From assembly GCA_905160935.1 (NCBI GenBank), contig CAJHZI010000203.1, forward strand, positions 2,016,001-2,080,000: 64,000 bases of DNA. The letters run 5' to 3'. The stretch's first letter is position 1; every line of letters begins with the position of its first letter. Below are positions 1 to 64,000 of this stretch, piece after piece. The notes beneath the pieces are model-generated. The model saw nothing but the letters and a program-made list of their open reading frames with translations, made no database searches and was not told the origin of the DNA. Source of the stretch: Enchytraeus crypticus. Its lineage: Eukaryota; Annelida; Clitellata; Enchytraeida; Enchytraeidae. The position numbers and the translations under genes are program-made.

Positions 1-372
1 GATCGATATGTCGATACCTACATCAATACTAAAGTGATTAAACTGCTAGGTTTATTAGACTGATGTAATCAAATGATGTAAATTGAACAAATCAAACAGA
101 TTATGCCTTTGATATCTCAACCGCTTTGATTATTTTAATGATTGACTAATTAATCGATTGATTTATCGAAATGCAACAAACTCATTATAAATTTTTAATA
201 TACTTATTAATTTTTTTTTTTAATTTTCTTAGTACTTTTATTGTGAATCACTTTTTAGGCCTTTTAGCCCGAAATATATTTACATGAATGTTATTAATTG
301 ATTAAATAACTCAACCTCCATTATCGATAATTAATTGAATGCTTTGCCTGAAAGACATTGTTTGTTATTTCA

Positions 373-584
373 GAAAATGATGAAATCACACTAAGATACG
401 AGACTGTTGTCACTAAGAATTCTATTTAGAAGAAATAGACAAAAATTCACTGACGTGGACTTGAGTATTTGTATGAACAAGAGATCAACGATAGAGGGGT
501 TGTATACAGCCTAAGCCTTCGCTGGCTTAATTAACAGCAAAAGTTGAGAAAAGCGCAACGGTTCATTCAATTTGAAAGTTTGAA
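373..584 (+). promoter_or_regulatory. candidate 5' leader exon of the CCCH zinc-finger gene
   Basis: A pyrimidine-rich stretch ending in a splice-acceptor-like TTATTTCAG stops at 372, so a spliced leader could begin at 373 and run into the coding exon. A TGA in the reading frame at 573-575, just before the ATG at 585, shows that the frame does not extend upstream. No TATA element or upstream donor could be assigned. The stretch 1-372 is AT-rich with many short TTGATT words and no gene seen. Confidence 0.3.
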
Positions 585-2906
585 ATGTCATCGCAGATAT
601 CTGAATCCGCGGGCCTATATTCCAGCCTTCCAATCAATCTTTCCTCATATCAAGCCGGGAAATCTCAGCTTGATACCAGTAAACTGTGCGTAAACTCGAC
701 AATATCATCTGAAAAAGAAAAAAATATCCCGAGCTTACCCTACGCCGTCCCACTAAAAACAACAAATTCCATTTCCCACGATATCGGTCAAGTATTACAA
801 AATGGAATATACGGAAAGTTTGATGAAAATGTACCGTCACAAAGCACTAGTAGTCCTTTAATTATCCATGGTTCTAATATAATTCATCTACCTCCATATT
901 CAGACGCAACTATTTCATCTCACTTAATTGATCCAGCCAAGAATGTTTTATTTCCACCTCCCCATCCTCAGATGAACTTTGGTACTCCCATGTCGATACC
1001 CACCCCACGTCTGCCAACTCCCAGACAACGTGGGACAGACAGGTCCCAGGTCGAACCCTTACCGCAGCTAGCACGTCTGCTGCTAGCGACAGGGCTGGTA
1101 GGTACAGCCAGACCCGCAGGTGATGTGGATGATCAGATGGGACAGCAGCTGTCACTCAAGGCGGCGGCGAATCTCTGCCGGTACAAGAGCGAGCTCTGCA
1201 GACCTTTCATCGAGCACGGCCAGTGCAAGTACGGAGATAAATGTCAGTTTGCGCACGGCCGACATGAGATCAGATCAATGATTAGACATCCCAAGTATAA
1301 GACCGACCTGTGCAAGACCTATCACACAACAGGTCTGTGTCCATACGGGCCCAGGTGTCACTTCATTCACAACGATGACGAGCGAAAGCTGAGTGATCTA
1401 AATAGGCAGCTTATTGACCAGCAGCGGGCTAGGCTAATGCAGCTGCAGCAGCGGCAGCAGCAGCAGATTCAGCTGTCTCTTCAGATCAGAGAGCTGCAAA
1501 GAAGGATGGCTATAGCTGATGCCCTAGCAGCTGTTAGCAAGCTCTCTCCTGGCGCGAGCTGTCCTGATCAATCTGCTGCGTTGACTTCTGGATTAAGCCT
1601 TCCTAGTGGAACTGTTGATATTTTGAGAAATTCCTGTCAAGATATGATACCAGGAGCACCTGGAATGCCGGAAAGATCATCCCTATCAAATGAGACCATC
1701 TCAGCGTCGTTTTTGGCTCTTCAGAATTCAGATCTGAGGAATTTAGTAGCCGTGAATGGGACACTGGATACAATACCGCGAACCGTTCCATTTGCGAGCT
1801 CAAACTGTATCGCTAACGGACAGTATGTTGTATCTGGAAAAGATCTGTATCACGATCCGTTGCTGAAGAGAAATGGGGCCATGTCGGATTCAGAATTGGA
1901 AAACATTACGGCAAATCTAAGAAATCTACAACTGCAGGTGAAGAGATTAGAAGAAGCGGATCTTCAAATGACCCGCAATGGTTGCTGCGAGCATAACTCT
2001 ACGGTGCAAGCTGAATTCGCGGGGATTGAGAATATGCAGGAAAGTATCAATAATATACTTTTATCTTCACGTGAAAGTTTTAATGCCAAAATAATGCCAA
2101 ACAACGATGCACATCTCACAGCTTCCAACAGCGGCTACCATCATATGTCAGATAGATTTGTTTCTACTTGGAACAATGAGCTTACAGCTTTTTCAGAAAA
2201 GTGTCAATCTGATTGCCCAACGGTCAAAGGCGCATCAGTTGCTAACGGAAATGAAACGGATTTCAATCCTACAAGAATTGAATTTTCAAATGGTCCTTCT
2301 GATAACGTGATAGGAGAAACTCTAAATGGTGAAACTTCTAGAAAATTAAAAAGTGAACTACGCGGTAATGGCAACTGCCCTGAACGTCTCGAATTCATCA
2401 AGACTCCAACAGATGATAACAAAAGTGACCAATCCAGTGCAGGTGAATTCAAATCAATTTCTTTACAGCATGGAGCCAACTTCATGAAAACAAACTTTCA
2501 AGGTCATAACCCAGAGGAATTGTTCTCACATATGAGCAGTCATTCAAGTCAGAAATCTTCCACTACCTCAGGCTTCTCTCTGCCATTGACCTTTCCAGAC
2601 TCTTCCTCTGCTGGAACAAGACTTCCTTCCTCTCTGTCATCTTCTCCTTCCATATCATCTCCCTCTCTCTCAGAAGTGGACACCTCCTCGTCTCACGACA
2701 GATCCACTTCCGAGGCGTCCGTACCAGACTCATTCTCCACCTGGACTTGGACTGATCATCCAAGCAACTGGGCATCATCGACGACGGTTGGGGTTGGAAC
2801 GGGGAACTATGGCTGGAGGAATTGTCTAGCACCATCCAACACTGGTCCAATCATCCAGACAGCTCCTGGAGCAGCTAGTATTAGGCAGCCCTGGTTTATA
2901 TACTAG
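585..2906 (+). CDS. tandem CCCH zinc-finger protein, tristetraprolin (ZFP36/TIS11) family
   Basis: The 773-aa product is likely an RNA-binding factor that attaches to AU-rich elements in 3'UTRs and promotes mRNA decay; this role is family knowledge. Two C-x8-C-x5-C-x3-H fingers are visible: C205, C214, C220, H224 and C243, C252, C258, H262. They are separated by the canonical 18 residues, and each is preceded by the family lead-in (RYKSELC and KYKTDLC). A Gln/Arg-rich, probably helical stretch follows (about 272-320), then long low-complexity sequence and a Ser-rich region (about 650-725). Vertebrate members are about 330-490 aa, so this protein is long; the extra length lies outside the fingers. 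The ATG at 585 is supported by an in-frame TGA twelve bases upstream. The final ~14 codons lie in the first unit of a minisatellite that continues past the stop. Family assignment is very secure; the paralogue is not resolved. Confidence 0.93.
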
Positions 2907-3214
2907 GCAGCACCTGGAGCAGCTAGTGTTAGGCAGCCCTGGTCTCTATACTAGGCAGCTCTAGAGCAGCTAGTATTAGGTAGCCCTGGTCTATATACTA
3001 GCTGCTTAAAGCGTTGCAGCACCTGGAGCAGCTAATATTAGGCAGTCCTGGTCTATAAACTAGGCAGTTCTAGAGCAGCTAGTATTAGGCAGCACTGATC
3101 TATTAACTAGGCAACGCTTTAAGCAGCTAGTATTAGGCAGTCCTTGTCTATATACTAGGCAGCGCCTGGAGCAGATAGTATTAGGCAGCCCTGGTCTATA
3201 TACTAGGAAGCAGT
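2862..3214 (+). repeat. ~47-bp minisatellite spanning the CCCH gene's stop codon and 3'UTR
   Basis: Seven to eight imperfect units follow the pattern (ta)ctaGGCAGC..CTGGAGCAGCTAGTATTAGGCAGCCCTGGTC.. with mostly 47-48 bp periodicity; one unit near 3000-3061 is expanded to about 61 bp. The first unit encodes the protein's last residues (ending IRQPWFIY) and supplies the TAG stop at 2904-2906. The rest is 3'UTR. Confidence 0.85.
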
Positions 3215-3429
3215 AGGTATTTATGGTAATAATTCTTATTTTAATCGCTGTCTTTCTTCTTGTATTTAAAAGCTACGAATATTCATTTGTCCGCTAGATT
3301 GATTGTATTATTGCAACAGATTGTATCAGCATTTTGGGACACTTAAATGTAAGTTATGTTGTAGGAATTAGTACTGGCAATGGAAAACACCCAAGTCTCT
3401 GTATCACCCAAGCTAAAGGCTGCAATAAA
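3208..3429 (+). promoter_or_regulatory. 3'UTR end with AU-rich word and polyadenylation signal
   Basis: After the minisatellite come a UAUUUAUGG-type AU-rich word near 3210-3220, an AT-rich segment, and AATAAA at 3424-3429. That is a plausible 3' end for the CCCH mRNA. Members of this family often regulate their own AU-rich transcripts, so autoregulation is possible but is inference. Confidence 0.45.
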
Positions 3430-3527
3430 AGTGGGCAAAGGTTAAACCATTAAGTAAGTAAATAAATAAAAAGGAATAAATAAATATAAAATAGAGGTAT
3501 ATAAATAATAATAATAATAATAAATAA

Positions 3528-3770
3528 CGCGCATTATAGTGAAATTATCAACTATGTTGATATGCAACTCTATTAAAACCGCGTGTTAAAACCCTTAGGC
3601 AATTTATTACATATTCCGTATTACCAGTCCTGTGATTTGTCCGAGATTTTACTCTCAGATCAGCGCGGCCAAGAGTCGAATCAACGAGAGTTCATTTCAC
3701 TTCAGGATCGACAATTTAAAATATCATGACGTTACCTAACGCCTCTAACCACTACGCTATTGAGACATTC
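3528..3770 (-). mobile_element. tRNA-derived SINE, family B, degenerate
   Basis: This copy aligns by eye with those at 18491-18715, 40862-41076 and 50228-50450. It shares GCATTATAGTGAAAT.ATCAACTA..TTGATAT, GTCCGAGATTTTACTCTCAGA, CAGCGCGGC and ATGACGTTACC. It is preceded by an (AAT)n tract at about 3505-3525. Its B box is decayed. Confidence 0.7.
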
Positions 3771-3864
3771 AATATAATACTGCTTAGATCAACTGATGAG
3801 ATTTTCTTAATCATCGAATGAGTTTACTGAGCGTGCAAGCAGACCGTGTGTAGGAATTTGTACA

Positions 3865-3952
3865 TTGGACCTACCACTTGATATAGCACTAGACAGAGAC
3901 AGAGAGAGAGACAGAGAGAGAGATAGAGGGAGAGAGAGACAAAGAGAGAGAC

Positions 3953-3997
<45 letters not shown>
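3865..3997 (+). repeat. retroelement 3' tail followed by (AG)n microsatellite
   Basis: A tail motif (ACATTGGACCTACCACTTGATATAGCACTAGA) like that at the ends of other LINE pieces in the window leads directly into about 100 bp of AG/ACAG repeats. Confidence 0.7.
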
Positions 3998-3999
3998 TA

Positions 4000-6480
4000 T
4001 AAGGAGTAATAAGTTAATAATTTATAATTACCAAACTGCGGTACTGTTGAGTCAATTTGTTTCCTGAAGTGATCCTGAGATTAAACGATACATGTGCAAT
4101 TGTGCATGCGATTTCAGGCTCACTAGATATGTATGCAAGAGTTTTTAGTGTAAAATATTTATTGTAATGTAATAGTTAGTATTATAATATTGCATTTATA
4201 TCTTTACTTGTGCATGATATGCTTTGTTAATATGTTATGTGTCAACTAAAATTTTATTTAAATTATACTAGAATGATTCTCGTATTTTACTGGTGTTTTA
4301 TTAATTTAATATAACAATATTTATTATAATTTATTTTATTGATCAAGGGAAGATAGTAGGTATATTTATTTATTAATTTAGCGCCTTGCTCTTTAGCTAA
4401 GGGTGATGGTAGGGATATATGATGCGAATGTTTGAATATAACTTTATGACGTTCATTGGGAGGTAAAATAAAGGTATACAAATAAATGAAAATGCTTTCA
4501 TTTATTTGTATACATCATTCTTTCATATCGCAAGAAATATCGTAAGGGAAAGCTGGACTGAGACTTAACCTGATAATCTCCAGCTCATACGACAAGTGTT
4601 CTAACAATTTAATAACCTTACCGATGCCATGCTCACCTGCGTAACTATGCAAAGACATAGAAACTGTATAAGTCTTGTATTTCACTGTGGCTCTGTTGAA
4701 GAATTTAATGATTCTAAGCATTTACATAATATATAATTCAAGTGTTGATAATCGACAACGAACAATTGAGCACCAGATATCATGTTTCCTCATTGTTAAA
4801 CTGAGATTCGACGCTTTGATGAGTTTCATATAGTCTGACACCAGTTAATACAGTATGATGGATTTATATAAACCTTGAGTTAAACTGCAACGCTTTGATA
4901 AAGTGGTAGTTTCGTCACATTGTCATATCGCAATTGCAATGACATTAAAGTAATTACGAGTAAATAACATAGTAAAATAATAGCATAAAAATTATAGCGA
5001 ATAGCCTACTGAAGGAAACTAGGATTTCTAACATACTACTACTAGTACAGAAGCACACTATTTAATTAAGCTAAGATACTATAGGATAAGAATACTAAAG
5101 GTACCACAATGGTAACATCAAAACAGTTCGACACTGGTGCTTGTACATTGATCACCGTTAGTGATGAGAGAGCCCTTTTTCCCTCACATACTATTAGTGA
5201 TTGATTTTTGACCAATTGATTAATTGATTAATTTCCTGATTGATTGATTGACTGTCGTATTGACTGACTGATTTAGTGACTGATTGACGACTGATTTAGT
5301 GACCACTGATTGACTGATTGACGCTAATTAATTGATTCTAATTAATTAATTTTTACAAATCAATTCTAATTAATGATTGCTTCCAATTGATTAATTCTAA
5401 TTTAGTTGATTTGTTTTATTAACGGACATAACGCTGTCTAATCGTTGTATTATAATCTACCGTATATACGCACTTGGCTCGATGCTTTTATTTCTGAGCT
5501 TTAATTAATGCTATACGTTTAATTGCACTCGAAAAATTAGGCTACCGTTGTATTTATGTGTACATGTATATTCATTGTAGTATGATAATAATATTTAAGT
5601 ACTTATATTATTGTAGGCCTATTTAAAATAACAATAGCTTTTCTAATTTTGTATGGAAACTCTGTGTTTAACCTATTACATATTTAGTAGGCTTATTTAA
5701 GCCATTGTTTTCTACGCCTGCATTTTATGCTTAAATTCATCCACATATATAGCACGTTTGCAACTGAAGCCTCTCATAGCTTGCACTGATATTTTGTGGT
5801 TCTGCACGGTTGTCGTCATTTTATTTGGGATTATGTTTAGTCGATAGCCAATCCTTATTACATCCAGGCTAAACGCATGACGGGCGCTATAAATAATATT
5901 CATTTGTATGTTTAAATTCTTAACGCAAATTTATATTTGATTTGACGTTTCATTATGCTATAGCCTAAGTTTTGACATTTCCTTAGGCTCTAGCCTTGCT
6001 TGGTTTTGAAACATCTCCACAATGGTTACAATTATGTTTACCATTGGTAGACTTCCTCAGTAAAATGTACAACTTGTGGCCCTGAGACATAATATCTGAG
6101 CAGCGCTGGTAGGTGGAAGAAGCGTTAAGAGCAGCTGTTGTTTTATAATATTGCACCTAGATCAATCGATTAGAGTTGATCTATGATAGACTGGATTTTA
6201 CTGAGGGAGCTCCACAGACATATCCTACTGAGCTAAAGAATCAATCAATTAATCGATAGCAGCTCGATATTACAATATGCTGCTTACATTGAGCTGCGTC
6301 CACATGGTTTTTTTTAATGAAAGATGGATCTTTTTATTTGCATGGCTTGAACATATCAAGAATTCGGAGCTACATTAATTCAAGTTACAGCCGTACGTGT
6401 CATACGGATGCGACTGAGCTGTGACTGAGATAAGCTCTGGGAACTTTCTTTAGAATCCAACCAGACAACGTAAGAAATAG
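4000..6480. other. AT-rich stretch without recognisable gene
   Basis: Only short ORFs occur, with no domain signal. Around 5215-5340 there is a degenerate TGATTGA/TGACTGAT simple-sequence patch. A 20-bp inverted repeat (CATTTATTTGTATAC-type arms) lies near 4476-4515, where GTATACAAATAAATGAAA meets TTTCATTTATTTGTATAC. Nothing else was recognised. Confidence 0.6.
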
Positions 6481-6870
6481 CATGCGATTGATACATACAT
6501 GTACCTAGGCTCCAGAAATTGCTACAAAATTTCTTATCCCAACCCTAGTTTATCTGGGATTCAAGGGAAGATGATGATACACTGTGTTTTTGCAGATAAC
6601 GCTGACCCTAATGACTTGGTCTCTATGATAGAATCATCTTGCTGATTGCTGTTCTTCATTTGCGAGCCCGTGAAAGTATAAGGCCGACGGTTAATGGGGA
6701 TATGCGATTGGATGTATACGTTGGACATGCCAATTGCCACAAGATCAAAGAGAGAGGGAGAGAGAGACATTTAGTACTCTCACCAAGAATACTAGGATAT
6801 CCCTGACCGTCCCTGATATTGCGTTCTGGCGACGAACCGGACATTAAATTCTTTTTGATTGATTGATGTC
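6480..6870 (+). repeat. interspersed-repeat fragments (family G body and a (TGAT)n-ended tail)
   Basis: 6497-6575 carries the motifs CCTAGGCTCCAGAAATTGCTAC, TCCCAACCCTAG and GGGATTCAAGGGAAGATGATG, shared with 14585-14830, 37690-37865 and 55970-56125. 6835-6868 carries CGAACCGGACATTAAATTC followed by TTGATTGATTGAT, as at 38005-38036. Confidence 0.6.
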
Positions 6871-7198
6871 AACAGTCTGGCTGTTATCTAGGGTCAACAA
6901 CATCAACCTGAATGCCCTCAGCAGTCAGTATCCGGATAGATTTATATTCATTTCTACTGTTTGACGTTTGCATATAGTGATTAATCGTTAAAGTTTGTGT
7001 ATTATTTAAAATGCAACTTCTATCATTGCCTTACACTATAGTATACCTTCCGCTATGCCAATGTATTCACCCATACTACTGTTGTGTATTATTTACTTAT
7101 GAATTATTTAAACTTTTCTAAAGTAGATCTGTACCAAATAAACCGTATAAATAAACCGTATTGAGACTAATTTCTAAATTAACTATTTAAATATTTCA

Positions 7199-7500
7199 AT
7201 TAACTATTTAAATAGTTTAATTAACTATGTGACCTACATACGAATTGCCCTAAAATTAGTTGTAAATGTAAATTAAAAGATATAAAAATTCTCAAAGTAT
7301 TTACGACAATAGTTATGAATCATAACCTAATTGCAAATAGGAAAATTTGTAATATGTTTCAGTATCTCGACATTTTGGACTATTGACCCTTAAAACAGGT
7401 TGCAGTACTTAGCGACAATATTTCTAGACTATCATAAATATACACTGTGTTTTTATAACAATTAACTATTTAAATAGTTTAATTAACTATGTGACCTACC
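7199..7500. repeat. two copies of a ~40-bp palindromic AT-rich word
   Basis: The block AATTAACTATTTAAATAGTTTAATTAACTATGTGACCTAC occurs at about 7199-7238 and again at about 7460-7499. Its core AACTATTTAAATAGTT is self-complementary. The intervening DNA is unique. Confidence 0.7.
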
Positions 7501-7633
7501 TATTTATTGGCATAAATGACTAAATTATACATTTATTACTCGTCTGATCTGTTAGGAGAAATTGGAATTATATGTAATAACATGATCAAGCCAACTGTTT
7601 GATCTAGAAGCACTGATGAATTAACTACTTTAA

Positions 7634-7768
7634 AAAAGCTAAAAGCTAAGGTTAACGTCAGTTTCCTCACTCGAAAACGATGTCAGTGACGGGCAAGCCC
7701 AGGGTTTGAACCCAGCACCTACTGATCCGCGGTCGAGTATCTTACCGATTTCGCCACTGGCTCCAGCC
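7634..7768 (-). mobile_element. tRNA-derived SINE, family A
   Basis: Read on the minus strand, the copy runs GGCTGGAGCCAGTGGC, GACCGCGGATCAGTA, a B-box-like GGGTTCAAACCC, GGGCTTGCCCGTCACTGAC, then a GAGTGAGGAAACTGACGTTAAC tail. The B box matches the GGTTCRANNCC promoter of tRNA genes. It cannot fold as a complete tRNA, so it is a SINE and not a tRNA gene. Confidence 0.85.
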
Positions 7769-7795
7769 TAATATCACTGGCTCTTACCTTAATAT

Positions 7796-7949
7796 CACTA
7801 ATGAATTAACTATATAACCTAATGGCACTTATGAATTAACTATCTGATCGAATAGCACTCATGAATTAACTATATTTAATTGATCAAATGGCACTTATGA
7901 ATTAACTATTTGATCGAATAGCACTCATGAATTAACTATCTGATCGAAT
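7796..7949 (+). repeat. five-copy 30-bp tandem repeat
   Basis: The unit CACTYATGAATTAACTAT followed by YTGATCGAATRG is repeated five times. The central unit carries a 6-bp insertion (TTTAAT). Confidence 0.85.
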
Positions 7950-9360
7950 GCGAAACTTAAACTTGCCTATTTTGTCGAATTCTAGTAGTGTATAAAAATA
8001 TATATTCATTCAAAATGTATTTCATATTTGATATGTGCTTATAAGTATAAGAAACTGACTAATCGAAATCGAAAAGACATGACTAGCTTAAATTTAAATT
8101 GAGAAATGTGAAATGCTCATCCAGTAAGTTCGAGCAGTTATACTTTGTCGAAGGATTGTCACGTGATCTTTATTTTATTCTAACTGGTACTATTCGGGAG
8201 GATTACGAATAAACTATTCGATCGGATATTTGAGTTCTTTATGAATTCACTGATTACAATCGGTACAGCTCTTTATTGCACTAGCTATATAGTATTCTGC
8301 CAATAACTTATTTTTCTTTTCAACATAACGATAAATTTTTTATTAATAATTATTTATTGCAACGATTAGTAATTTATATTCATAATCTTATCTGTACCAT
8401 GTCTGTGTAGTTTATGATATATTTTGTTGAGTAATCACTGCAATCGGTTTAAAGCTGACATCTGGTCTAGTAACTAGAGTAGTATATTTGATTTTTGAAG
8501 GCACACTGTCCTAATTTCAATTTTCAGTTTCATTACCACTTTTTGTTGTGTTAACTTTATAAAATGGCTGAATTTCTGTCAGAAGATGAACCAGTGTGTC
8601 TAAGTTGATGGATCTAAAAGAGGAACGTCAGAAATAAAAATATGACAATTTAAAATCATGATCAGTTTATTCAAACGTGAATCCATTTTTTCTCAGTGAG
8701 TGTTCTATTTTGAGATGAGACTTGATAAAGAATGACATATAAAGTAAATGCAAGAATTAAATAATTCTCATATTTAAATTCTGATTCGCGTCAGTTAGAA
8801 TATATTTTTATCAAAGAAGATATTTTGCTTTTATATTTGCATCAATATTTGGCCTAATCCAATAAACATTAAATGTAAATGTTTTCGCAATTTTAACCGC
8901 TTTGATCGGTAACTAATTTATTCAAAAACTGTCGTGTATCTTATATTTAACCTGCTTAAATTCATATGTGATTACGTTCAGTCATAAATTACTGAATGAA
9001 GATGTATCTTTTTTAATTTGTGTGACTTGTGATTAGAAATTAAATTATTAATCGCAAAATATGTTTTTTCACTTATTAAATAGACACAGAATTTCAGTTT
9101 ATTTCGGCAAGACTACCACGACTTAGTCGTGCTACCTCATCCCGTGTAAAAATTTGTGCAGACACCGATCTACTTTCTACTTTACTTAATCAATCAATCA
9201 ATTAAAAAATCAATCGACTCTTCCAACTAATTTGGTTTAACGTAGTCGCTTGATTAATAATTGTCTAATTGATTTATTATTTAGTTGGGTTTTGACTTAA
9301 GGTTATATCTGCTGGGGCAAAAATCTAACTCCCTTTAGAAGAAGTGTACACCCTGCTAAA
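7950..9360. other. AT-rich stretch without recognisable gene
   Basis: No ORF with domain character, no tRNA-like fold and no strong repeat was recognised. Confidence 0.6.
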
Positions 9361-9369
9361 GTTTTAATC

Positions 9370-9476
9370 CCCGACCGCGGATCAGTATGTGCGGGATTCA
9401 AATCCTGGGCTCGCCCGTCACTGACTTATCTTTCGAGTGAGGAAATTGACGTTAACATCAGCTTTTTACCAGCTTT
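9370..9476 (+). mobile_element. tRNA-derived SINE, family A, 5'-truncated
   Basis: It starts at GACCGCGGATCAGTATGTG and keeps the B box (GATTCAAATCC), the CTCGCCCGTCACTGAC block and the GAGTGAGGAAATTGACGTTAAC tail. Confidence 0.8.
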
Positions 9477-10139
9477 CCCCCAGTTTTAACCTCATCCTAA
9501 GACAATTTCTAGATGACCTCCTGATAAGCCCTTATCCCCCAACTTTTACAAGCACAGCCCTGGCTTAGCTCTTGGACCAGCTGTTCAACTAATAAAATCT
9601 TGGATATTCACAGGATCCAAACAAGACTCTATTAATTAACATATTAACGCTTATCGAATATCTTATCTGAAATGAACGGATCATCAATATTCTTCCCGTA
9701 AGAAACAGTTTCAAAATAATAAGTAGTTAAACGAAATAGTAAAATAGAAATAGTAAATAATTACAGGAGAATAAAATGTGCATTTCGAAACAAAACTCTA
9801 AAAGCAGCCAGGTCATCTTAACGGCAAAGAAGCAGAAACCTCTGGAATCTGGACATTGCTGGCAGCTATTACAATGAAAAATCTAACCTTTGGGGGACTG
9901 CCTTTAAGAGGGTTACCGACAGTGTACCGACCGAGACCATGTGCATAACCGTATATACAATAATACAATTATATAAACTTTACACTTACAACTTTAAACA
10001 ATAATACAACTATACAAATATATGATATTAAAAGTTACCGTAGGTAACGGTAATATGGATACGCCTTAGCCTTCCTTTTGTGCAGGAATGAATTTGCTAA
10101 TTTATGGGGCGTTCATTATGGAACTATGAAGCAGATTTA

Positions 10140-10182
10140 CAGTACGAATTTGTGCCATGGACCTGCCACTTCACAGAACACT

Positions 10183-10233
<51 letters not shown>

Positions 10234-10235
10234 GC
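10140..10235 (+). repeat. retroelement tail with (GA)n and (CAGA)n
   Basis: TGCCATGGACCTGCCACTTC...AACACTAGAGAGAG is the recurrent retroelement 3' terminus. It runs into about 20 bp of GA and then about eight CAGA units. Confidence 0.75.
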
Positions 10236-10627
10236 AATGTTAGGAATAAATTCATGGTATAATTGTATAATGTTCTTTTATTGTAGCCTTTTAGTAAGAA
10301 TATAATTATCAAAATAATATTACTCGAATCGTACGATCAAATATAACGACGAAAAGATTGAAAAATACAAAGAAAAATATGTAAACACATGCACACGCGA
10401 TACGAGAAATTAAAGCCATTTATTAATATGTTTATGAATGAATAGTTTATTTGATCTTAGGCTTGCTCATGAATAGTCGAGACGCGTAAAGCGTGTAGTT
10501 GTGAATACTGAATTTAAGCCTAAGAAGAGTTTAAGTTTTTCAACTTTTCACGTAGGACTTTCTGTGGGAGTAAATTTGTAGTAAGAAGTAGACTTTCTTT
10601 TCCATACTGCCGATTCATTTATCTGCA

Positions 10628-10635
10628 CAATGGGG

Positions 10636-10685
<50 letters not shown>

Positions 10686-10925
10686 CAGAGAGAGAGAGAG
10701 AGACAGAGAGAGAGAGAGACAGAGAGAGAGACAGAGAGAGAGAGAGAGATAGACAGAGACAGAGAGACTGAGAGATATAGAGAAAGAGAGAGATAGATAG
10801 AGAGATAGAGCAAGAAAGAAAGAGAGAGAGAGAGAGAGAGAGAGCAAGATAAAATAAAGAGACAGAGAGAGACAGAGAGACAGAGACAGAGAGAGTAAGA
10901 GAAAGAGAGAGAGAAAGAGAGAGTA
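10628..10925 (+). repeat. (GA)n/(ACAGAGAG)n microsatellite
   Basis: About 300 bp of interrupted GA repeat. The long Ser/Leu-rich ORFs antisense to it are translations of the repeat. Confidence 0.95.
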
Positions 10926-11454
10926 GGTTGCCGGGAGATGCTGGATGACACAAAACTTCAAGTGGCTCTGCTTTTGGTAACCCGATATTCGATATACCGT
11001 CTTCCAATCCTTTCTAATCTACTGCCGCTTGAAACTGAGTCTATCATCAGCCCTTATTTTCATTGGCTGGTCATATGATGTCTGCAGAATGTTATTTTGT
11101 TTGCTATGAAATACGCCGGGCATGGGTTATGGGTTTATTATTATTTATTGAGCAGAAGATTTTGGAATTTTGCCGAGAGAGCAAAGTGCGAGTCAACAGA
11201 TTTCAGTGGAAGTTAAAACTGTTACAGATAAATTCAAACAAGTTTAGATAAGGACAGTTTATTTTGAACAGTCTGTTGCCAACTTTTATAGCGACTACTC
11301 AGTTAAAGTTCTGGATGACTTGATCTGCTCATTACATGTGATAAATTCATCGATCCACTATAAAAGTACAAAAGTTAACTTATCAGGTTTTTCCGCTGAT
11401 GAATCTACTTATCCATAGATGTAATAAATTGAAAGAAAAACTGCATAAAGGACG

Positions 11455-11690
11455 TATTATTAGGGGGGAAGGTTTAGCTGAGGGATGAATATAGTAGAAG
11501 GAAGAATAAAATGGAAAAGAGTTAGTGGCACACCGAGACATGGAATGTTTGAAGATTTAATAACAATATCGTAGAGACCTGTAGTGATGACAAGGAATGC
11601 TTAGAATTGAATTGACTGGAAGAGCTATATGCAATGGACCTCTCTGCTAGCAGTGCACTAGAGAAGAAGAAGAAGATAGAGAATAGAGAG
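11455..11690 (+). mobile_element. LINE 3'-end fragment (same family as 15.6-17.5 kb)
   Basis: GGGGGAAGGTTTAGCTGAGG, TAGAAGGAAGAATAAAATGG, CACACCGAGACATGGAATG and ATGCAATGGACCTCTCTGCTAGCAGTGCACTAGAGAAG correspond in order to the C-terminal coding end and tail of the longer LINE. Confidence 0.75.
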
Positions 11691-12489
11691 GAACTATCTA
11701 TGTAATAGCATAGTTCTTAATCTTATTAACTAGTCTACGACATAACATTGTTAAGAAGATAAAGAGGAATCTACTGGCATTTATAAAATATGAGTTGTTG
11801 AATGTTTTTAAAACATGTGAATGTGTTTACATATTACAATGCAGCACTTTTTGAGCACAGGCGTATTATCGAGATTTTGCATCACATTACATAATTTACA
11901 TTACCTTCAATCAACTAATAATTCCATTCATTACATCCAGAAGCCCGAAATACATTGAAAAGTGTCGATTATGTTTTAATGCACAACGGTTTTTTAACTG
12001 TTTTTATGTATTGATTTATTAACCGAAATATCTCTTTCAATTTTAGATACCTATGTTCAGGCATCAATGTTGCATCTATAACTTTGAACATCAAGTTTTT
12101 ATTTCTATTCTATTGTAACAGTTCTGAAAATCTAGCAGGCTTACACAAAATAGGAAATAGGAATTTCTTCGCCAAAAATTATAATCTACATGCAGTTTAA
12201 AAATGTGGAATTTATTTGTGGCAACACGATAGTGATATGACTTGTAGATCAAGGAAAAACGTTTGGCTGCGAGCATGCTAAAGCGAGATCAGATTTTAAT
12301 TAAAATTAATTAGAGAACATCTCCAAGACTTGCTGCAGTGGCTTGACTCAACCCGTGGCGTTCAGTTGTCAGAATGGAATAATGAAAAGGGTCTATGGGA
12401 TGACTCCCTATAGTTCTACATGTATTTAGGCACCGTTCTATTTAAGCTACCAAGAGTTATATTTTTAATTCCTTCCTATTAAATCTGCA

Positions 12490-12860
12490 TAGTTTGACTG
12501 TTCGCGCGCAGCTTTTAACTATGATATTGTGTCCAGGGAAGTTTGAGAAACTAACCTATCGACAACTTTTTCACCTGTTCATAACTCTTTACCTTCTAAT
12601 CTCCGCTCTTGTTCTTCTCTTTCTACTTTCACCGGCAATCTTAAGACATATCTTTTCCCACCATAGACATACATGTACTCTATCTATCCTGACAACTTTT
12701 TTATCATGGACTTCCATTTTAGGACCTTACTTCTCCTAGGCACATTTCATTTGCAGATTGCTCTGGGTGAATTTATCTGTAGTGATGTGTGCTGTTGGGG
12801 ATGTCCCTGACATCATTCCTGGATGAGGAAACGGACGTTAAGCCTTTATTAATACTCTAC
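12490..12860 (+). mobile_element. CR1/Jockey-like LINE 3' end
   Basis: It matches 34270-34520 in order: CTCCGCTCTTGTTCTTCTCT, a C-terminal coding end, GGACCTTACTTCTCCT, ATCTGTAGTGATGTGTGCTG and GTCCCTGACATCATTCCTGG. It then adds ATGAGGAAACGGACGTTAAG, the probable true 3' terminus of this family. Confidence 0.75.
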
Positions 12861-12928
12861 TACTGCTGCTGCTGCTGCTGCTACTGCTACTGCTACTGCT
12901 ACTGCTGCTGCTACTGCTACTACTACTG

Positions 12929-12965
<37 letters not shown>

Positions 12966-12968
12966 GAC
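12858..12968 (+). repeat. (CTG/CTA)n trinucleotide microsatellite
   Basis: About 110 bp of CTG and CTA triplets sit directly on the 3' end of the preceding LINE fragment. A poly-Tyr/Cys ORF here is an artefact of the repeat. Confidence 0.9.
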
Positions 12969-13444
12969 TAGAAGAAGAAGAAGAGGCCAATTAAGAAGAT
13001 TTGGAATCCATTAGATTATAGTCTAATGTATCAATCCTATCAATCTATCAATCGATTACATTGCCATATACATGTAAAGCCATATCCATGTTGCTCTCTG
13101 CGGCTTTTACCTTTTATGTCCCAATCATCGCTGCTATGAAAGTCTGCTTAACTTTTAGCAATAGAATCCCGCTTCAGAATCATATTTGTCTCTAATTAGA
13201 TTGATAGATCTTTTCAATTCAGATTTAGTTACCCATCCCTTATTATAACCTTCAAAATCTCTCCCGGCATGAGTGTATCATATACCAATAATAATTCCTA
13301 CAATTTTATTGAAGACATGATATTATGTGAGTATTATGTGACTATGTGACATAGTATAATAGTGAGTAGCTATTTGCAGCCATAAGACAACCCTTTCGGT
13401 GTTGTGCTTCAAATGGATGCTCATATTCCAGAATTGCGAGGTCT

Positions 13445-13990
13445 AGCTGATGTCTTCTCTTCAGTGCACTGCAAGTGGCATGTTCAAGGTACATATTCAT
13501 ACTCAAAGTCTGCTTTCTCGCTCCATAAGAGCACTCCTTAGATCAACAAGTTAATCCCTGTAAAAAGTCTATGCCTTATCCATACCTTATGTAGCCCTTA
13601 GCTTTGGAAAAGTATGGCTTCTGAGGTAGTTTCGCGTTGCTTCCTCAGTTGGGTGGATTAACTACTTCTTAATCCTGGGGGAAAATATGTCTTCGTGTGG
13701 TGGGTCCCCTCTTGCCATATTCAGCTCCTGCCTTAGTCTCCTCTTACGTACACCCAGCAGATTGTTAGCGGATGCCCTATTCTGCAGTGGTCCAACAACA
13801 CCCGAGCACAACATGATGGGGCTAGCTAATGTATAGTTGTGTATTTTTGCACCAGATTTTACCCACTCAGTACAACTGCTGCAGTCTGCATATACATGCA
13901 TACCCCAGTAGGTTCGGAAAGAGACTTGTAGCCACATGAAGATGATTTCTGTGTTTTAGACCAATTGGTCGCTCATACTCCAGACTCGCA
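13445..13990 (-). mobile_element. interspersed repeat family D, antisense copy
   Basis: On the minus strand it contains GGTCCAAAACACAGAAATC, then GGACCACTGCAGAATAGGGC, GTACGTAAGAGGAGACTAAGGC, GGGGACCCACCACAC, and near its end CCTTGAACATGCCACTTGCAGTGCACTGAAGAG. This is the same order as in 62185-62545. The family type is unresolved; no intact ORF is present. Confidence 0.7.
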
Positions 13991-13999
13991 GAGTTCTAG

Positions 14000-14580
14000 C
14001 CGCTACACCCGATTGTGGCTTTATACCACCAGTCTACTTGACCTTCACTATCCAATCAGCGCTACTGTAGCATTTAGAATAGAGCGGCGCTTAATAAATA
14101 TACTAATGATTGTTTAATTAGCCAGACTCGACGCCTTTTCTATATACCTGATTGGCTGATTGATTATATAGTATTCAAAATAGTCAATCATTGCGAACTT
14201 AATTTACTTGTTACACATCCACCTTCTTTAGATTTTCCTAAATCTGCTTCATGATCAGCTGAGTGTCGAATCTCGAAAAAACTGAAAAAGGAATCAATGA
14301 ATGAGCTCGCATCTTGCCGAGCTTACGCTAATCTCGTTTGATTAACTGTTGATTAATTGTACATCAGACTGTGTTCATATCACATCGTCTCGTGTTGCTT
14401 GTACAATGTTCATGACATTCCCGTCTACTGGGATGAAATGTATAAGTCATATATTTTAAAAATTTGTCTACTCACCCTTTCGATGATTAATAAAAATTAA
14501 TATAATGAAAAAACTATGTTACTACCAAATTGACTGATTAATTTATTAATTCGATTATTAATTTATTAATCTATCCTTGT
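14000..14580. other. no gene seen
   Basis: AT-rich unique sequence with only short ORFs. Confidence 0.5.
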
Positions 14581-14584
14581 TGTG

Positions 14585-14832
14585 TCCGGGTTGTTTGAAG
14601 AATTGACTAACCGGACTGCACGTGTCGTAGAAGGCGACTCGTTAGAAAGGGCATTCGGTTGGTGAGCGCTTAGGCTCCATAAATTGCTACACCAATTTTA
14701 ACAAATGGAAAAAGTCTCAAATAGGGGTTTGGTTGATGGTGTGGTGTAGGACAGAGAGGATTCGAGACAGTCTATTTGCATCCCGACCCTGGTTAAACCG
14801 GGATTCATGGGAGGATGATGATGATGATTATT
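14585..14832 (+). mobile_element. interspersed repeat family G
   Basis: It carries GGACTGCACGTGTCGTAGAAGG, TAGGCTCCATAAATTGCTAC, CATCCCGACCCTGGTTAAAC and GGGATTCATGGGAGGATGATG, ending in (GAT)n. Related copies lie at 37690-37865, 55970-56125 and 59480-59540, with an antisense copy at 63885-64000. Confidence 0.75.
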
Positions 14833-15257
14833 ATTCATTAATAATTATTGCTTGATTCTATTTGAACCAGTTATAAGAAGTTTATACTCAAGGTGACGTC
14901 TTCAAGTCTGCGCTAATGTCAAGAATGTCGTATGCTAAATTCTGAATTTATTGAAACGATGAAAAAAATCAACGAATACGCCTATCCATATATAAATATA
15001 CATGAATTATTCAGCATAATTATGTGTAGAATTGGATTATGAATTATCGCTAAAATTTACATGAAGAAGAGACATCAGATACCAAAGTTATAGAAAATGT
15101 TCTGTAGGGAGTCAAGTTTTTTTGACGCAGTCTTGTATGGATTATATTATATATCATTATTATTATTTATATTATAAGACATTGCATGTCAACAACAAAC
15201 ATACTGTGCTCTGACATCTGGTGAATAACTGATAATATTCTATTTCTCTCCTAAACT

Positions 15258-15259
15258 CA

Positions 15260-15325
<66 letters not shown>

Positions 15326-15402
15326 ACACACTCTCTCTCTCTTTTCACTTCACTTCTCTTCTCTCTCTCACACACACACGCACATCCTCTCTCTCCCTCT
15401 CT
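15258..15402 (+). repeat. (CT)n microsatellite
   Basis: Interrupted CT repeat, with CA-rich segments near 15325 and 15370. Confidence 0.95.
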
Positions 15403-15614
15403 TCTTAGTGTTCTGTGAACTGACAAGTCAGAGTTAAATGTACTCATTTCTATTCATTGTCTACTTTCATACAAAACAAACATATAACATCGCTCTTCAA
15501 TATAACATCGCTCAATCAGCCGGTGACATTACGAAGATTTGCTATGCTAGTCCGTTAACTAGTGAGCCTTGAACGTGACTAACATACTACTCTGATATGG
15601 TTACTATGCTGGTT

Positions 15615-17550
15615 CTTTTTAGCTAAAAAATCTTGGATCACAAGCGAGATGCTAGACAAAATGGATGAAAGGAGGAAATGGAACAGTATCGACACCAGTC
15701 ATGGCCGAAGGAAATGTAGAAGCTTAAACAGTAAACTTAGAAGAATTACAGACAAAGCAAAAGATCATTGGTGGAGTGAAAAGTGTGATGATTTAGCAGA
15801 ATATGAAAGAAGAGGGAGGTCGGATCTGTTATACCAGGAAGTCAGGATATTAACAAGAACCGATAAGAAAAAGCAAGGAGATGCAAAGAACATTAGTATA
15901 ATGGATAAAGATGGGGAATTGAAGACTGAGCTGGAAGAAGTAAAAGAAAGATAGAGAGAATATGTAGAGGAATTGTGTGATAAGGCTGGGAAACCAGTTC
16001 AAGATGATTTTAAAATAGAAGAAGAGAATAACCTAGAAGAAAATAAAAGGGACCCCGATTTAATGAAGGAGGAAATTTATTCTGCAATTAACAGTATGAA
16101 GAAGGGGAAGGCAGCCGGAATAGATGAAATCCCAGCAGAATTCTTGAAAAAGTTGGAAGGAGAAACACTCAAAAAGTTAATGGAGGTATGTATGGAAGTG
16201 TACAGTACAGGTATTTGGCCAGACGACTTTACCAAGTCAGTGATGATTCCAATTCCCAAAAAGCCAATGCTGTGGAATGTTCGGAATACAGAACAATCAG
16301 CTTAATACCTCATGCATCGAAGATCTTATTAAAGATAGTAAATAATCGCATTCAGTCGAAAGCAGAGATGATACTGAGCAAGACACAATTTCGTTTTAGG
16401 AAAGGATGTGGCACAAGAGAAGCAATAGGAGTAATGCGGGTTCTTTGCGAAAGAAGCTTAGAATCTTGAATGACGTTTTTGTATGCTTTGTAGACTTCGA
16501 GAAGGCCTTTGACAGGATTGATTGGATAACGATAACGAAAATCTTAAAAAGAATAGGAATTGACTGGAGAGATAGACGACTAATTTTGAACTTGTACATG
16601 AATCAAAGAGCAGTAATCAAAATCCAACAAGAATACTCAGAAGAAGGTGAAATATGACGTGGAGTAAGACAAGGTTGTAGCATTTCGCCGCTGCTGTTTA
16701 ACATTTACGCTGAGGCAATGATGGAGGAAGCCATGGAAGACTTGGAAGAAGGAATAAAAGTAGGAGGGAATTTGTTACAAGATGTACGATTTGTAGATGA
16801 CCAAGGAATGGTAGCGGGCAGCGAGATTGGATTGTAAAAGATAATGGATAGGCTGAATGATACGCCCCTAAGATATGGCATGAAGATTAATATAAAAGAG
16901 ACCAAGGTTATGAGAGTGTCCAATAATAAAGGTGAAATTAATATCACAATAAATGGTACGAAATTGGAACAGGTAAGGAGTTTCAAATATTTCGGTCATA
17001 CTATAACCGATAATGGGAAATGTGAGACGTAAGTATGCAGTAGGATTGCACAAGCAAAAGCGGCCTTTGGTAGTAGAAAAGAACTATTAACAAAAAGTCT
17101 AAAGAAAGACACAAAGATAAAGATAGCGAAAAAGTTGGTTTGGACCACGCTATTGTATGAATGTGAAACATGGACCTTAAGGAAGGAAGATATTAGGAAA
17201 TTGGAGGTATTGGTTATGTGGATTTGGAGAAGAATGGAGAGGATTAGCTGGACTCAAAAAGGTTACAAATGAGGAAGTCCTGGAGAGAGTTGGCACAGAT
17301 AGACAGTTGATAAATGTATTAAGAAATAGGAAGAAGAGAAGGATAGGCCACATTCTAAGGGGGGAAGGTCTATTAAAAGAGGTCATAGAAGGTAGAATGG
17401 AAGGAAAAAGAGGCAGGGGCAGGCCGAGATTAGGTATGTTAGATGATTTAAAGACCCACTCATATGTGGAAATGAAGAGGAAAGCGGAAGACAGAGAAGA
17501 GTGGAGGCGTTATGTACCATTGACCTGCCAGTAGGCAGTGCACTAAGAAA
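15615..17550 (+). pseudogene. 5'-truncated, degenerate non-LTR retrotransposon with reverse transcriptase
   Basis: This is the longest LINE in the window. In order on the plus strand: a basic pre-RT linker; the RT fingers motif KKGKAAGIDEIPAEFL (about 16102); palm motif A FVDFEKAFDRIDW; RGVRQGCSISPLLFN; a decayed palm motif C, FVDDQ, where FADD or YADD is expected (about 16790); SFKYFGHTITDNG; and a Cys-containing C-terminus with WIWRRMERI and GHILRGEGLLKEVI. Reading is broken by an in-frame stop near 15952, frameshifts near 16260-16410, stops near 16656, 16836 and 17031, and a frameshift near 17270, so it is dead. The 5' endonuclease part is missing. The tail has ACCTGCCAGTAGGCAGTGCACTAAG. 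The style of the C-terminal region suggests an RTE/CR1-related lineage, but the clade is not resolved. Confidence 0.88.
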
Positions 17551-18490
17551 TGGTTATTATTACTCTATGACATTATATGGATACTAATACTCTTCTTAGC
17601 GTTTACTCGCCTCTTGGTTCTATGTAGTTAAATATAATAGCTAATTACGTCTATCTACAGTTACTGAACACATGACAGGATGACCTTTGGAACAGTGAGA
17701 CTGTTAAAGATGGTTGCACTTGGAAAAAGTAGCATTAGAAATAGTTGCAATAATCTATGAATCAATATCAATCAATAAAAATTTAATATCCGGTTACTCG
17801 CCACAAGGCAATGTCAGAGACGCAATTGAATCAGGAATGACAGTATTATAACAACGGGATAAACTCTCAGGTTGTTTCTCGTTGTTTTTTCATTTTCAAA
17901 GGCAATTATTACATACAACAACGTAAATATTCAATATAAACGAAACAACAAAGTATACTGTTACTGTTATCCATGACATCATCAAGTAATATGAACAAAT
18001 TAGCTAGGCAGACGAGTAAAATATAATCAATGATGCCAATCCAAAATACAGAAAATTAGTTCAATGAGAGGTGTAAATGTTTGTGTATAATTTAAGTGTT
18101 TTAGAATTCTGTTTACAAATCAATCAAACAATCAATCAATCAGTCAACGTACAATCAGTAAGACATTCAACCATATCATAACGTCGTCCACTCATTTAAA
18201 AAAGTTAATTTACCAGATTTAATAGAGTAAAATATGTTTAACGCCCTCTTCCGCATTCCAGATTGAGGCTAAATACAACAGCGTATGAATTATGAAGAGC
18301 AAATAACACACACTAGCTTATGTTTCAAACAAAAGAGCACTGAGGATTTAAAGTTATCTTCTTCAGAACACTTTAACCATTCATTAATCAATTTATTTAT
18401 TTTCGTTAGCATAACAAATTGACGGGTTAGTTTTTAGTCTATTCTGTTATGCACAGATAGAATTATAGAGACAAGTAAAAAAGTAAACAG
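17551..18490. other. no gene seen
   Basis: AT-rich DNA without recognisable coding or repeat structure apart from short CAATCAAT runs at about 18120-18140. Confidence 0.5.
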
Positions 18491-18715
18491 GCATTATAGT
18501 GAAATGATCAACTTTGTTGATGTCTATCACTTTTTAATACCACGTGTTAAATCCGTTAGGCAATTTAGTCCATTTTTTGTATAACCAGTCCAGTGAATGT
18601 CCGAGATTTTACTCTCAGACCAGCGCGGCTAGGATTCGAACCCACGAGAGTTCAATTCACCTCAGGATCTGTCATTTAAAACTTCATGACGTTATCCCTA
18701 CGCTATTAGGACATT
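18491..18715 (-). mobile_element. tRNA-derived SINE, family B, in 3' flank of the LRR gene
   Basis: On the minus strand it reads TAGCGTAGGGATAACGTCATG (A-box-like), then GTGGGTTCGAATCCTAGCC with a perfect B box, CTGAGAGTAAAATCTCGGAC, and a tail ending ATCATTTCACTATAATGC. It lies 33 bp beyond the LRR gene's stop in the same orientation, so the mRNA may carry it. Confidence 0.85.
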
Positions 18716-18748
18716 CAAAGTAAAAGGTATCAAGGCATCAAAGAAGAA

Positions 18749-21700
18749 TTATAAATCAGTACTTTTTCTGGCAGATATTTGATGTCGAACTTTATTAGAC
18801 GTGTTATCATACAGTCCATTGTCAAATCCTGGCTCCATTGAATTCGCTGAACTCTCCCTCTGTAACCCCGGCTGCACTAACGCCATATTTTTTGGAGGCG
18901 GGGTGGGCTTTAAACTTTTAACTGGTCCTGACGACGGAGTTGAACTTTTTAAGGATTCATTAGGTCGGTCGCCCGAATCTCGAATATTCTTCGGTTTAAT
19001 ATTTCCAGAATTTATTATATCTGACCTCAATTGGACAGAACTGTCTGACAGGGGAACGTCATATGGGCTAACAGAACTTCTGATTTGATAGTTCGAAGCA
19101 TCTACAGTCTTGCTCGGCCTTTCTTCCTTTGAGGCTGATTTCGGATTACCTTCGTCACAATGCACCGGGATTTGTACACACGGCTCATTCGCCCCACTGC
19201 TTGAGCGACCTGTAGGATCATACGACGGGTTACTCACTTGATTTCTCTCTTCCCTTTTCTTAACTTTAGCGTATTCTGGGGCTACTTTCACGGACCCACT
19301 ATTGCCACTGACAGGGCCTGTGGGCACATCGTGGGATTCTCTACCGCTGTGGGTGACATCAGGCTGTACACTCCTGAGCTGAGATACTGCATGTGGCGAC
19401 ATACCGGGAGAGCTTATCGGCGGTCTACCAGCATGAGAACTGACTCTAGGATCATTGACATTAGACTGTCGCACTTGATGCGGCAGATTAGACTGTCTCA
19501 CTCCACCTGGAGCAGGAAAACTTTGATTTCCAACTAATCTCATTTCAGTAGTCTGCTTCGCCGAATCAAGTTGTGGATTATTTCTAACGTGACGTCCGGT
19601 ATTAGGCTGTCTCACTGACCCCGGTCTGATAGCCTGGTTACTTGCCTCTTCTAGTCGCTTTACAGATTTCCTACCAGGCAGCGTCGAGTGAGCTCGAAAA
19701 TACTCGTCCGGTATCTCTTCGTAAACATGTTTGTCTGTCATTGAGATCTGATTGAGGAATGGCATTGAGTTTCCAGCTGATTTCATCGATGCTCCCCTAG
19801 TCCTTCGAAATCCTCCATTACTAACATCAAGATCAAGGTCGTTCAAACTGTTTGTGCTATTAGTTAGAAGATGGACCAATCGAAATCGCTCTTCATCAGA
19901 CATCTGCTCCAGTGTTTGAGCGATCATCGCGTTTTGAGGACTCATGTTTGGCGATGTTTCCTCAGGTGATCTCAACCAATCCGCATCCTCATCTCCCATC
20001 ACTGCAGAGCTGGTCTTGATGAACCTCTTCGTCTTGCCTCCCGCTTTGGGAGGTGCAACGATCTTGGGGTAGGACTGACTTCTGGATGATCTCACCACTA
20101 ATACACAGATAATGAAAACTAGCAGCAGCAGAGCTACCCCTGCTCCAACAGAAATTCCAATAATGACTTGGGTTGATAGCCCGCCTGCCTGAGCGGCCGG
20201 TACGGTAGTGGTAGCATTCACACAGTCGCCCACTAGCACACCATTCTGCATCACATTTACGCAAATCGTATACGTTGTGCTAGACTGAAGATCTGTTATA
20301 ACAAAGCTGTCCTCATCTGCTGATAGGGTTGTTTCAGTCCAGGCGTCTGAATTATGAAGCACGCGATACGTTAGGAAGAATTGTGGTTTACCAGTCACCT
20401 CAGGCGAAGATGTCCAAGTTATGGTAAGGCTATCCCAACCAATGGTTTCAACATGTATCACGATGGGTTTATCACCAGAAAAATCCGGTAGAAAACTTTC
20501 ACACTGAGGCGCAGTAGTTGGACAGTTCGCGAAAGTACTTTCTGGAAGACTTTTAAATTCTCTTCCATCGTCGCATTTCCACAAAACCGGTCCCTGGTAA
20601 CGCTTCAAAGCGTCATACAACCACTTCAAAGAACAATCACATTTCAAAGGATTGTTATTTAGCCCTAGTTGAGAAAAATCTATGTTTTTGAATTCGTAAA
20701 ATACGCAGGAATCAAGCGTCGAGATACTGTTACCATTCAATGAAAGTCTAATCAAGCTGTACTGTAATCCAACTAGATTTTTCTGTTTAACTTCTGTGAG
20801 AGCATTGGCAGTCAAGTCTAAATTCTCTAAACGATTCGTATGCATGAACATAAATTCTGGTATTACTTTAATCCCACAACTTGATAGTACCAGGTTCTTA
20901 AGAGCCGTTAGGTTACTAATGGCTGTCCATTGGGTATCACTACTAAACTCAACGCCTTTCAGGCTCAGGGTCTGCAAGGTGTCCTTCTGTGCTGCAAAAA
21001 TCCCGTCTGCCAGTCGCAAGCCTTGAATGTCGTTCATCTGAAGGTCATGAAGTTGTGTGAGAGCAGAAAATGTATCAGATGGTAACTCTTTGAGTGGATT
21101 CTTACTCAGATCCAGAAATATCAATGAATTTCTCATAGAACGATACGCCATTCGAGTTAACGATGATATTCTATTCTCCTGGATGTCTAGCACTCGTAGA
21201 TTCCTCATTTCAGAAAGAAATCCATCAATAGACGTGATTGAATTGCCCGATATGTAAAGCTCTTGAAGAGACTGCAAAACTTCCAAGGCATTTAAACTGC
21301 TGTCTGGAATGTGACAGTACTTTAGACTCAGAACTCGAATCTTATTTTCGAGTCCTTTGAATGCAGTAGCCTCTATTTGTGAAATTGGATTAAAAGATAG
21401 ATCCAGTATTTCTAACCTATTCAGTCCAGAGAACGCCTCACTCGCTATTGTTCTAATATTGTTCTGATTCAGTTTTAAAACAGATATATTTCCTACAGCA
21501 GTTGTAAACAAATCTGGGACTTTAGAGAGTTTATTGTTACTGAGATCCAACTCTTGAAGTTTGGCAAGATTTTTAAGATCTGAGGCTCGAATTTGCTCCA
21601 GCAGTCCATCCACTATACTCAGCTGTCTCAGCTCAGTGAGAGCGTCAAAAGCTGACGGCGTTATGTATGCCTGACCGAATTTCTCAATCTCCAGAACATT

Positions 21701-22141
21701 GAGCTTGGTAAGGATTGACCATGAGTCCACGGGAAGCTCAACACCTGAATCCATTGTCAACAACAATTCCTCCAGTACATCCTCCAGACCTCTAAAGGCA
21801 TCTCGAGAGATTTCAGAAACAAAATTTTTGAGCAGAACGATTCTCGTGAACTTCATTCCATGAAAGGCGTCATCTGAGAGATTTGAGATCTGATTTCCAT
21901 CGAGGTTGATCTCATAAAACGTGATGGCCGGGAGATCCTGGAACCTCGGGACTTGGGTCAGTCCTTGACTCCTACAGTCTATGTAGATTCCCTGGGATAG
22001 TTTCGACTCGCAAGTGCACTGAGCAACCCCATAGCAGTATCCTTCTGCTAGGCGGGAGAGTTGCCATAGCAACAGTATCCATAGAAACAGCAAATTTAGT
22101 AAATAACGTTTGCGAAACAGGATTGCAAATGGTTTCTTCAT
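18749..22141 (-). CDS. LRR-FN3 single-pass transmembrane receptor/adhesion protein
   Basis: The 1130-aa product is encoded in one exon. A hydrophobic signal peptide (about 1-34) is followed by a Cys-rich LRR N-cap (CYGVAQCTCE..DC) and roughly fifteen leucine-rich repeats to about residue 490. An LRR C-cap begins at C501 (CDCSLKWL...KCDDG...C). One fibronectin type III domain (about 562-650) precedes a transmembrane helix (about 659-682). The ~450-residue cytoplasmic tail carries tyrosine motifs: Y807 in YEEIP (Src-type SH2 site), Y957 in YAKV, Y1027 in YDVP (Crk-type), and Y1111 in YDNT (Grb2-type YxN). It also has a Pro-rich KPTPPPK and ends STDL, matching a class I PDZ ligand. The architecture resembles LRFN/LRIT-like neuronal and adhesion proteins, but vertebrate members usually have an Ig domain between the LRR and FN3 regions, and none is seen here. 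A splice acceptor 26 bases upstream of the ATG suggests a 5'UTR intron. Ligand and tissue are unknown. Confidence 0.9.
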   Translation of the reverse strand: MKKPFAILFRKRYLLNLLFLWILLLWQLSRLAEGYCYGVAQCTCESKLSQGIYIDCRSQGLTQVPRFQDLPAITFYEINLDGNQISNLSDDAFHGMKFTRIVLLKNFVSEISRDAFRGLEDVLEELLLTMDSGVELPVDSWSILTKLNVLEIEKFGQAYITPSAFDALTELRQLSIVDGLLEQIRASDLKNLAKLQELDLSNNKLSKVPDLFTTAVGNISVLKLNQNNIRTIASEAFSGLNRLEILDLSFNPISQIEATAFKGLENKIRVLSLKYCHIPDSSLNALEVLQSLQELYISGNSITSIDGFLSEMRNLRVLDIQENRISSLTRMAYRSMRNSLIFLDLSKNPLKELPSDTFSALTQLHDLQMNDIQGLRLADGIFAAQKDTLQTLSLKGVEFSSDTQWTAISNLTALKNLVLSSCGIKVIPEFMFMHTNRLENLDLTANALTEVKQKNLVGLQYSLIRLSLNGNSISTLDSCVFYEFKNIDFSQLGLNNNPLKCDCSLKWLYDALKRYQGPVLWKCDDGREFKSLPESTFANCPTTAPQCESFLPDFSGDKPIVIHVETIGWDSLTITWTSSPEVTGKPQFFLTYRVLHNSDAWTETTLSADEDSFVITDLQSSTTYTICVNVMQNGVLVGDCVNATTTVPAAQAGGLSTQVIIGISVGAGVALLLLVFIICVLVVRSSRSQSYPKIVAPPKAGGKTKRFIKTSSAVMGDEDADWLRSPEETSPNMSPQNAMIAQTLEQMSDEERFRLVHLLTNSTNSLNDLDLDVSNGGFRRTRGASMKSAGNSMPFLNQISMTDKHVYEEIPDEYFRAHSTLPGRKSVKRLEEASNQAIRPGSVRQPNTGRHVRNNPQLDSAKQTTEMRLVGNQSFPAPGGVRQSNLPHQVRQSNVNDPRVSSHAGRPPISSPGMSPHAVSQLRSVQPDVTHSGRESHDVPTGPVSGNSGSVKVAPEYAKVKKREERNQVSNPSYDPTGRSSSGANEPCVQIPVHCDEGNPKSASKEERPSKTVDASNYQIRSSVSPYDVPLSDSSVQLRSDIINSGNIKPKNIRDSGDRPNESLKSSTPSSGPVKSLKPTPPPKNMALVQPGLQRESSANSMEPGFDNGLYDNTSNKVRHQISARKSTDL

Positions 22142-22185
22142 TGTTTATAAATATTTTAGTAACCTATCTGAAAACAACATAAACA
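22142..22185 (-). promoter_or_regulatory. 5'UTR segment and splice acceptor of the LRR-FN3 gene
   Basis: Read on the minus strand, TTTATGTTGTTTTCAG followed by ATAGG is a good acceptor, placing the exon edge at 22167, 26 bases before the ATG. The promoter would lie further upstream and was not identified. Confidence 0.45.
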
Positions 22186-22554
22186 TCAACCATTTATCAT
22201 TCTTCAGGTAGAAATAATGTAAATGATATTTCTACATTAAAATCTATGCGTCATCTAAGGTGCGCAACTAAAATGCTAGTATAAATTTAAATAAAATTAA
22301 ATTTAATGAATTCAATATTTTTATTTAATTAGGAAACTGATATATAACTTATTGCGATATATGTCTTTACCTTTTAACTACTGCATATAGATTAATTAAG
22401 ATAGTTAAATATGTATATTTAATTAATAGATCAAAATATTATCCCATCACAGAGTTAAATGAAAATAACCGATGTGAAAATTGGTAGCGTTTAGAAACTA
22501 AATGACAACAATAACTATCTTCTTTTCTTTGGACTGGCTTTCTGGATTTTGGAA

Positions 22555-22670
22555 TTTGCACTGTTTTGGACCTTCTTTTTGCTCAAAGGCTTGGATCTCT
22601 CTCAATAGTGCTCGATGTTGGCATGGACGATGGTAGCACTCTAATTGTTATTATTATGCTACAATTCACA
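22555..22670 (+). mobile_element. truncated LINE 3' end (Jockey/CR1-like, family F)
   Basis: GAATTTGCACTGTTTTGGACC, CAATAGTGCTCGATGTTG and GTAGCACTCTAATTGTTATTATT match the end of the longer copy at 41090-42075. Confidence 0.75.
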
Positions 22671-23095
22671 CACATTTTAACTTATAACTTAACTTTGTTG
22701 AGAAATAATAATTAAAATTTAGATCTAAAATCTTTCACTAATCAGCAAAAGGATGAAATACCCCAGCCAATTTACATGCACATCGATCTGCAATCAAACG
22801 TATTTACTTAATGCTATGTCTGAATTTAAAAGACATTCACGGAGACACATTATCAGTGCCGGATTTAGACTTCGGGAGACGAAGCACTTGTGAAAGTGGG
22901 GCCCTCGAAAAATCTCTCAACCCTAAACATTAACCCCCTATGGCCTGAATTATGATTTACTAGATATAACAAACAATCAGCCACAAATAGATACAAAATA
23001 CAGTGATAAGATAATGCAAAATAATTCAAAATTGTTCACATGTACTCAGTCCGGAAGCAGGATTGTATACATGTATGTCTATATAATAAATATCT

Positions 23096-23330
23096 AAGCT
23101 TAGTGTAGTAATTTGCCTATAACCTATTATGCATGGTTAATCATGGATAATGCCCTCTACTGCATGGATAATCTTTAGACAACCAATAAATTCCAAGCAT
23201 GTCTGTAATTGGATAAATATTATTTCTTTGCCAAAAATTATAGTATTTATGAATAGCTTAGTGTAGTAATTTTGCTATAACCTACAATGCATGGATAATT
23301 ATGGATAATGCCCAGTACTGCACGGATACA
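23096..23330 (+). repeat. direct duplication, ~75-bp copies
   Basis: AGCTTAGTGTAGTAATTT, CTATAACCTA, ATGCATGG and GGATAATGCCC occur in the same order at about 23096-23170 and 23257-23330, with few differences. Confidence 0.75.
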
Positions 23331-23334
23331 ACTT

Positions 23335-24190
23335 TTGTACTGTACTGTATTCTACTGTATTGTACTAATGTACTGTAACTTTCTGCGGTTGTCAGATTGA
23401 ACGGAAATAAACGAATATATTATTATTATTAAATTTTAGTTAAGATTGGGTTCAGAAATTCTTGCTAATTTAAATCGATTGTGTCTAGATACTGGTAACC
23501 CTTGGGCCTTTGAAGTCAAAATAATTCTATTTAAAGAATTCTCGGAGCCCTCTTTAGACGGGGTAGGGCACTCAGCACGTGCTGAAAGTGCTTCATGGTA
23601 AATCTGGCCATGCACATTTGCAACTTCATCACTATAGATTTCCACAAATCTAACACCGTATTTAAGAGAGATGAAAATTCATTAGAAGCTACAGAAATTG
23701 TTAACGGTTGTATCAACACGAACTGTTTGGGTGGTTCAATCATTTATTTATATTATTTATTCACAATGCCGGACCAGTGAGTTTATGTTCATATTTCATA
23801 CAGCTCTCAACAAAGAACCTTTCCAAATTATCCACAGGCTCTCAAACAAAGAGGAAGTGATCGAGAGATCCGAAGTTCTATCGTTGGACAGTCACGATAT
23901 GTGCCGATAGAAGTTCAATAAATTTGACACAAAGGAAAATGAAATACTTGATTATATGACAGATGTACCACTTGTCGAATAAACATTTTAAAAAATTTGG
24001 CACAAAGAGCAAAATGAAATACTTGATCATGAGAGCTATACCACTTGTCACGAGTCAACTGTTATCATATTGTATACGTTACGTCATCAGCTTATGTCAC
24101 ATGTCATGGACTCCTCAATTACGTAAACAAGACTGTCCGTCCAAAAGCGAGGGTACTAAAATCTCTTAACGTATTTGCCCACTGACGTTT
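23335..24190. other. retroelement-like tail, then no gene seen
   Basis: 23330-23435 ends GAACGGAAATAAACGAATATATTATTATTATT, like other LINE tails that end in simple repeats. The remainder has only short overlapping ORFs on both strands without domain signal. Confidence 0.45.
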
Positions 24191-24194
24191 CTTT

Positions 24195-24485
24195 TATCAT
24201 ACTATAACGAATAACCTAGGCAGGCTCTAAACAGGCATGAACTAGCCTAAACAAACATTAAATAACCTAAATAGACATTAAGTAGACGAACTGGGATCTC
24301 GCATCCTAAACAGGCATGAAATAGCTGAACTAGACATTGAATATCCAATAGCATAAACAGGCGCGAAATTGCCTGAACAGGCACTGGCAAACAAGAACAG
24401 GTACTTCATACTTACATGGCACTTAACAGACTAAACAGGAATTAAATAGCCTTAACTAGCACTGAACTGGCTAAATAAACATAGT
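24195..24485 (+). repeat. degenerate ~20-bp tandem repeat
   Basis: About twelve to fourteen diverged units of TAAACAGGCATGAAATAGCC run through 290 bp with irregular spacing. Confidence 0.65.
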
Positions 24486-24504
24486 ATAGTCTCAGTAACG
24501 ATGA

Positions 24505-24700
24505 GTAGCCGATTCTGATCCGGAATAGCATGTTTAAAGGCGTCAAAAACAAAGTTAAGCAATTCCGGGCTCGACTAGTTCTAGGATGGACGACCACCCT
24601 GGAAGACCGGGTGCTGACAGGATTGAATGAGAACCCAAGGGTTTTGAAAGACTATTCCGAGCATCCGTGCTAACCCCAAAGTTCATGTCATATTTTATGG
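24505..24700 (+). mobile_element. 5S-rRNA-derived SINE-like element
   Basis: AAGTTAAGCAATTCCGGGC, TAGTTCTAGGATGGACGACC and CCTGGAAGACCGGGTGCTGAC follow the 3' half of animal 5S rRNA (A box, intermediate element, C box) in order. It continues into a non-5S body (GTTTTGAAAGACTATTCCGAGC) shared with 63247-63545, so it is a mobile derivative and not a 5S gene. Confidence 0.75.
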
Positions 24701-25543
24701 GATTAACGTCAAGGTCAGAAGCCCAAAGGGCTTCTCTTCAAGACCTCAGGGATACATGAACTAAAATGTATTGTTATTCTTATATAGGCAATGATTATGG
24801 AAGGAAATATTGAAAAAATTCAAAAAATAGGCGACGTGAGTAAGTTATCTGTAGTACGTTCTCCGGATAACTGCAATGACTAACCAAAAGGATATAAAAA
24901 AAAAAACAAAAACACAGGCACTAGAAACTGGCAATTACCAATATATGAAAGTATTTTAAACTTAGTTTCGACTATCATAAATGTCAAATATATATCGGTA
25001 ATAAATCAGAAATCAGCAATTTTACGTGTCAATAATATGACTGAAAATTAATTATTCAATATATTGTATGAGTTTAGTGTAATTATAAGAGTAAACAAAG
25101 TAGATAGGTACCATTTCCGGCTTCGTGCTGAGGCTCGTACAATCAACCTCAAGGATGTTCTGTGCATTGTGCACACACAGTCATCACCGTTCATACACTA
25201 TGCGCATGATACAAGCCGAGTCATGCACTTTCTATTTCTGTTAACATTCCTGCTAAATGAGGTTCGTAAAAACCAGTAATCAAATCGCAGTCTGGGCTCG
25301 CAACATTGGGAGTTAATCCAAGGGGCTCCAGGTTATTTCTAGAGTTAGAGTTCTTCTCATAGTTATTTAAATTTAGCCTCATTTTCAATAGAGAGAGAAA
25401 AAGTTGATTTCAGTATCCTTTGTAGGCCTACTTATCACACACATGTACACTAACACGCACACACTCGGCCCTAGCTGACCACCAGTATAAAACACTATAC
25501 TCTATTTGATCACTTAGCAGTCATACAGACAATTGTTACATTA
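24700..25543. other. no gene seen
   Basis: AT-rich unique sequence; the small ORF at 25064-25279 has no recognisable domain. Confidence 0.5.
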
Positions 25544-25708
25544 CTGGCTGCGCCGGTGGCTTGTTGCTGAGTTACTCTACAGCCGATCAGTAAATGTAGC
25601 GTTCAAATCCAATGCTCTCCGCGTCACTGACATGCTAAGTTCCGGTAATTCAAGTTTCGGGATCTCTGTCGAGCCAGAAACTGAAGTTAAACTTGACTTT
25701 AGCTTTAT
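25544..25708 (+). mobile_element. tRNA-derived SINE, family A variant
   Basis: GATCAGTAAATGTAGCGTTCAAATCC carries a B box, followed by GCGTCACTGACATGC and a GAAACTGAAGTTAAACTTGAC tail. Its middle differs from the main subfamily (GTCGAGCCAGAAACTG) and matches 30861-30983 and 61088-61199 better. Confidence 0.65.
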
Positions 25709-25957
25709 ATAAAGTGAAAAATTACTAAACAAATTGAATAAGAAGCAAATTCAAACAAAATGCACATATATCAAATTTTAAAAACCTAAGGAATTTTAAT
25801 ATACTGATAATTTTGACACTGGTCAAAATAAAAAGAAGTGGGAGTCAAACAAAGTAACCACTGCAAAATATATGAATGGTACAGTATAAACTGGAAAATA
25901 GCTACATTCAAAGCTAATTCTGTCGGTCTGCCTTATCGTAAAGCCTTCGATTTAGCT

Positions 25958-26320
25958 TCTCTCTCTCTCTCTCTCTTAGTGCACTGCCTACTGGCAGGTC
26001 CAAGGTATATAACGCCTCCACCCTTCTCCTTCTCTGTTTTCCGCTTTCCTCTTCATATCACATATGAGTCGATCTTTAAATCATCTAGCATTCCTAATCT
26101 CGACCTGCCTCCACTTCTAATTCCTTCTATTTTGACTTCTATGACCTCTTTCCGTGGAATTTGCCCCTTAGAATGTGCCATATCCAACTTTTCATCCATT
26201 TCTTAATGCATTTATCGGCTGTCTATCTGTACCAACTCTCTCCAGAACTTCCTCATTTGTAACCTTTTGAGTCCTGCTGATCCTCTCCATTCTTCTCCAA
26301 ATCCACATTTCCAATGGCTC
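25958..26320 (-). mobile_element. LINE 3' end, antisense, with (AG)n tail
   Basis: On the minus strand it covers the C-terminal coding end (KVTNEEV..RVG), then GGTCATAGAAGTCAAAATAG, GAGATTAGGAATGC, ATATGAAGAGGAAAGCGG, GACCTGCCAGTAGGCAGTGC and ACTAAGAGAGAGAGAGAG. The (AG)n run sits exactly at the 3' terminus. Confidence 0.8.
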
Positions 26321-26534
26321 TAGTATATTTAGCTAAAATAAGGAATGAATCTCCCTAGAGGAAGTTGATGTCAACTTAATCGTTTCTGTATGGGTCATGG
26401 TAGATGCAGAGAAAGTGAGTTCCGCTATTTGTGATTCGCCGCTTTGTGACAGCGGTCAATCTCAAAACATGAAACATATCTTTGAAGAGTGTCCTTTAGC
26501 CTGTCTGCCGGGTGGACTGTCTACATTAAGCTGC

Positions 26535-26845
26535 CTTAATAATAATAATAATAATAAAGGTTTAAAGTCCGTTTCCTCATACAAGGATGATGTCCCTGAC
26601 GATCATCCTTGTATGAGGAAGATGTCAGGGACATCATCCTTGTATGAGGAATGTATTTCACATGTTACTACAAATCGATTCACTCCAAACGATATAAACA
26701 AAGATGTTGCTGAAGAGAAAGAAAAAAAAGCTAAGCGGTGCCGATCCGGTGATCAAAAAACAGTCAGGTAAGATGAAAAAGTCTATGGTGGGAAGAGACG
26801 TGTTTTCAACCTACAACGGAAAGTGGAAATAGTAGGACATAGTAG
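26535..26845 (-). mobile_element. interspersed repeat family C with internal inverted repeat
   Basis: It starts with (AAT)n then AAAGGTTTAA.GTCCGTTTCCTCAT and continues with ACTACAAATCGATTCAC and TTTCAACCTACAACGGAAAG. The same order is found at 28840-29060. 26573-26651 contains a perfect 28-bp inverted repeat. The antisense orientation is inferred from the GACGTTAAACC(TTT)ATT-type terminus. Confidence 0.65.
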
Positions 26846-26849
26846 GATC

Positions 26850-28055
26850 AGAAGACAGATTCTCAGTGATTTCCAAACAGTAGGACCAGAGAAAGAAAAT
26901 GAACGTTAAAAATAATCCTTACTAATGAAGCAGTTACCTGGATAAACGCATACGCTAAATAAAGCTAAAATTTAGCTATTTCGTTTAAAAACAGTAATCT
27001 TTATTCTTCTTAACCATTCTCTGTATGTACTGCCTATGGGCAGGTCCACAAAATTCGTGAAACTTTCAAACTGCTATATTCATTTATATTATTACTATAA
27101 TACATTCGAACATTACACATATTTCAAAGGCTATGAAATTAAATATAGATTTCAAGCATAATTAAAGGTGTGAAATTTTACATATTTTTCTAAACTAGCC
27201 TCCAGTTATGTCGCTACATCGATATCCCACCAGTAGTACCAGGCGTCTGAGGCCGTCATGGCCGTGTTCCCCCTATTCGCTAAACCAAACAGATCGTATT
27301 AGAAGTTATGCAATATAAGAAATAGCTGGAGAAATCAAACTTGAGTTTCCTAATACAGTTAATACTAAAACCTATACTGACAACGACATAATTATACGGA
27401 ACTGATAATTCGTATAGTTCCAGCAATTCACTTAGTTCCTACACACTTTAGCTACTAAAGTAAATAAGTAAACTATCTAAGCTACCGTTAATTGATCGTA
27501 CAGCCTATAGCAAACGGGCATGTATACCTAGGCCTACTTGTCAAGTGTATTAACTGTTTCAGAACTGTCTACATTACTTACACAATGCGTACACAGCAAA
27601 CAATGTCTCATGCAGTGTCAACTGAGCATGAATAACACGATAGCTTGCAGCTTTCGTGACTCCTATAGACCGCGACAATTCACTCTAAATTAAGTTTTGT
27701 TTTTAATAAGCTCCTCAGTTTCTGTCATTTGATTTAAATATGGCATATTTAGTGAGATGTTTCTGTAGAGAATACTCTGTGTTTGTTTTGTATTAAATGA
27801 CGCACTGAAATGGCAGCCTTTTTCTATTTAAATTGTTATCAGCTTTCTTAAGAGATCTGAGATCTTTCTAAAATACCGAACACGTCGTGGAAGATTATTA
27901 TATTACATAACATAACGGCACACTGGGTCAGGTAGCACAGATGCTTGTTTAAGACCCATTTCCTCCTTCCTTTCCATGGTTATTAATAATCGTTGCCTTT
28001 TGATGGCGCATTAATTGCAGCCGGCGTGGATTTAATAATAACCTTCCATCACCCT
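26850..28055. other. no gene seen
   Basis: A possible short LINE-tail relic at about 27005-27050 (antisense of CCTGCCCATAGGCAGTACA). The rest is unique AT-rich sequence without a supported ORF. Confidence 0.45.
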
Positions 28056-28200
28056 GGTATTTTTTCCTTCCTAAGCTTTTACCAACACTCGGTCTTCCAA
28101 GGTGGTCACCCACAAAGTACTAACCGAGGTCGATGCAGCTTTACTTTGATAAATGACGCGCAACTAAACCAAGTGCGCTAATCCCGCCGTCATATTACGG
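28056..28200 (-). mobile_element. 5S-rRNA-derived SINE-like element, antisense
   Basis: On the minus strand it reads GGCGGGATTAGCGCACTTGG, AAAGCTGCATCGACCTCGG, TTAGTACTTTGTGGGTGACC and ACCTTGGAAGACCGAGTGTTG. It is closely related to 63247-63358. The TTAGTACTT..GGG.GACC core is the 5S C-box region. Confidence 0.75.
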
Positions 28201-28443
28201 TATAATATCATTTGATTCATTAGCAGTCTCGTTCACTGATTTGTGAGTCCATGGCAGCTATAATTTACATCACCGCTCAAAGACTCTATTCTAGATTCAG
28301 AGAAACAGAGAACTATGTTTAATTCCACCATACTAAACCCTTCGAATTAGTTTATGGTCCAAGCAATGAACTATAAAGCAACATTCCAAGTATTATGCTT
28401 TGCCATAATAATAAGTAGTTAAGATTTACTTTTAGTTAAGATT

Positions 28444-28525
28444 TAAATAGATTGGGACGTCCCTGACATCATCCATGTAGGAGAAAACGGACGTTAAACC
28501 TTTATTATTATTGTTATTATTTATA
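28444..28525 (+). mobile_element. LINE-tail fragment ending (ATT)n
   Basis: GGGACGTCCCTGACATCATCC, then AGGAGAAAACGGACGTTAAAC and CTTTATTATTATTG. This is the terminus shared with 12800-12860. Confidence 0.7.
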
Positions 28526-28820
28526 TAAAGATGTTAAATCTACATGTAATCGATGGATTATTCTTAATTAAGTTTCTTGTTAGACTGCACGAAACTAGGT
28601 TGCTGATCCTACATGTGCAGAACAGTTTCAATTCTTTAATTTTTAAATCAGTCATAATAATGCATTTACATTGTACAAAATAAATATAGCAAAACGCACA
28701 AACACTTTAAGTCGTCAATTAAGATATACAGTACCCTATCCAGCTGACCACCTGTTAGAACCACCTTACTGACATGTATCATCTTGTCAGTGGCGCCTGT
28801 ATGTCTCTCTTTAGTAATGA

Positions 28821-28839
<19 letters not shown>

Positions 28840-28853
<14 letters not shown>

Positions 28854-29065
28854 GGTTTAACGTCAATTTCCTCATACCAGGATGATGTCAGGGATGTCCT
28901 CATCAAATATCACTACAAATCGATTCACCCCAAACAATCTGAAACAACATGTGCCGAGGAGAAAGAAAAAGATCCTAAACCGTGTCGGTCCGGTTTTAAA
29001 AAAACGGTCAGGCAAGATTTAACAAATATATAGTGGGAAGAGATGTGCTTTCAACCTACAACGGA
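28840..29065 (-). mobile_element. interspersed repeat family C, second copy
   Basis: (AAT)n then AAAGGTTTAACGTCAATTTCC, ACTACAAATCGATTCACCCC and TTTCAACCTACAACGGAAAG match 26535-26845 in order. It lacks the extra inverted copies seen there. Confidence 0.7.
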
Positions 29066-29324
29066 AAGTGGAAGTAGTAGAACTTGAGCGAAGATCAGGA
29101 TTTAAGTGGCGTAACAATTTTACTTTAAGGGCAACTAAAGTGGTAATTTTTTCCTACCATACGTATACCCCATTAAAAATTGTATCATAATTAATATAAT
29201 GCGACAACTTTGTCAGGTTTACCGCATGTCCTACAACAACATGACATTGTCTGAAGGTCTGTTTACGGTAATGTCTTTACCTAATTTCCAAAGACTACAT
29301 TTCAATAAATATTTACTGGTGCTT

Positions 29325-29765
29325 ACAAATACTTTTATCAACTGTCTATCTGTACCAACTCTCTCCAGTAATTCCTCATTTGTAACCTTTTGAGTCCAAC
29401 TAATACTCTCCATTCTTCTCCAAATCAACAATTCCAATGCCTCTTGTTTCCCAATAGCTTCCTTGTGGTCCATGTGTCACATCCATACAGTAGCATGTTC
29501 CAAACCAAAAGTTAAATTTATTAAGAAATATGAAGATGAGTTGAATAAGACACCTTCTAAGGGGGGGGTCTATTAAAAGAGGTCATAGAAGGTAGAATGG
29601 AAGGAAAGAGAGGCAGGAGCAGGCCGAGATTAGGTATGTTCGATGATTTAAAGATCCACTCATATGTGGAACTGAAGAGAAAAGCGGACGACAAAGAAGA
29701 GTGGAGGCGTTACATGCCATAGACCTGCCAGTAGGCAGTGCACTAAGAGAGAGACAAATAAAATA
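29325..29765 (+). mobile_element. LINE fragment with 5' inversion (twin-priming structure)
   Basis: 29516-29765 is sense: TTTATTAAGAAATATGAAG through TAGGCAGTGCACTAAGAGAGAG. 29325-29512 is the immediately preceding part of the same LINE in reverse complement; read on the minus strand it covers TTTGGTTTGGAACATGC to GACAGTTGATAAAAGTATTT. In the reference copy at 17110-17540 the two parts abut at ATAAATGTATTAAGAAAT. Confidence 0.85.
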
Positions 29766-30206
29766 ATAATTTAACAGAGTAATATTTTCAGTAATTACCA
29801 GTCTTGATCACTGAATACTACAATATTCACTAAAAGTATTGTCTCACTGACTACTGATTTATATTTATTCACATAAAACTCGGAAAATGGTTTGACAACC
29901 ATTTTCTTGTAATTTGCACCAGTGTAAGAACAATTTAATTTAAGCTCACAACTCTCAATCAAAATCATATTTAACTAGAAAGGGTAATTTCATTGAATTA
30001 TGAACAGTAACTGTAATTTAATCGCCTGAAATTCCTAATGTTCAGTAATTCTAAGCTTTTGTGGTCTAAGTAGCGCGCAGTGTATGTCCCCTGCATTCAA
30101 CACACCTGTATACCAGGCGTTTTATTATCAGAAGTTTTATAATGCCAGCGACAGGTATCGGCTAGGCAACTCAGGCAAGGCCTTCGCCTAAGCCTCACGC
30201 AGGCAC
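29766..30206. other. no gene seen
   Basis: AT-rich unique DNA. Confidence 0.5.
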
Positions 30207-30345
30207 CTGGCTGAAGCCAGTGGCGATGTCGGTAAGATATGCGACCGCGGATCAGTATTTACGGAGTTCAAATGCTGGGCTCGCCCGTCACTGGCATAGC
30301 TTTCGAGTGAGAAAACTGACGTTAACATTAGCTTTACCAGCTTAA
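30207..30345 (+). mobile_element. tRNA-derived SINE, family A, near full length
   Basis: CTGGCTGAAGCCAGTGGCGA (a hairpin and A-box region), GTCGGTAAGATATGCGACCG, GGATCAGTATTTACGGAGTTC with a slightly decayed B box, CGCCCGTCACTGGC, and the tail GAGAAAACTGACGTTAAC. Confidence 0.85.
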
Positions 30346-30554
30346 AGCTTTCCATACTGCTATGGCTTAGTGGTAAAGTTCTTGTGCCAGGTCATATTAA
30401 TCTGCGAATAACTGTTGGTGGTACTTAACATGCTATTAGCTTAGATAAAAATACCGAGATAAGAGAATATTTATATGTGCATGATGTGATACTGCAATAA
30501 ATAAAATCAATAAGAGGAACCCGCATAAACGTCTGATAATTGTGTGTGTGTATC

Positions 30555-30700
<146 letters not shown>

Positions 30701-30734
30701 CTCTGTCTCCGTATTTCTCTGCCTCTCAACTCGG

Positions 30735-31065
30735 TGTTCTTCTAAGCTGTGGTGTTACAAGTGGTACATAAGCCTATGCATACTCAGAGTCTGCTTTCGT
30801 TCCATGTAAAATGCACAACTGAGATCCGTAATCCATTCACAAGAGGCTTTGCCTATGTGGGCTGAACCGGAGCCTTATTGTCATGTTTTTCGACAGCGGA
30901 TAAATAGGTGCAGGGTTCAAATCGAGTGTTCTCCCCGTCACTGAGGTGCTACTCGAGCAGGAAACTGACGTTAAACTTGACTGCTTGGTTGAACTTTTAT
31001 ATCTTATGTAGCCTTTAATATAACTTCTGAGATGATTTCCCGTTGTCTTTCTCAGTTCTTGATTA
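30735..31065 (-). mobile_element. interspersed repeat family D relic, interrupted by a SINE
   Basis: CATACTCAGAGTCTGCTTTCG...GATCCGTAATCCATTCACAA and TTATATCTTATGTAGCC...GAGATGATTTCCCGTTGTC match 13510-13640 in order. A plus-strand SINE (30861-30983) sits between them. Confidence 0.6.
30861..30983 (+). mobile_element. tRNA-derived SINE, family A variant, nested
   Basis: GCAGGGTTCAAATCGAGTG (B box), CCCCGTCACTGAGGTGC and GAGCAGGAAACTGACGTTAAAC place it in the same variant group as 25544-25708. It splits a family D relic. Confidence 0.65.
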
Positions 31066-31289
31066 GTCGCCCATTACCATAAGTGCAGTTAACGATTGGA
31101 ATATTCTTCAGTGACCCTCATAATTGGGGAATCTGAGCGCATAGATAAGAGAAATAAGGGAATGGTTTCCTTACCTCCTCTCTCAGTGTTTTTCACATGA
31201 GTGTAAACAATAGAATGATCGACTAATATTTGAAAGATGAAATTTGTTCCCTTATTGAGAGAGAGAAAGTAAGAGCCCCATTCCCTGAG

Positions 31290-31320
31290 TGTCTACTCTC
31301 TCTCTCTCTCTCTCTCTCTG

Positions 31321-31374
<54 letters not shown>

Positions 31375-31694
31375 CTCTCTCTCTCTTCTCTCTCTGTCTC
31401 TGTCTCCTCTTCTCTGTCCCTCTCTCTCTGTCTCTCTGCCTCTCTCTCTCCCTCTCTGTCTCTTCTGTCCCTCTGTCTCTTCTCTCCTCTCTGTCTCTCT
31501 TCTCTCCCTCTCCCTCTCTCCCCCTCTCTCTCTGTCTTTGTCTCTGGCCCGCTGTCTCTCCCCTGCCCTCTCCTCCTGTCTCTGTCTCTCTCCTCCCCTC
31601 CCTCTCCACGCTCTCGCTCTGTCCCTTCTCTTCTCTCTCTCTCTGTCTCTGTCTCCTGTCTTCTCTCTCTCTCTCCTCTCTCGTCCTCTCTCTC

Positions 31695-31784
<90 letters not shown>

Positions 31785-31845
31785 TCTAGAAGATGATTGA
31801 CTCTTTCTCCTCCTCCTCTCTCTCTCTCTCTCTTTCTCTCATTCT
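31290..31845 (+). repeat. long (CT)n microsatellite
   Basis: About 550 bp of CT/CTGT repeat, interrupted near 31788-31812. Ser/Leu and Arg/Glu ORFs across it are repeat translations. Confidence 0.97.
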
Positions 31846-31849
31846 CCGT

Positions 31850-32276
31850 CTACACCAAGGGCGTAGCCAGGAGGATTTGGGGATAAATTCCCCCCAATGG
31901 GTTTCTGTAGAAACTGTACCCCCTCTTAAGCCACTTTTTATGAGTATATTGCAATATCAATAAAAATAAATCGGAAATTAAGAGCTTAGAATTTACTTTC
32001 AATAAGGCTTTATTTAAACTATTTCAGGTATCTACTGTAGTATGAATGATTTGCTGTTTTGCATGAATATATTTAACATCCATGGAATAGAAGACAAATA
32101 TCAGTTGAGAAAAGACAGATTTATGTCAACGCTGAAGACAATAAATAATATCAACTTACGCAATTTGGTTCATTGACAGTGCTCCCCACTTGAATTTATG
32201 TATTTATTCGTTGTTTTTCTCTTATGTGTTGTAATGTGCACCATGTTAGTTTGTCACTTTTGTACTGATTTGCTGC

Positions 32277-32319
<43 letters not shown>

Positions 32320-32810
32320 TAAAATGAAAAAATATTTAAATTAAAGTGAAAAATATACATTTAATTATTTTAATAGAAGACATAGAAATATTAATTTTTT
32401 CACGTATTCTTCTAGGATAGTCTCAATTTTAGCTAAGTTGTTAATCTAGCCGAAGCTTTATTTAGTTAACATAAGTCCAGCAGGGTCAGTACAGCCTCCC
32501 GTTAATAAATCAGAGTTGGTAGAAATAACGAATTGATGAGAATTCGTGAGCTTCTGTGATATTGTAGTATAAATGGAACACAACTGTATGATACAGTATG
32601 ATGCAATGTTAGCTAAAGGCTAACAGTATGGCCTTTGTCAAGAGGGGTGATATGGCAGATAAATTTTAAAGTGAAAAAGTTAATTAAATTAAACATTTTA
32701 ATTGTACAAAATGAATAACTTCCTTAGGAGGGGAGGGGATGATATGAGGCAATTTTTGCTATGGGAGATAAATTCCCCACCATTGATTTGATAGAGCTTC
32801 CATCTTTTCA
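31850..32810. other. no gene seen
   Basis: Contains a (TA)n tract at 32279-32316. A relic phrase 'aggggcgtagccaggaggatttggggataaattcccccc' type near 31857-31900 is partly echoed at 32735-32785 (GGGGATGATATGAGGC... ATAAATTCCCCACC), which suggests a decayed interspersed repeat. Confidence 0.4.
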
Positions 32811-32814
32811 TCTC

Positions 32815-33235
32815 TCTTACAATAACTCCAATAACAACAACAGTACAATTAGAGTTTCACTGTTGTCTATGACAACGCTGAATACTATGGAACTAAATCA
32901 GAGCAGAAAGTCGGTTGTAATCGGAGCGAACCAAAATTCGAATAAGCAGTAAAAGGAAGGTGCTGACGGAATAAAGACTGATCAAGAGAAGAAGAGAGGG
33001 TACGCAAAGCGGAAGGGAGAGAATTCCAGATCTGAGGAACAGTGTGCTGGAAGAAGCGTTTGGAGAGCTTACTGAGAGAAGGAATGCTAGGTCTCTCTAG
33101 AGTAAATAATTTAGAGGATCTAGTGGATGACTGCCGGGAGATATGGTGGCTCAATTGAAGTAAGTGAGACATGTAATCTGTACCAGGTGTGGTGATGGAC
33201 TTGTAAATCAGAGAAATTGTCTTGTGCAGAACACT
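32815..33235 (-). mobile_element. Jockey/CR1-like LINE 3' end, antisense (family F)
   Basis: The minus-strand reading has the typical C-terminal coding end (FFQHTVPQIWNSLP, SLDQSLFRQHL). It is followed by a tail antisense to ACAATTAGAGTTTCACTGTTG and (AAC)n. Compare 41740-42060. Confidence 0.8.
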
Positions 33236-33239
33236 TTAA

Positions 33240-33774
33240 ACCAGTGCAAGAAACTTATATGCTTTTTACGTAGAATAATTTAAATGATTATTTCGCATGA
33301 ATGTTCGAGTCCACAACGCACTATTAATTAGCCATTCACTTATATGAGAAATTATATTACAGGTCAGGTAGAGGGAATATATTGGGCAATTAATACTTCA
33401 CAGTGTGTAGGACTTGATCGACCAAAATACTGAAATCAGCGTTAGAAATACATGTAGGCCTACGTTTATGTAAAGAGAAGCGTCTGTCTTGGTGACTTGG
33501 TGTCTTGGTGACTCAAATAAAAGACTGAATTGAATAATTAGTGTCTTTCGAAACACTTCTGTACTAAATGCCATTCAAAGCAATCCTGCACTGAACGCCG
33601 AAAGGTTAAAATGGACATCTGTCTATAGTTTTTGTAAAATAAATTATTGTGTAATTTGGTTAGGCCTATCAACAAGTTCAATAACTACTTTCTTATAATA
33701 TTCAGTGTAATATTACAATACAATATAATATAATGTAATATAATTAATATAATACATTATAATAATTAATTCAT
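33240..33774. other. no gene seen
   Basis: AT-rich, with an (AATAT)n-like patch at 33715-33770 immediately before the next LINE. Confidence 0.5.
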
Positions 33775-34525
33775 TAAACCTTGGAGTCATATTTGATGCA
33801 AACCTTGACTTTAAATCCCATATCTATTCTGTTTGTCGAGTCTTTCTTTCAGATTCGTCAGATTGGGCAAATACTTCTTCCCTTACTAGAAATTCAGCCA
33901 CTATCCTTGCTAATTCTATAGTTCATTCAAAGCTCGACTACTGCATTATTACATGTATTGCCTACTTCTTCTCAATCGTTTGCAGCACGTCCAAAATTAT
34001 CTTGCATGTGTTGTTTGCAGGTCCTCTCGACTTCAATTTCGCTCTCTTTCTCTAATTCGCAGTCTTCACTGGCTCCCTGTTATCAACGCATACAATTTAA
34101 AGAAAGCTCTATTAACTTTCAAAACTCTGCGATTTAGCAAGCCTTCTTACTTATCTGAAATTATTCTTCCCTTTCGTCCCTCACTTGCACTTCGTTCCAC
34201 TGATGCCAATCTTCTCTCTGTTCCAAATATTCTCACATCATTGGACAGACGTTCTTTTGCATACGCAGTACCCACAATCTGGAACACTTTACCTGCTAAT
34301 CTTCGCTCTTGTTTTTCTCTTCCAACATTCTCTAGCAAAGCTTAAGACTTACCTTTTCCCACCTCAGACATAATCAATCTACCCTGACCATTTTTTGATC
34401 ACCGGACTGGCTTTCGTTTAGGACCTTACTTCTCCTCAGCACATATCTTTTTGAAATTGGTCTGAGTGAATTGATCTGTAGTGATGTGTGCTGTTGGAGA
34501 CGTCCCTGACATCATCCCTGGAAGT
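33775..34525 (+). pseudogene. 5'-truncated CR1/Jockey-like LINE (family E), dead
   Basis: The end of the RT thumb region is visible (LGVIFDANLDFKSHI, LANSIVHSKLDYC), then RLQHVQNYLACVVC, TGSLLSTHTI in a shifted frame, and TIWNTLPANLRSC. Frameshifts occur near 33850 and 34070 and within the C-terminus. The 3' end (ATCTGTAGTGATGTGTGCTG, GTCCCTGACATCATCCCTGG) runs straight into a GCAGT pentamer satellite. Confidence 0.8.
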
Positions 34526-35043
34526 GCAGTGCAGTGCAGTGCAGTGTAGTGTAGTGCAGTGTAGTGCAGTGCAGTGCAGTGCAGTGCAGTGCAGTGCAGT
34601 GTAGTGTAGTGCAGTGCAGTGCAGTGTAATGTAACATAATATAATATAATATAATATAATATAATATAGTATAATATAATATAACATAACATAACATAAC
34701 ATAACATAATATAATATAATATAATATAGTATAATACAAAATAATATAATATAATATAATATAATATAATATAATATAATATAATATAATATAATATAAT
34801 ATAATATAATATACTATAATATGATATAATATAATATAATATAATATAATATAATATAATATAATATAATATAATATAATATAATATAATATAATATAAT
34901 ATAATATAATATAATATAATATAATATAATATAATATAATATAATATAATATCATATAATATAATATCATATAATATCATATAATATAATATAATGTAAT
35001 GTAATGTAATGTAATGTAATATAATTATTATATTATCATATAA
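34522..35043 (+). repeat. pentamer satellites: (GCAGT)n then (AATAT)n
   Basis: About 105 bp of GCAGT/GTAGT pentamers pass through GTAAC/ATAAC steps into about 350 bp of ATAAT pentamers, with a few ATCAT variants near 34950-34980. The tract is continuous and in register, as if one pentamer mutated and spread. Confidence 0.95.
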
Positions 35044-35044
35044 T

Positions 35045-36345
35045 GTAACGGCAATTTGGATTTAAACAAAAAGTCGGATGCACTAACGCCTTGCATAATC
35101 TTAGAAAAGTTGTTAATTACTTCAATAATGGAAACACTGCAGTAAATATTGGGGTAATTGATCTGAAAAAAGCTTTTGATAAATGCAATGGTTATGGAAT
35201 TTTATGTATGTTGCAGAACAGAGGTGTAAATAAATGTGTATTAAATGTGCTAGAAAATTGGTTTTCCAAAAACTCTACAACTGTTAAATGGAAAAATTGT
35301 ATGTCTATTTTTGTGCTTCTATTATCTGGTGTTAAACAAGGAGGAGTTCTGTCACCCATGTTATTTGCGTAATTTGTGGATAATATATTGAGTGTATTAG
35401 AGCAATCTAATTTAGGATGCTTTGTTAATTATAAATGCTTTAACAGCTTCATGTATGCTGATGATTTAATTTTGATTAGTGCATCGGTTACTGATTTACA
35501 GCTTATGTTTGATATATGTGATAATGTTTTCAATGAGTTAGATTTGCCAATAAATGTGTCAAAATGCCATTGTATAAGAATAGGCCCAAGGTGTAGCTAT
35601 TCATGCTCACCTTTAAGTATTCAAGGAGTTGCAATTAATTGGGTGGAATCTATTAAATACTTAGGAGTCACTATTTGTAAGGCAAAAAATTTTAAATGCC
35701 AATGAGAAGAATCAAAAGGGAAATTTTTAGAGCTGCTAACACCATTTTAGGAAGGCTGGGAACAAAAGCATCTGAAGATGTCATTCTTAAACTGCTTGAT
35801 AGTAATGGTGTATCAGCATTGCTTTATGGCACTGCTGCTGCCACCTTGCGAGATTCAGACTTAAAGAGTATGAGTAGAGCATATGACAGTATCTTTTCGA
35901 AGATCTTTCATACGACTGACAAGGAAGTAATTATGTGGTGTCAATATTATTTTGGTTTTTGGCCTTTGAGTATCTTATATAAATACCATACATATAATTT
36001 TTTAAACAAATTAGTATTAGATGCCAAAATTATTAAAGGGATCGAATTAGATCATCCAGATTATTTAGAATTTGAAAGTTTACAAAGGAAATATAATATT
36101 TCGTTTGTTGATTCTGTTGCTAAAGTACGATTAAAATTTTGAATCTACGTTGACAAAATGCTACATATTGAATATTCTAATGAATAATTGAGTTGATTTG
36201 ATTCTGTTTGTCACTTGTAAACTACAAGGTTTGCATTGCTTAGCTGTACTTGTATGCAAAGTGTTGTTTCTTTTCGTTTATTTTTCTTTCTTTTTTCTAT
36301 ATCTTTGTTCGAAACTATCATGTATTGGTGAAATAAAGTCTATAT
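35045..36345 (+). pseudogene. non-LTR retrotransposon RT with intact YADD, recently decayed
   Basis: RT motifs run in order: GFKQKVGCTNALHNL, palm A VIDLKKAFDK, GVKQGGVLSPMLFA, palm C FMYADDLILIS, PINVSKCHCIRIG and SIKYLGVTI, then a C-terminal region to 36142. Only two breaks were found: a TAA at 35370-35372 and a frameshift near 35697. The 5' end is missing; it starts inside RT. The 3' end is GGTGAAATAAAGTCTATATAAT, running into ATAAT repeats. It differs clearly from the LINEs at 15.6 and 33.8 kb. Confidence 0.87.
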
Positions 36346-36635
36346 AATATAATATAATATAATGCAATGTAATATAATATAATGTAATGTAATGTAATGT
36401 AATATAATTTAATTATATATAATATATGTAATATAATATAATATAATATAATATAATATAATATAATATAATATAATATAATATAATATAATATAATATA
36501 ATATATTATAATATAATATAACATAGCATAACATAATATAACATAGTATTATATAGTATAACATAACATAAAATAACATAACATAACATAACTTATTATA
36601 ATAATATCATATCATATATCATATTATATTATATC
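36340..36635 (+). repeat. (ATAAT)n pentamer satellite on LINE 3' end
   Basis: About 200 bp of ATAAT with ATAAC and ATGTA variants start exactly at the 3' end of the preceding LINE. Confidence 0.93.
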
Positions 36636-36639
36636 TCTT

Positions 36640-36735
36640 TCGTATTGTTATTTGTATGACTATATGCATGTTCCTATTGTTTGTACAATCTGTGCTGTGA
36701 TTAACAAATAAACGATATTAAATATAAAATATATA
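36640..36735 (+). mobile_element. short LINE 3'-end fragment
   Basis: TGCATGTTCCTATTGTTTGTAC, CTGTGCTGTGATTAACAAATAAACG then a simple repeat. This has the design of a LINE 3'UTR with AATAAA and a tandem-repeat tail, sandwiched between two satellites. Confidence 0.5.
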
Positions 36736-37120
36736 ATATCATATAATATCATATAATATCATATAATATCATATAATATCATATAATACCATATAATATC
36801 ATATAATATCATATAATATCATATAATATCATATAATATCATATAATATCATATAATATCATATAATATCATATAATATCATATAATATCATATAATATC
36901 ATATAATATCATATAATATCATATAATATCATATAATATCATATAATATCATATATCATATAATATCATATAATATCTTTTAATATTATATTATATAATA
37001 TATTATATTATAATGTAATATAATGCAATACAATACAATAAAATACAATACAATACGATACAATACAATACAATACAATACGATACAATACAATACAATA
37101 CAATATACAATATTATGTCT
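36736..37120 (+). repeat. decamer (ATAATATCAT)n and pentamer (CAATA)n satellites
   Basis: About 23 near-perfect decamers (36738-36980) are followed by ATATT-rich sequence and about 90 bp of CAATA/CGATA pentamers (37020-37105). Confidence 0.95.
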
Positions 37121-37685
37121 ACCAGATAATAAATAATATGATATGATATTATTGTCTGGTATTATACTACTCGCCAGTGGTATTGCTGATGAATCAGTTG
37201 TGTGCAGTTGCGTACTGTTGTGTACACAACATCTAGATATATTGCGTTAAGTTGACCTATCAATTATGAGATTGTTATCTACGTAATTGCATGTCTAGCT
37301 GCAGTATTGGTTACTGTAGCTTAACTGAAGAGTTAGTTACAGTTTTAATCGAGTCTGCATGTTGGACGTTGTATTACAGGTTCTATGAATCATCGCTAAC
37401 TTAGTTAACTTAGCACTAAGCACTAAGTATAACATCTTTTGTTTTTATACTAACGTTATGAAAGTTACATATAGGTTTAAACAGGACTTGTTTCGAACAT
37501 TTTTTTGTAATGTGATGATCATTCGATGTTCGGAATTAACCTGTTGCGACTTTTATTGTGTGAAATCTATAATAAACTTGAAGTAGCGAATACTCTAGAA
37601 GATATAAAGTACATCAATAATCGCTTGGTTCTGATATGAAGATTTCGATAGATATTTCAATATTCGATATTTGAAATTAAGTTCT
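37121..37685. other. no gene seen
   Basis: Unique sequence. Any upstream exon of the CARD gene would have to lie here or further left, but no confident candidate was found. Confidence 0.4.
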
Positions 37686-37689
37686 CCGC

Positions 37690-38037
37690 ATTGTGTCCGG
37701 ATCGCTGAAGAATAGACCAACATTGGACTGCACGTGTCGTAAAAGGTGACAAAAATCCAAACCAACGTCAGAAATGGCACTAGGACAGTGAGGGCATAGG
37801 CTCCAGAATTTGCTAAATAAATTCTAATCCCGACCCTGGCTAAACTGCGATTCTAGAGAAAAAGAAGAAGATGATTTTTCCGATATATTCTTAGAATATT
37901 CATCTGATATTCGCAATTTTTATATTTGAGTCATCGTGTTGTTTTAGGCGCCCGTTTTTGCAGGGTCTGCAAGCGACGTCCCTGACATAGCCTTATGATG
38001 AGAAACCGGACGTTAAATTCTTATTGATTGATTGATA
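37690..38037 (+). mobile_element. interspersed repeat family G and a (TGAT)n-ended tail
   Basis: 37690-37865 has GACTGCACGTGTCGTAAAAGG, TAGGCTCCAGAATTTGC and CCCGACCCTGGCTAAAC. 37970-38036 has GCGACGTCCCTGACATAGCC, GATGAGAAACCGGACGTTAAA and TTCTTATTGATTGATTGAT. Confidence 0.7.
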
Positions 38038-38269
38038 TGTCAGTAGGACGAATTCCAATTTTATCCACTCAATTTTATCCATATACTTAAGTATATGGTT
38101 TGTGAAATGTTCTAGTTTATTTGTAGTTTCTGAAGTCAATCCTGCAATATTGTTTTATAAATTTAAAATTTAAAAAAATCATTATTTCAGATACAGTTTC
38201 ATAGGCTGAATTTAGATGATATTATCAATATAATTGTTTATTTTTGGAGTTCTCGTTTACTGCCTCATC

Positions 38270-38498
38270 ATGATTGTCGACTTTTGTTTGCTACTCTGGG
38301 AGCGACTGATTTCACCCTACGTGGTAGGTCGGCTACGGGTACTACTTTGGAGCCGTGAATTGCCAGCTTTGCTTTCTGGAGAGGAAATCATTGGCACACA
38401 CAAGGATGACGATGAAAAGGAACAGGGCAATTCAGATATTGAGTCGAAGTATTCTGTGACTTTAGCCTCTCATTCAGAGTCACACCTCCACGAAACGG
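38270..38498 (+). CDS. CARD gene exon 1 (or internal exon)
   Basis: Open from ATG 38270; the donor ACGG|GTAAGT is strong and phase 1. The reading frame is open back to 38234, and TTTATTTTTGGAG could be an acceptor, so the true start is uncertain. Confidence 0.55.
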
Positions 38499-41400
38499 GT
38501 AAGTTAATGTGTAGGCTTATTTTAACACATTGAGTAAGGCATAATTGGTTTAAAACGCAGTATTGAACTTTAACAGAAGAGCAGTAAAAGATATAAAATA
38601 GACGCATGCATCAATAGATTAAGGATTTTAGCCTATTTATAATTCGAGTAATACATGTAGGCTAAATTAATAAATTGACACGAGTGGCTAGAACTCTAGC
38701 TTAGAGGGCAGGCTGAGTCAATGATTCATTAGGATTTAGATGACGGGTCTGTAGATGCTAGATTCAAATCCAATAGATTTCCCTGTTGTTTTTATCATTT
38801 CAAGAGTAAAACTTCATGATTTTGAAGTTTGACGTTTAAAGACAAATTAGCTTTAGGTCATAAAATTGTGTTAACGGAAAGCTAGTTTATAATTAGAAGG
38901 CATTGAAGCTCTACTTCGACGCATGATTGAAATATTTGGCATATTAATAGTTGCATTAATTAATCATTTAAATAAGTTAATTTAACATCAAATACAAAGA
39001 GTAGCATATATAAATATGTAACATATATAAATAATTGGAAGATATCATATTATTGTTTCTGTGGAGATATTCATTCAAGGCTATACTTCACTGATGAGTG
39101 CTCGGAGAAAATAGAGTTCGCACACGAATGCATACATGTATTTATCATATATGGACATTAACTAAGAAGCTAGAAGAGACGACAATAGATGAAGTTTTTC
39201 GGACACATTATGCGGAACAAAATCGGTGAAAAAACCGTAGTGACAGGAATAATAGATGTCAAAAGGTGCAATGGTCGACAGCGGATGACGTTTATTAAGA
39301 GTCTTAGCAAATGGATGCAGTTAACTGAAACAGAGCAACAATGAACAGAGACATACGGAGAAATATGACCATGACCGCCCAGGCTTGGAACAGACACGGC
39401 ACTTAGAGAAGAAGAACTAAAGAAGCAGTTTAATTTTCGAACTATTTTCTAATAAAGCAGTTAACTTACCATTTTAGCTATTGCTTTTATTTTTATTCCC
39501 ACTCAAAGTGAGCTTACGTGCTCAGTAAGAGCAAATAGTTGACCAAAACGTTGGTCCCTTCTCAAATGTTGAAACTCTATCAAACCTTGATGTATTTTAG
39601 TTTGGTATATACTATATAGCTCCTGAAGTGGTTTTCTATTGCCTTCCTGGTTTTACGCTGCGTTGTTTATAATGACACACGCATTTTAAGGTTTGCGTAT
39701 TCTGTAATGGATCGAACACTACGCGCACACCGTACACCGTAGATGTAAATAGTACAAACTTAAACTACAGTTTTACTTTGTTCCAGAATCAGATCAGAGG
39801 TCAAAGAACCTTGTTGAGATTTCAGATAGAGCTGCTACAGGTTATCTGAGTGACAAAGCTGAACTGGAGGCCCTTCCTCTACAACTGTCATCAGCTGATG
39901 GAGACATCGACATCGGCGTTGAAGATAGTTTTGGGAATAACCACAAATCTGGGTATAACCAAAGTAAAATTGAGGCTGATAAGGACGAAGATGACACAGA
40001 GGATTTGGATGATGTCTCATCTGCCGAATCGGATTTTGAGGATGGAATGAAGGGAAATGACAACCATCTGGAGCGCGCTGTTGCGGAAAGCTTCCAAGAA
40101 CACCTCGGAGGTAAATTTGAAGATACGAGAGTTGAAGAGGAAGACCTAGGTGGAGAGAATAATACGAATGAATTCATCAGTCGGCCAGAATATAGTGAAT
40201 CGTCCACTGCGCCATCTGTCTTGAGCGACAAAGGTTTCTTGTTTAGTTTCTGAATAAATGTATCGTAACGAAATGGTTCTAAAATTAAACTATTAAATAG
40301 AGTTTAAAAAGATTTCTTTATTGTCTTTTAGAAATAAGTAAACCAATGCAGCCATTATTAGGTAGGTGTAAGGGTATATTTTCTTACTATGACGCGCAAG
40401 TTTCAGCTCTCCATCGATCAGCTATTTATATTTCTACTGATGGCTATCATCTGCATTTGTAGACTCTTACAAAACATATGCAGTTTTTAGTTTTTTAGTT
40501 ATGAATATAACCTGATTATCTGATTGTCCGGTTATATTCATAAGTTCAAAATATGTATTAATATCTTACACATATATAATGTAAACAGAAATTATTGAAA
40601 TGATCAACTATAGTGATGTAATACATACATACAGGCCTATGCGTTAATAATATTCCACTATATGTCAAAGAAGATTGATTAGCCAGTCAATTATTAATAG
40701 GAAATTATAAGAACATTTCTCTAATCAAATCAATTTATTGCTGACGCATACAGGTCCTCATAACAAAGAGAAGCAGAAACTAACAGGAATATGCAATGAA
40801 CAGATCGCGTGGCTGATTAAATTGATAAATTTTATTTGTATATAATTTGGAAAGTCTAACAGAGTAGGGGTAACGTCATGAAGTTTTAAATGACAGATCC
40901 TGAGGTGAATTGAACCCTCCTGGGTTCGATTCCCTGCCGTGCTGATCTGAGGGTAAAATCTCGGACATTCATAGGACTGGCTAAACGGAAAATGGACAAA
41001 ATTGCCTAACGAATTTAATATGCGGTATTAAAAAGTGATATATATCAATATAGTTGATCATTTCACTATAATGCGTGTTTAAAGTTTTCTGTCTATCTCC
41101 TCTTGGATGTCTGCTAATTTCTTGGCACTTAATTCATCTAAGATTGAATACTTGTTGGTTAGGACACCTCAACAGCTTTTGAAGCTGAATGGGAAAACTC
41201 TTTCGTTATCTTCGGGTATTAAAATATCACCTGTTTCTTGTGTGAGAAATCTCGGTGTATCCTTGATAAACACCTAACCTTCCACGAACACATAACTAAA
41301 ACTTCACAAGCATGTTTCTTCTATATCCGTGATCTTCGTCGAATACGTCCACATTTGTCACGTGAGACAGTTGCTACAATTGGTGCTGCTCTTGTGCAAT

Positions 41401-44400
41401 CGCAGTTGGACTACTGCAATTCCCTGTTTTTAAATCTCCCTGGCTGTGAGATTGATCGGTTGTAGCTGGTTCAGCATTCTCTTGCGAGAGTAAATTTTTG
41501 TTGTTCCAAGTACTCACATATTACGCCTATTTTAAAGTCTTTTCACTGGCTAAAGATTAAAGGGCGTATCATTTACAAAACAGCTTCGTTAACCTATAAG
41601 TTCATCACCATCCGTGGACAAACTTGTATGTCTCACTTGATTAAAGTGATGCAGCCTGCTGTTACTCTATCTTCTAAATTAATTACTCTTGTGAGACCTA
41701 GCTTACCTTCACGCTCTAAGCTATATAATCGTTCTTTCCAGCATGCTGCACCGCAGATCTGTAATCCTCTTCCATCCAATCTTCGGAACTCTTCATTTGA
41801 ATCACATCGGCCTTTTCTTTCCTATGCTAAGTTCCATAGGCAGTTGAAGACCTATCTTTTCCATCTCTCGTTTCCATCAAGTGTCCATGAGCAGCGACCT
41901 GCGTCTAAACCACCTTTTCTTTAATTCCCTTTACTTTGGACTAATTTTCTTGATTTTGAATTTGCACTGTTTTGGACCATTTATTTTGCTCGCCGGCTTG
42001 ATTTTGACTCAATAGTGCTCGATGTTGTCATTGATGACTGTAGCACTCTAATTGTTATTATTATTATTATTTACTTTTTACTTTTAAAGAGACGCCTATG
42101 TTTTAGATTTCAGGCGCAGTTTGGAATGGCAGCATGGACTACTGGAGCAGCTGGTGCAGAACGGGTGTCTCTCCGAGAAGAACATGAGAGATCTGGAGGA
42201 ATGTTTCCACAGCGAGGGACAGCGAGCTAATGCACTGCTTAAGTTCATTAATTCTTCAAATATCAACAAATTTGAAGAGGGATTGGTAGCATCAAATCAA
42301 ACACACCTGATGAATTTTGTTAGAAAAAATGGAAGTAAGCCAAGACGTCATTATTATTTATGATGAAATTATTTGATAATAAATAAGTAAAAAATTATTA
42401 ATAGTGTGCTTTTTATTGTTCTTAAACGAGCACATTTCTTTCGTCATATGCTTATAAAATTACAAATTGCAAAATATCTTATTGTAAACGATATTCGCAA
42501 AGTTCTTATTTTCTCTGTTACTGTTAAACCTTCTCTATTTATCAAGGCTGTTAATATTTGTTATAGTAAAGCGATTCTTTTACTATACCATTGTAGCAAC
42601 AAGGATGTTAATATTATAAAAGTATGGGTTGTTTTAGGCCTATCTACCTAGACTCGGTCTAGGGGAAAACTACTTATAAAGAACTACAACACAAGGTAGA
42701 CAGGAAAAACACTATACTCTTATTTTTCATACACTTACTCTTACACTTACTCTTAGATTTCATGCTGTATATTATTTTGGACTTTTTATAATTTGTATGT
42801 AATATTGTAGTGGCGTGTGATTCTGAAATAAACTTAAACTCTCTCATATGTTGCTTAATCGCCCGTACTCACAAAGTCACACATACAAACTTAGTCATAA
42901 TACAATACTACGAAGTGTACTTTATTATCTAAGTAGTACTTAGCTTAGAAGGGGAGAAGAGGAGTCCGAAGCGCGGGAACACAACAGCTGCTAGCTCACG
43001 AGAACCAGGAAAACAGGGAGAACCTCTCTCAAGCACCAACCGGATACGACTAAAAAAGATAAATCGTTCCGATTTACCACGATAACTATTAAGGGGCAAA
43101 GGTCGGTTTTCGAACTCAAACATAAAGCTCTTGTTTTAAGGAAAGAAAGACAACAAGAACAATCGTACAAGATAACAGTACGATTACAGTATTTACTATT
43201 GTAAAGCGATTTTTACTATACTATTGTGGTAAGAAGGATGTTAATATTTACTATAGTAAAGCGATTCTTTAACTATAGTATTGTGGTAACAGGGATGTTA
43301 ATATTTACAATGGTATAGACGATTCTTATTGAAATGGTGGGATATCTAATAAGCTCGATCAGGTGTCCGACCGCAGATCAGTAGATACGAGGTTTAAATC
43401 TTGAGTACTCTGTTACTGATATCTTTTAGAAATAATAAACTTTAGTTGATACCGTCTTTCTAAACTTCTTGAACATAATTATTTCAATCTAACTTTAACT
43501 TAACTGAAGAATAGACTAACTGACTGTTACTGCACAGTCGAAAGGAGGCGACTGAGCAAGACCTGAGGACGGCATTGAAAACCACATCAGTAGCCATTTT
43601 ATTCCCAAGCTATATGTTACATAAAACATAGTCTTTTGTAAAAAGCTGGTAAAGCTAAGGTTAACATCAGTTTCCTCACTCGAAAGCAATGTCAGTGTCG
43701 CTCGAGCCCATGATTTGAACCTCGCACATACTGATCGAGTATCCTAACGACATCACCACTGGCTCCAGCCAGTAGAGTGTGCTTATTGATCGATGATGTG
43801 CTCTTTATGCAGCGTGAAAGCAGACCTGACTCTGATGACGTACCTTGGACCTGCCAGTTGGCTGAACACTAAAGAGTGAATTTTAACTGCATTTGTTAAT
43901 TGTTGTGCAGTTAGAGACCCTCCTGACGACACTGATTGGCCAGCGAGTGACTCTGACATTGCACCCATTATAAACTTCTATCCTGAACTGGTGGAGGTGA
44001 TGGACCACAAGTGTTTAGCTGATCAACTGCTTCAGCAGAATTGTCTTAATTCTGATCAAAAAGAAATGATTTCTTTTGAAGGTATAATTAGTCGAGAAAA
44101 GAATAGAAGACTTTTGAAGATTATGTTAAGAAGAAGCGTTGGGCAGCTGGATATATTTTATCAGTGCCTGAAAACTTATCATAAAGAACTTTGGAGCAAA
44201 ATGTTTCCAAAGCAAGGTAAATGCACAGTATATCAAAGGCCATCTGCAATGCATCCTACTTTCCTCTCTTTTTCTGCCTCTCTCCCGCTCTCATCCGTTT
44301 TTTCTCTCTCTCTTTCTCTCCCTCTCTTGCACTCTCAATCTATCTATCTCTTTATATTATCATTGCTCGCATAGATGTTAATATTCCTACATGCAGTTCT

Positions 44401-45631
44401 CAGTTCCTTCCTTTATCTGACATCTTAATAGCTTTGAACTTGTCAAACGCCAAGGTCATCTTTTATCATATGCTCTTAATTCGTCAAATTTATCATTCTA
44501 GCATTGTTCTTCTACTTTGTTAGCGGTTCTAGGATAGATATTTAATCTCGCATGTTCTATGTACTCTATTTAGTAATAGGGAAAGTAATTCTTGGTGAAG
44601 TTGGTCCACTTTGCTTTCCTCAGTTTCTGCCTTAATCGCCTCTTACGTACACGCAGCAGCTGCTTGCTTGCGGCTGTCCTATTCTGATGTGATTTCAACC
44701 ACACCAGAGTACAGCACGAGGGGATTTCTAAAATTACTTTAAGTCCAGTTCTATTTTTTCACAAATAATTTTGATTTGTTATAGTTTCCAATTTTGGAAG
44801 AACTTTCTATGATTGCTGGCGCTTGCTTCTATTATTTCCAATCTGTGGCGGTGTCTGGATTTAATCAGTGGTAGCTTGGATTCAGTGAAGCTTGCAACTT
44901 TAATGAATATTGAAATTAAGAAATAAGAATAATAAAATTTAAACTTTTGTTTTCTCAACCAAGTAAGAAGTTTGTATTTGCTGATTATATTTGACCATTT
45001 CCCATTTATATTCTGCCTCTGCGAAACGTCCTAACTAGTTGTAGTAGGTTACCCTAGCCCTGACAGCCCCACATCCTATTCCTTTGCCACACTTGTCACA
45101 ATTATCCTTCAAGTAAACGTTCCTCCGTTTTCTTCATGAAGCCACACAATGATAAAAGTCACACATATTTTGCCTCTCAAGTAAACATCTGAAATTTGGC
45201 CCGATCCAGTAAAATCTCTTTACTAGAGACTCTGCTGATAAATTAGCATGTATTTGTTGTTAGGTGAGCGCCTGTTTGCGGTAGATCTTGGGGTAGAGTC
45301 TGAAAATCTAGCCTGGTGTTTGGAAGAATTCAAAGAGAAGAAGAAAGAAATCCTAGACCAAGCTTCTGCTTCTAAAGTTGATATTCGTCAAGTGTCCGGC
45401 AGAATGTACATGGTTCCTAAACCCGAGAATTTGGATGAAGGAGATTCAATCACACCTAGTAAAGAAGAGATGTTCAAGGTGGTGCAGGATTTGCAGAGAA
45501 TTATGAAAGAGTTTACTACAAGAATTGAGAGACGCGTGGCAGATTCCACGACTGTCAAAGCTGCAGCAAGTGAAAAGAAAGCTCCTGGTTTGTGGGCCTG
45601 TTTCCCTCAGTTCTTAATAAAACTTATTTAA
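38270..45631 (+). CDS. double-CARD adaptor-like gene (assembled from six exons)
   Basis: By splice consensus and phase I join 38270-38498, 39787-40233, 40332-40361, 42107-42334, 43911-44216 and 45264-45631. All five introns are phase 1, no junction makes a stop, and the protein is about 535 aa. In order: a hydrophobic/aromatic N-terminus with a half-CARD-like helix pair (LLWERLISPYVVGRLRVLL); an acidic Ser/Asp/Glu linker (about 77-225); a CARD-like helical bundle (LLEQLVQNGCLSEKNMRDLE, ANALLKFI); a second, clearer CARD (CLADQLLQQNCLNSDQKEMI, RRLLKIMLRR, FYQCLKTYHKELW); and a Lys/Glu-rich tail. CARDs pair with other CARDs in apoptotic and innate-immune complexes; that role is family knowledge and no partner is known. 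Exon 1 is in frame with an acceptor-like GGAG at 38249 (also phase 1), so a 5' exon may be missing. SINEs and LINE pieces sit in the introns. Confidence 0.68.
39150..39410 (+). mobile_element. LINE C-terminal fragment in CARD gene intron
   Basis: A conceptual reading of about 39180-39400 gives KFFGHIMRN, RCNGRQRMTFIKSL and HLEKKN, typical of the C-terminal end of RT ORFs. It is a different subfamily from 15.6-17.5 kb. No intact ORF is present. Confidence 0.6.
39787..40233 (+). CDS. CARD gene exon 2, acidic linker
   Basis: Acceptor TTTGTTCCAG|AATC. Codes for an Asp/Glu/Ser-rich region (DEDDTEDLDDVSSAESDFED). The donor CAAAG|GTTTCT is weak. Reading through it gives KGFLFSF and a stop at 40251-40253 that overlaps an AATAAA, a plausible alternative 3' end. 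Confidence 0.65.
40332..40361 (+). CDS. CARD gene 30-nt microexon
   Basis: Acceptor TTGTCTTTTAG, donor ATTAG|GTAGGT; phase 1 on both sides, adding 10 residues (about EISKPMQPLL). Skipping it also keeps frame, so it may be alternative or spurious. Confidence 0.4.
40862..41076 (+). mobile_element. tRNA-derived SINE, family B, in CARD gene intron
   Basis: TAGGGGTAACGTCATGAAG, TGGGTTCGATTCC (B box), CTGAGGGTAAAATCTCGGAC and the tail TAGTTGATCATTTCACTATAAT. The sense copy shows the family's A- and B-box order. Confidence 0.85.
41085..42075 (+). pseudogene. Jockey/CR1-like LINE 3' part (family F) in CARD gene intron
   Basis: RT-thumb and C-terminal coding segments in shifting frames: RDLRRIRPHLSRETVA, LVQSQLDYCNSLFLNLP, then FQHAAPQICNPLPSNLR. 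The 3' end CAATAGTGCTCGATGTTG...TCTAATTG runs into (TTA)n just before the acceptor of the CARD exon at 42107. Confidence 0.82.
42107..42334 (+). CDS. CARD gene exon with first CARD-like domain
   Basis: Acceptor CTATGTTTTAG, donor GGAA|GTAAGC. Its 75 full codons give amphipathic helices with the CARD pattern LL..LV..G.LSE....LE...........LL.FI. Confidence 0.75.
42335..43639. other. CARD gene intron with retroelement tails
   Basis: 42765-42840 ends GTGATTCTGAAATAAACTTAAAC, a LINE-tail type end. 43175-43320 contains three to four imperfect copies of TTAATATTTACTATAGTAAAGCGATTCTTT, an internal direct repeat that also occurs at 42545-42600. 43355-43450 is a decayed family A SINE and 43500-43600 a family D relic. 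Confidence 0.55.
43640..43772 (-). mobile_element. tRNA-derived SINE, family A, in CARD gene intron
   Basis: On the minus strand it reads CTGGCTGGAGCCAGTGGTGA, ..TCAGTATGTGCGAGGTTCAA (B box), TGACATTGCTTTCGAGTGAG, GAAACTGATGTTAACC and TTTACCAGCTTTT. Confidence 0.83.
43911..44216 (+). CDS. CARD gene exon with second CARD domain
   Basis: Acceptor TAATTGTTGTGCAG, donor AAGCAAG|GTAAAT. Contains ELVEVMDHKCLADQLLQQN and a helix-3/4 region RREK-like (SREKNRRLLKIML). This is the best CARD match in the gene. Confidence 0.8.
44217..45263. other. CARD gene intron with family D relic
   Basis: A CT-rich patch at 44260-44350 follows the donor. 44630-44720 is an antisense family D fragment (CGCCTCTTACGTACACGCAGC, CTATTCTGATGTG). 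No other gene was seen. Confidence 0.55.
45264..45631 (+). CDS. CARD gene last exon
   Basis: Acceptor TATTTGTTGTTAG in phase. A charged, coiled-coil-prone tail (LEEFKEKKKEIL, LQRIMKEFTTRIERR) with no known domain. An AATAAA at 45616-45621 lies inside the coding end, ten bases before the TAA. Confidence 0.7.
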
Positions 45632-47200
45632 TTTTTTGACTACATTTCATCGTCTTATTATTAACTTGCTATAATATTGTTACTTAAATCTGAATCAAAT
45701 GTCGGTTAAACTTATTAATTTGTTATTTATTTCATTAGCCAAATATATTTATTCTTACTTGTAAGTTATTTGTTTAAATTGTAATACCAGCAACTCAATT
45801 TTAAATGAGCAATAAGTACCATCTGCAAAGAAGTCATATATATATATTTGTGTTACCAGCGTATATTAAGCTAAATTTTAAAGGAAAATAACTCACGAAA
45901 TGTAACAATTCCCTAAATAAGGTTTATTAGAAAATTTAGTTTTTTTTCTATTATTAAGGCCATATTAATTTTCTAGTGGTATTTAACGAAATATTTTTTC
46001 AGTTATGTGTTGTCCTTAAGACGTTCTTGACGTAGCCCTCGGGTGAAGAACCGGACGTTAAATATTGATTTTATTTAGATTTTTATTGTATTGAATGTTG
46101 TTGCTAACCTTGAAAAGTTTTTAAATATTTTATAATATACGAAGACTGAGAGCTAGAAGTTTCATAGAGCTTGCCTGTTTTGTAAAATGCTTTGAAAGCG
46201 CAGTAGCTGCATGGTATGCTACCCTTCAACAAGGCACCATCTTCTGCTGTCTTTTAGGCAACAACTTTCAAATTGAATTTATTCGATTTACTTAGACTTT
46301 AGAGCTAATGATTTAAATGATATTTTCTTGTAGAATGTATACAACGTTGGCAAGTAGTAAATTAATGGACGGGCGTTCGTTTTACCTAAGTTGAAATTGT
46401 CCTGAATTTTGTATAAACACTTGAATTTCTATTATCCGATAGGAGCAATGCAGATAATTAATAAAATATAATATTTAGATAATGGAAGTCTTCATTGAGT
46501 CGTCAATGGAAGGAAAACAGGAAAAAATACAAAGCAAAGGATTTATGAAAGGTCAAGGCTGACAGAGTGCAAAATGACTAAACACTGAAGTCAATATCAA
46601 CGTCAGTTTCATCTCTCGAAAGGAGTTCACTAGTGACCAGAGAGCCCAGGATTTTTACCTTGCATATAGTGTCCCTTAGTGGGACACCTTAACTGATTGA
46701 CTCATCGACGTTTTTCTGATAGCGGGTCAGTATGTGCGGGGTTCAAATCCTAGCTCGTCCGTCACTGACATCGCTTTCGAGTGAGGAAAATGACCCTATC
46801 ATTAGCTTTACTCTCTCGTAGATAAACTGCGATAATTCAGTGAGCGAGTCATCGCTATAGTTGTTATTGACAATTTGCTTTAGTTATGACACCATACATG
46901 TTCGCTGATGGCTGGGTATAGAGCACTCCTGTCTGATCAGCGAGAGTTTGCGGCTTCATAATCCTGCCCTATCTTCTCTGACATTTTGTAAGGCAATGGA
47001 CCATTTGATTAATTTGCTGATTTGTCAATACTGTACAAAAGCTTTGATTGTCTTATTACAATTGCCAATTATAGCAGAGCTTAAAAAATACGAGATTAAA
47101 ACGTTCCTGTTAGATAAATGTTAGGCTATTTTGAAGTGTTAGAGATATTATAATTTTATATAATATTTATTATTACTAGATATACAAATTATTTTATCAT
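45632..47200. other. intergenic, SINE pair and tail fragments
   Basis: 46015-46070 is a tail fragment (GAAGAACCGGACGTTAAAT). A decayed antisense SINE A (46598-46690) and a sense SINE A (46715-46810: GCGGGTCAGTATGTGCGGGG, GTTCAAATCC) form an imperfect inverted pair. The remainder is AT-rich and unique. No BTB/BACK exon for the downstream Kelch ORF was found here. Confidence 0.6.
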
Positions 47201-47204
47201 TATT

Positions 47205-47460
47205 ATATATTTTGGTTCCTTTCGTACTACATTATGACAAAGGATAGAAAATAACCTGGCTTGCGCCGGTCTGAACTCAGCTCATGTAGAGAATTATGGG
47301 TTGAACAAACTCTCATGTTGTGACAATTTGATTCTCTAAGCCAACATCAAGGTGCCAATCCTCACCTTGGATATGAGCTCTAAGGTGAGATTAACCTGTT
47401 ATCCCTAAGGTATATTGGTCTGTGATCTATTTAGGTTCAGATTGTCCGTTTGAAGTTCAA
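47205..47460 (-). pseudogene. nuclear copy of mitochondrial large-subunit (16S) rRNA, antisense fragment
   Basis: Read on the minus strand, the conserved peptidyl-transferase and sarcin-ricin region appears in order: CCTTAGGGATAACAGGTTAA, GAGCTCATATCCAAGGTGAG, GATTGGCACCTTGATGTTGG, TTCAACCCATAATTCTCTAC, ATGAGCTGAGTTCAGACCGG and TAGTACGAAAGGAACC. The plus strand includes the binding site of the universal 16Sbr primer (CCGGTCTGAACTCAG). It is only about 250 bp, flanked by nuclear sequence, so it is a NUMT or assembly-joined mtDNA, not a working rRNA gene. The edge nearest the Kelch ORF (47420-47460) is less certain. Confidence 0.9.
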
Positions 47461-47471
47461 TTCTACTAGAT

Positions 47472-48389
47472 ATGTTTCACAAAGCCTTTATTGTAAATGT
47501 TTCAGAACGGATTCTACTAATAGTAGGGCTGGAATTTGACGGCCCAAATATGCTTCAAAAAACCTTTGAAATCAGTTTAGACCAGCCAGACAAGATCAAT
47601 GCCGTCAAATCTTCGCCATTTTCTAGCTTGCACGAGTCGGCTGCCTGTGTGATCAACAACGACTTGTACATTGTGGGTACAGGATTGTCATGCCGAGAAA
47701 TGTGGAAGTGGTCAGCTAGTAGAGACGAGTGGACGAGATGTGCGGACCTGCCATTAGGTAGACGCAGTCACAGTATTATCTCTATAGAGAACAAAATCTA
47801 CATGTTCGGAGGCTGGAAAATTGGCTATATGAAACTGCATGACAGTATTCTCTGTTATGATATCGACACAAACGTTTGGACTGAAGGAGGAAAGCTACGA
47901 CACGCTGTTATATTCGCTGCATGTGCCGCGTATGAACATTACGTGTACGTGTTTGGTGGAGCGGATAAAAGGAGGAGGGCTGTGCTCTACGTGCAAATCT
48001 ATAACACAATTACATGTGCCGTAACGACAGCATCTAAATTAGTTCCTGTGGGATTTGGTTTAATGAAAGCCGTTGTTTGGAGAAATACAGCCTTTCTTAT
48101 TGGCGTCAAAAGTTGTTTTATATTCGATTTTGAGTCGAATAAGTGGCAAGAGAGAAATAGATTCAAGACAGGTGTTGCACATTTTGGTTTAACTCTGGAT
48201 GATAGCACGCTCTACATCTCAGGAGGTGCTACACTAAGTGATCCGATGTTGACATATAGCGATGAGGTGAAGAGTTTAAGGGTTGAAGATTTCCTGTCAG
48301 ATAACAAGAAGTCAAATTGGAAACATCACGCTATTCTACCCTCTCGTGGTCTCATTGAATCCGTTAATAACGTTGCTCTGTTAAAATAA
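47472..48389 (+). CDS. Kelch-repeat protein (Kelch-only ORF, KLHL-like C-terminal half)
   Basis: The 305-aa product has about five Kelch blades: ESAACVINNDLYIVGTG, HSIISIENKIYMFGGW, ACAAYEHYVYVFGGA and LTLDDSTLYISGG, with the W..D..TNVW / DEWTRCADLP linker pattern. It would form a beta-propeller, usually a substrate-binding module of a Cul3 ubiquitin ligase. The BTB and BACK domains normally preceding it are absent. The frame is closed by a TGA at 47451-47453. Either the ATG at 47472 is the start of a Kelch-only gene, or an acceptor (TTCAATTCTACTAG, ending 47469) makes this a 3' exon entered in phase 1. The stop TAA (48387-48389) overlaps AATAAA (48385-48390). The ORF is intact over 305 codons, which argues for function. 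Confidence 0.8.
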   Translation: MFHKAFIVNVSERILLIVGLEFDGPNMLQKTFEISLDQPDKINAVKSSPFSSLHESAACVINNDLYIVGTGLSCREMWKWSASRDEWTRCADLPLGRRSHSIISIENKIYMFGGWKIGYMKLHDSILCYDIDTNVWTEGGKLRHAVIFAACAAYEHYVYVFGGADKRRRAVLYVQIYNTITCAVTTASKLVPVGFGLMKAVVWRNTAFLIGVKSCFIFDFESNKWQERNRFKTGVAHFGLTLDDSTLYISGGATLSDPMLTYSDEVKSLRVEDFLSDNKKSNWKHHAILPSRGLIESVNNVALLK

Positions 48390-48427
48390 ACACCAAATGT
48401 ATCAAATTTGTTCCCGATACAACCATC

Positions 48428-48560
48428 ACTGGCTGGAGCCAGTGTCGAAGTCTGTAAGGTACTCGACCGCAGATCAATATGTGCTTGTTCAAATCCTCGG
48501 CTCTCCCGTCAGTGACATCGCTTTCGAGTGAGGAAACTAACACTAACCTTAGTTGATTTT
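48428..48560 (+). mobile_element. tRNA-derived SINE, family A
   Basis: Begins 39 bp after the Kelch stop: CTGGCTGGAGCCAGTGTCGA, TACTCGACCGCAGATCAATA, GTTCAAATCC, CCCGTCAGTGACATCGC and GAGTGAGGAAACTAACAC. Confidence 0.85.
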
Positions 48561-48639
48561 TAGCTTTAGCTTTTTCAAGTGTGGAATTATATTTTAAGTC
48601 TTTATTTATCGTCTGTATTTGATGTAAATTATTTACTCA

Positions 48640-48835
48640 AAGGGGTAATTAAAGGTAGAATAGAAGGAAAGAAGATTAGATGGAGACCGAGGCTTGGGAT
48701 GCTGGATGATTTGATAATGTAACTAATATTGAATGTTGCTTTGAAGAGAAAAGTGGAGGATAGAAATAAGCGGAAGAGTTATATGCCATGGACATGCCAG
48801 TAGACAATACACTGAGAGAGATAATTATCAGAGGC
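48640..48835 (+). mobile_element. LINE 3'-end fragment with short (GA) tail
   Basis: GGGGTAATTAAAGGTAGAATAG, GAGACCGAGGCTTGGGATGC, GAAGAGAAAAGTGGAGGATAG, GACATGCCAGTAGACAATAC and ACTGAGAGAG align in order with 17360-17550. Confidence 0.78.
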
Positions 48836-48999
48836 AAAATATTTGTGTCGAATGATATTGCATTTTGAATTTAATTATTACTATTGTTTGTATAATTAGC
48901 TAAATAATATTTCGGTCTTACTTATTTATTCAGAAATAAAGCATTGGATCATTAAACGGTTAAAATTCTAGCTTAGTCCGGTTTCTGTTAGAGGTGGGA

Positions 49000-49165
49000 A
49001 TTTTTTGAATTTCCAGAGTTCGGGTTAGGTTCGGTTCGTTGAAAATGAAAGTTAGGTTCGGTTCGGGTTCGATTAGCAGTTGACAATTTGAGAGTTCGGT
49101 TCGGTTCGTTGAAAATGAAAGTTCGGTTCGGGTTCGGTTCTAACAAGGGTTCGGGTTCGGCTTGC
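49000..49165 (+). repeat. GGTTCG-rich tandem repeat
   Basis: Overlapping GGTTCG and GGGTTCGGTTC words. The block GTTCGGTTCGTTGAAAATGAAAGTT occurs twice, 65 bp apart (about 49031 and 49096). Confidence 0.8.
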
Positions 49166-49777
49166 TTTCCAACTCACAATAGTTCGATTCTAGTTCGAAA
49201 TGGTTTAGTTTTGATAATGTTGCAATTGTTTAACTGTACTTATACTAATCATGGTTATGACAAACATTTTTAAAATGGTTTATGGTAAATATGCTTAAAA
49301 ATGCATTAAGTCATAATAGCTGCCACATTTTTCACCTGGGTAAAAAATATCACAATGAAAAAAGGAGAGAAATGGTATTTATTCCTGTTCATTTCTTAAA
49401 ATATTGTTAGTTGACCAACACATGTTCATAATATAGATATTTAGCTTTATTATTGTATCTGAAATATTTTCCTTGATTATAACGAGCTAATAGAATGCTT
49501 CATCAATTTTTTAATTTTTAATGTCACTATACGTCTATACGTGTAATGAAACAAGCAGAGAGATACACACTACGGTTTTAAATCACATCTTCTTTAGTAG
49601 TGAGAGCATTTAATCAACTATTTCATAAATGAAATACCAATAATCAGGTATACCTTAAAAATCCATCCGAAATTTAATTACAATATTTTTGCTACGAGCC
49701 TGCTATAAGAACCATCATAGGAAAAATATAAACTAAAATCGCCGTTCATCGACTTTCCATAATCTAATTAGGTTAAC

Positions 49778-49993
49778 TGTGATTGTGTCATATGCAACAT
49801 ATGACACAATCACAACATGTGTTTTAAAATTCAGCAAGTAAATATGTAGGCCAACTACGAAATTATGGATACGTAATGAAATATATTAATAAGTAATAAT
49901 TTTCTTCTGTATTTTGAGAGGTTTCTTCACAATTAAGATTTTAAAACTTTATGCAAATTATTAACGTTAAATTTTGCATATGACACAATCACA
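49778..49993. repeat. palindrome with a distal third arm (MITE-like)
   Basis: TGTGATTGTGTCATATG (49778-49794), a 3-nt loop, then its exact complement CATATGACACAATCACA (49798-49814). A further exact 20-nt inverted match to 49778-49797 lies at 49974-49993. It could be a small element with terminal inverted repeats; no target duplication was identified. Confidence 0.75.
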
Positions 49994-50227
49994 ATCAAAT
50001 TAAAAGATGAAAACTTGTCGATTATTCAATGCACACGACAATAATAAACAGCACGGAGATCATTCAAGACGTCGTTGAGGTATCTACAATAACATGTTAA
50101 GCAAGTGTAAAATAATGCAGATACAATACATAGCGCAAACACAGCCGAGGTATTTACTTGATCCAAATATATGTAGGCCTACGCGTATATGATAACAAAA
50201 TGGTAGTCAAGTAAAAAAAGTAAATAC

Positions 50228-50450
50228 GCATTATAGTGAAATGATCAACTATGTTGATATATATCACTTTTTAATACCCCATGTTTAATCCGTTAGGCAA
50301 TTTGTTTCATTTTCCGTGTAACCAATCCAGTTAATGTCCGAGATTTTACTCTCAAATCAGCTCGGCTGGGATTCAAACCCACGAGGGTTCAATTCACCTC
50401 AGGATCCGTCATTTAAAACTTCATGACGTTACCCCTACGCTATTAAGCCA
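50228..50450 (-). mobile_element. tRNA-derived SINE, family B
   Basis: A near full-length copy. On the minus strand it reads TAGCGTAGGGGTAACGTCATG, CGTGGGTTTGAATCCCAGCC (B box), GAGTAAAATCTCGGACATT, and a tail ATCATTTCACTATAATGCG. Confidence 0.87.
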
Positions 50451-50459
50451 TTTTTCTCA

Positions 50460-50825
50460 AGTTACTGAATCCGAACTTTCCATTTTACTTAAAAATATAA
50501 ATATAATAGAAACCCTTTAATGAGGTAGTTAAGAATAAAAATGCCACTTTCTTACTTAATTAGAGTTGATTAGATGTCGGGGATACGCATATGTACAACT
50601 GTCAAGTGAGCGAGCTCGAAATTAAAAGCTAATTTATTAACAAAATAAATAATTTATTATTATTCAGAGAGTCAACATTTTATTTTAGAAACAGGAACCG
50701 CAGACACTATTGCACGAAACAATGCAGATTAATAATTAGAATTTAAACTAAGATCAAAGGAACTTTAAACTAAGACAAGATCGATAACTAAACGTCTTTT
50801 AAGTAATTGCCTTGAGATTGCATCC
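50460..50825. other. no gene seen
   Basis: AT-rich unique sequence. Confidence 0.5.
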
Positions 50826-50832
50826 TAATAGA

Positions 50833-50940
50833 ACTCCCTCTCTCTCTCTCTCTCTCTCTTTATTTCTCTCTCTCTCTCTCTTACTCTCTCTCTCTCTCTC
50901 TCTCTGTATCTTACTCTCTCTCTCTCTCTCTCTCTCTTTA
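50833..50940 (+). repeat. (CT)n microsatellite
   Basis: About 105 bp of CT interrupted by TTTAT, TTACT and GTATCTTA steps. Confidence 0.95.
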
Positions 50941-51059
50941 TGAACTATCTATCTTACGATAAGAAGGTGTCGCTATTTTCATCGACTTCTACTCACAGTA
51001 CATTATTTTTTGTGCAAAATGAAAAACTGGATAGAACAAAGATAACAATTTGCTAAAAG

Positions 51060-51245
51060 ATGTAGGCGAATAGAAGGTAGAGTGGACGTGATAGTACATG
51101 GAAAACCTAGGCTTAGGATGCTGGATGATTCCTTAACTCATTAGTACATTAATATGAAAAATTGCATAAGATAAAAATACGTGGAAGAGTTGAATGCTAT
51201 GAGCCTGCCACATGATTACATTGTGTGAGAGAGAGAGAGAGAGAT

Positions 51246-51290
<45 letters not shown>

Positions 51291-51302
51291 GAGAGAGAGA
51301 GT
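51060..51302 (+). mobile_element. LINE 3'-end fragment with long (GA)n tail
   Basis: AATAGAAGGTAGAGTGGACG, AAACCTAGGCTTAGGATGCTGG, GAATGCTATGAGCCTGCCAC and ATTGTGTGAGAGAG lead without a break into about 75 bp of GA repeat. Confidence 0.78.
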
Positions 51303-51304
51303 GA

Positions 51305-52240
51305 TTCACTAAAATGAATCCCGGCCATCGTTTCAACAGCCACGATAGTTAACGATTGCTACATATGCCAAAAACTAATGCACGGTAGATAGGACTACAC
51401 TATTCACACACAAAACTACTGTCAATATACACATGTTAATTTACAATGAATGCAACGCGATGAGATATGGAAGAGAGGGAACATGCAAAAAATCTACGAG
51501 CACAATTCACTAACATTTCTAACTATAAACAACAGCAAATAATCACATTATTTAATAAGAGGGAATGCATCTGGACAGAATAGCCCTGAATACTGTTGAC
51601 TCATTTACACCTCTTAATGAAATCTCTTAGTTAATTACATTAAATTAGTTAATTAACGAATTAGTTAAGAAGAAAGTCTTCATCTAAATTTCTTATGTAG
51701 AATAATATACCTCGCAGCGCATAATTTACGTGGATATAGTAAGAATTAACTCTATTAAATAGACTACGCGTATATTGCTATAGGTACTCATATATACTAT
51801 ACAATGAATTATATCTCTTAAAGACGTTGCAGCTGTGTAATTGTACCATTTATTGCGTATATATTGCGTATCCTAAACAAGCATTTGCTACTTTCTGACC
51901 CGGCACTGTTATGATACGTTATGTTTATTAATTACCAAATGATTTATAGTTGGATGTAATTATATGAGATCGTTATAGAGAATTTCTACGTCAACGAAGA
52001 TGCAATGTAAAACTACTGAGCGATAACTTTGACATACAAACAAAATAATTCACATTAAATCCATTCAATAACAAACCGTAAAACACACTAGGACCCCATG
52101 TTTATTTTCTCGCCAGAAATAGTCATCAAGAATATGTTGCTTCACATATGAACACAAGATACAAAATCTACCAAGCACTATTAGATAATCTCTAATGCAG
52201 CAATAAAAGTGAAGTGCTACCCTTCATGAGATTTTGTCAA
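51305..52240. other. no gene seen
   Basis: AT-rich unique sequence downstream of the EGF-like gene (which is on the minus strand). Confidence 0.5.
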
Positions 52241-52241
52241 A

Positions 52242-52247
52242 TTTATT
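52242..52247 (-). terminator. polyadenylation signal of the EGF-like ligand gene
   Basis: TTTATT on the plus strand is AATAAA on the minus strand, about 104 bases after the proposed stop at 52351. Confidence 0.45.
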
Positions 52248-52350
52248 TGATTTGCCTTCAGGACAGTGCACTGACAGACCATGAGAGAGATGTGTCGTAT
52301 GATGAAATGGGCGTACACTTTGATATGTAGATTGCTTCCTAGGAAGCGAC

Positions 52351-52530
52351 TCAGAGATCCGACGAATCAAACCTTACAAGTGGTATGGAATGAGATGGCT
52401 GAGTTCTATCGTGTGAGAGGCGTGCTCCTGAATTAGGTGCGTGTGATCTCTCGTAAGATGGGCGTGACCTCGGATATGAGGGGTGTGGCCTAATCTCATC
52501 GTCCTGCACAGATGGGTGGATCGTTTGATT
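52351..52530 (-). CDS. EGF-like ligand candidate last exon (cytoplasmic tail)
   Basis: Acceptor CATTGGTTGACGCAG|AATC, phase 0. 59 codons rich in Ser, Pro, Arg and His (RPHPSYPRSRPSYERS), ending FDSSDL. GC-richer than the DNA on either side. An internal acceptor (CTGTGCAG|GACG) would shorten it by nine codons and keep frame. Confidence 0.5.
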   Translation of the reverse strand, partial: NQTIHPSVQDDEIRPHPSYPRSRPSYERSHAPNSGARLSHDRTQPSHSIPLVRFDSSDL

Positions 52531-53599
52531 CTGCGTCAACCAATGACAGCAGGAGGGCATGAATATACATTTAGTAGTGTGTAAAATACACAAATAATCA
52601 TACAATATAATTATTATATAATTATATTATATAGTCCGCTCTAAGCCAAAGCCACGTTTAAAGTCAGTTTCTTGTTCTATAGCATACAGTTATTCTATGG
52701 ACCATATTATACTATTATAACCGATGACGGGAAATGTGAGACTGAAATATGCAGTAGGATTGCACAAGCAAAAGCGGCCTTTGGTGATAGGAAAGAACTT
52801 TTAACAAAAAGTCTAAAGAAAGACACAAAGATAAAGATAGTGAAAACTTGAGTTTGGACTACACTATTGTATGTATATGAAACATGGATCTTAAGGAAGG
52901 AAGATATTAGGAAACTGGAGGCGTTGGAAATGTGGATCTGGAGAAGAATGAAGAGGATTAGCTGGACTCAGAAGTTACAAATGAGAAAGTTCTGGAGAGA
53001 GTTGGTACCTATAGACAGTTGATAAATGTATTAAGAATTAGTAATAGGAGTTGGATAGGACACATTCTAAGGAGGGAAGTCTATTAAAAGAGGTAATTGA
53101 TGGTAAAATGGTAGGAAAAAGAGGCAGGGGCAGGCCGAGATTAGGCACGTTAGATGATTTAAAGACCTACTCATATGTAAGGACATGAAGATGAAAGCCG
53201 AAGACAGAGAAGAATGGAGGCGTTATATACCATGGACTTGCCGGTAGGCAGTTAACTATGTGAAAGGGAATAATATAATTTCATGAGCTATTTAATTGTC
53301 GAGAAATAGATGTTAAAACTAGATAATATACCTTTACGAATAATTACATGGTATTTATTAATATCGTTCTGTTATACTAGTTTCTTCAATGAATCGTTGA
53401 TTAGAGTTGCTGCTATTATTAATTAGAAAAACTTTCTTTCACCATTTCAAAGTGATGTACATCCTTCAAAGTTTAACAGGGATAAAGAGCTCTATAGAGA
53501 ACTGAACTTAATAGAGAAGCAAAGAATAATATTTGAGAAAGACAGCAAAATCAGAAAAATAGAGAATAACACCAATGAGCAGGAGTGAACCTGATAGAG

Positions 53600-53644
<45 letters not shown>

Positions 53645-56600
53645 CAAAAGGAAAGAGAATGAAATGAGTGTGAAAAAGGAGCATAGAGAAAGAGGTAGAT
53701 AGAATCAGTGAAAGAGATTGACAATTAAAGACATTGACGGAGACTGGCTAATGAGACAGGCTAATGAGATTGGCTAATGAGACTGGCTTATGAGACTAGC
53801 TAATGTTATACGTACAGAATGAGGACCTCCATTGACTTCTACGAGATCATATTTAACTTCCTTATTCCTCTCTATAGTCCATGCGCTTGAGGGAGGAGTT
53901 TCATTAGCCGAGGCTACAACGCCATTGGTTGGCTCTCTGCCAAGTTCCGCCCTCTTTCTTCTTCTCCTCCAGCCACGCCTCTTCCTCACGATGATGACCA
54001 CCGTTAATACTATGATAGCGAGTATCATTACGACCAGCAGCAATACGCTGACGTAGAACAATATCATGTCTCGCCTTCTTTGATCTTCAACAGTACCTGG
54101 ATCTTTTACAATCAATCAATCAATAAATTAGTCAATCAATCAATATTTCTATCAATATTCAATATACTTTTAAAAAAGCTAAGAAAATATCTTAGTCGAC
54201 TACATGTAGCTAAGAAAATATCTTAAAACGCAGATAGCATTAAAGTTAGTACTTACAATATCTCGGGTCAATGAACCTATACTGACATCTGTTACCCATC
54301 CAGTCTTTAGGACAACTGCAGTTATGCAAAACATACTCAAATAAATTAGATGCCAATACATTAAATACTATACATAAACCATACAATTATAATGCAGTGC
54401 ATTTAAATAACTTCAACAATTACAATGAAACAACTAAAATGCGGCTTCTATTATTTACTTATATCTACCCTAATACTCTCTCATCCGCTCTCTCTCTCTC
54501 TCTCTCTCTCTCCCCCCATAATGGTCTGCCGAGTTGCAGGTCCATGATACATATTTCAACTTACAGTCTGCTGTCATGCTCCACACATAATACGTCTTAA
54601 TGATCATTAAGTAAATCACTTCACAAATGGCTAGTATTTTACTTTTGCTTTTTCTCCAGTGGCCTGAACACAACTCAGACAAGATTACTAGCATCGTCAA
54701 AATCATCACAATCGCTGTGACACTCATGCATCAGATACATGTAAGTACATGTAGTTCACAGTGAAGGACTAAGTATTTATAATATATACATGTAGTTGCA
54801 TGTGTTAATAAGAAAAACCACCAAATGCCAACAATGAAAGAATTCAATTTCATTTAATTTTTCTGAATTTCATTTCAGTAAGCAGTATTTTGTTGTTGTA
54901 TTTATTATATTATTGCAATACATAGTATCATGTTGTATTGTTCTGCATTATAATACTCTTCACTTTATCCAATTTGTACTGTCACAGACAGTATACTGTT
55001 GTGGAAACAGGCGCTAAAGCAGTCAGAAATTTATCTATAGTCCCTTATATCCTATTAGAACTGACGTAACGAGTGCTAACAGCATTGAGCAAAAACCTCA
55101 AGCGTTGAAAGATTATTTCTAAACTTGCGCTATCTGCAATTCCCTCTCAAAATGAAAACGTTACTAACACTCATGAAGAGAAAGGAAAAAAATAAGAAAA
55201 CTATGAAAAGAGCAACAAGGCAAGGAAACTCTACTAGACTATTATGTGTGCTATGTCATGTGCATAACTATTCTAAATAACTAGACTAGTCTTAACTGGA
55301 CTAATTATGACAAATCTTAACTAGACTAATTAAGACTAGTCTCAATTAGGGTAAGAAACAGTCTTAACTCGACTATCAAAAACCATAAATTGAGCTCATA
55401 CTCGCACTGGGGGAGTGTCCTAATCTCGTCACTGATGTCAATCACGTAACACACGCCCCCATTGAGACAAGCGGCCGCCCTCTCTTCCTCTATGTCGCAG
55501 CTCTTGTGGTTCGAGGGCTCCGGGCTCGTGGGGGCAGGTGTGGGCCTTCTCGTCGTTTTCTTCTCCTCTACAGGCTGATGTCGTCTCGAACAAGCCTCTG
55601 CAAACAATGCGTATATTTTTAATTTTATAATATAAAAGGTAATGCTAACGTCAGTTTTCTCACTCGAAAGCGATGTCAGTGACGGGCGAACCCAGGATTT
55701 GAACCCCGCACATACTGATCCGCTTTCGAATATCTTACCGACATAGCTACTGGCTCCAACCAGTATATAGACATATAGGCCTATATCGCCTTGTTTAGCC
55801 CGGGTGTGTTTGGACCACTGCAGAATAGGGCAACCGCAAACAAGCTGCCGCGTGCACGTAAGAGGCGAGTAAGGCAGAGAGGCCACCTCAATAGGAAATA
55901 TATTTCCCAGGATTAAATGGCAGGTAATCCATCCAAATCCAAATCCAAACCATTGTCAAAAAATGCATTTGGTTGGTGAAAGCCTAGGCTCCAGAAATTG
56001 CTACAACATTTCCTCGGAAAAAATAGGCGATTCATTGATGATATTCTGTGGAACAGAGAGGAGTGGAGAAGGTCTAATCGTATCCCTACTCTAGGTAAAT
56101 TGGAATTCAAAAGAAGAAGATCCTGGTGATGTAAAGCAGATAAATATACATTCATGTAATAAAAGATATTGTATCTTTAGTAATTTATTGAATTAAGTTC
56201 TTCGTATATTCCTCAAGCATGTAATAAACTTTCAACAACAACAGCAACAGTACGATAAGAGTGCTACTGTTGTCCATGACAACATCGAACACTGTGGAAC
56301 CAAATTACAACCGATGAGCAGAGTGAGGGGTCCATAAACGGTGCGAGCCAAACTCCGGGTAGTCAGTCCAAGTTTCTTATAAGACAACAACTTTCATGAA
56401 ATGTAAACCGATTAAAAATTGACATAAGAACACTTGTAATATGTCTAGATTTCGTTATTTCAAACAGCCGTGCAAAAACAACAACAACAACAATTGAAGT
56501 GCTACTGTAGGCTAGCTAATGACAGCATCGAGCATTATGGAGCCAAGCCATTGAAGCCAATCCGACGAGCATAAAACAAAAGGATACCAAAAGGTTAAAT

Positions 56601-58968
56601 TCCAGCATCAAGAAAAGAAGTTTAAAAATGGAGTAAAGGAATAAAATTTATGTTTACATGATAATAGCAACTCATTGGCATCAGATGGAGAAGAAATATA
56701 TTCGTAAAAAGTTAGATCATGAATTGGCTACCCGCGCGTTCATAGAAACCAAAGTCAAATCGAAGGCTAGTGTGCTACAAAAGAAGACTTGCAAGGAGTA
56801 GACGGACAAGAATTTATGATCTGCGAAAAATTGTGCTGGAAGAGCTGGAAATATGGATTTGATAGCTTGCCTCTTGAAGGTAAACAATAACAATAATAAT
56901 ACAGCTTTAACGTCCGTTTCCTCATCCAGGTAAAGTGTCAGGGATGCAGTAGTAAATAACTTAGGAACCAGAATGAAAGCAGGCTGACATTTGGCTGACT
57001 TTACCAAGTGCGACGTTTATAACTTTGCCCATGCGAGTTGACTACGTTACAATGACGTCTTCTTTAAAAACATGCAATTTTATCTTTATCCAATCTAAAG
57101 ACTTCCAAATTATTCCAGCATTAAACTATTGAAGTTTAATTATTAAAGATATTTTAACTAATGTATTCAGATTACCACAGATATACCAGGAGGACATTCC
57201 ATGCGTCCTAAAAGGATAAATGTGGGCACATGGAATGTGAGAACTATGAGTGAAAGGGGAAAGTTAGAAAATGTAAGGTATGTTAGATGATTTAAAGGCC
57301 CACTCATATGTGGAATGAAGAGGAAGGCGGAAGACAGAGAAGAATGGAGGCCTTATGTACCATGGCCTGCCAGGGCAGTGCACTAAGAGAGAGAGTATTC
57401 AGATTAATAGTTAACTAATAACTGTTGATATTAATTATCAACACTGTTCAGAGATTATTTTGATGAAAAGCTACTACTAGAAAAATATAAAATTAAGCAA
57501 AAGAATCCAGAAGCCGAGTGTAACGTTGGTTCATTCCTCAAAACATATCAGTGATGGGAAGGCACTGAATTCGAACCATACACCTACTGATTCATAGTCG
57601 GATACCTACTCCATCAAACTATTGAGTGAGAAACAAATGTTCAAGCTGAAGCTAAAATAATAATATCTATAATGACAGCATATTATTATAAATTATATAA
57701 AATATATATCTATGACACATTGTCAGGGAATTATGTCCTGATATTTTGTATAGTAAGATTACTTATATTATTTATATATATGAAAAGTTATCTAATATTA
57801 TTTTGATTGATTTTAGTATTTTTATTATTAGGGAGTTTAGAAGCTAGTTAAGCTTATGACGTCACGAGAGTGGGCGGAGCTAGAGAGGTTTTTGTTTAGA
57901 GAGAGGGAGGAAGGTGAAGGTCACGAGAGGAAGTGGTAGATGAGATTCCACGTGTTAGTTTGGATAGAGGATTAGAAGGATCGAAAGAATTAGACTGTTA
58001 TAGAACAGTGTTGGATAATCCTTAGGTGATATCCAAGAGTTGATCAATAGTTGATCAAAGGAAAGAGTTCCCGAAATACGATTAAAGTAAATGCAGTTAT
58101 TGAGGAATAATCAGTTAGCATTTCCATAGTGGAATTTATGTTTTGACGTGCTAATTAGATAGAGCTAGGTATTGTATTTTCGTTGATCTTATATCAAGTA
58201 AAGTCGTTTTAGTGTTTCGAGTTAAACGTGTATATGAATATTTCAGATTCATCATAAGGACTGTCAATTTAAACTTAGGCCTACTTGACTTTTTTTGTTG
58301 ATGTTATACATTTGGATATTTCTTTATTTTCTTGATCTGTATTAAATTCGCGTTTTAGTTTACATTAAAATAATTAAATATTAAATATTGTAGTCGGTCA
58401 GTTAATCCGTAGAAGGTCGGGGTCTTTAGATTAGTGTAGTTTAATTACGAGGTCAGATGCAAAGTCCATTTAAGTAGGACATTAAAGGATTTAGCGTCTG
58501 TTTCAGGTGAGGTTAGCCTTGTTGAGGTAGAACACCACCTGACACACATAGTTATCATAACTAGTATATTATACTTGTAATACACTAATAATTACCGACC
58601 AGCCAGTGACAATGTCAGTAAGATATTAGACCGCGGATCAGTACATGCGGGGTTCAAATCCTGGGCTCGCCCGTCACTGACTTAGCTTTCGAAAGAAGAA
58701 AATGACATTCAAATTGGCTTGTTTCGCTTTAATAGTATATTATATTAACGTTATTGAGTTTTGAATCGTTGTCACAAAATTTTAAACTACCGAGTTATGC
58801 AATAAATTTATAAAATAACATTTTATAAAATATAACTTGTTAACATTTTAATAAAAGATAAAAATGTTTAAAAGCACAATACTTCATTGCTGAAGAAATC
58901 GTTATGATAAAACCTGTGAATTGTGTTAACTCAGCAAGAACAAGAAAGAGGAGCAGATGATGCAACAT
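52351..58968 (-). CDS. EGF-family membrane ligand precursor (Spitz/TGF-alpha/neuregulin-like), five exons
   Basis: Minus-strand exons 58914-58968, 55402-55597, 54257-54315, 53816-54102 and 52351-52530 join in phase to give about 258 aa. Signal peptide: MLHHLLLFLVLAELTQFT. A Thr/Pro spacer follows. The EGF domain then has six cysteines, C52-x9-C62-x5-C68-x14-C83-x1-C85-x8-C94, split between exons 2 and 3. The intron lies between Cys4 and Cys5, so neither half is recognisable alone. YRFIDPRYYP after Cys6 resembles the juxtamembrane end of Spitz-type ligands. A transmembrane helix (about 117-141), a basic RKRRGWRRRRKR cluster and a cytoplasmic tail ending SSDL (class I PDZ-like) complete it. Such precursors are cleaved to release an EGFR/ErbB ligand; this is family knowledge, and receptor and processing are unknown here. 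The ATG has a GCCGCCATG context. The last exon is less certain: reading on past 53816 reaches a stop at 53774. Confidence 0.75.
52690..53265 (+). mobile_element. LINE 3' end in EGF-like gene intron 4
   Basis: Aligns in order with 16990-17545: TATAACCGATGACGGGAAATG, GCACAAGCAAAAGCGGCC, AAAGACACAAAGATAAAGATAG, TGGATCTGGAGAAGAATG, AAAAAGAGGCAGGGGCAGGC and GACTTGCCGGTAGGCAGTTA. It has many stops and is antisense to the host gene. Confidence 0.88.
53600..53642 (+). repeat. (GA)n microsatellite and nearby simple repeats
   Basis: About 35 bp of GA. 53745-53805 has four imperfect copies of GGCTAATGAGACT. Confidence 0.9.
53816..54102 (-). CDS. EGF-like ligand exon 4 (transmembrane)
   Basis: Acceptor GATTGTAAAAG|ATCC. 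Codes for PGTVEDQRRRD, a 24-residue hydrophobic helix, then RKRRGWRRRRKRAE. The proposed donor CATTCT|GTACGT is imperfect. Beyond it the frame enters CTAATGAGACTGG-type simple repeats and stops at 53774, which looks intronic. Confidence 0.75.
54116..55401. other. EGF-like gene introns 2 and 3 with retroelement tails
   Basis: 54115-54145 has CAATCAAT runs. 54485-54600 is an antisense family D tail with (CT)n. 55060-55275 carries the non-5S body of the 5S-derived element (GTTGAAAGATTATTTCTAAAC, ATGAAGAGAAAGG, AAAACTATGAAAAGAGCAAC, TGCTATGTCATG), as at 63380-63545. 55290-55350 has repeated TTAACTAGACTAATTA words. Confidence 0.6.
54257..54315 (-). CDS. EGF-like ligand exon 3 (last two EGF cysteines)
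   Basis: A 59-nt exon with acceptor CATAACTGCAG|TTGT and donor GATATT|GTAAGT. Encodes CPKDWMGNRCQYRFIDPRY. Joining it to exon 2 creates the C-D-C of the EGF fold. Confidence 0.8.
55402..55597 (-). CDS. EGF-like ligand exon 2 (spacer and first four EGF cysteines)
   Basis: Acceptor ATTGTTTGCAG|AGGC; donor TGCGA|GTATGA. 196 nt = 2 + 64 codons + 2. Contains KKTTRRPTPAPTSPEPS and then CDIEEERAAACLNGGVC. The exon is GC-richer than its surroundings. Confidence 0.8.
55635..55763 (-). mobile_element. tRNA-derived SINE, family A, in EGF-like gene intron 1
   Basis: Same strand as the host gene, 37 bp upstream of exon 2: ..GATCAGTATGTGCGGGGTTC, AAATCCTGGGTTCGCCCGTC, ACTGACATCGCTTTCGAGTG and AGAAAACTGACGTTAGC. 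Confidence 0.85.
55795..56130 (+). mobile_element. interspersed repeat families D and G, joined
   Basis: 55795-55920 is family D (GGGTGTGTTTGGACCACTGC, GTAAGAGGCGAGTAAGGC). 55975-56125 is family G (AGCCTAGGCTCCAGAAATTGC, GTATCCCTACTCTAGGTAAA). This order suggests that D and G may be parts of one longer element. Confidence 0.65.
56230..56590 (-). mobile_element. two truncated family F LINE tails, antisense
   Basis: (CAA)n then GAGTGCTACTGTTGTCCATG, ACAACATCGAACACTG (56230-56360). Again (AAC)n then GAAGTGCTACTGTAGGC, ACAGCATCGAGCATTATGG (56470-56590). Confidence 0.7.
56880..56955 (-). mobile_element. family E LINE tail, antisense
   Basis: (AAT)n, CAGCTTTAACGTCCGTTTCC, TCATCCAGG and GTGTCAGGGA: the reverse complement of the CCTGGATGAGGAAACGGACG terminus. 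Confidence 0.7.
57275..57402 (+). mobile_element. LINE 3' terminus with (AG) tail
   Basis: AAGGTATGTTAGATGATTTAAAGG, GAGGAAGGCGGAAGACAGAG, ATGTACCATGGCCTGCCAG and GCAGTGCACTAAGAGAGAGAG. Preceded at 57190-57265 by CACATGGAATGTGAGAAC, a phrase typical of the start of a LINE endonuclease ORF (TWNVRTM), so 5' and 3' ends appear fused by an internal deletion. Confidence 0.72.
57721..58544 (+). mobile_element. solo LTR (824 bp) with 5-bp target-site duplication
   Basis: Starts TGTCAGG and ends CCTGACA (7-bp terminal inverted repeats with TG..CA ends), and is bracketed by CACAT at 57716-57720 and 58545-58549. Inside, near 57860, are TGACGTCA (a CRE palindrome) and GGGCGG, consistent with a U3 promoter, so the plus orientation is favoured. 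No internal retroviral genes are present. It lies in intron 1 of the EGF-like gene, antisense to it. Confidence 0.85.
58597..58720 (+). mobile_element. tRNA-derived SINE, family A
   Basis: GACCAGCCAGTGACAATGTC, GACCGCGGATCAGTACATGC, GGGGTTCAAATCCTGGGC (perfect B box) and CGCCCGTCACTGACTTAGC. The GAGTGAGG tail is altered to GAAAGAAGAAAATGAC. Confidence 0.83.
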
Positions 58969-58999
58969 GGCGGCAGTGGATCGAAACTGCTGAGTCATG
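58914..58999 (-). CDS. EGF-like ligand exon 1 (signal peptide)
   Basis: Acceptor CCTGATTTCCAG|CATGACTC opens the exon at 58999. The preferred ATG is 58968 (CTGCCGCCATGTTG); an in-frame ATG at 58998 would add ten residues. Donor CACAG|GTTTTA, phase 1. Confidence 0.65.
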
Positions 59000-59267
59000 C
59001 TGGAAATCAGGCAACGTAAGTAGATAAACTTTTCCATTTCCTTCTAGAAGATTGCTGACATCAGAGCGATTGCATTCAGCTCCAGACCAAGTCCGTCAAG
59101 CAGATATCTTCCTTCAGTTCTATCATAATAGAAAAACATGCACTCTGACCTACATTATACATTTTTCAGTCTGTATTTTATTATTAGTATCGAAATTGCA
59201 ATTCAAGACAACAAATTCAGTACATCTCACACACATACATGTACATCTCAAACTCATACACAGATAT

Positions 59268-59269
59268 AC

Positions 59270-59317
<48 letters not shown>

Positions 59318-59398
59318 ATATATATTTATAACATATATATAATAGACCCTATTTATGCATATATATATAACATTTATAATAATATTATATATATATAT

Positions 59399-59447
<49 letters not shown>

Positions 59448-59540
59448 ATATATAAAATCTATATGTAAAAGTCTATCTGTATCCCGACCCTGGTTAAACT
59501 GGTATTTATGGGAAGATGATGACGATGATGATGATGATAT
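59268..59540 (+). repeat. (TA)n tracts and a family G tail
   Basis: TA repeats at 59270-59310 and 59380-59455 with ATATAAT-type spacers. 59478-59540 has TATCCCGACCCTGGTTAAAC, TGGGAAGATGATGACG and (GAT)n. Confidence 0.9.
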
Positions 59541-60389
59541 ATGTATATTTATATAATATAACATGAGCAGAGCCAATATTAGAGAGTTTTGTAAACTTTC
59601 TAGCAATAAAATGCGTACGCTGTTATTCACATGTGTAGCAGAAAAGTCTGAATATATTATTTAAATAATGTAAACTCGTTCAATAATGAAATACCCGCCA
59701 ATTGACTGGTCTCTGATGAAATAAAATCTCTGAGGATGAGTATTCAATATTGACATATATCATCTGTTATATGTCAGTTATAGTTATAGTTATTTCTGTA
59801 AGAATAACTCAACCTAGATGCATAATGTTAGATTCACACACTTATTCATTACGTATCAATAGGAAATCTTCATGCATAAGTTTGATGGCTTCAATAACCA
59901 TCTAATGAATTCATCGGCATCTGATTTTATGTTGATATTTTTTGATAGTCCAATTTATACTTATATGGGTTCTGCAGAAAAAGGATAGATAGATATAAAA
60001 TATAAATTAAATAATTAATCGAATACTGTACGGTAAATCGATTCAAATATCGTACCTTAAAATAATTAGATGTACATTGGTAAAAAAACTAATTTATTCA
60101 TAGAAAATAACAATAAACTAATCAATAGATCGATCGTTCGGTATTTCGTGTCACTGGCTAAAATCTATCAATGAATTAGTAAATTGAAAAATTAAGTAAA
60201 AGAATCATATAGCCAATCTAAAACTTTATATTTTAAATACATTTTAAGTTTCAGATATATTTAAAACACCAACACAATTAAAAAATCATTCCAGATTTTA
60301 TCCATTTTTCTTGAACTATCCAACTATATGTACTATGATAAAACTGTTTACGGAAGTTTATATACTGCAAGATGTTTGTTGGCCCTGAA
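59541..60389. other. no gene seen; probable 5'UTR intron of the EGF-like gene
   Basis: AT-rich unique sequence. Confidence 0.4.
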
Positions 60390-60500
60390 GTCCATTGCAC
60401 AAGCGCAGCTCAGAGGGTTTAAGTTCTATTTATAGCCAGACTATCCCCATTCAACCAGTTCTTTGTGGCTAGCCCTGTGATTCACCGGGCGTGTCTGAAT
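60390..60500 (-). promoter_or_regulatory. candidate core promoter of the EGF-like ligand gene
   Basis: On the minus strand GGCTATAAATAGAAC provides a canonical TATA box at 60427-60434, about 1.4 kb upstream of the first coding exon. Upstream of it, in a locally GC-richer patch, are GACACGCCCGG (GC/KLF-box type) and TGAATCA (AP-1-like). A transcript would start near 60400 and needs a 5'UTR intron to reach the acceptor at 58999. Confidence 0.35.
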
Positions 60501-61087
60501 GAGTCCAATTCCATTTGATCCCGGATGTGGCAATGAATCAATCATACATTTTATATTTTATTACTCGTAACTAGGTTTGATAGTTCATTTTAAGCCAACT
60601 CACAAAAAACTACTAGCGAACATTATAAGTGAAAAATAATACAAATTTACTAATTCAACTTAATAGGTTAGTATAATCAGTCAATGTTATGTAACGAAGA
60701 CAATTAGATTATTGAGTTGCCAAACTGTGTAACGTACGGAATTTCATGGCGCCGATCCCATGGCGAAACTATCACTTCATTTTGTTCCATTTCTGTAGGG
60801 TTTTTAACGTTATGTGCGATCAATTAATAATGAAATTTATGATCAATATAATAATTAATAATATAATTCAATAAAAGATAAATAAACTTAAACTAGGTAT
60901 ATCTATTTATATTAAAATCAGTACTATTTTGCATTTAATGTCAGTAGTTTTAGTATTTAATCAAAGTAGTTATTAATTCAATGAATGCATTTTGCGAGAC
61001 ATTTTTTCCAGTATGTTAATATTAAGAAGTCTGCAAGTCAGACATTTGTAAATATGTAAAATGTAAAGAATTTATCTGGGATAAAGT
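60501..61087. other. no gene seen
   Basis: AT-rich unique sequence. Confidence 0.5.
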
Positions 61088-61199
61088 TAAAGGCTAAAGC
61101 CAAGTTTAACGTCAGTTTCCTGCTCGGTTGCATGTCATTGACGGAGACAGCACTGAAACTGAACCCTGTACTTGCTAATCCGCAGTCAAACAGCATGCC
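61088..61199 (-). mobile_element. tRNA-derived SINE, family A variant, antisense
   Basis: On the minus strand: GACTGCGGATTAGCAAGTAC, AGGGTTCAGTTTC (decayed B box), CTCCGTCAATGACATGC, GAGCAGGAAACTGACGTTAA and ACTTGGCTTTAGCC. Confidence 0.65.
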
Positions 61200-61692
61200 A
61201 ATAAAAAGATTAAGTTACGCTTAATTAATATTTTTCGCAATATCATTCTATAATAGGAGTTTGGTGTTCGTGAATAGTTTAAACTAAAGAATGTCTTCAT
61301 TCATTGCGGGTATACAAATTCTATTGGGAATTGAAATCTATTACACTTTCTTCTCCTTAACTAGACATTATGTGACAATATTTTGGGGATAATGCTGATA
61401 CCCTTTGTAATAAATTATGGAAAATATTGGGGCTTTTCTTTAATTTTTATATCGGAACTGAAAATAAAAAATTGTAAAAATCTTCAAATTATAGATTTTA
61501 AATCTGCCATAAGTAGTTACATAATGTTCAATTATTCAGAACCGGGGACCTAGCTCCTCCCCCCCGTCTCTCCTTGGGCAAAATGTTTCCACTAAAGCTT
61601 TCCACCTTTGTGAGATAGTATGCCTAAGCCAAAATTTAATTTCATTCTTTGCACAGCTCCGCCGGGAATTGAATACTCAAATGGAATTGATC

Positions 61693-61855
61693 AAACAACC
61701 AATTCCTATTAGTCAATTGTTATTAATTCCAATTAGTTAATTATTAACAATTCCTATTAGTCAATTGTTATTAATTCCAATTAGTTAATTAAGTTAATTA
61801 TTAACAATTCCTATTAGTTAATTGTTATTAATTCCTATTAGTTTCAATTAGTTAT
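61693..61855 (+). repeat. AT-rich tandem repeat
   Basis: Imperfect units of CAATTCCTATTAGTCAATTG plus TTATTAATTCCAATTAGTTAATTA, about three copies, with sub-repeats of AATTCCTATTAGT. Confidence 0.85.
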
Positions 61856-61919
61856 TTAGAACTTCATAATTTAACTTGTCGCTCTAATCGCTGATGTAAT
61901 GAAAGTTGCATTCAACGAT

Positions 61920-61959
61920 ATAAGTAATAACTGAGCTACTCGGCTCAGTTATTACTTAT
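61920..61959. repeat. perfect 17-bp hairpin
   Basis: ATAAGTAATAACTGAGC, a 6-nt loop TACTCG, then the exact complement GCTCAGTTATTACTTAT. No gene lies immediately upstream, so a terminator role is unlikely. Confidence 0.85.
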
Positions 61960-62184
61960 TTCAATAGCTCAGTGAATTCAGTAATAGCTCGCACGATGCT
62001 ACTGGAAATGAAAGGATTATACGATTACTCGTTATAATGAGTTTATTGTTAATTTGTGTTGTTTAAAAAAATTTAATCAATGTTTTCTTTAATTTATTTC
62101 TGTGGATTTATATTCCTATCCTGCTGAGAGAAAGACATCGAGACAGACAGACAAACATTTCTATAAGTACAGATTTGGTCGGTA

Positions 62185-62545
62185 TCCCCGTGTTGTGTTC
62201 GGGTGTGGCTGGACCACTGCAGAATAGGGCAACCACAAACAAGCTGCTGCGTGTACTACGTAAGAGGCGACTAAGGCAGGAGATCAGGATGGCTAGAGGG
62301 GACCCACCTCAACATGAAATATTTCCCCATAATTAAATTGTAATTAATTCATCTAACTGAGGAAGGCAATGGAAAACCACCCCAGGAGCCATACTTTTCC
62401 CAAACTATAGGCTACATAAGGTTTGGATAACGCATACACTTTGTGAAGGGATCAACTTGTTGATCTAAGGAGTGCTCTTATGGAGCGAGAAAGCATACTT
62501 TGAGTATGAATATGTACCTTGAACCTGCCACTTAGCAGTGCACTG
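62185..62545 (+). mobile_element. interspersed repeat family D, longest copy
   Basis: GTGTTCGGGTGTGGCTGGAC, CACTGCAGAATAGGGCAACC, GTAAGAGGCGACTAAGGCAG, GAGGAAGGCAATGGAAAACC, TTTTCCCAAACTATAGGC, GTGCTCTTATGGAGCGAG and ACCTTGAACCTGCCACTTAG, ending in GCAGTGCACTGAAAAG. No ORF. It directly abuts a SINE A. Confidence 0.78.
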
Positions 62546-62551
62546 AAAAGG

Positions 62552-62687
62552 AAAAGCTGGTAAAGGTAAGGTTAACGTCAGTTTCCTCACTCGAAAGCGA
62601 TGTCAGTGACGGGCGAGCCCAGGATTTGAACCCACACCTACTGATCCGCGGTCGAGTATCTTACCGACTTCGCCACTGGCTCCAGCC
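62552..62687 (-). mobile_element. tRNA-derived SINE, family A, full-length type copy
   Basis: On the minus strand: GGCTGGAGCCAGTGGCGAAG, TCGGTAAGATACTCGACCGC, GGATCAGTAGGTGTGGGTTC, AAATCCTGGGCTCGCCCGTC, ACTGACATCGCTTTCGAGTG, AGGAAACTGACGTTAACC, then TTACCAGCTTTT. A good representative of the family. Confidence 0.9.
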
Positions 62688-62689
62688 AA

Positions 62690-63245
62690 AGAAGAAGAAT
62701 ATGATAATAAAGTTCAATGATGAAGCTGGATAGTCGACAACAAATATAGACTTATAAGCTAATACATCAAACAATTAAGGCATTTGATGAATTTAATAAA
62801 TCTTAAAGGTCCATGCATTAAACTCAATGCTGACGATACATGTGATAGCATTCGGCGATATCACAAATTTCCTTATGAACTGAATTGGAAAGCGTCATTC
62901 CTTTAATTTAATTTTGAGGACCTGCATAGTCAGTGAGAATTCGTTTATTCAGATGATGGAAGACGCGAGGAGAATATGGAAGGGTCTGGATCAATCAGGT
63001 CCCTTAAGGGAATTTAGATTTCGGACCACAGAGCGAATGAAATTCATTTACCTTGACGGATATAGCATCCGAACCATTCGTGGTTTATAGAATTATACGT
63101 TAAACTTTTCCTATAACGCATGCGTCTTCGAATGCAAAACAGTTTTCGATCTATATTTATGCAAAGATTTCACTTAATCTTGTTTCAAGCTCTTCTATCC
63201 ATATCTCTCCATCTATCTCCGTCTATTTCTCCTTCTCCTCGGGGG
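62690..63245. other. no gene seen
   Basis: Unique sequence; a TCTATC/TCTCC-rich patch lies at 63195-63235. Confidence 0.5.
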
Positions 63246-63246
63246 C

Positions 63247-63545
63247 GGGATTTATCGCACTCGGTTAAGCTGCGCGTTGAACGAAGTTAAGCTTCATCGC
63301 GCCGGTTAGTACTTTGTGGGAGACCACCTTCCTTGGAAGACCGAGTGTTGACAGCTTTGAAAGAAAAATTCCGAGGGTGTTGAAAGGTTATTCTTAAATC
63401 CACTCCGGCCGCAATTGATGCGCCAACAAAAGGCAACGATTACTAATAACCATGGAGAGAAATGGAGGAAATAACGAAAAACTACAAAAAGAGAAACCAT
63501 GAAAGGAACTATGGAACGTATACGGAATGTCATGTTTGTAACTAT
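63247..63545 (+). mobile_element. 5S-rRNA-derived SINE-like element, longest copy
   Basis: 63247-63358 follows 5S rRNA: GTTGAACGAAGTTAAGCTTC, GCGCCGGTTAGTACTTTGTG, GGAGACCACC and TTGGAAGACCGAGTGTTGAC. It then continues into a non-5S body (TGAAAGGTTATTCTTAAATCC...ACGAAAAACTACAAAAAGAG) also found at 24620-24700 and 55115-55275. Shared body plus 5S head is the design of SINE3-class elements. Confidence 0.8.
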
Positions 63546-63884
63546 ACGAACAAAAACAAATCTCATTCACTTTCTTAAGTTCAATAAAAAATGACAGACA
63601 CATGCGCAAATTATCATCAGTTAATTATTTTTTGTTAGCCGTTAAACTCATGAACTCATTAAGATGCATGATCTTAAGCTGCCAGATCAATTGACTCAAT
63701 CAACATCTTTAATAGAACATTTAATTTAAATCAACTAATTAAATGGATCCCTTGCGTTCATTCACAGGCTCAGCTTGCTCCCAGGTAAGCTTTTAGCAAT
63801 ACTTGCAGTTTTTACTCAACATTTTGATAAATTGACTTTTTTAAAAATTTGCAGAATTAGCGTGGAAAAATATATGTAAATAGA

Positions 63885-64000
63885 GGACAAGACTATATCC
63901 GTCATCATCTTCCCCTAAATCCTAGTTTAACTAGGGTCAGGATACGAATAGACTTTTTCCATTCGTTTAAAGTTATGAAGCAATTTCAGGAGCCTAGGCG
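63885..64000 (-). mobile_element. interspersed repeat family G, antisense, cut by window end
   Basis: CGTCATCATCTTCCCCTAAATC, GGGTCAGGATACGAATAGAC and CAGGAGCCTAGGCG are the reverse complement of the family G terminus. Confidence 0.7.

Follow-up and report, generated by a model that had tools for sequence, protein, structure and literature searches.

The locus examined here raises the question of what kind of protein is encoded by a chain of small plus-strand exons in the annelid Enchytraeus crypticus, and where that chain ends. A sequence-only reading had joined six of these exons into a double-CARD adaptor with an acidic linker and a charged tail, and had placed the end of the gene at 45631. 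We followed up this reading within the window, that is, the whole 64,000-nt stretch of DNA to which all coordinates refer, and searched the genome to which it belongs, 524 Mb distributed over 802 contigs, for paralogues.

Exon chain and the end of the gene

When joined as originally called, exons 1 to 6 formed a frame of 535 residues without a stop, interrupted by five introns all in phase 1, exactly as the sequence-only reading had claimed. Each of the six exons has one, and only one, stop-free frame on the plus strand, a result that carries little weight for the 30-base exon 3. We trained a codon score on three of the window's long frames, one being the Kelch frame described below. It gave exons 1 to 6 values of +13.7, +61.0, 0.0, +19.6, +13.9, and +5.9 bits, respectively, and was negative in all other frames of both strands. 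By itself, the all-phase-1 pattern is mildly unusual, being expected in about 1 in 700 to 1 in 1400 cases if phases are independent.

The frame 47454-48389 encodes a Kelch propeller, with PF24681, PF13964, PF01344, and others over their Pfam cut-offs. Splicing position 45587 to 47506 yields a seven-exon model that remains open for 815 residues and has six introns, again all in phase 1. Because the same order of CARD1, CARD2, E6, and Kelch is found in the closest paralogue, on contig C714, the window gene very probably continues past exon 6 into the Kelch propeller, the splice itself being placed by homology. The gene end previously set at 45631 thus gives way to an exon 6 that would end at 45587, with the Kelch exon following in phase 1 (Table 1).

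Both sides of this junction have counterparts elsewhere in the genome. The acceptor of the Kelch exon lies after AG, in phase 1 and at a homologous codon in the window, C714, C366, and C583. The donor of exon 6, GCTCCTG/GTTTGTGG, is weak, and the E6 exon of C714 stops at the corresponding position, CATCCTG/GTTAGTGG. The window donor scored low on a generic splice matrix, as did the Kelch acceptors of the window and C714. The residues GLWACFPQFLIKLI that follow 45587 would be either intron or part of a short isoform. Immediately ahead of the Kelch exon, inside what would be the last intron, the minus strand of 47238-47452 matches bacterial LSU rRNA with 114 bits; this piece is probably a nuclear copy of mitochondrial DNA.

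Table 1. Exons of the proposed window gene and double-CARD loci grouped by tail
Feature	Position or locus	Strand	Description
Exon 1	38270..38498	+	possible start codon, hydrophobic segment, start of acidic linker; alternatively internal from 38250
Exon 2	39787..40233	+	acidic linker; shorter form to 40110 equally in frame
Exon 3	40332..40361	+	30 bases, uncertain; open, phase-1 symmetric, coding score 0.0
Exon 4	42107..42334	+	putative CARD1; C366 paralogue 31.0 bits with PF00619; acceptor weak (-0.3)
Exon 5	43911..44216	+	CARD2; PF00619 39.8 bits; tract 43904-44221 recently exchanged with C714
Exon 6	45264..45587	+	E6, family-specific linker domain; homologues in C714, C303, C789, C242, C256
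Exon 7	47506..48389	+	Kelch propeller and stop codon, joined by homology; Pfam Kelch, conserved phase-1 acceptor
Kelch-tailed loci	window, C714, two C366 genes		read directly
NHL-tailed loci	C242 (514 kb), C256 (273 kb), C303 (133 kb), C366 (273 kb)		read directly

We are less sure that exons 1 to 3 are part of the gene. Their homologues were not seen in any of the paralogue loci read, and the 9 kb ahead of CARD1 in C714 contain no N-terminal exon that we could recognise. Phase and coding signal are what suggest the membership of exon 1, which has a phase-1 donor and might start at the ATG at 38270 or be internal, with a weak acceptor (-0.7) at 38250. Its best 19-residue hydropathy is 1.47 when counted from the ATG and 1.94 from 38250. 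The 188 residues that run from position 38 of the chain through exon 2 contain 52 D+E against 16 K+R, so that the acidic linker described earlier is indeed present. Exon 2, in phase 1 on both sides, contains a second phase-1 donor after 40110 (GGAG/gtaaat) that is closer to the consensus than the one after 40233 (AAAG/gtttct, -2.7 on the generic matrix). Exon 3 is uncertain, having no coding signal and no independent support.

Upstream of CARD1, other loci of the family offer a weak lead. On the minus strand of C789 (352-362 kb), an acidic exon of twelve-residue repeats of the ECQVGSSEQVDE type, preceded by a CCCC cluster, lies just upstream of CARD1, and upstream of CARD1 in C242 there is a frame of hydrophobic character (hydropathy 2.79) that has a phase-1 donor. 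Because of these two cases, N-termini that are membrane-seeking, acidic or hydrophobic may be a repeated feature of the family without likeness in sequence. A conserved block upstream of CARD1 in three C366 genes has no frame that is open in all three and is thus not demonstrable as an exon.

The window has several other features. An AT-rich array in steps of 10 bases, made of TATAATATCA and its variants, occupies 36343-37116, upstream of exon 1, and reverse-transcriptase-like frames were seen by eye at 35049-36142 and 41466-41924. The stretch 41491-42061 is 90% identical to one in an intron of a C366 paralogue, and we read it as a mobile element present in both genes. On the minus strand, a frame of 1131 residues (18749-22144) appears by eye to combine leucine-rich repeats with a fibronectin-like part and a span of hydrophobic residues, and probably encodes a cell-surface LRR protein. 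A plus-strand frame of 776 residues (576-2906) shows by eye two CCCH zinc fingers and in this resembles the TTP/ZFP36 family.

The two CARDs and the E6 domain

Exon 5 scored 36.7 bits alone against PF00619 and 39.8 bits in the joined protein, the cut-off being 23.9 bits. A profile of five CARD2 members matched solved CARDs, best that of cIAP1 (E 2.4e-6), followed by NLRC4, CED-3, and CARD8. Exon 4 alone had no Pfam match at E <= 1 and so does not reach the curated cut-off directly. It matches paralogous exons in five loci with E values from 8.6e-14 to 1.5e-8. Among its paralogues, CARD1 of C366 exceeded the PF00619 cut-off, that of C789 remained under it with 18.1 bits, and that of C714 had no CARD match at E <= 0.1. 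When the CARD1 and CARD2 family profiles were compared, hhalign returned 96.5% over 52 columns. As the C366 paralogue passes the Pfam cut-off and the two profiles match, we identify exon 4 as CARD1. The earlier claim of two CARDs is therefore upheld, and the window gene is best read as carrying two genuine CARD signalling domains.

Structural comparisons of CARD1 gave fainter signals. A single-sequence model of exon 4 contains five helices (pLDDT 55), the fold sought being the six-helix death fold, and the best two of its 14 PDB matches are the CARDs of CARD8 and caspase-1, both weak (E 1.4 and 1.5). With the CARD1 profile, CARD matches in the PDB were no better than E 0.034. The top 29 PDB rows for this profile were TAL effectors; each had 0 individually significant stretches, and we took these scores as summed repeats and discarded that identity.

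What had been regarded as a charged tail at the end of the protein is instead a small recurrent domain, E6, after which the Kelch exon follows. We spotted E6-like stretches by eye in C714, C303, C789, and C242, in the last case between CARD2 and NHL. A profile built from these and the window sequence detected a further member in C256, also between CARD2 and NHL (E 1e-5); the C366 loci yielded no member at E <= 0.01. None of the five members scanned, C242 excluded, had a Pfam family over its cut-off. The single-sequence model of E6 (pLDDT 68) consists of a helix, a hairpin, and a long terminal helix of 35 residues, and it had 0 PDB matches at E <= 0.001. A likeness of E6 to a TRIM tail was rejected, since in C583 a phase-1 donor precedes the stretch concerned, which is hence probably intron.

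A gene family with Kelch or NHL tails

The paralogue on C714 carries, in order, CARD1 (51% identical to the window), CARD2 (91%), an E6-like exon, and Kelch, and each of its three internal exons has phase-1 introns at both ends. On C366, two genes in tandem carry CARD1, CARD2, and then Kelch, all on the same strand, with Kelch exons 51% and 55% identical to that of the window. In other loci the propeller is of the NHL type: the order is CARD1-CARD2-E6-NHL on C303 and C256, and CARD1-CARD2-NHL on C242 and at 273 kb of C366. The best-scoring acceptors ahead of the NHL exons were in phase 1 in all four cases read. Altogether, the tails read downstream of nine double-CARD loci were Kelch in four, NHL in four, and neither in one, a count that does not include a third gene of C366, whose CARD2 lies at 220.8 kb. 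The locus with neither tail is C789 (352 kb), where no propeller occurs within about 12 kb downstream of CARD2.

PF00619 matched the genome 87 times at E <= 1, and 66 of these matches were over the cut-off. Single-exon propellers are very abundant on contigs C256, C303, C372, C702, C789, C583, and others, with 70 matches for Kelch and at least 139 for NHL, the latter from the 138 of 348 candidates that were scored. Counts of adjacency use only those matches that lie on CARD-bearing contigs (14/70 Kelch, 44/139 NHL). In four genes, against an expectation of 0.03, a Kelch match follows CARD2 at a distance of no more than 5 kb and in the same orientation; as two of the genes are tandem, they represent three independent places. 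On C256, C303, and C789, an NHL exon lies within 13 kb downstream of 14 of the 18 CARD hits (13 without the CARD1 hit of one gene), and NHL exons are so dense on these contigs that about three such adjacencies are expected by chance. Judging from these alignments and gene orders, we consider the window gene a member of a clustered multigene family, in which a phase-1 intron links a CARD-CARD head to a propeller of the Kelch or the NHL type.

Between the window and C714, dS was 1.91 for CARD1, 1.16 for E6, and 1.23 for Kelch but only 0.19 for CARD2, which argues that the CARD2 exon has recently been exchanged between the two genes. The tract marked in Table 1, with 92% DNA identity to C714, equals the CARD2 exon plus 7 and 5 bases; conversion confined to the sole part still alike would explain why the similarity is exon-sized. 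C366 gene 1, with a Kelch tail, and the C366 273 kb gene, with an NHL tail, share 87% DNA identity over CARD1, 88% over 792 bases around CARD2, and 81% in an extra patch of 120 bases. Their tails showed no similarity at E <= 1e-5, and two short later matches were repeat-like. Thus, the earlier idea that symmetric phase-1 exons favour shuffling gains substance both from an exchange limited to CARD2 and from differing tails behind near-identical heads.

A tree built from 17 rows of CARD2 divides the four Kelch-tailed genes into two groups on starred branches (99/99), and the tail label requires at least two changes on such branches. About half of 500 label shuffles did likewise, so tail type does not track the CARD2 tree, which exchange of CARD2 exons can itself distort. 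On C583, a RING/B-box frame with the phase-1 donor CTGGAG/gtaggatg precedes a Kelch exon of the same type as in the window. This one opened gene suggests that a CARD-CARD head was joined to a TRIM-type tail, or the reverse. A KLHL origin of the Kelch exon was set aside, as C583, the sole other Kelch gene whose head was opened, has RING and B-box rather than BTB, the heads of most of the 70 Kelch matches being unseen. Tails have been exchanged between genes at phase-1 introns, and perhaps heads too. A bolder view, which we advance tentatively and rate somewhat below an even chance, is that the genome holds a modular sensor repertoire, where RING/B-box or CARD-CARD-linker heads and Kelch or NHL tails would enter recurrent new pairings through phase-1 recombination and exchange of CARD exons.

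Per domain, dN/dS ranged from 0.18 to 0.62 against C714 and from 0.36 to 0.59 between the two C366 genes. Selection is purifying on average, with no average sign of positive selection.

Proposed role and relation to known systems

We consider it fairly probable that the head, comprising a variable N-terminus, CARD1, CARD2, and E6, forms one gene with the Kelch tail, and that its product acts, most likely, as an intracellular sensor. The C-terminal Kelch propeller would bind a pathogen or host ligand, the E6 domain would help self-association, and the paired CARDs would nucleate a filament together with a CARD protein further along the pathway, such as a caspase or a BCL10-like adaptor, with cell death or signalling of the NF-kB type as the outcome. 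A membrane tether may be provided by the N-terminal segment. These sensor and immune roles are proposed from domain types. Of the double-CARD adaptor suggested earlier, the two CARDs stand, while an adaptor ending in a charged tail does not, given the Kelch propeller exon that follows.

Could the head and the propeller belong to two adjacent genes, a short double-CARD adaptor or decoy ending at 45631 and a separate Kelch gene or fragment starting from 47454? Past 45587 the frame runs on until a stop codon at 45629-45631, AATAAA lies at 45616, the E6 donor is weak, the mitochondrial-like rRNA piece intervenes, and C789 shows no propeller. However, the CARD-CARD-Kelch order recurs at C714 and C366, the phases fit at both ends, and the conserved end of E6 is at 45587; we therefore hold the two-gene arrangement to be decidedly unlikely, although the two forms could coexist as isoforms. 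It is unlikely that the gene model is right and the protein is not a sensor, with a propeller that binds host protein or RNA, as propellers do in development or the cytoskeleton, and a CARD pair serving as a constitutive scaffold or apoptosis regulator. Such a protein would agree with dN/dS values below 1 in each domain and with the habits of many known Kelch and NHL propellers, which often bind host proteins or RNA, but the many clustered copies and the exchange of tails would fit a recognition repertoire better.

A transmembrane receptor, in which exon 1 is internal and spans the membrane, exons further upstream encode an ectodomain, and the CARDs are cytoplasmic, would suit the frame open from 38250, its higher hydropathy over 19 residues, and a possible phase-1 acceptor at that position. 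Against it, a combined coding and splice scan of 22145-38249 for upstream ectodomain exons returned two weak candidates, 26453-26767 and 28881-29006, although the scan is insensitive and excludes little, as its thresholds would miss exons 1, 2, and 4 of the window gene. We regard such a receptor as highly improbable and retain the intracellular sensor encoded by a single gene.

A protein combining CARD with Kelch or NHL, in either order, was not found in a search of mainly open-access literature. The CARD-pair/propeller architecture was absent from passages of PMC5978004, PMC8998645, and PMC2575513, and a passage of PMC6208332 places CARD and Kelch in separate genes. A protein database search gave 0 of 1111 candidates at E <= 1, which we read as thin animal coverage rather than uniqueness.

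Several known systems resemble the window gene in part. The type of its Kelch exon and its phase-1 junction are shared with the RING/B-box gene on C583, a likeness to TRIM proteins, on some of which NHL tails are known. Unlike these, the window gene has a CARD pair and E6 in place of RING or B-box: neither had a Pfam match in the exons, a pattern scan of the window was empty, and among the paralogous loci examined the pattern hit only C583. A test for KLHL likeness was negative as well, with no BTB or BACK found by Pfam in the exons and a rough BTB pattern absent from the window. RIG-I-like receptors and NOD2 carry two CARDs in a row before a recognition module, and tandem CARDs likewise precede such a putative module in the window gene, where, however, it is a C-terminal Kelch propeller. 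Pfam matched neither exons 1-6 nor the Kelch frame to a helicase (DExD/H), NACHT, NB-ARC, or LRR domain.

Apaf-1 consists of a CARD, NB-ARC, and a WD40 propeller. The window gene resembles it in combining a CARD head with a beta-propeller tail, as laid out for Apaf-1 in a passage of PMC2575513. It differs in having two CARDs, no NB-ARC match, and Kelch, the tails of the family being Kelch or NHL and not WD40. To the CARD-coiled coil proteins CARD9/10/11/14 the gene is linked by weak matches of CARD2 to CARD9 and CARD11 and by the long helix that follows in the E6 model; it is set apart from them by its second CARD, its acidic N-terminal linker, and its propeller tail, and CARD2 matches the CARDs of cIAP1, NLRC4, and CED-3 better than those of CARD9 or CARD11.

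In conclusion, this genome makes shuffling traceable at intron resolution, through near-identical heads with different tails and an exon-sized exchange of CARD2. In the animal CARD sensors known so far, the core that bears the CARDs is NACHT, NB-ARC, or a helicase. A CARD pair set on Kelch or NHL propellers, via a linker domain without Pfam cover in the members scanned, would be a further way of coupling recognition to CARD signalling.
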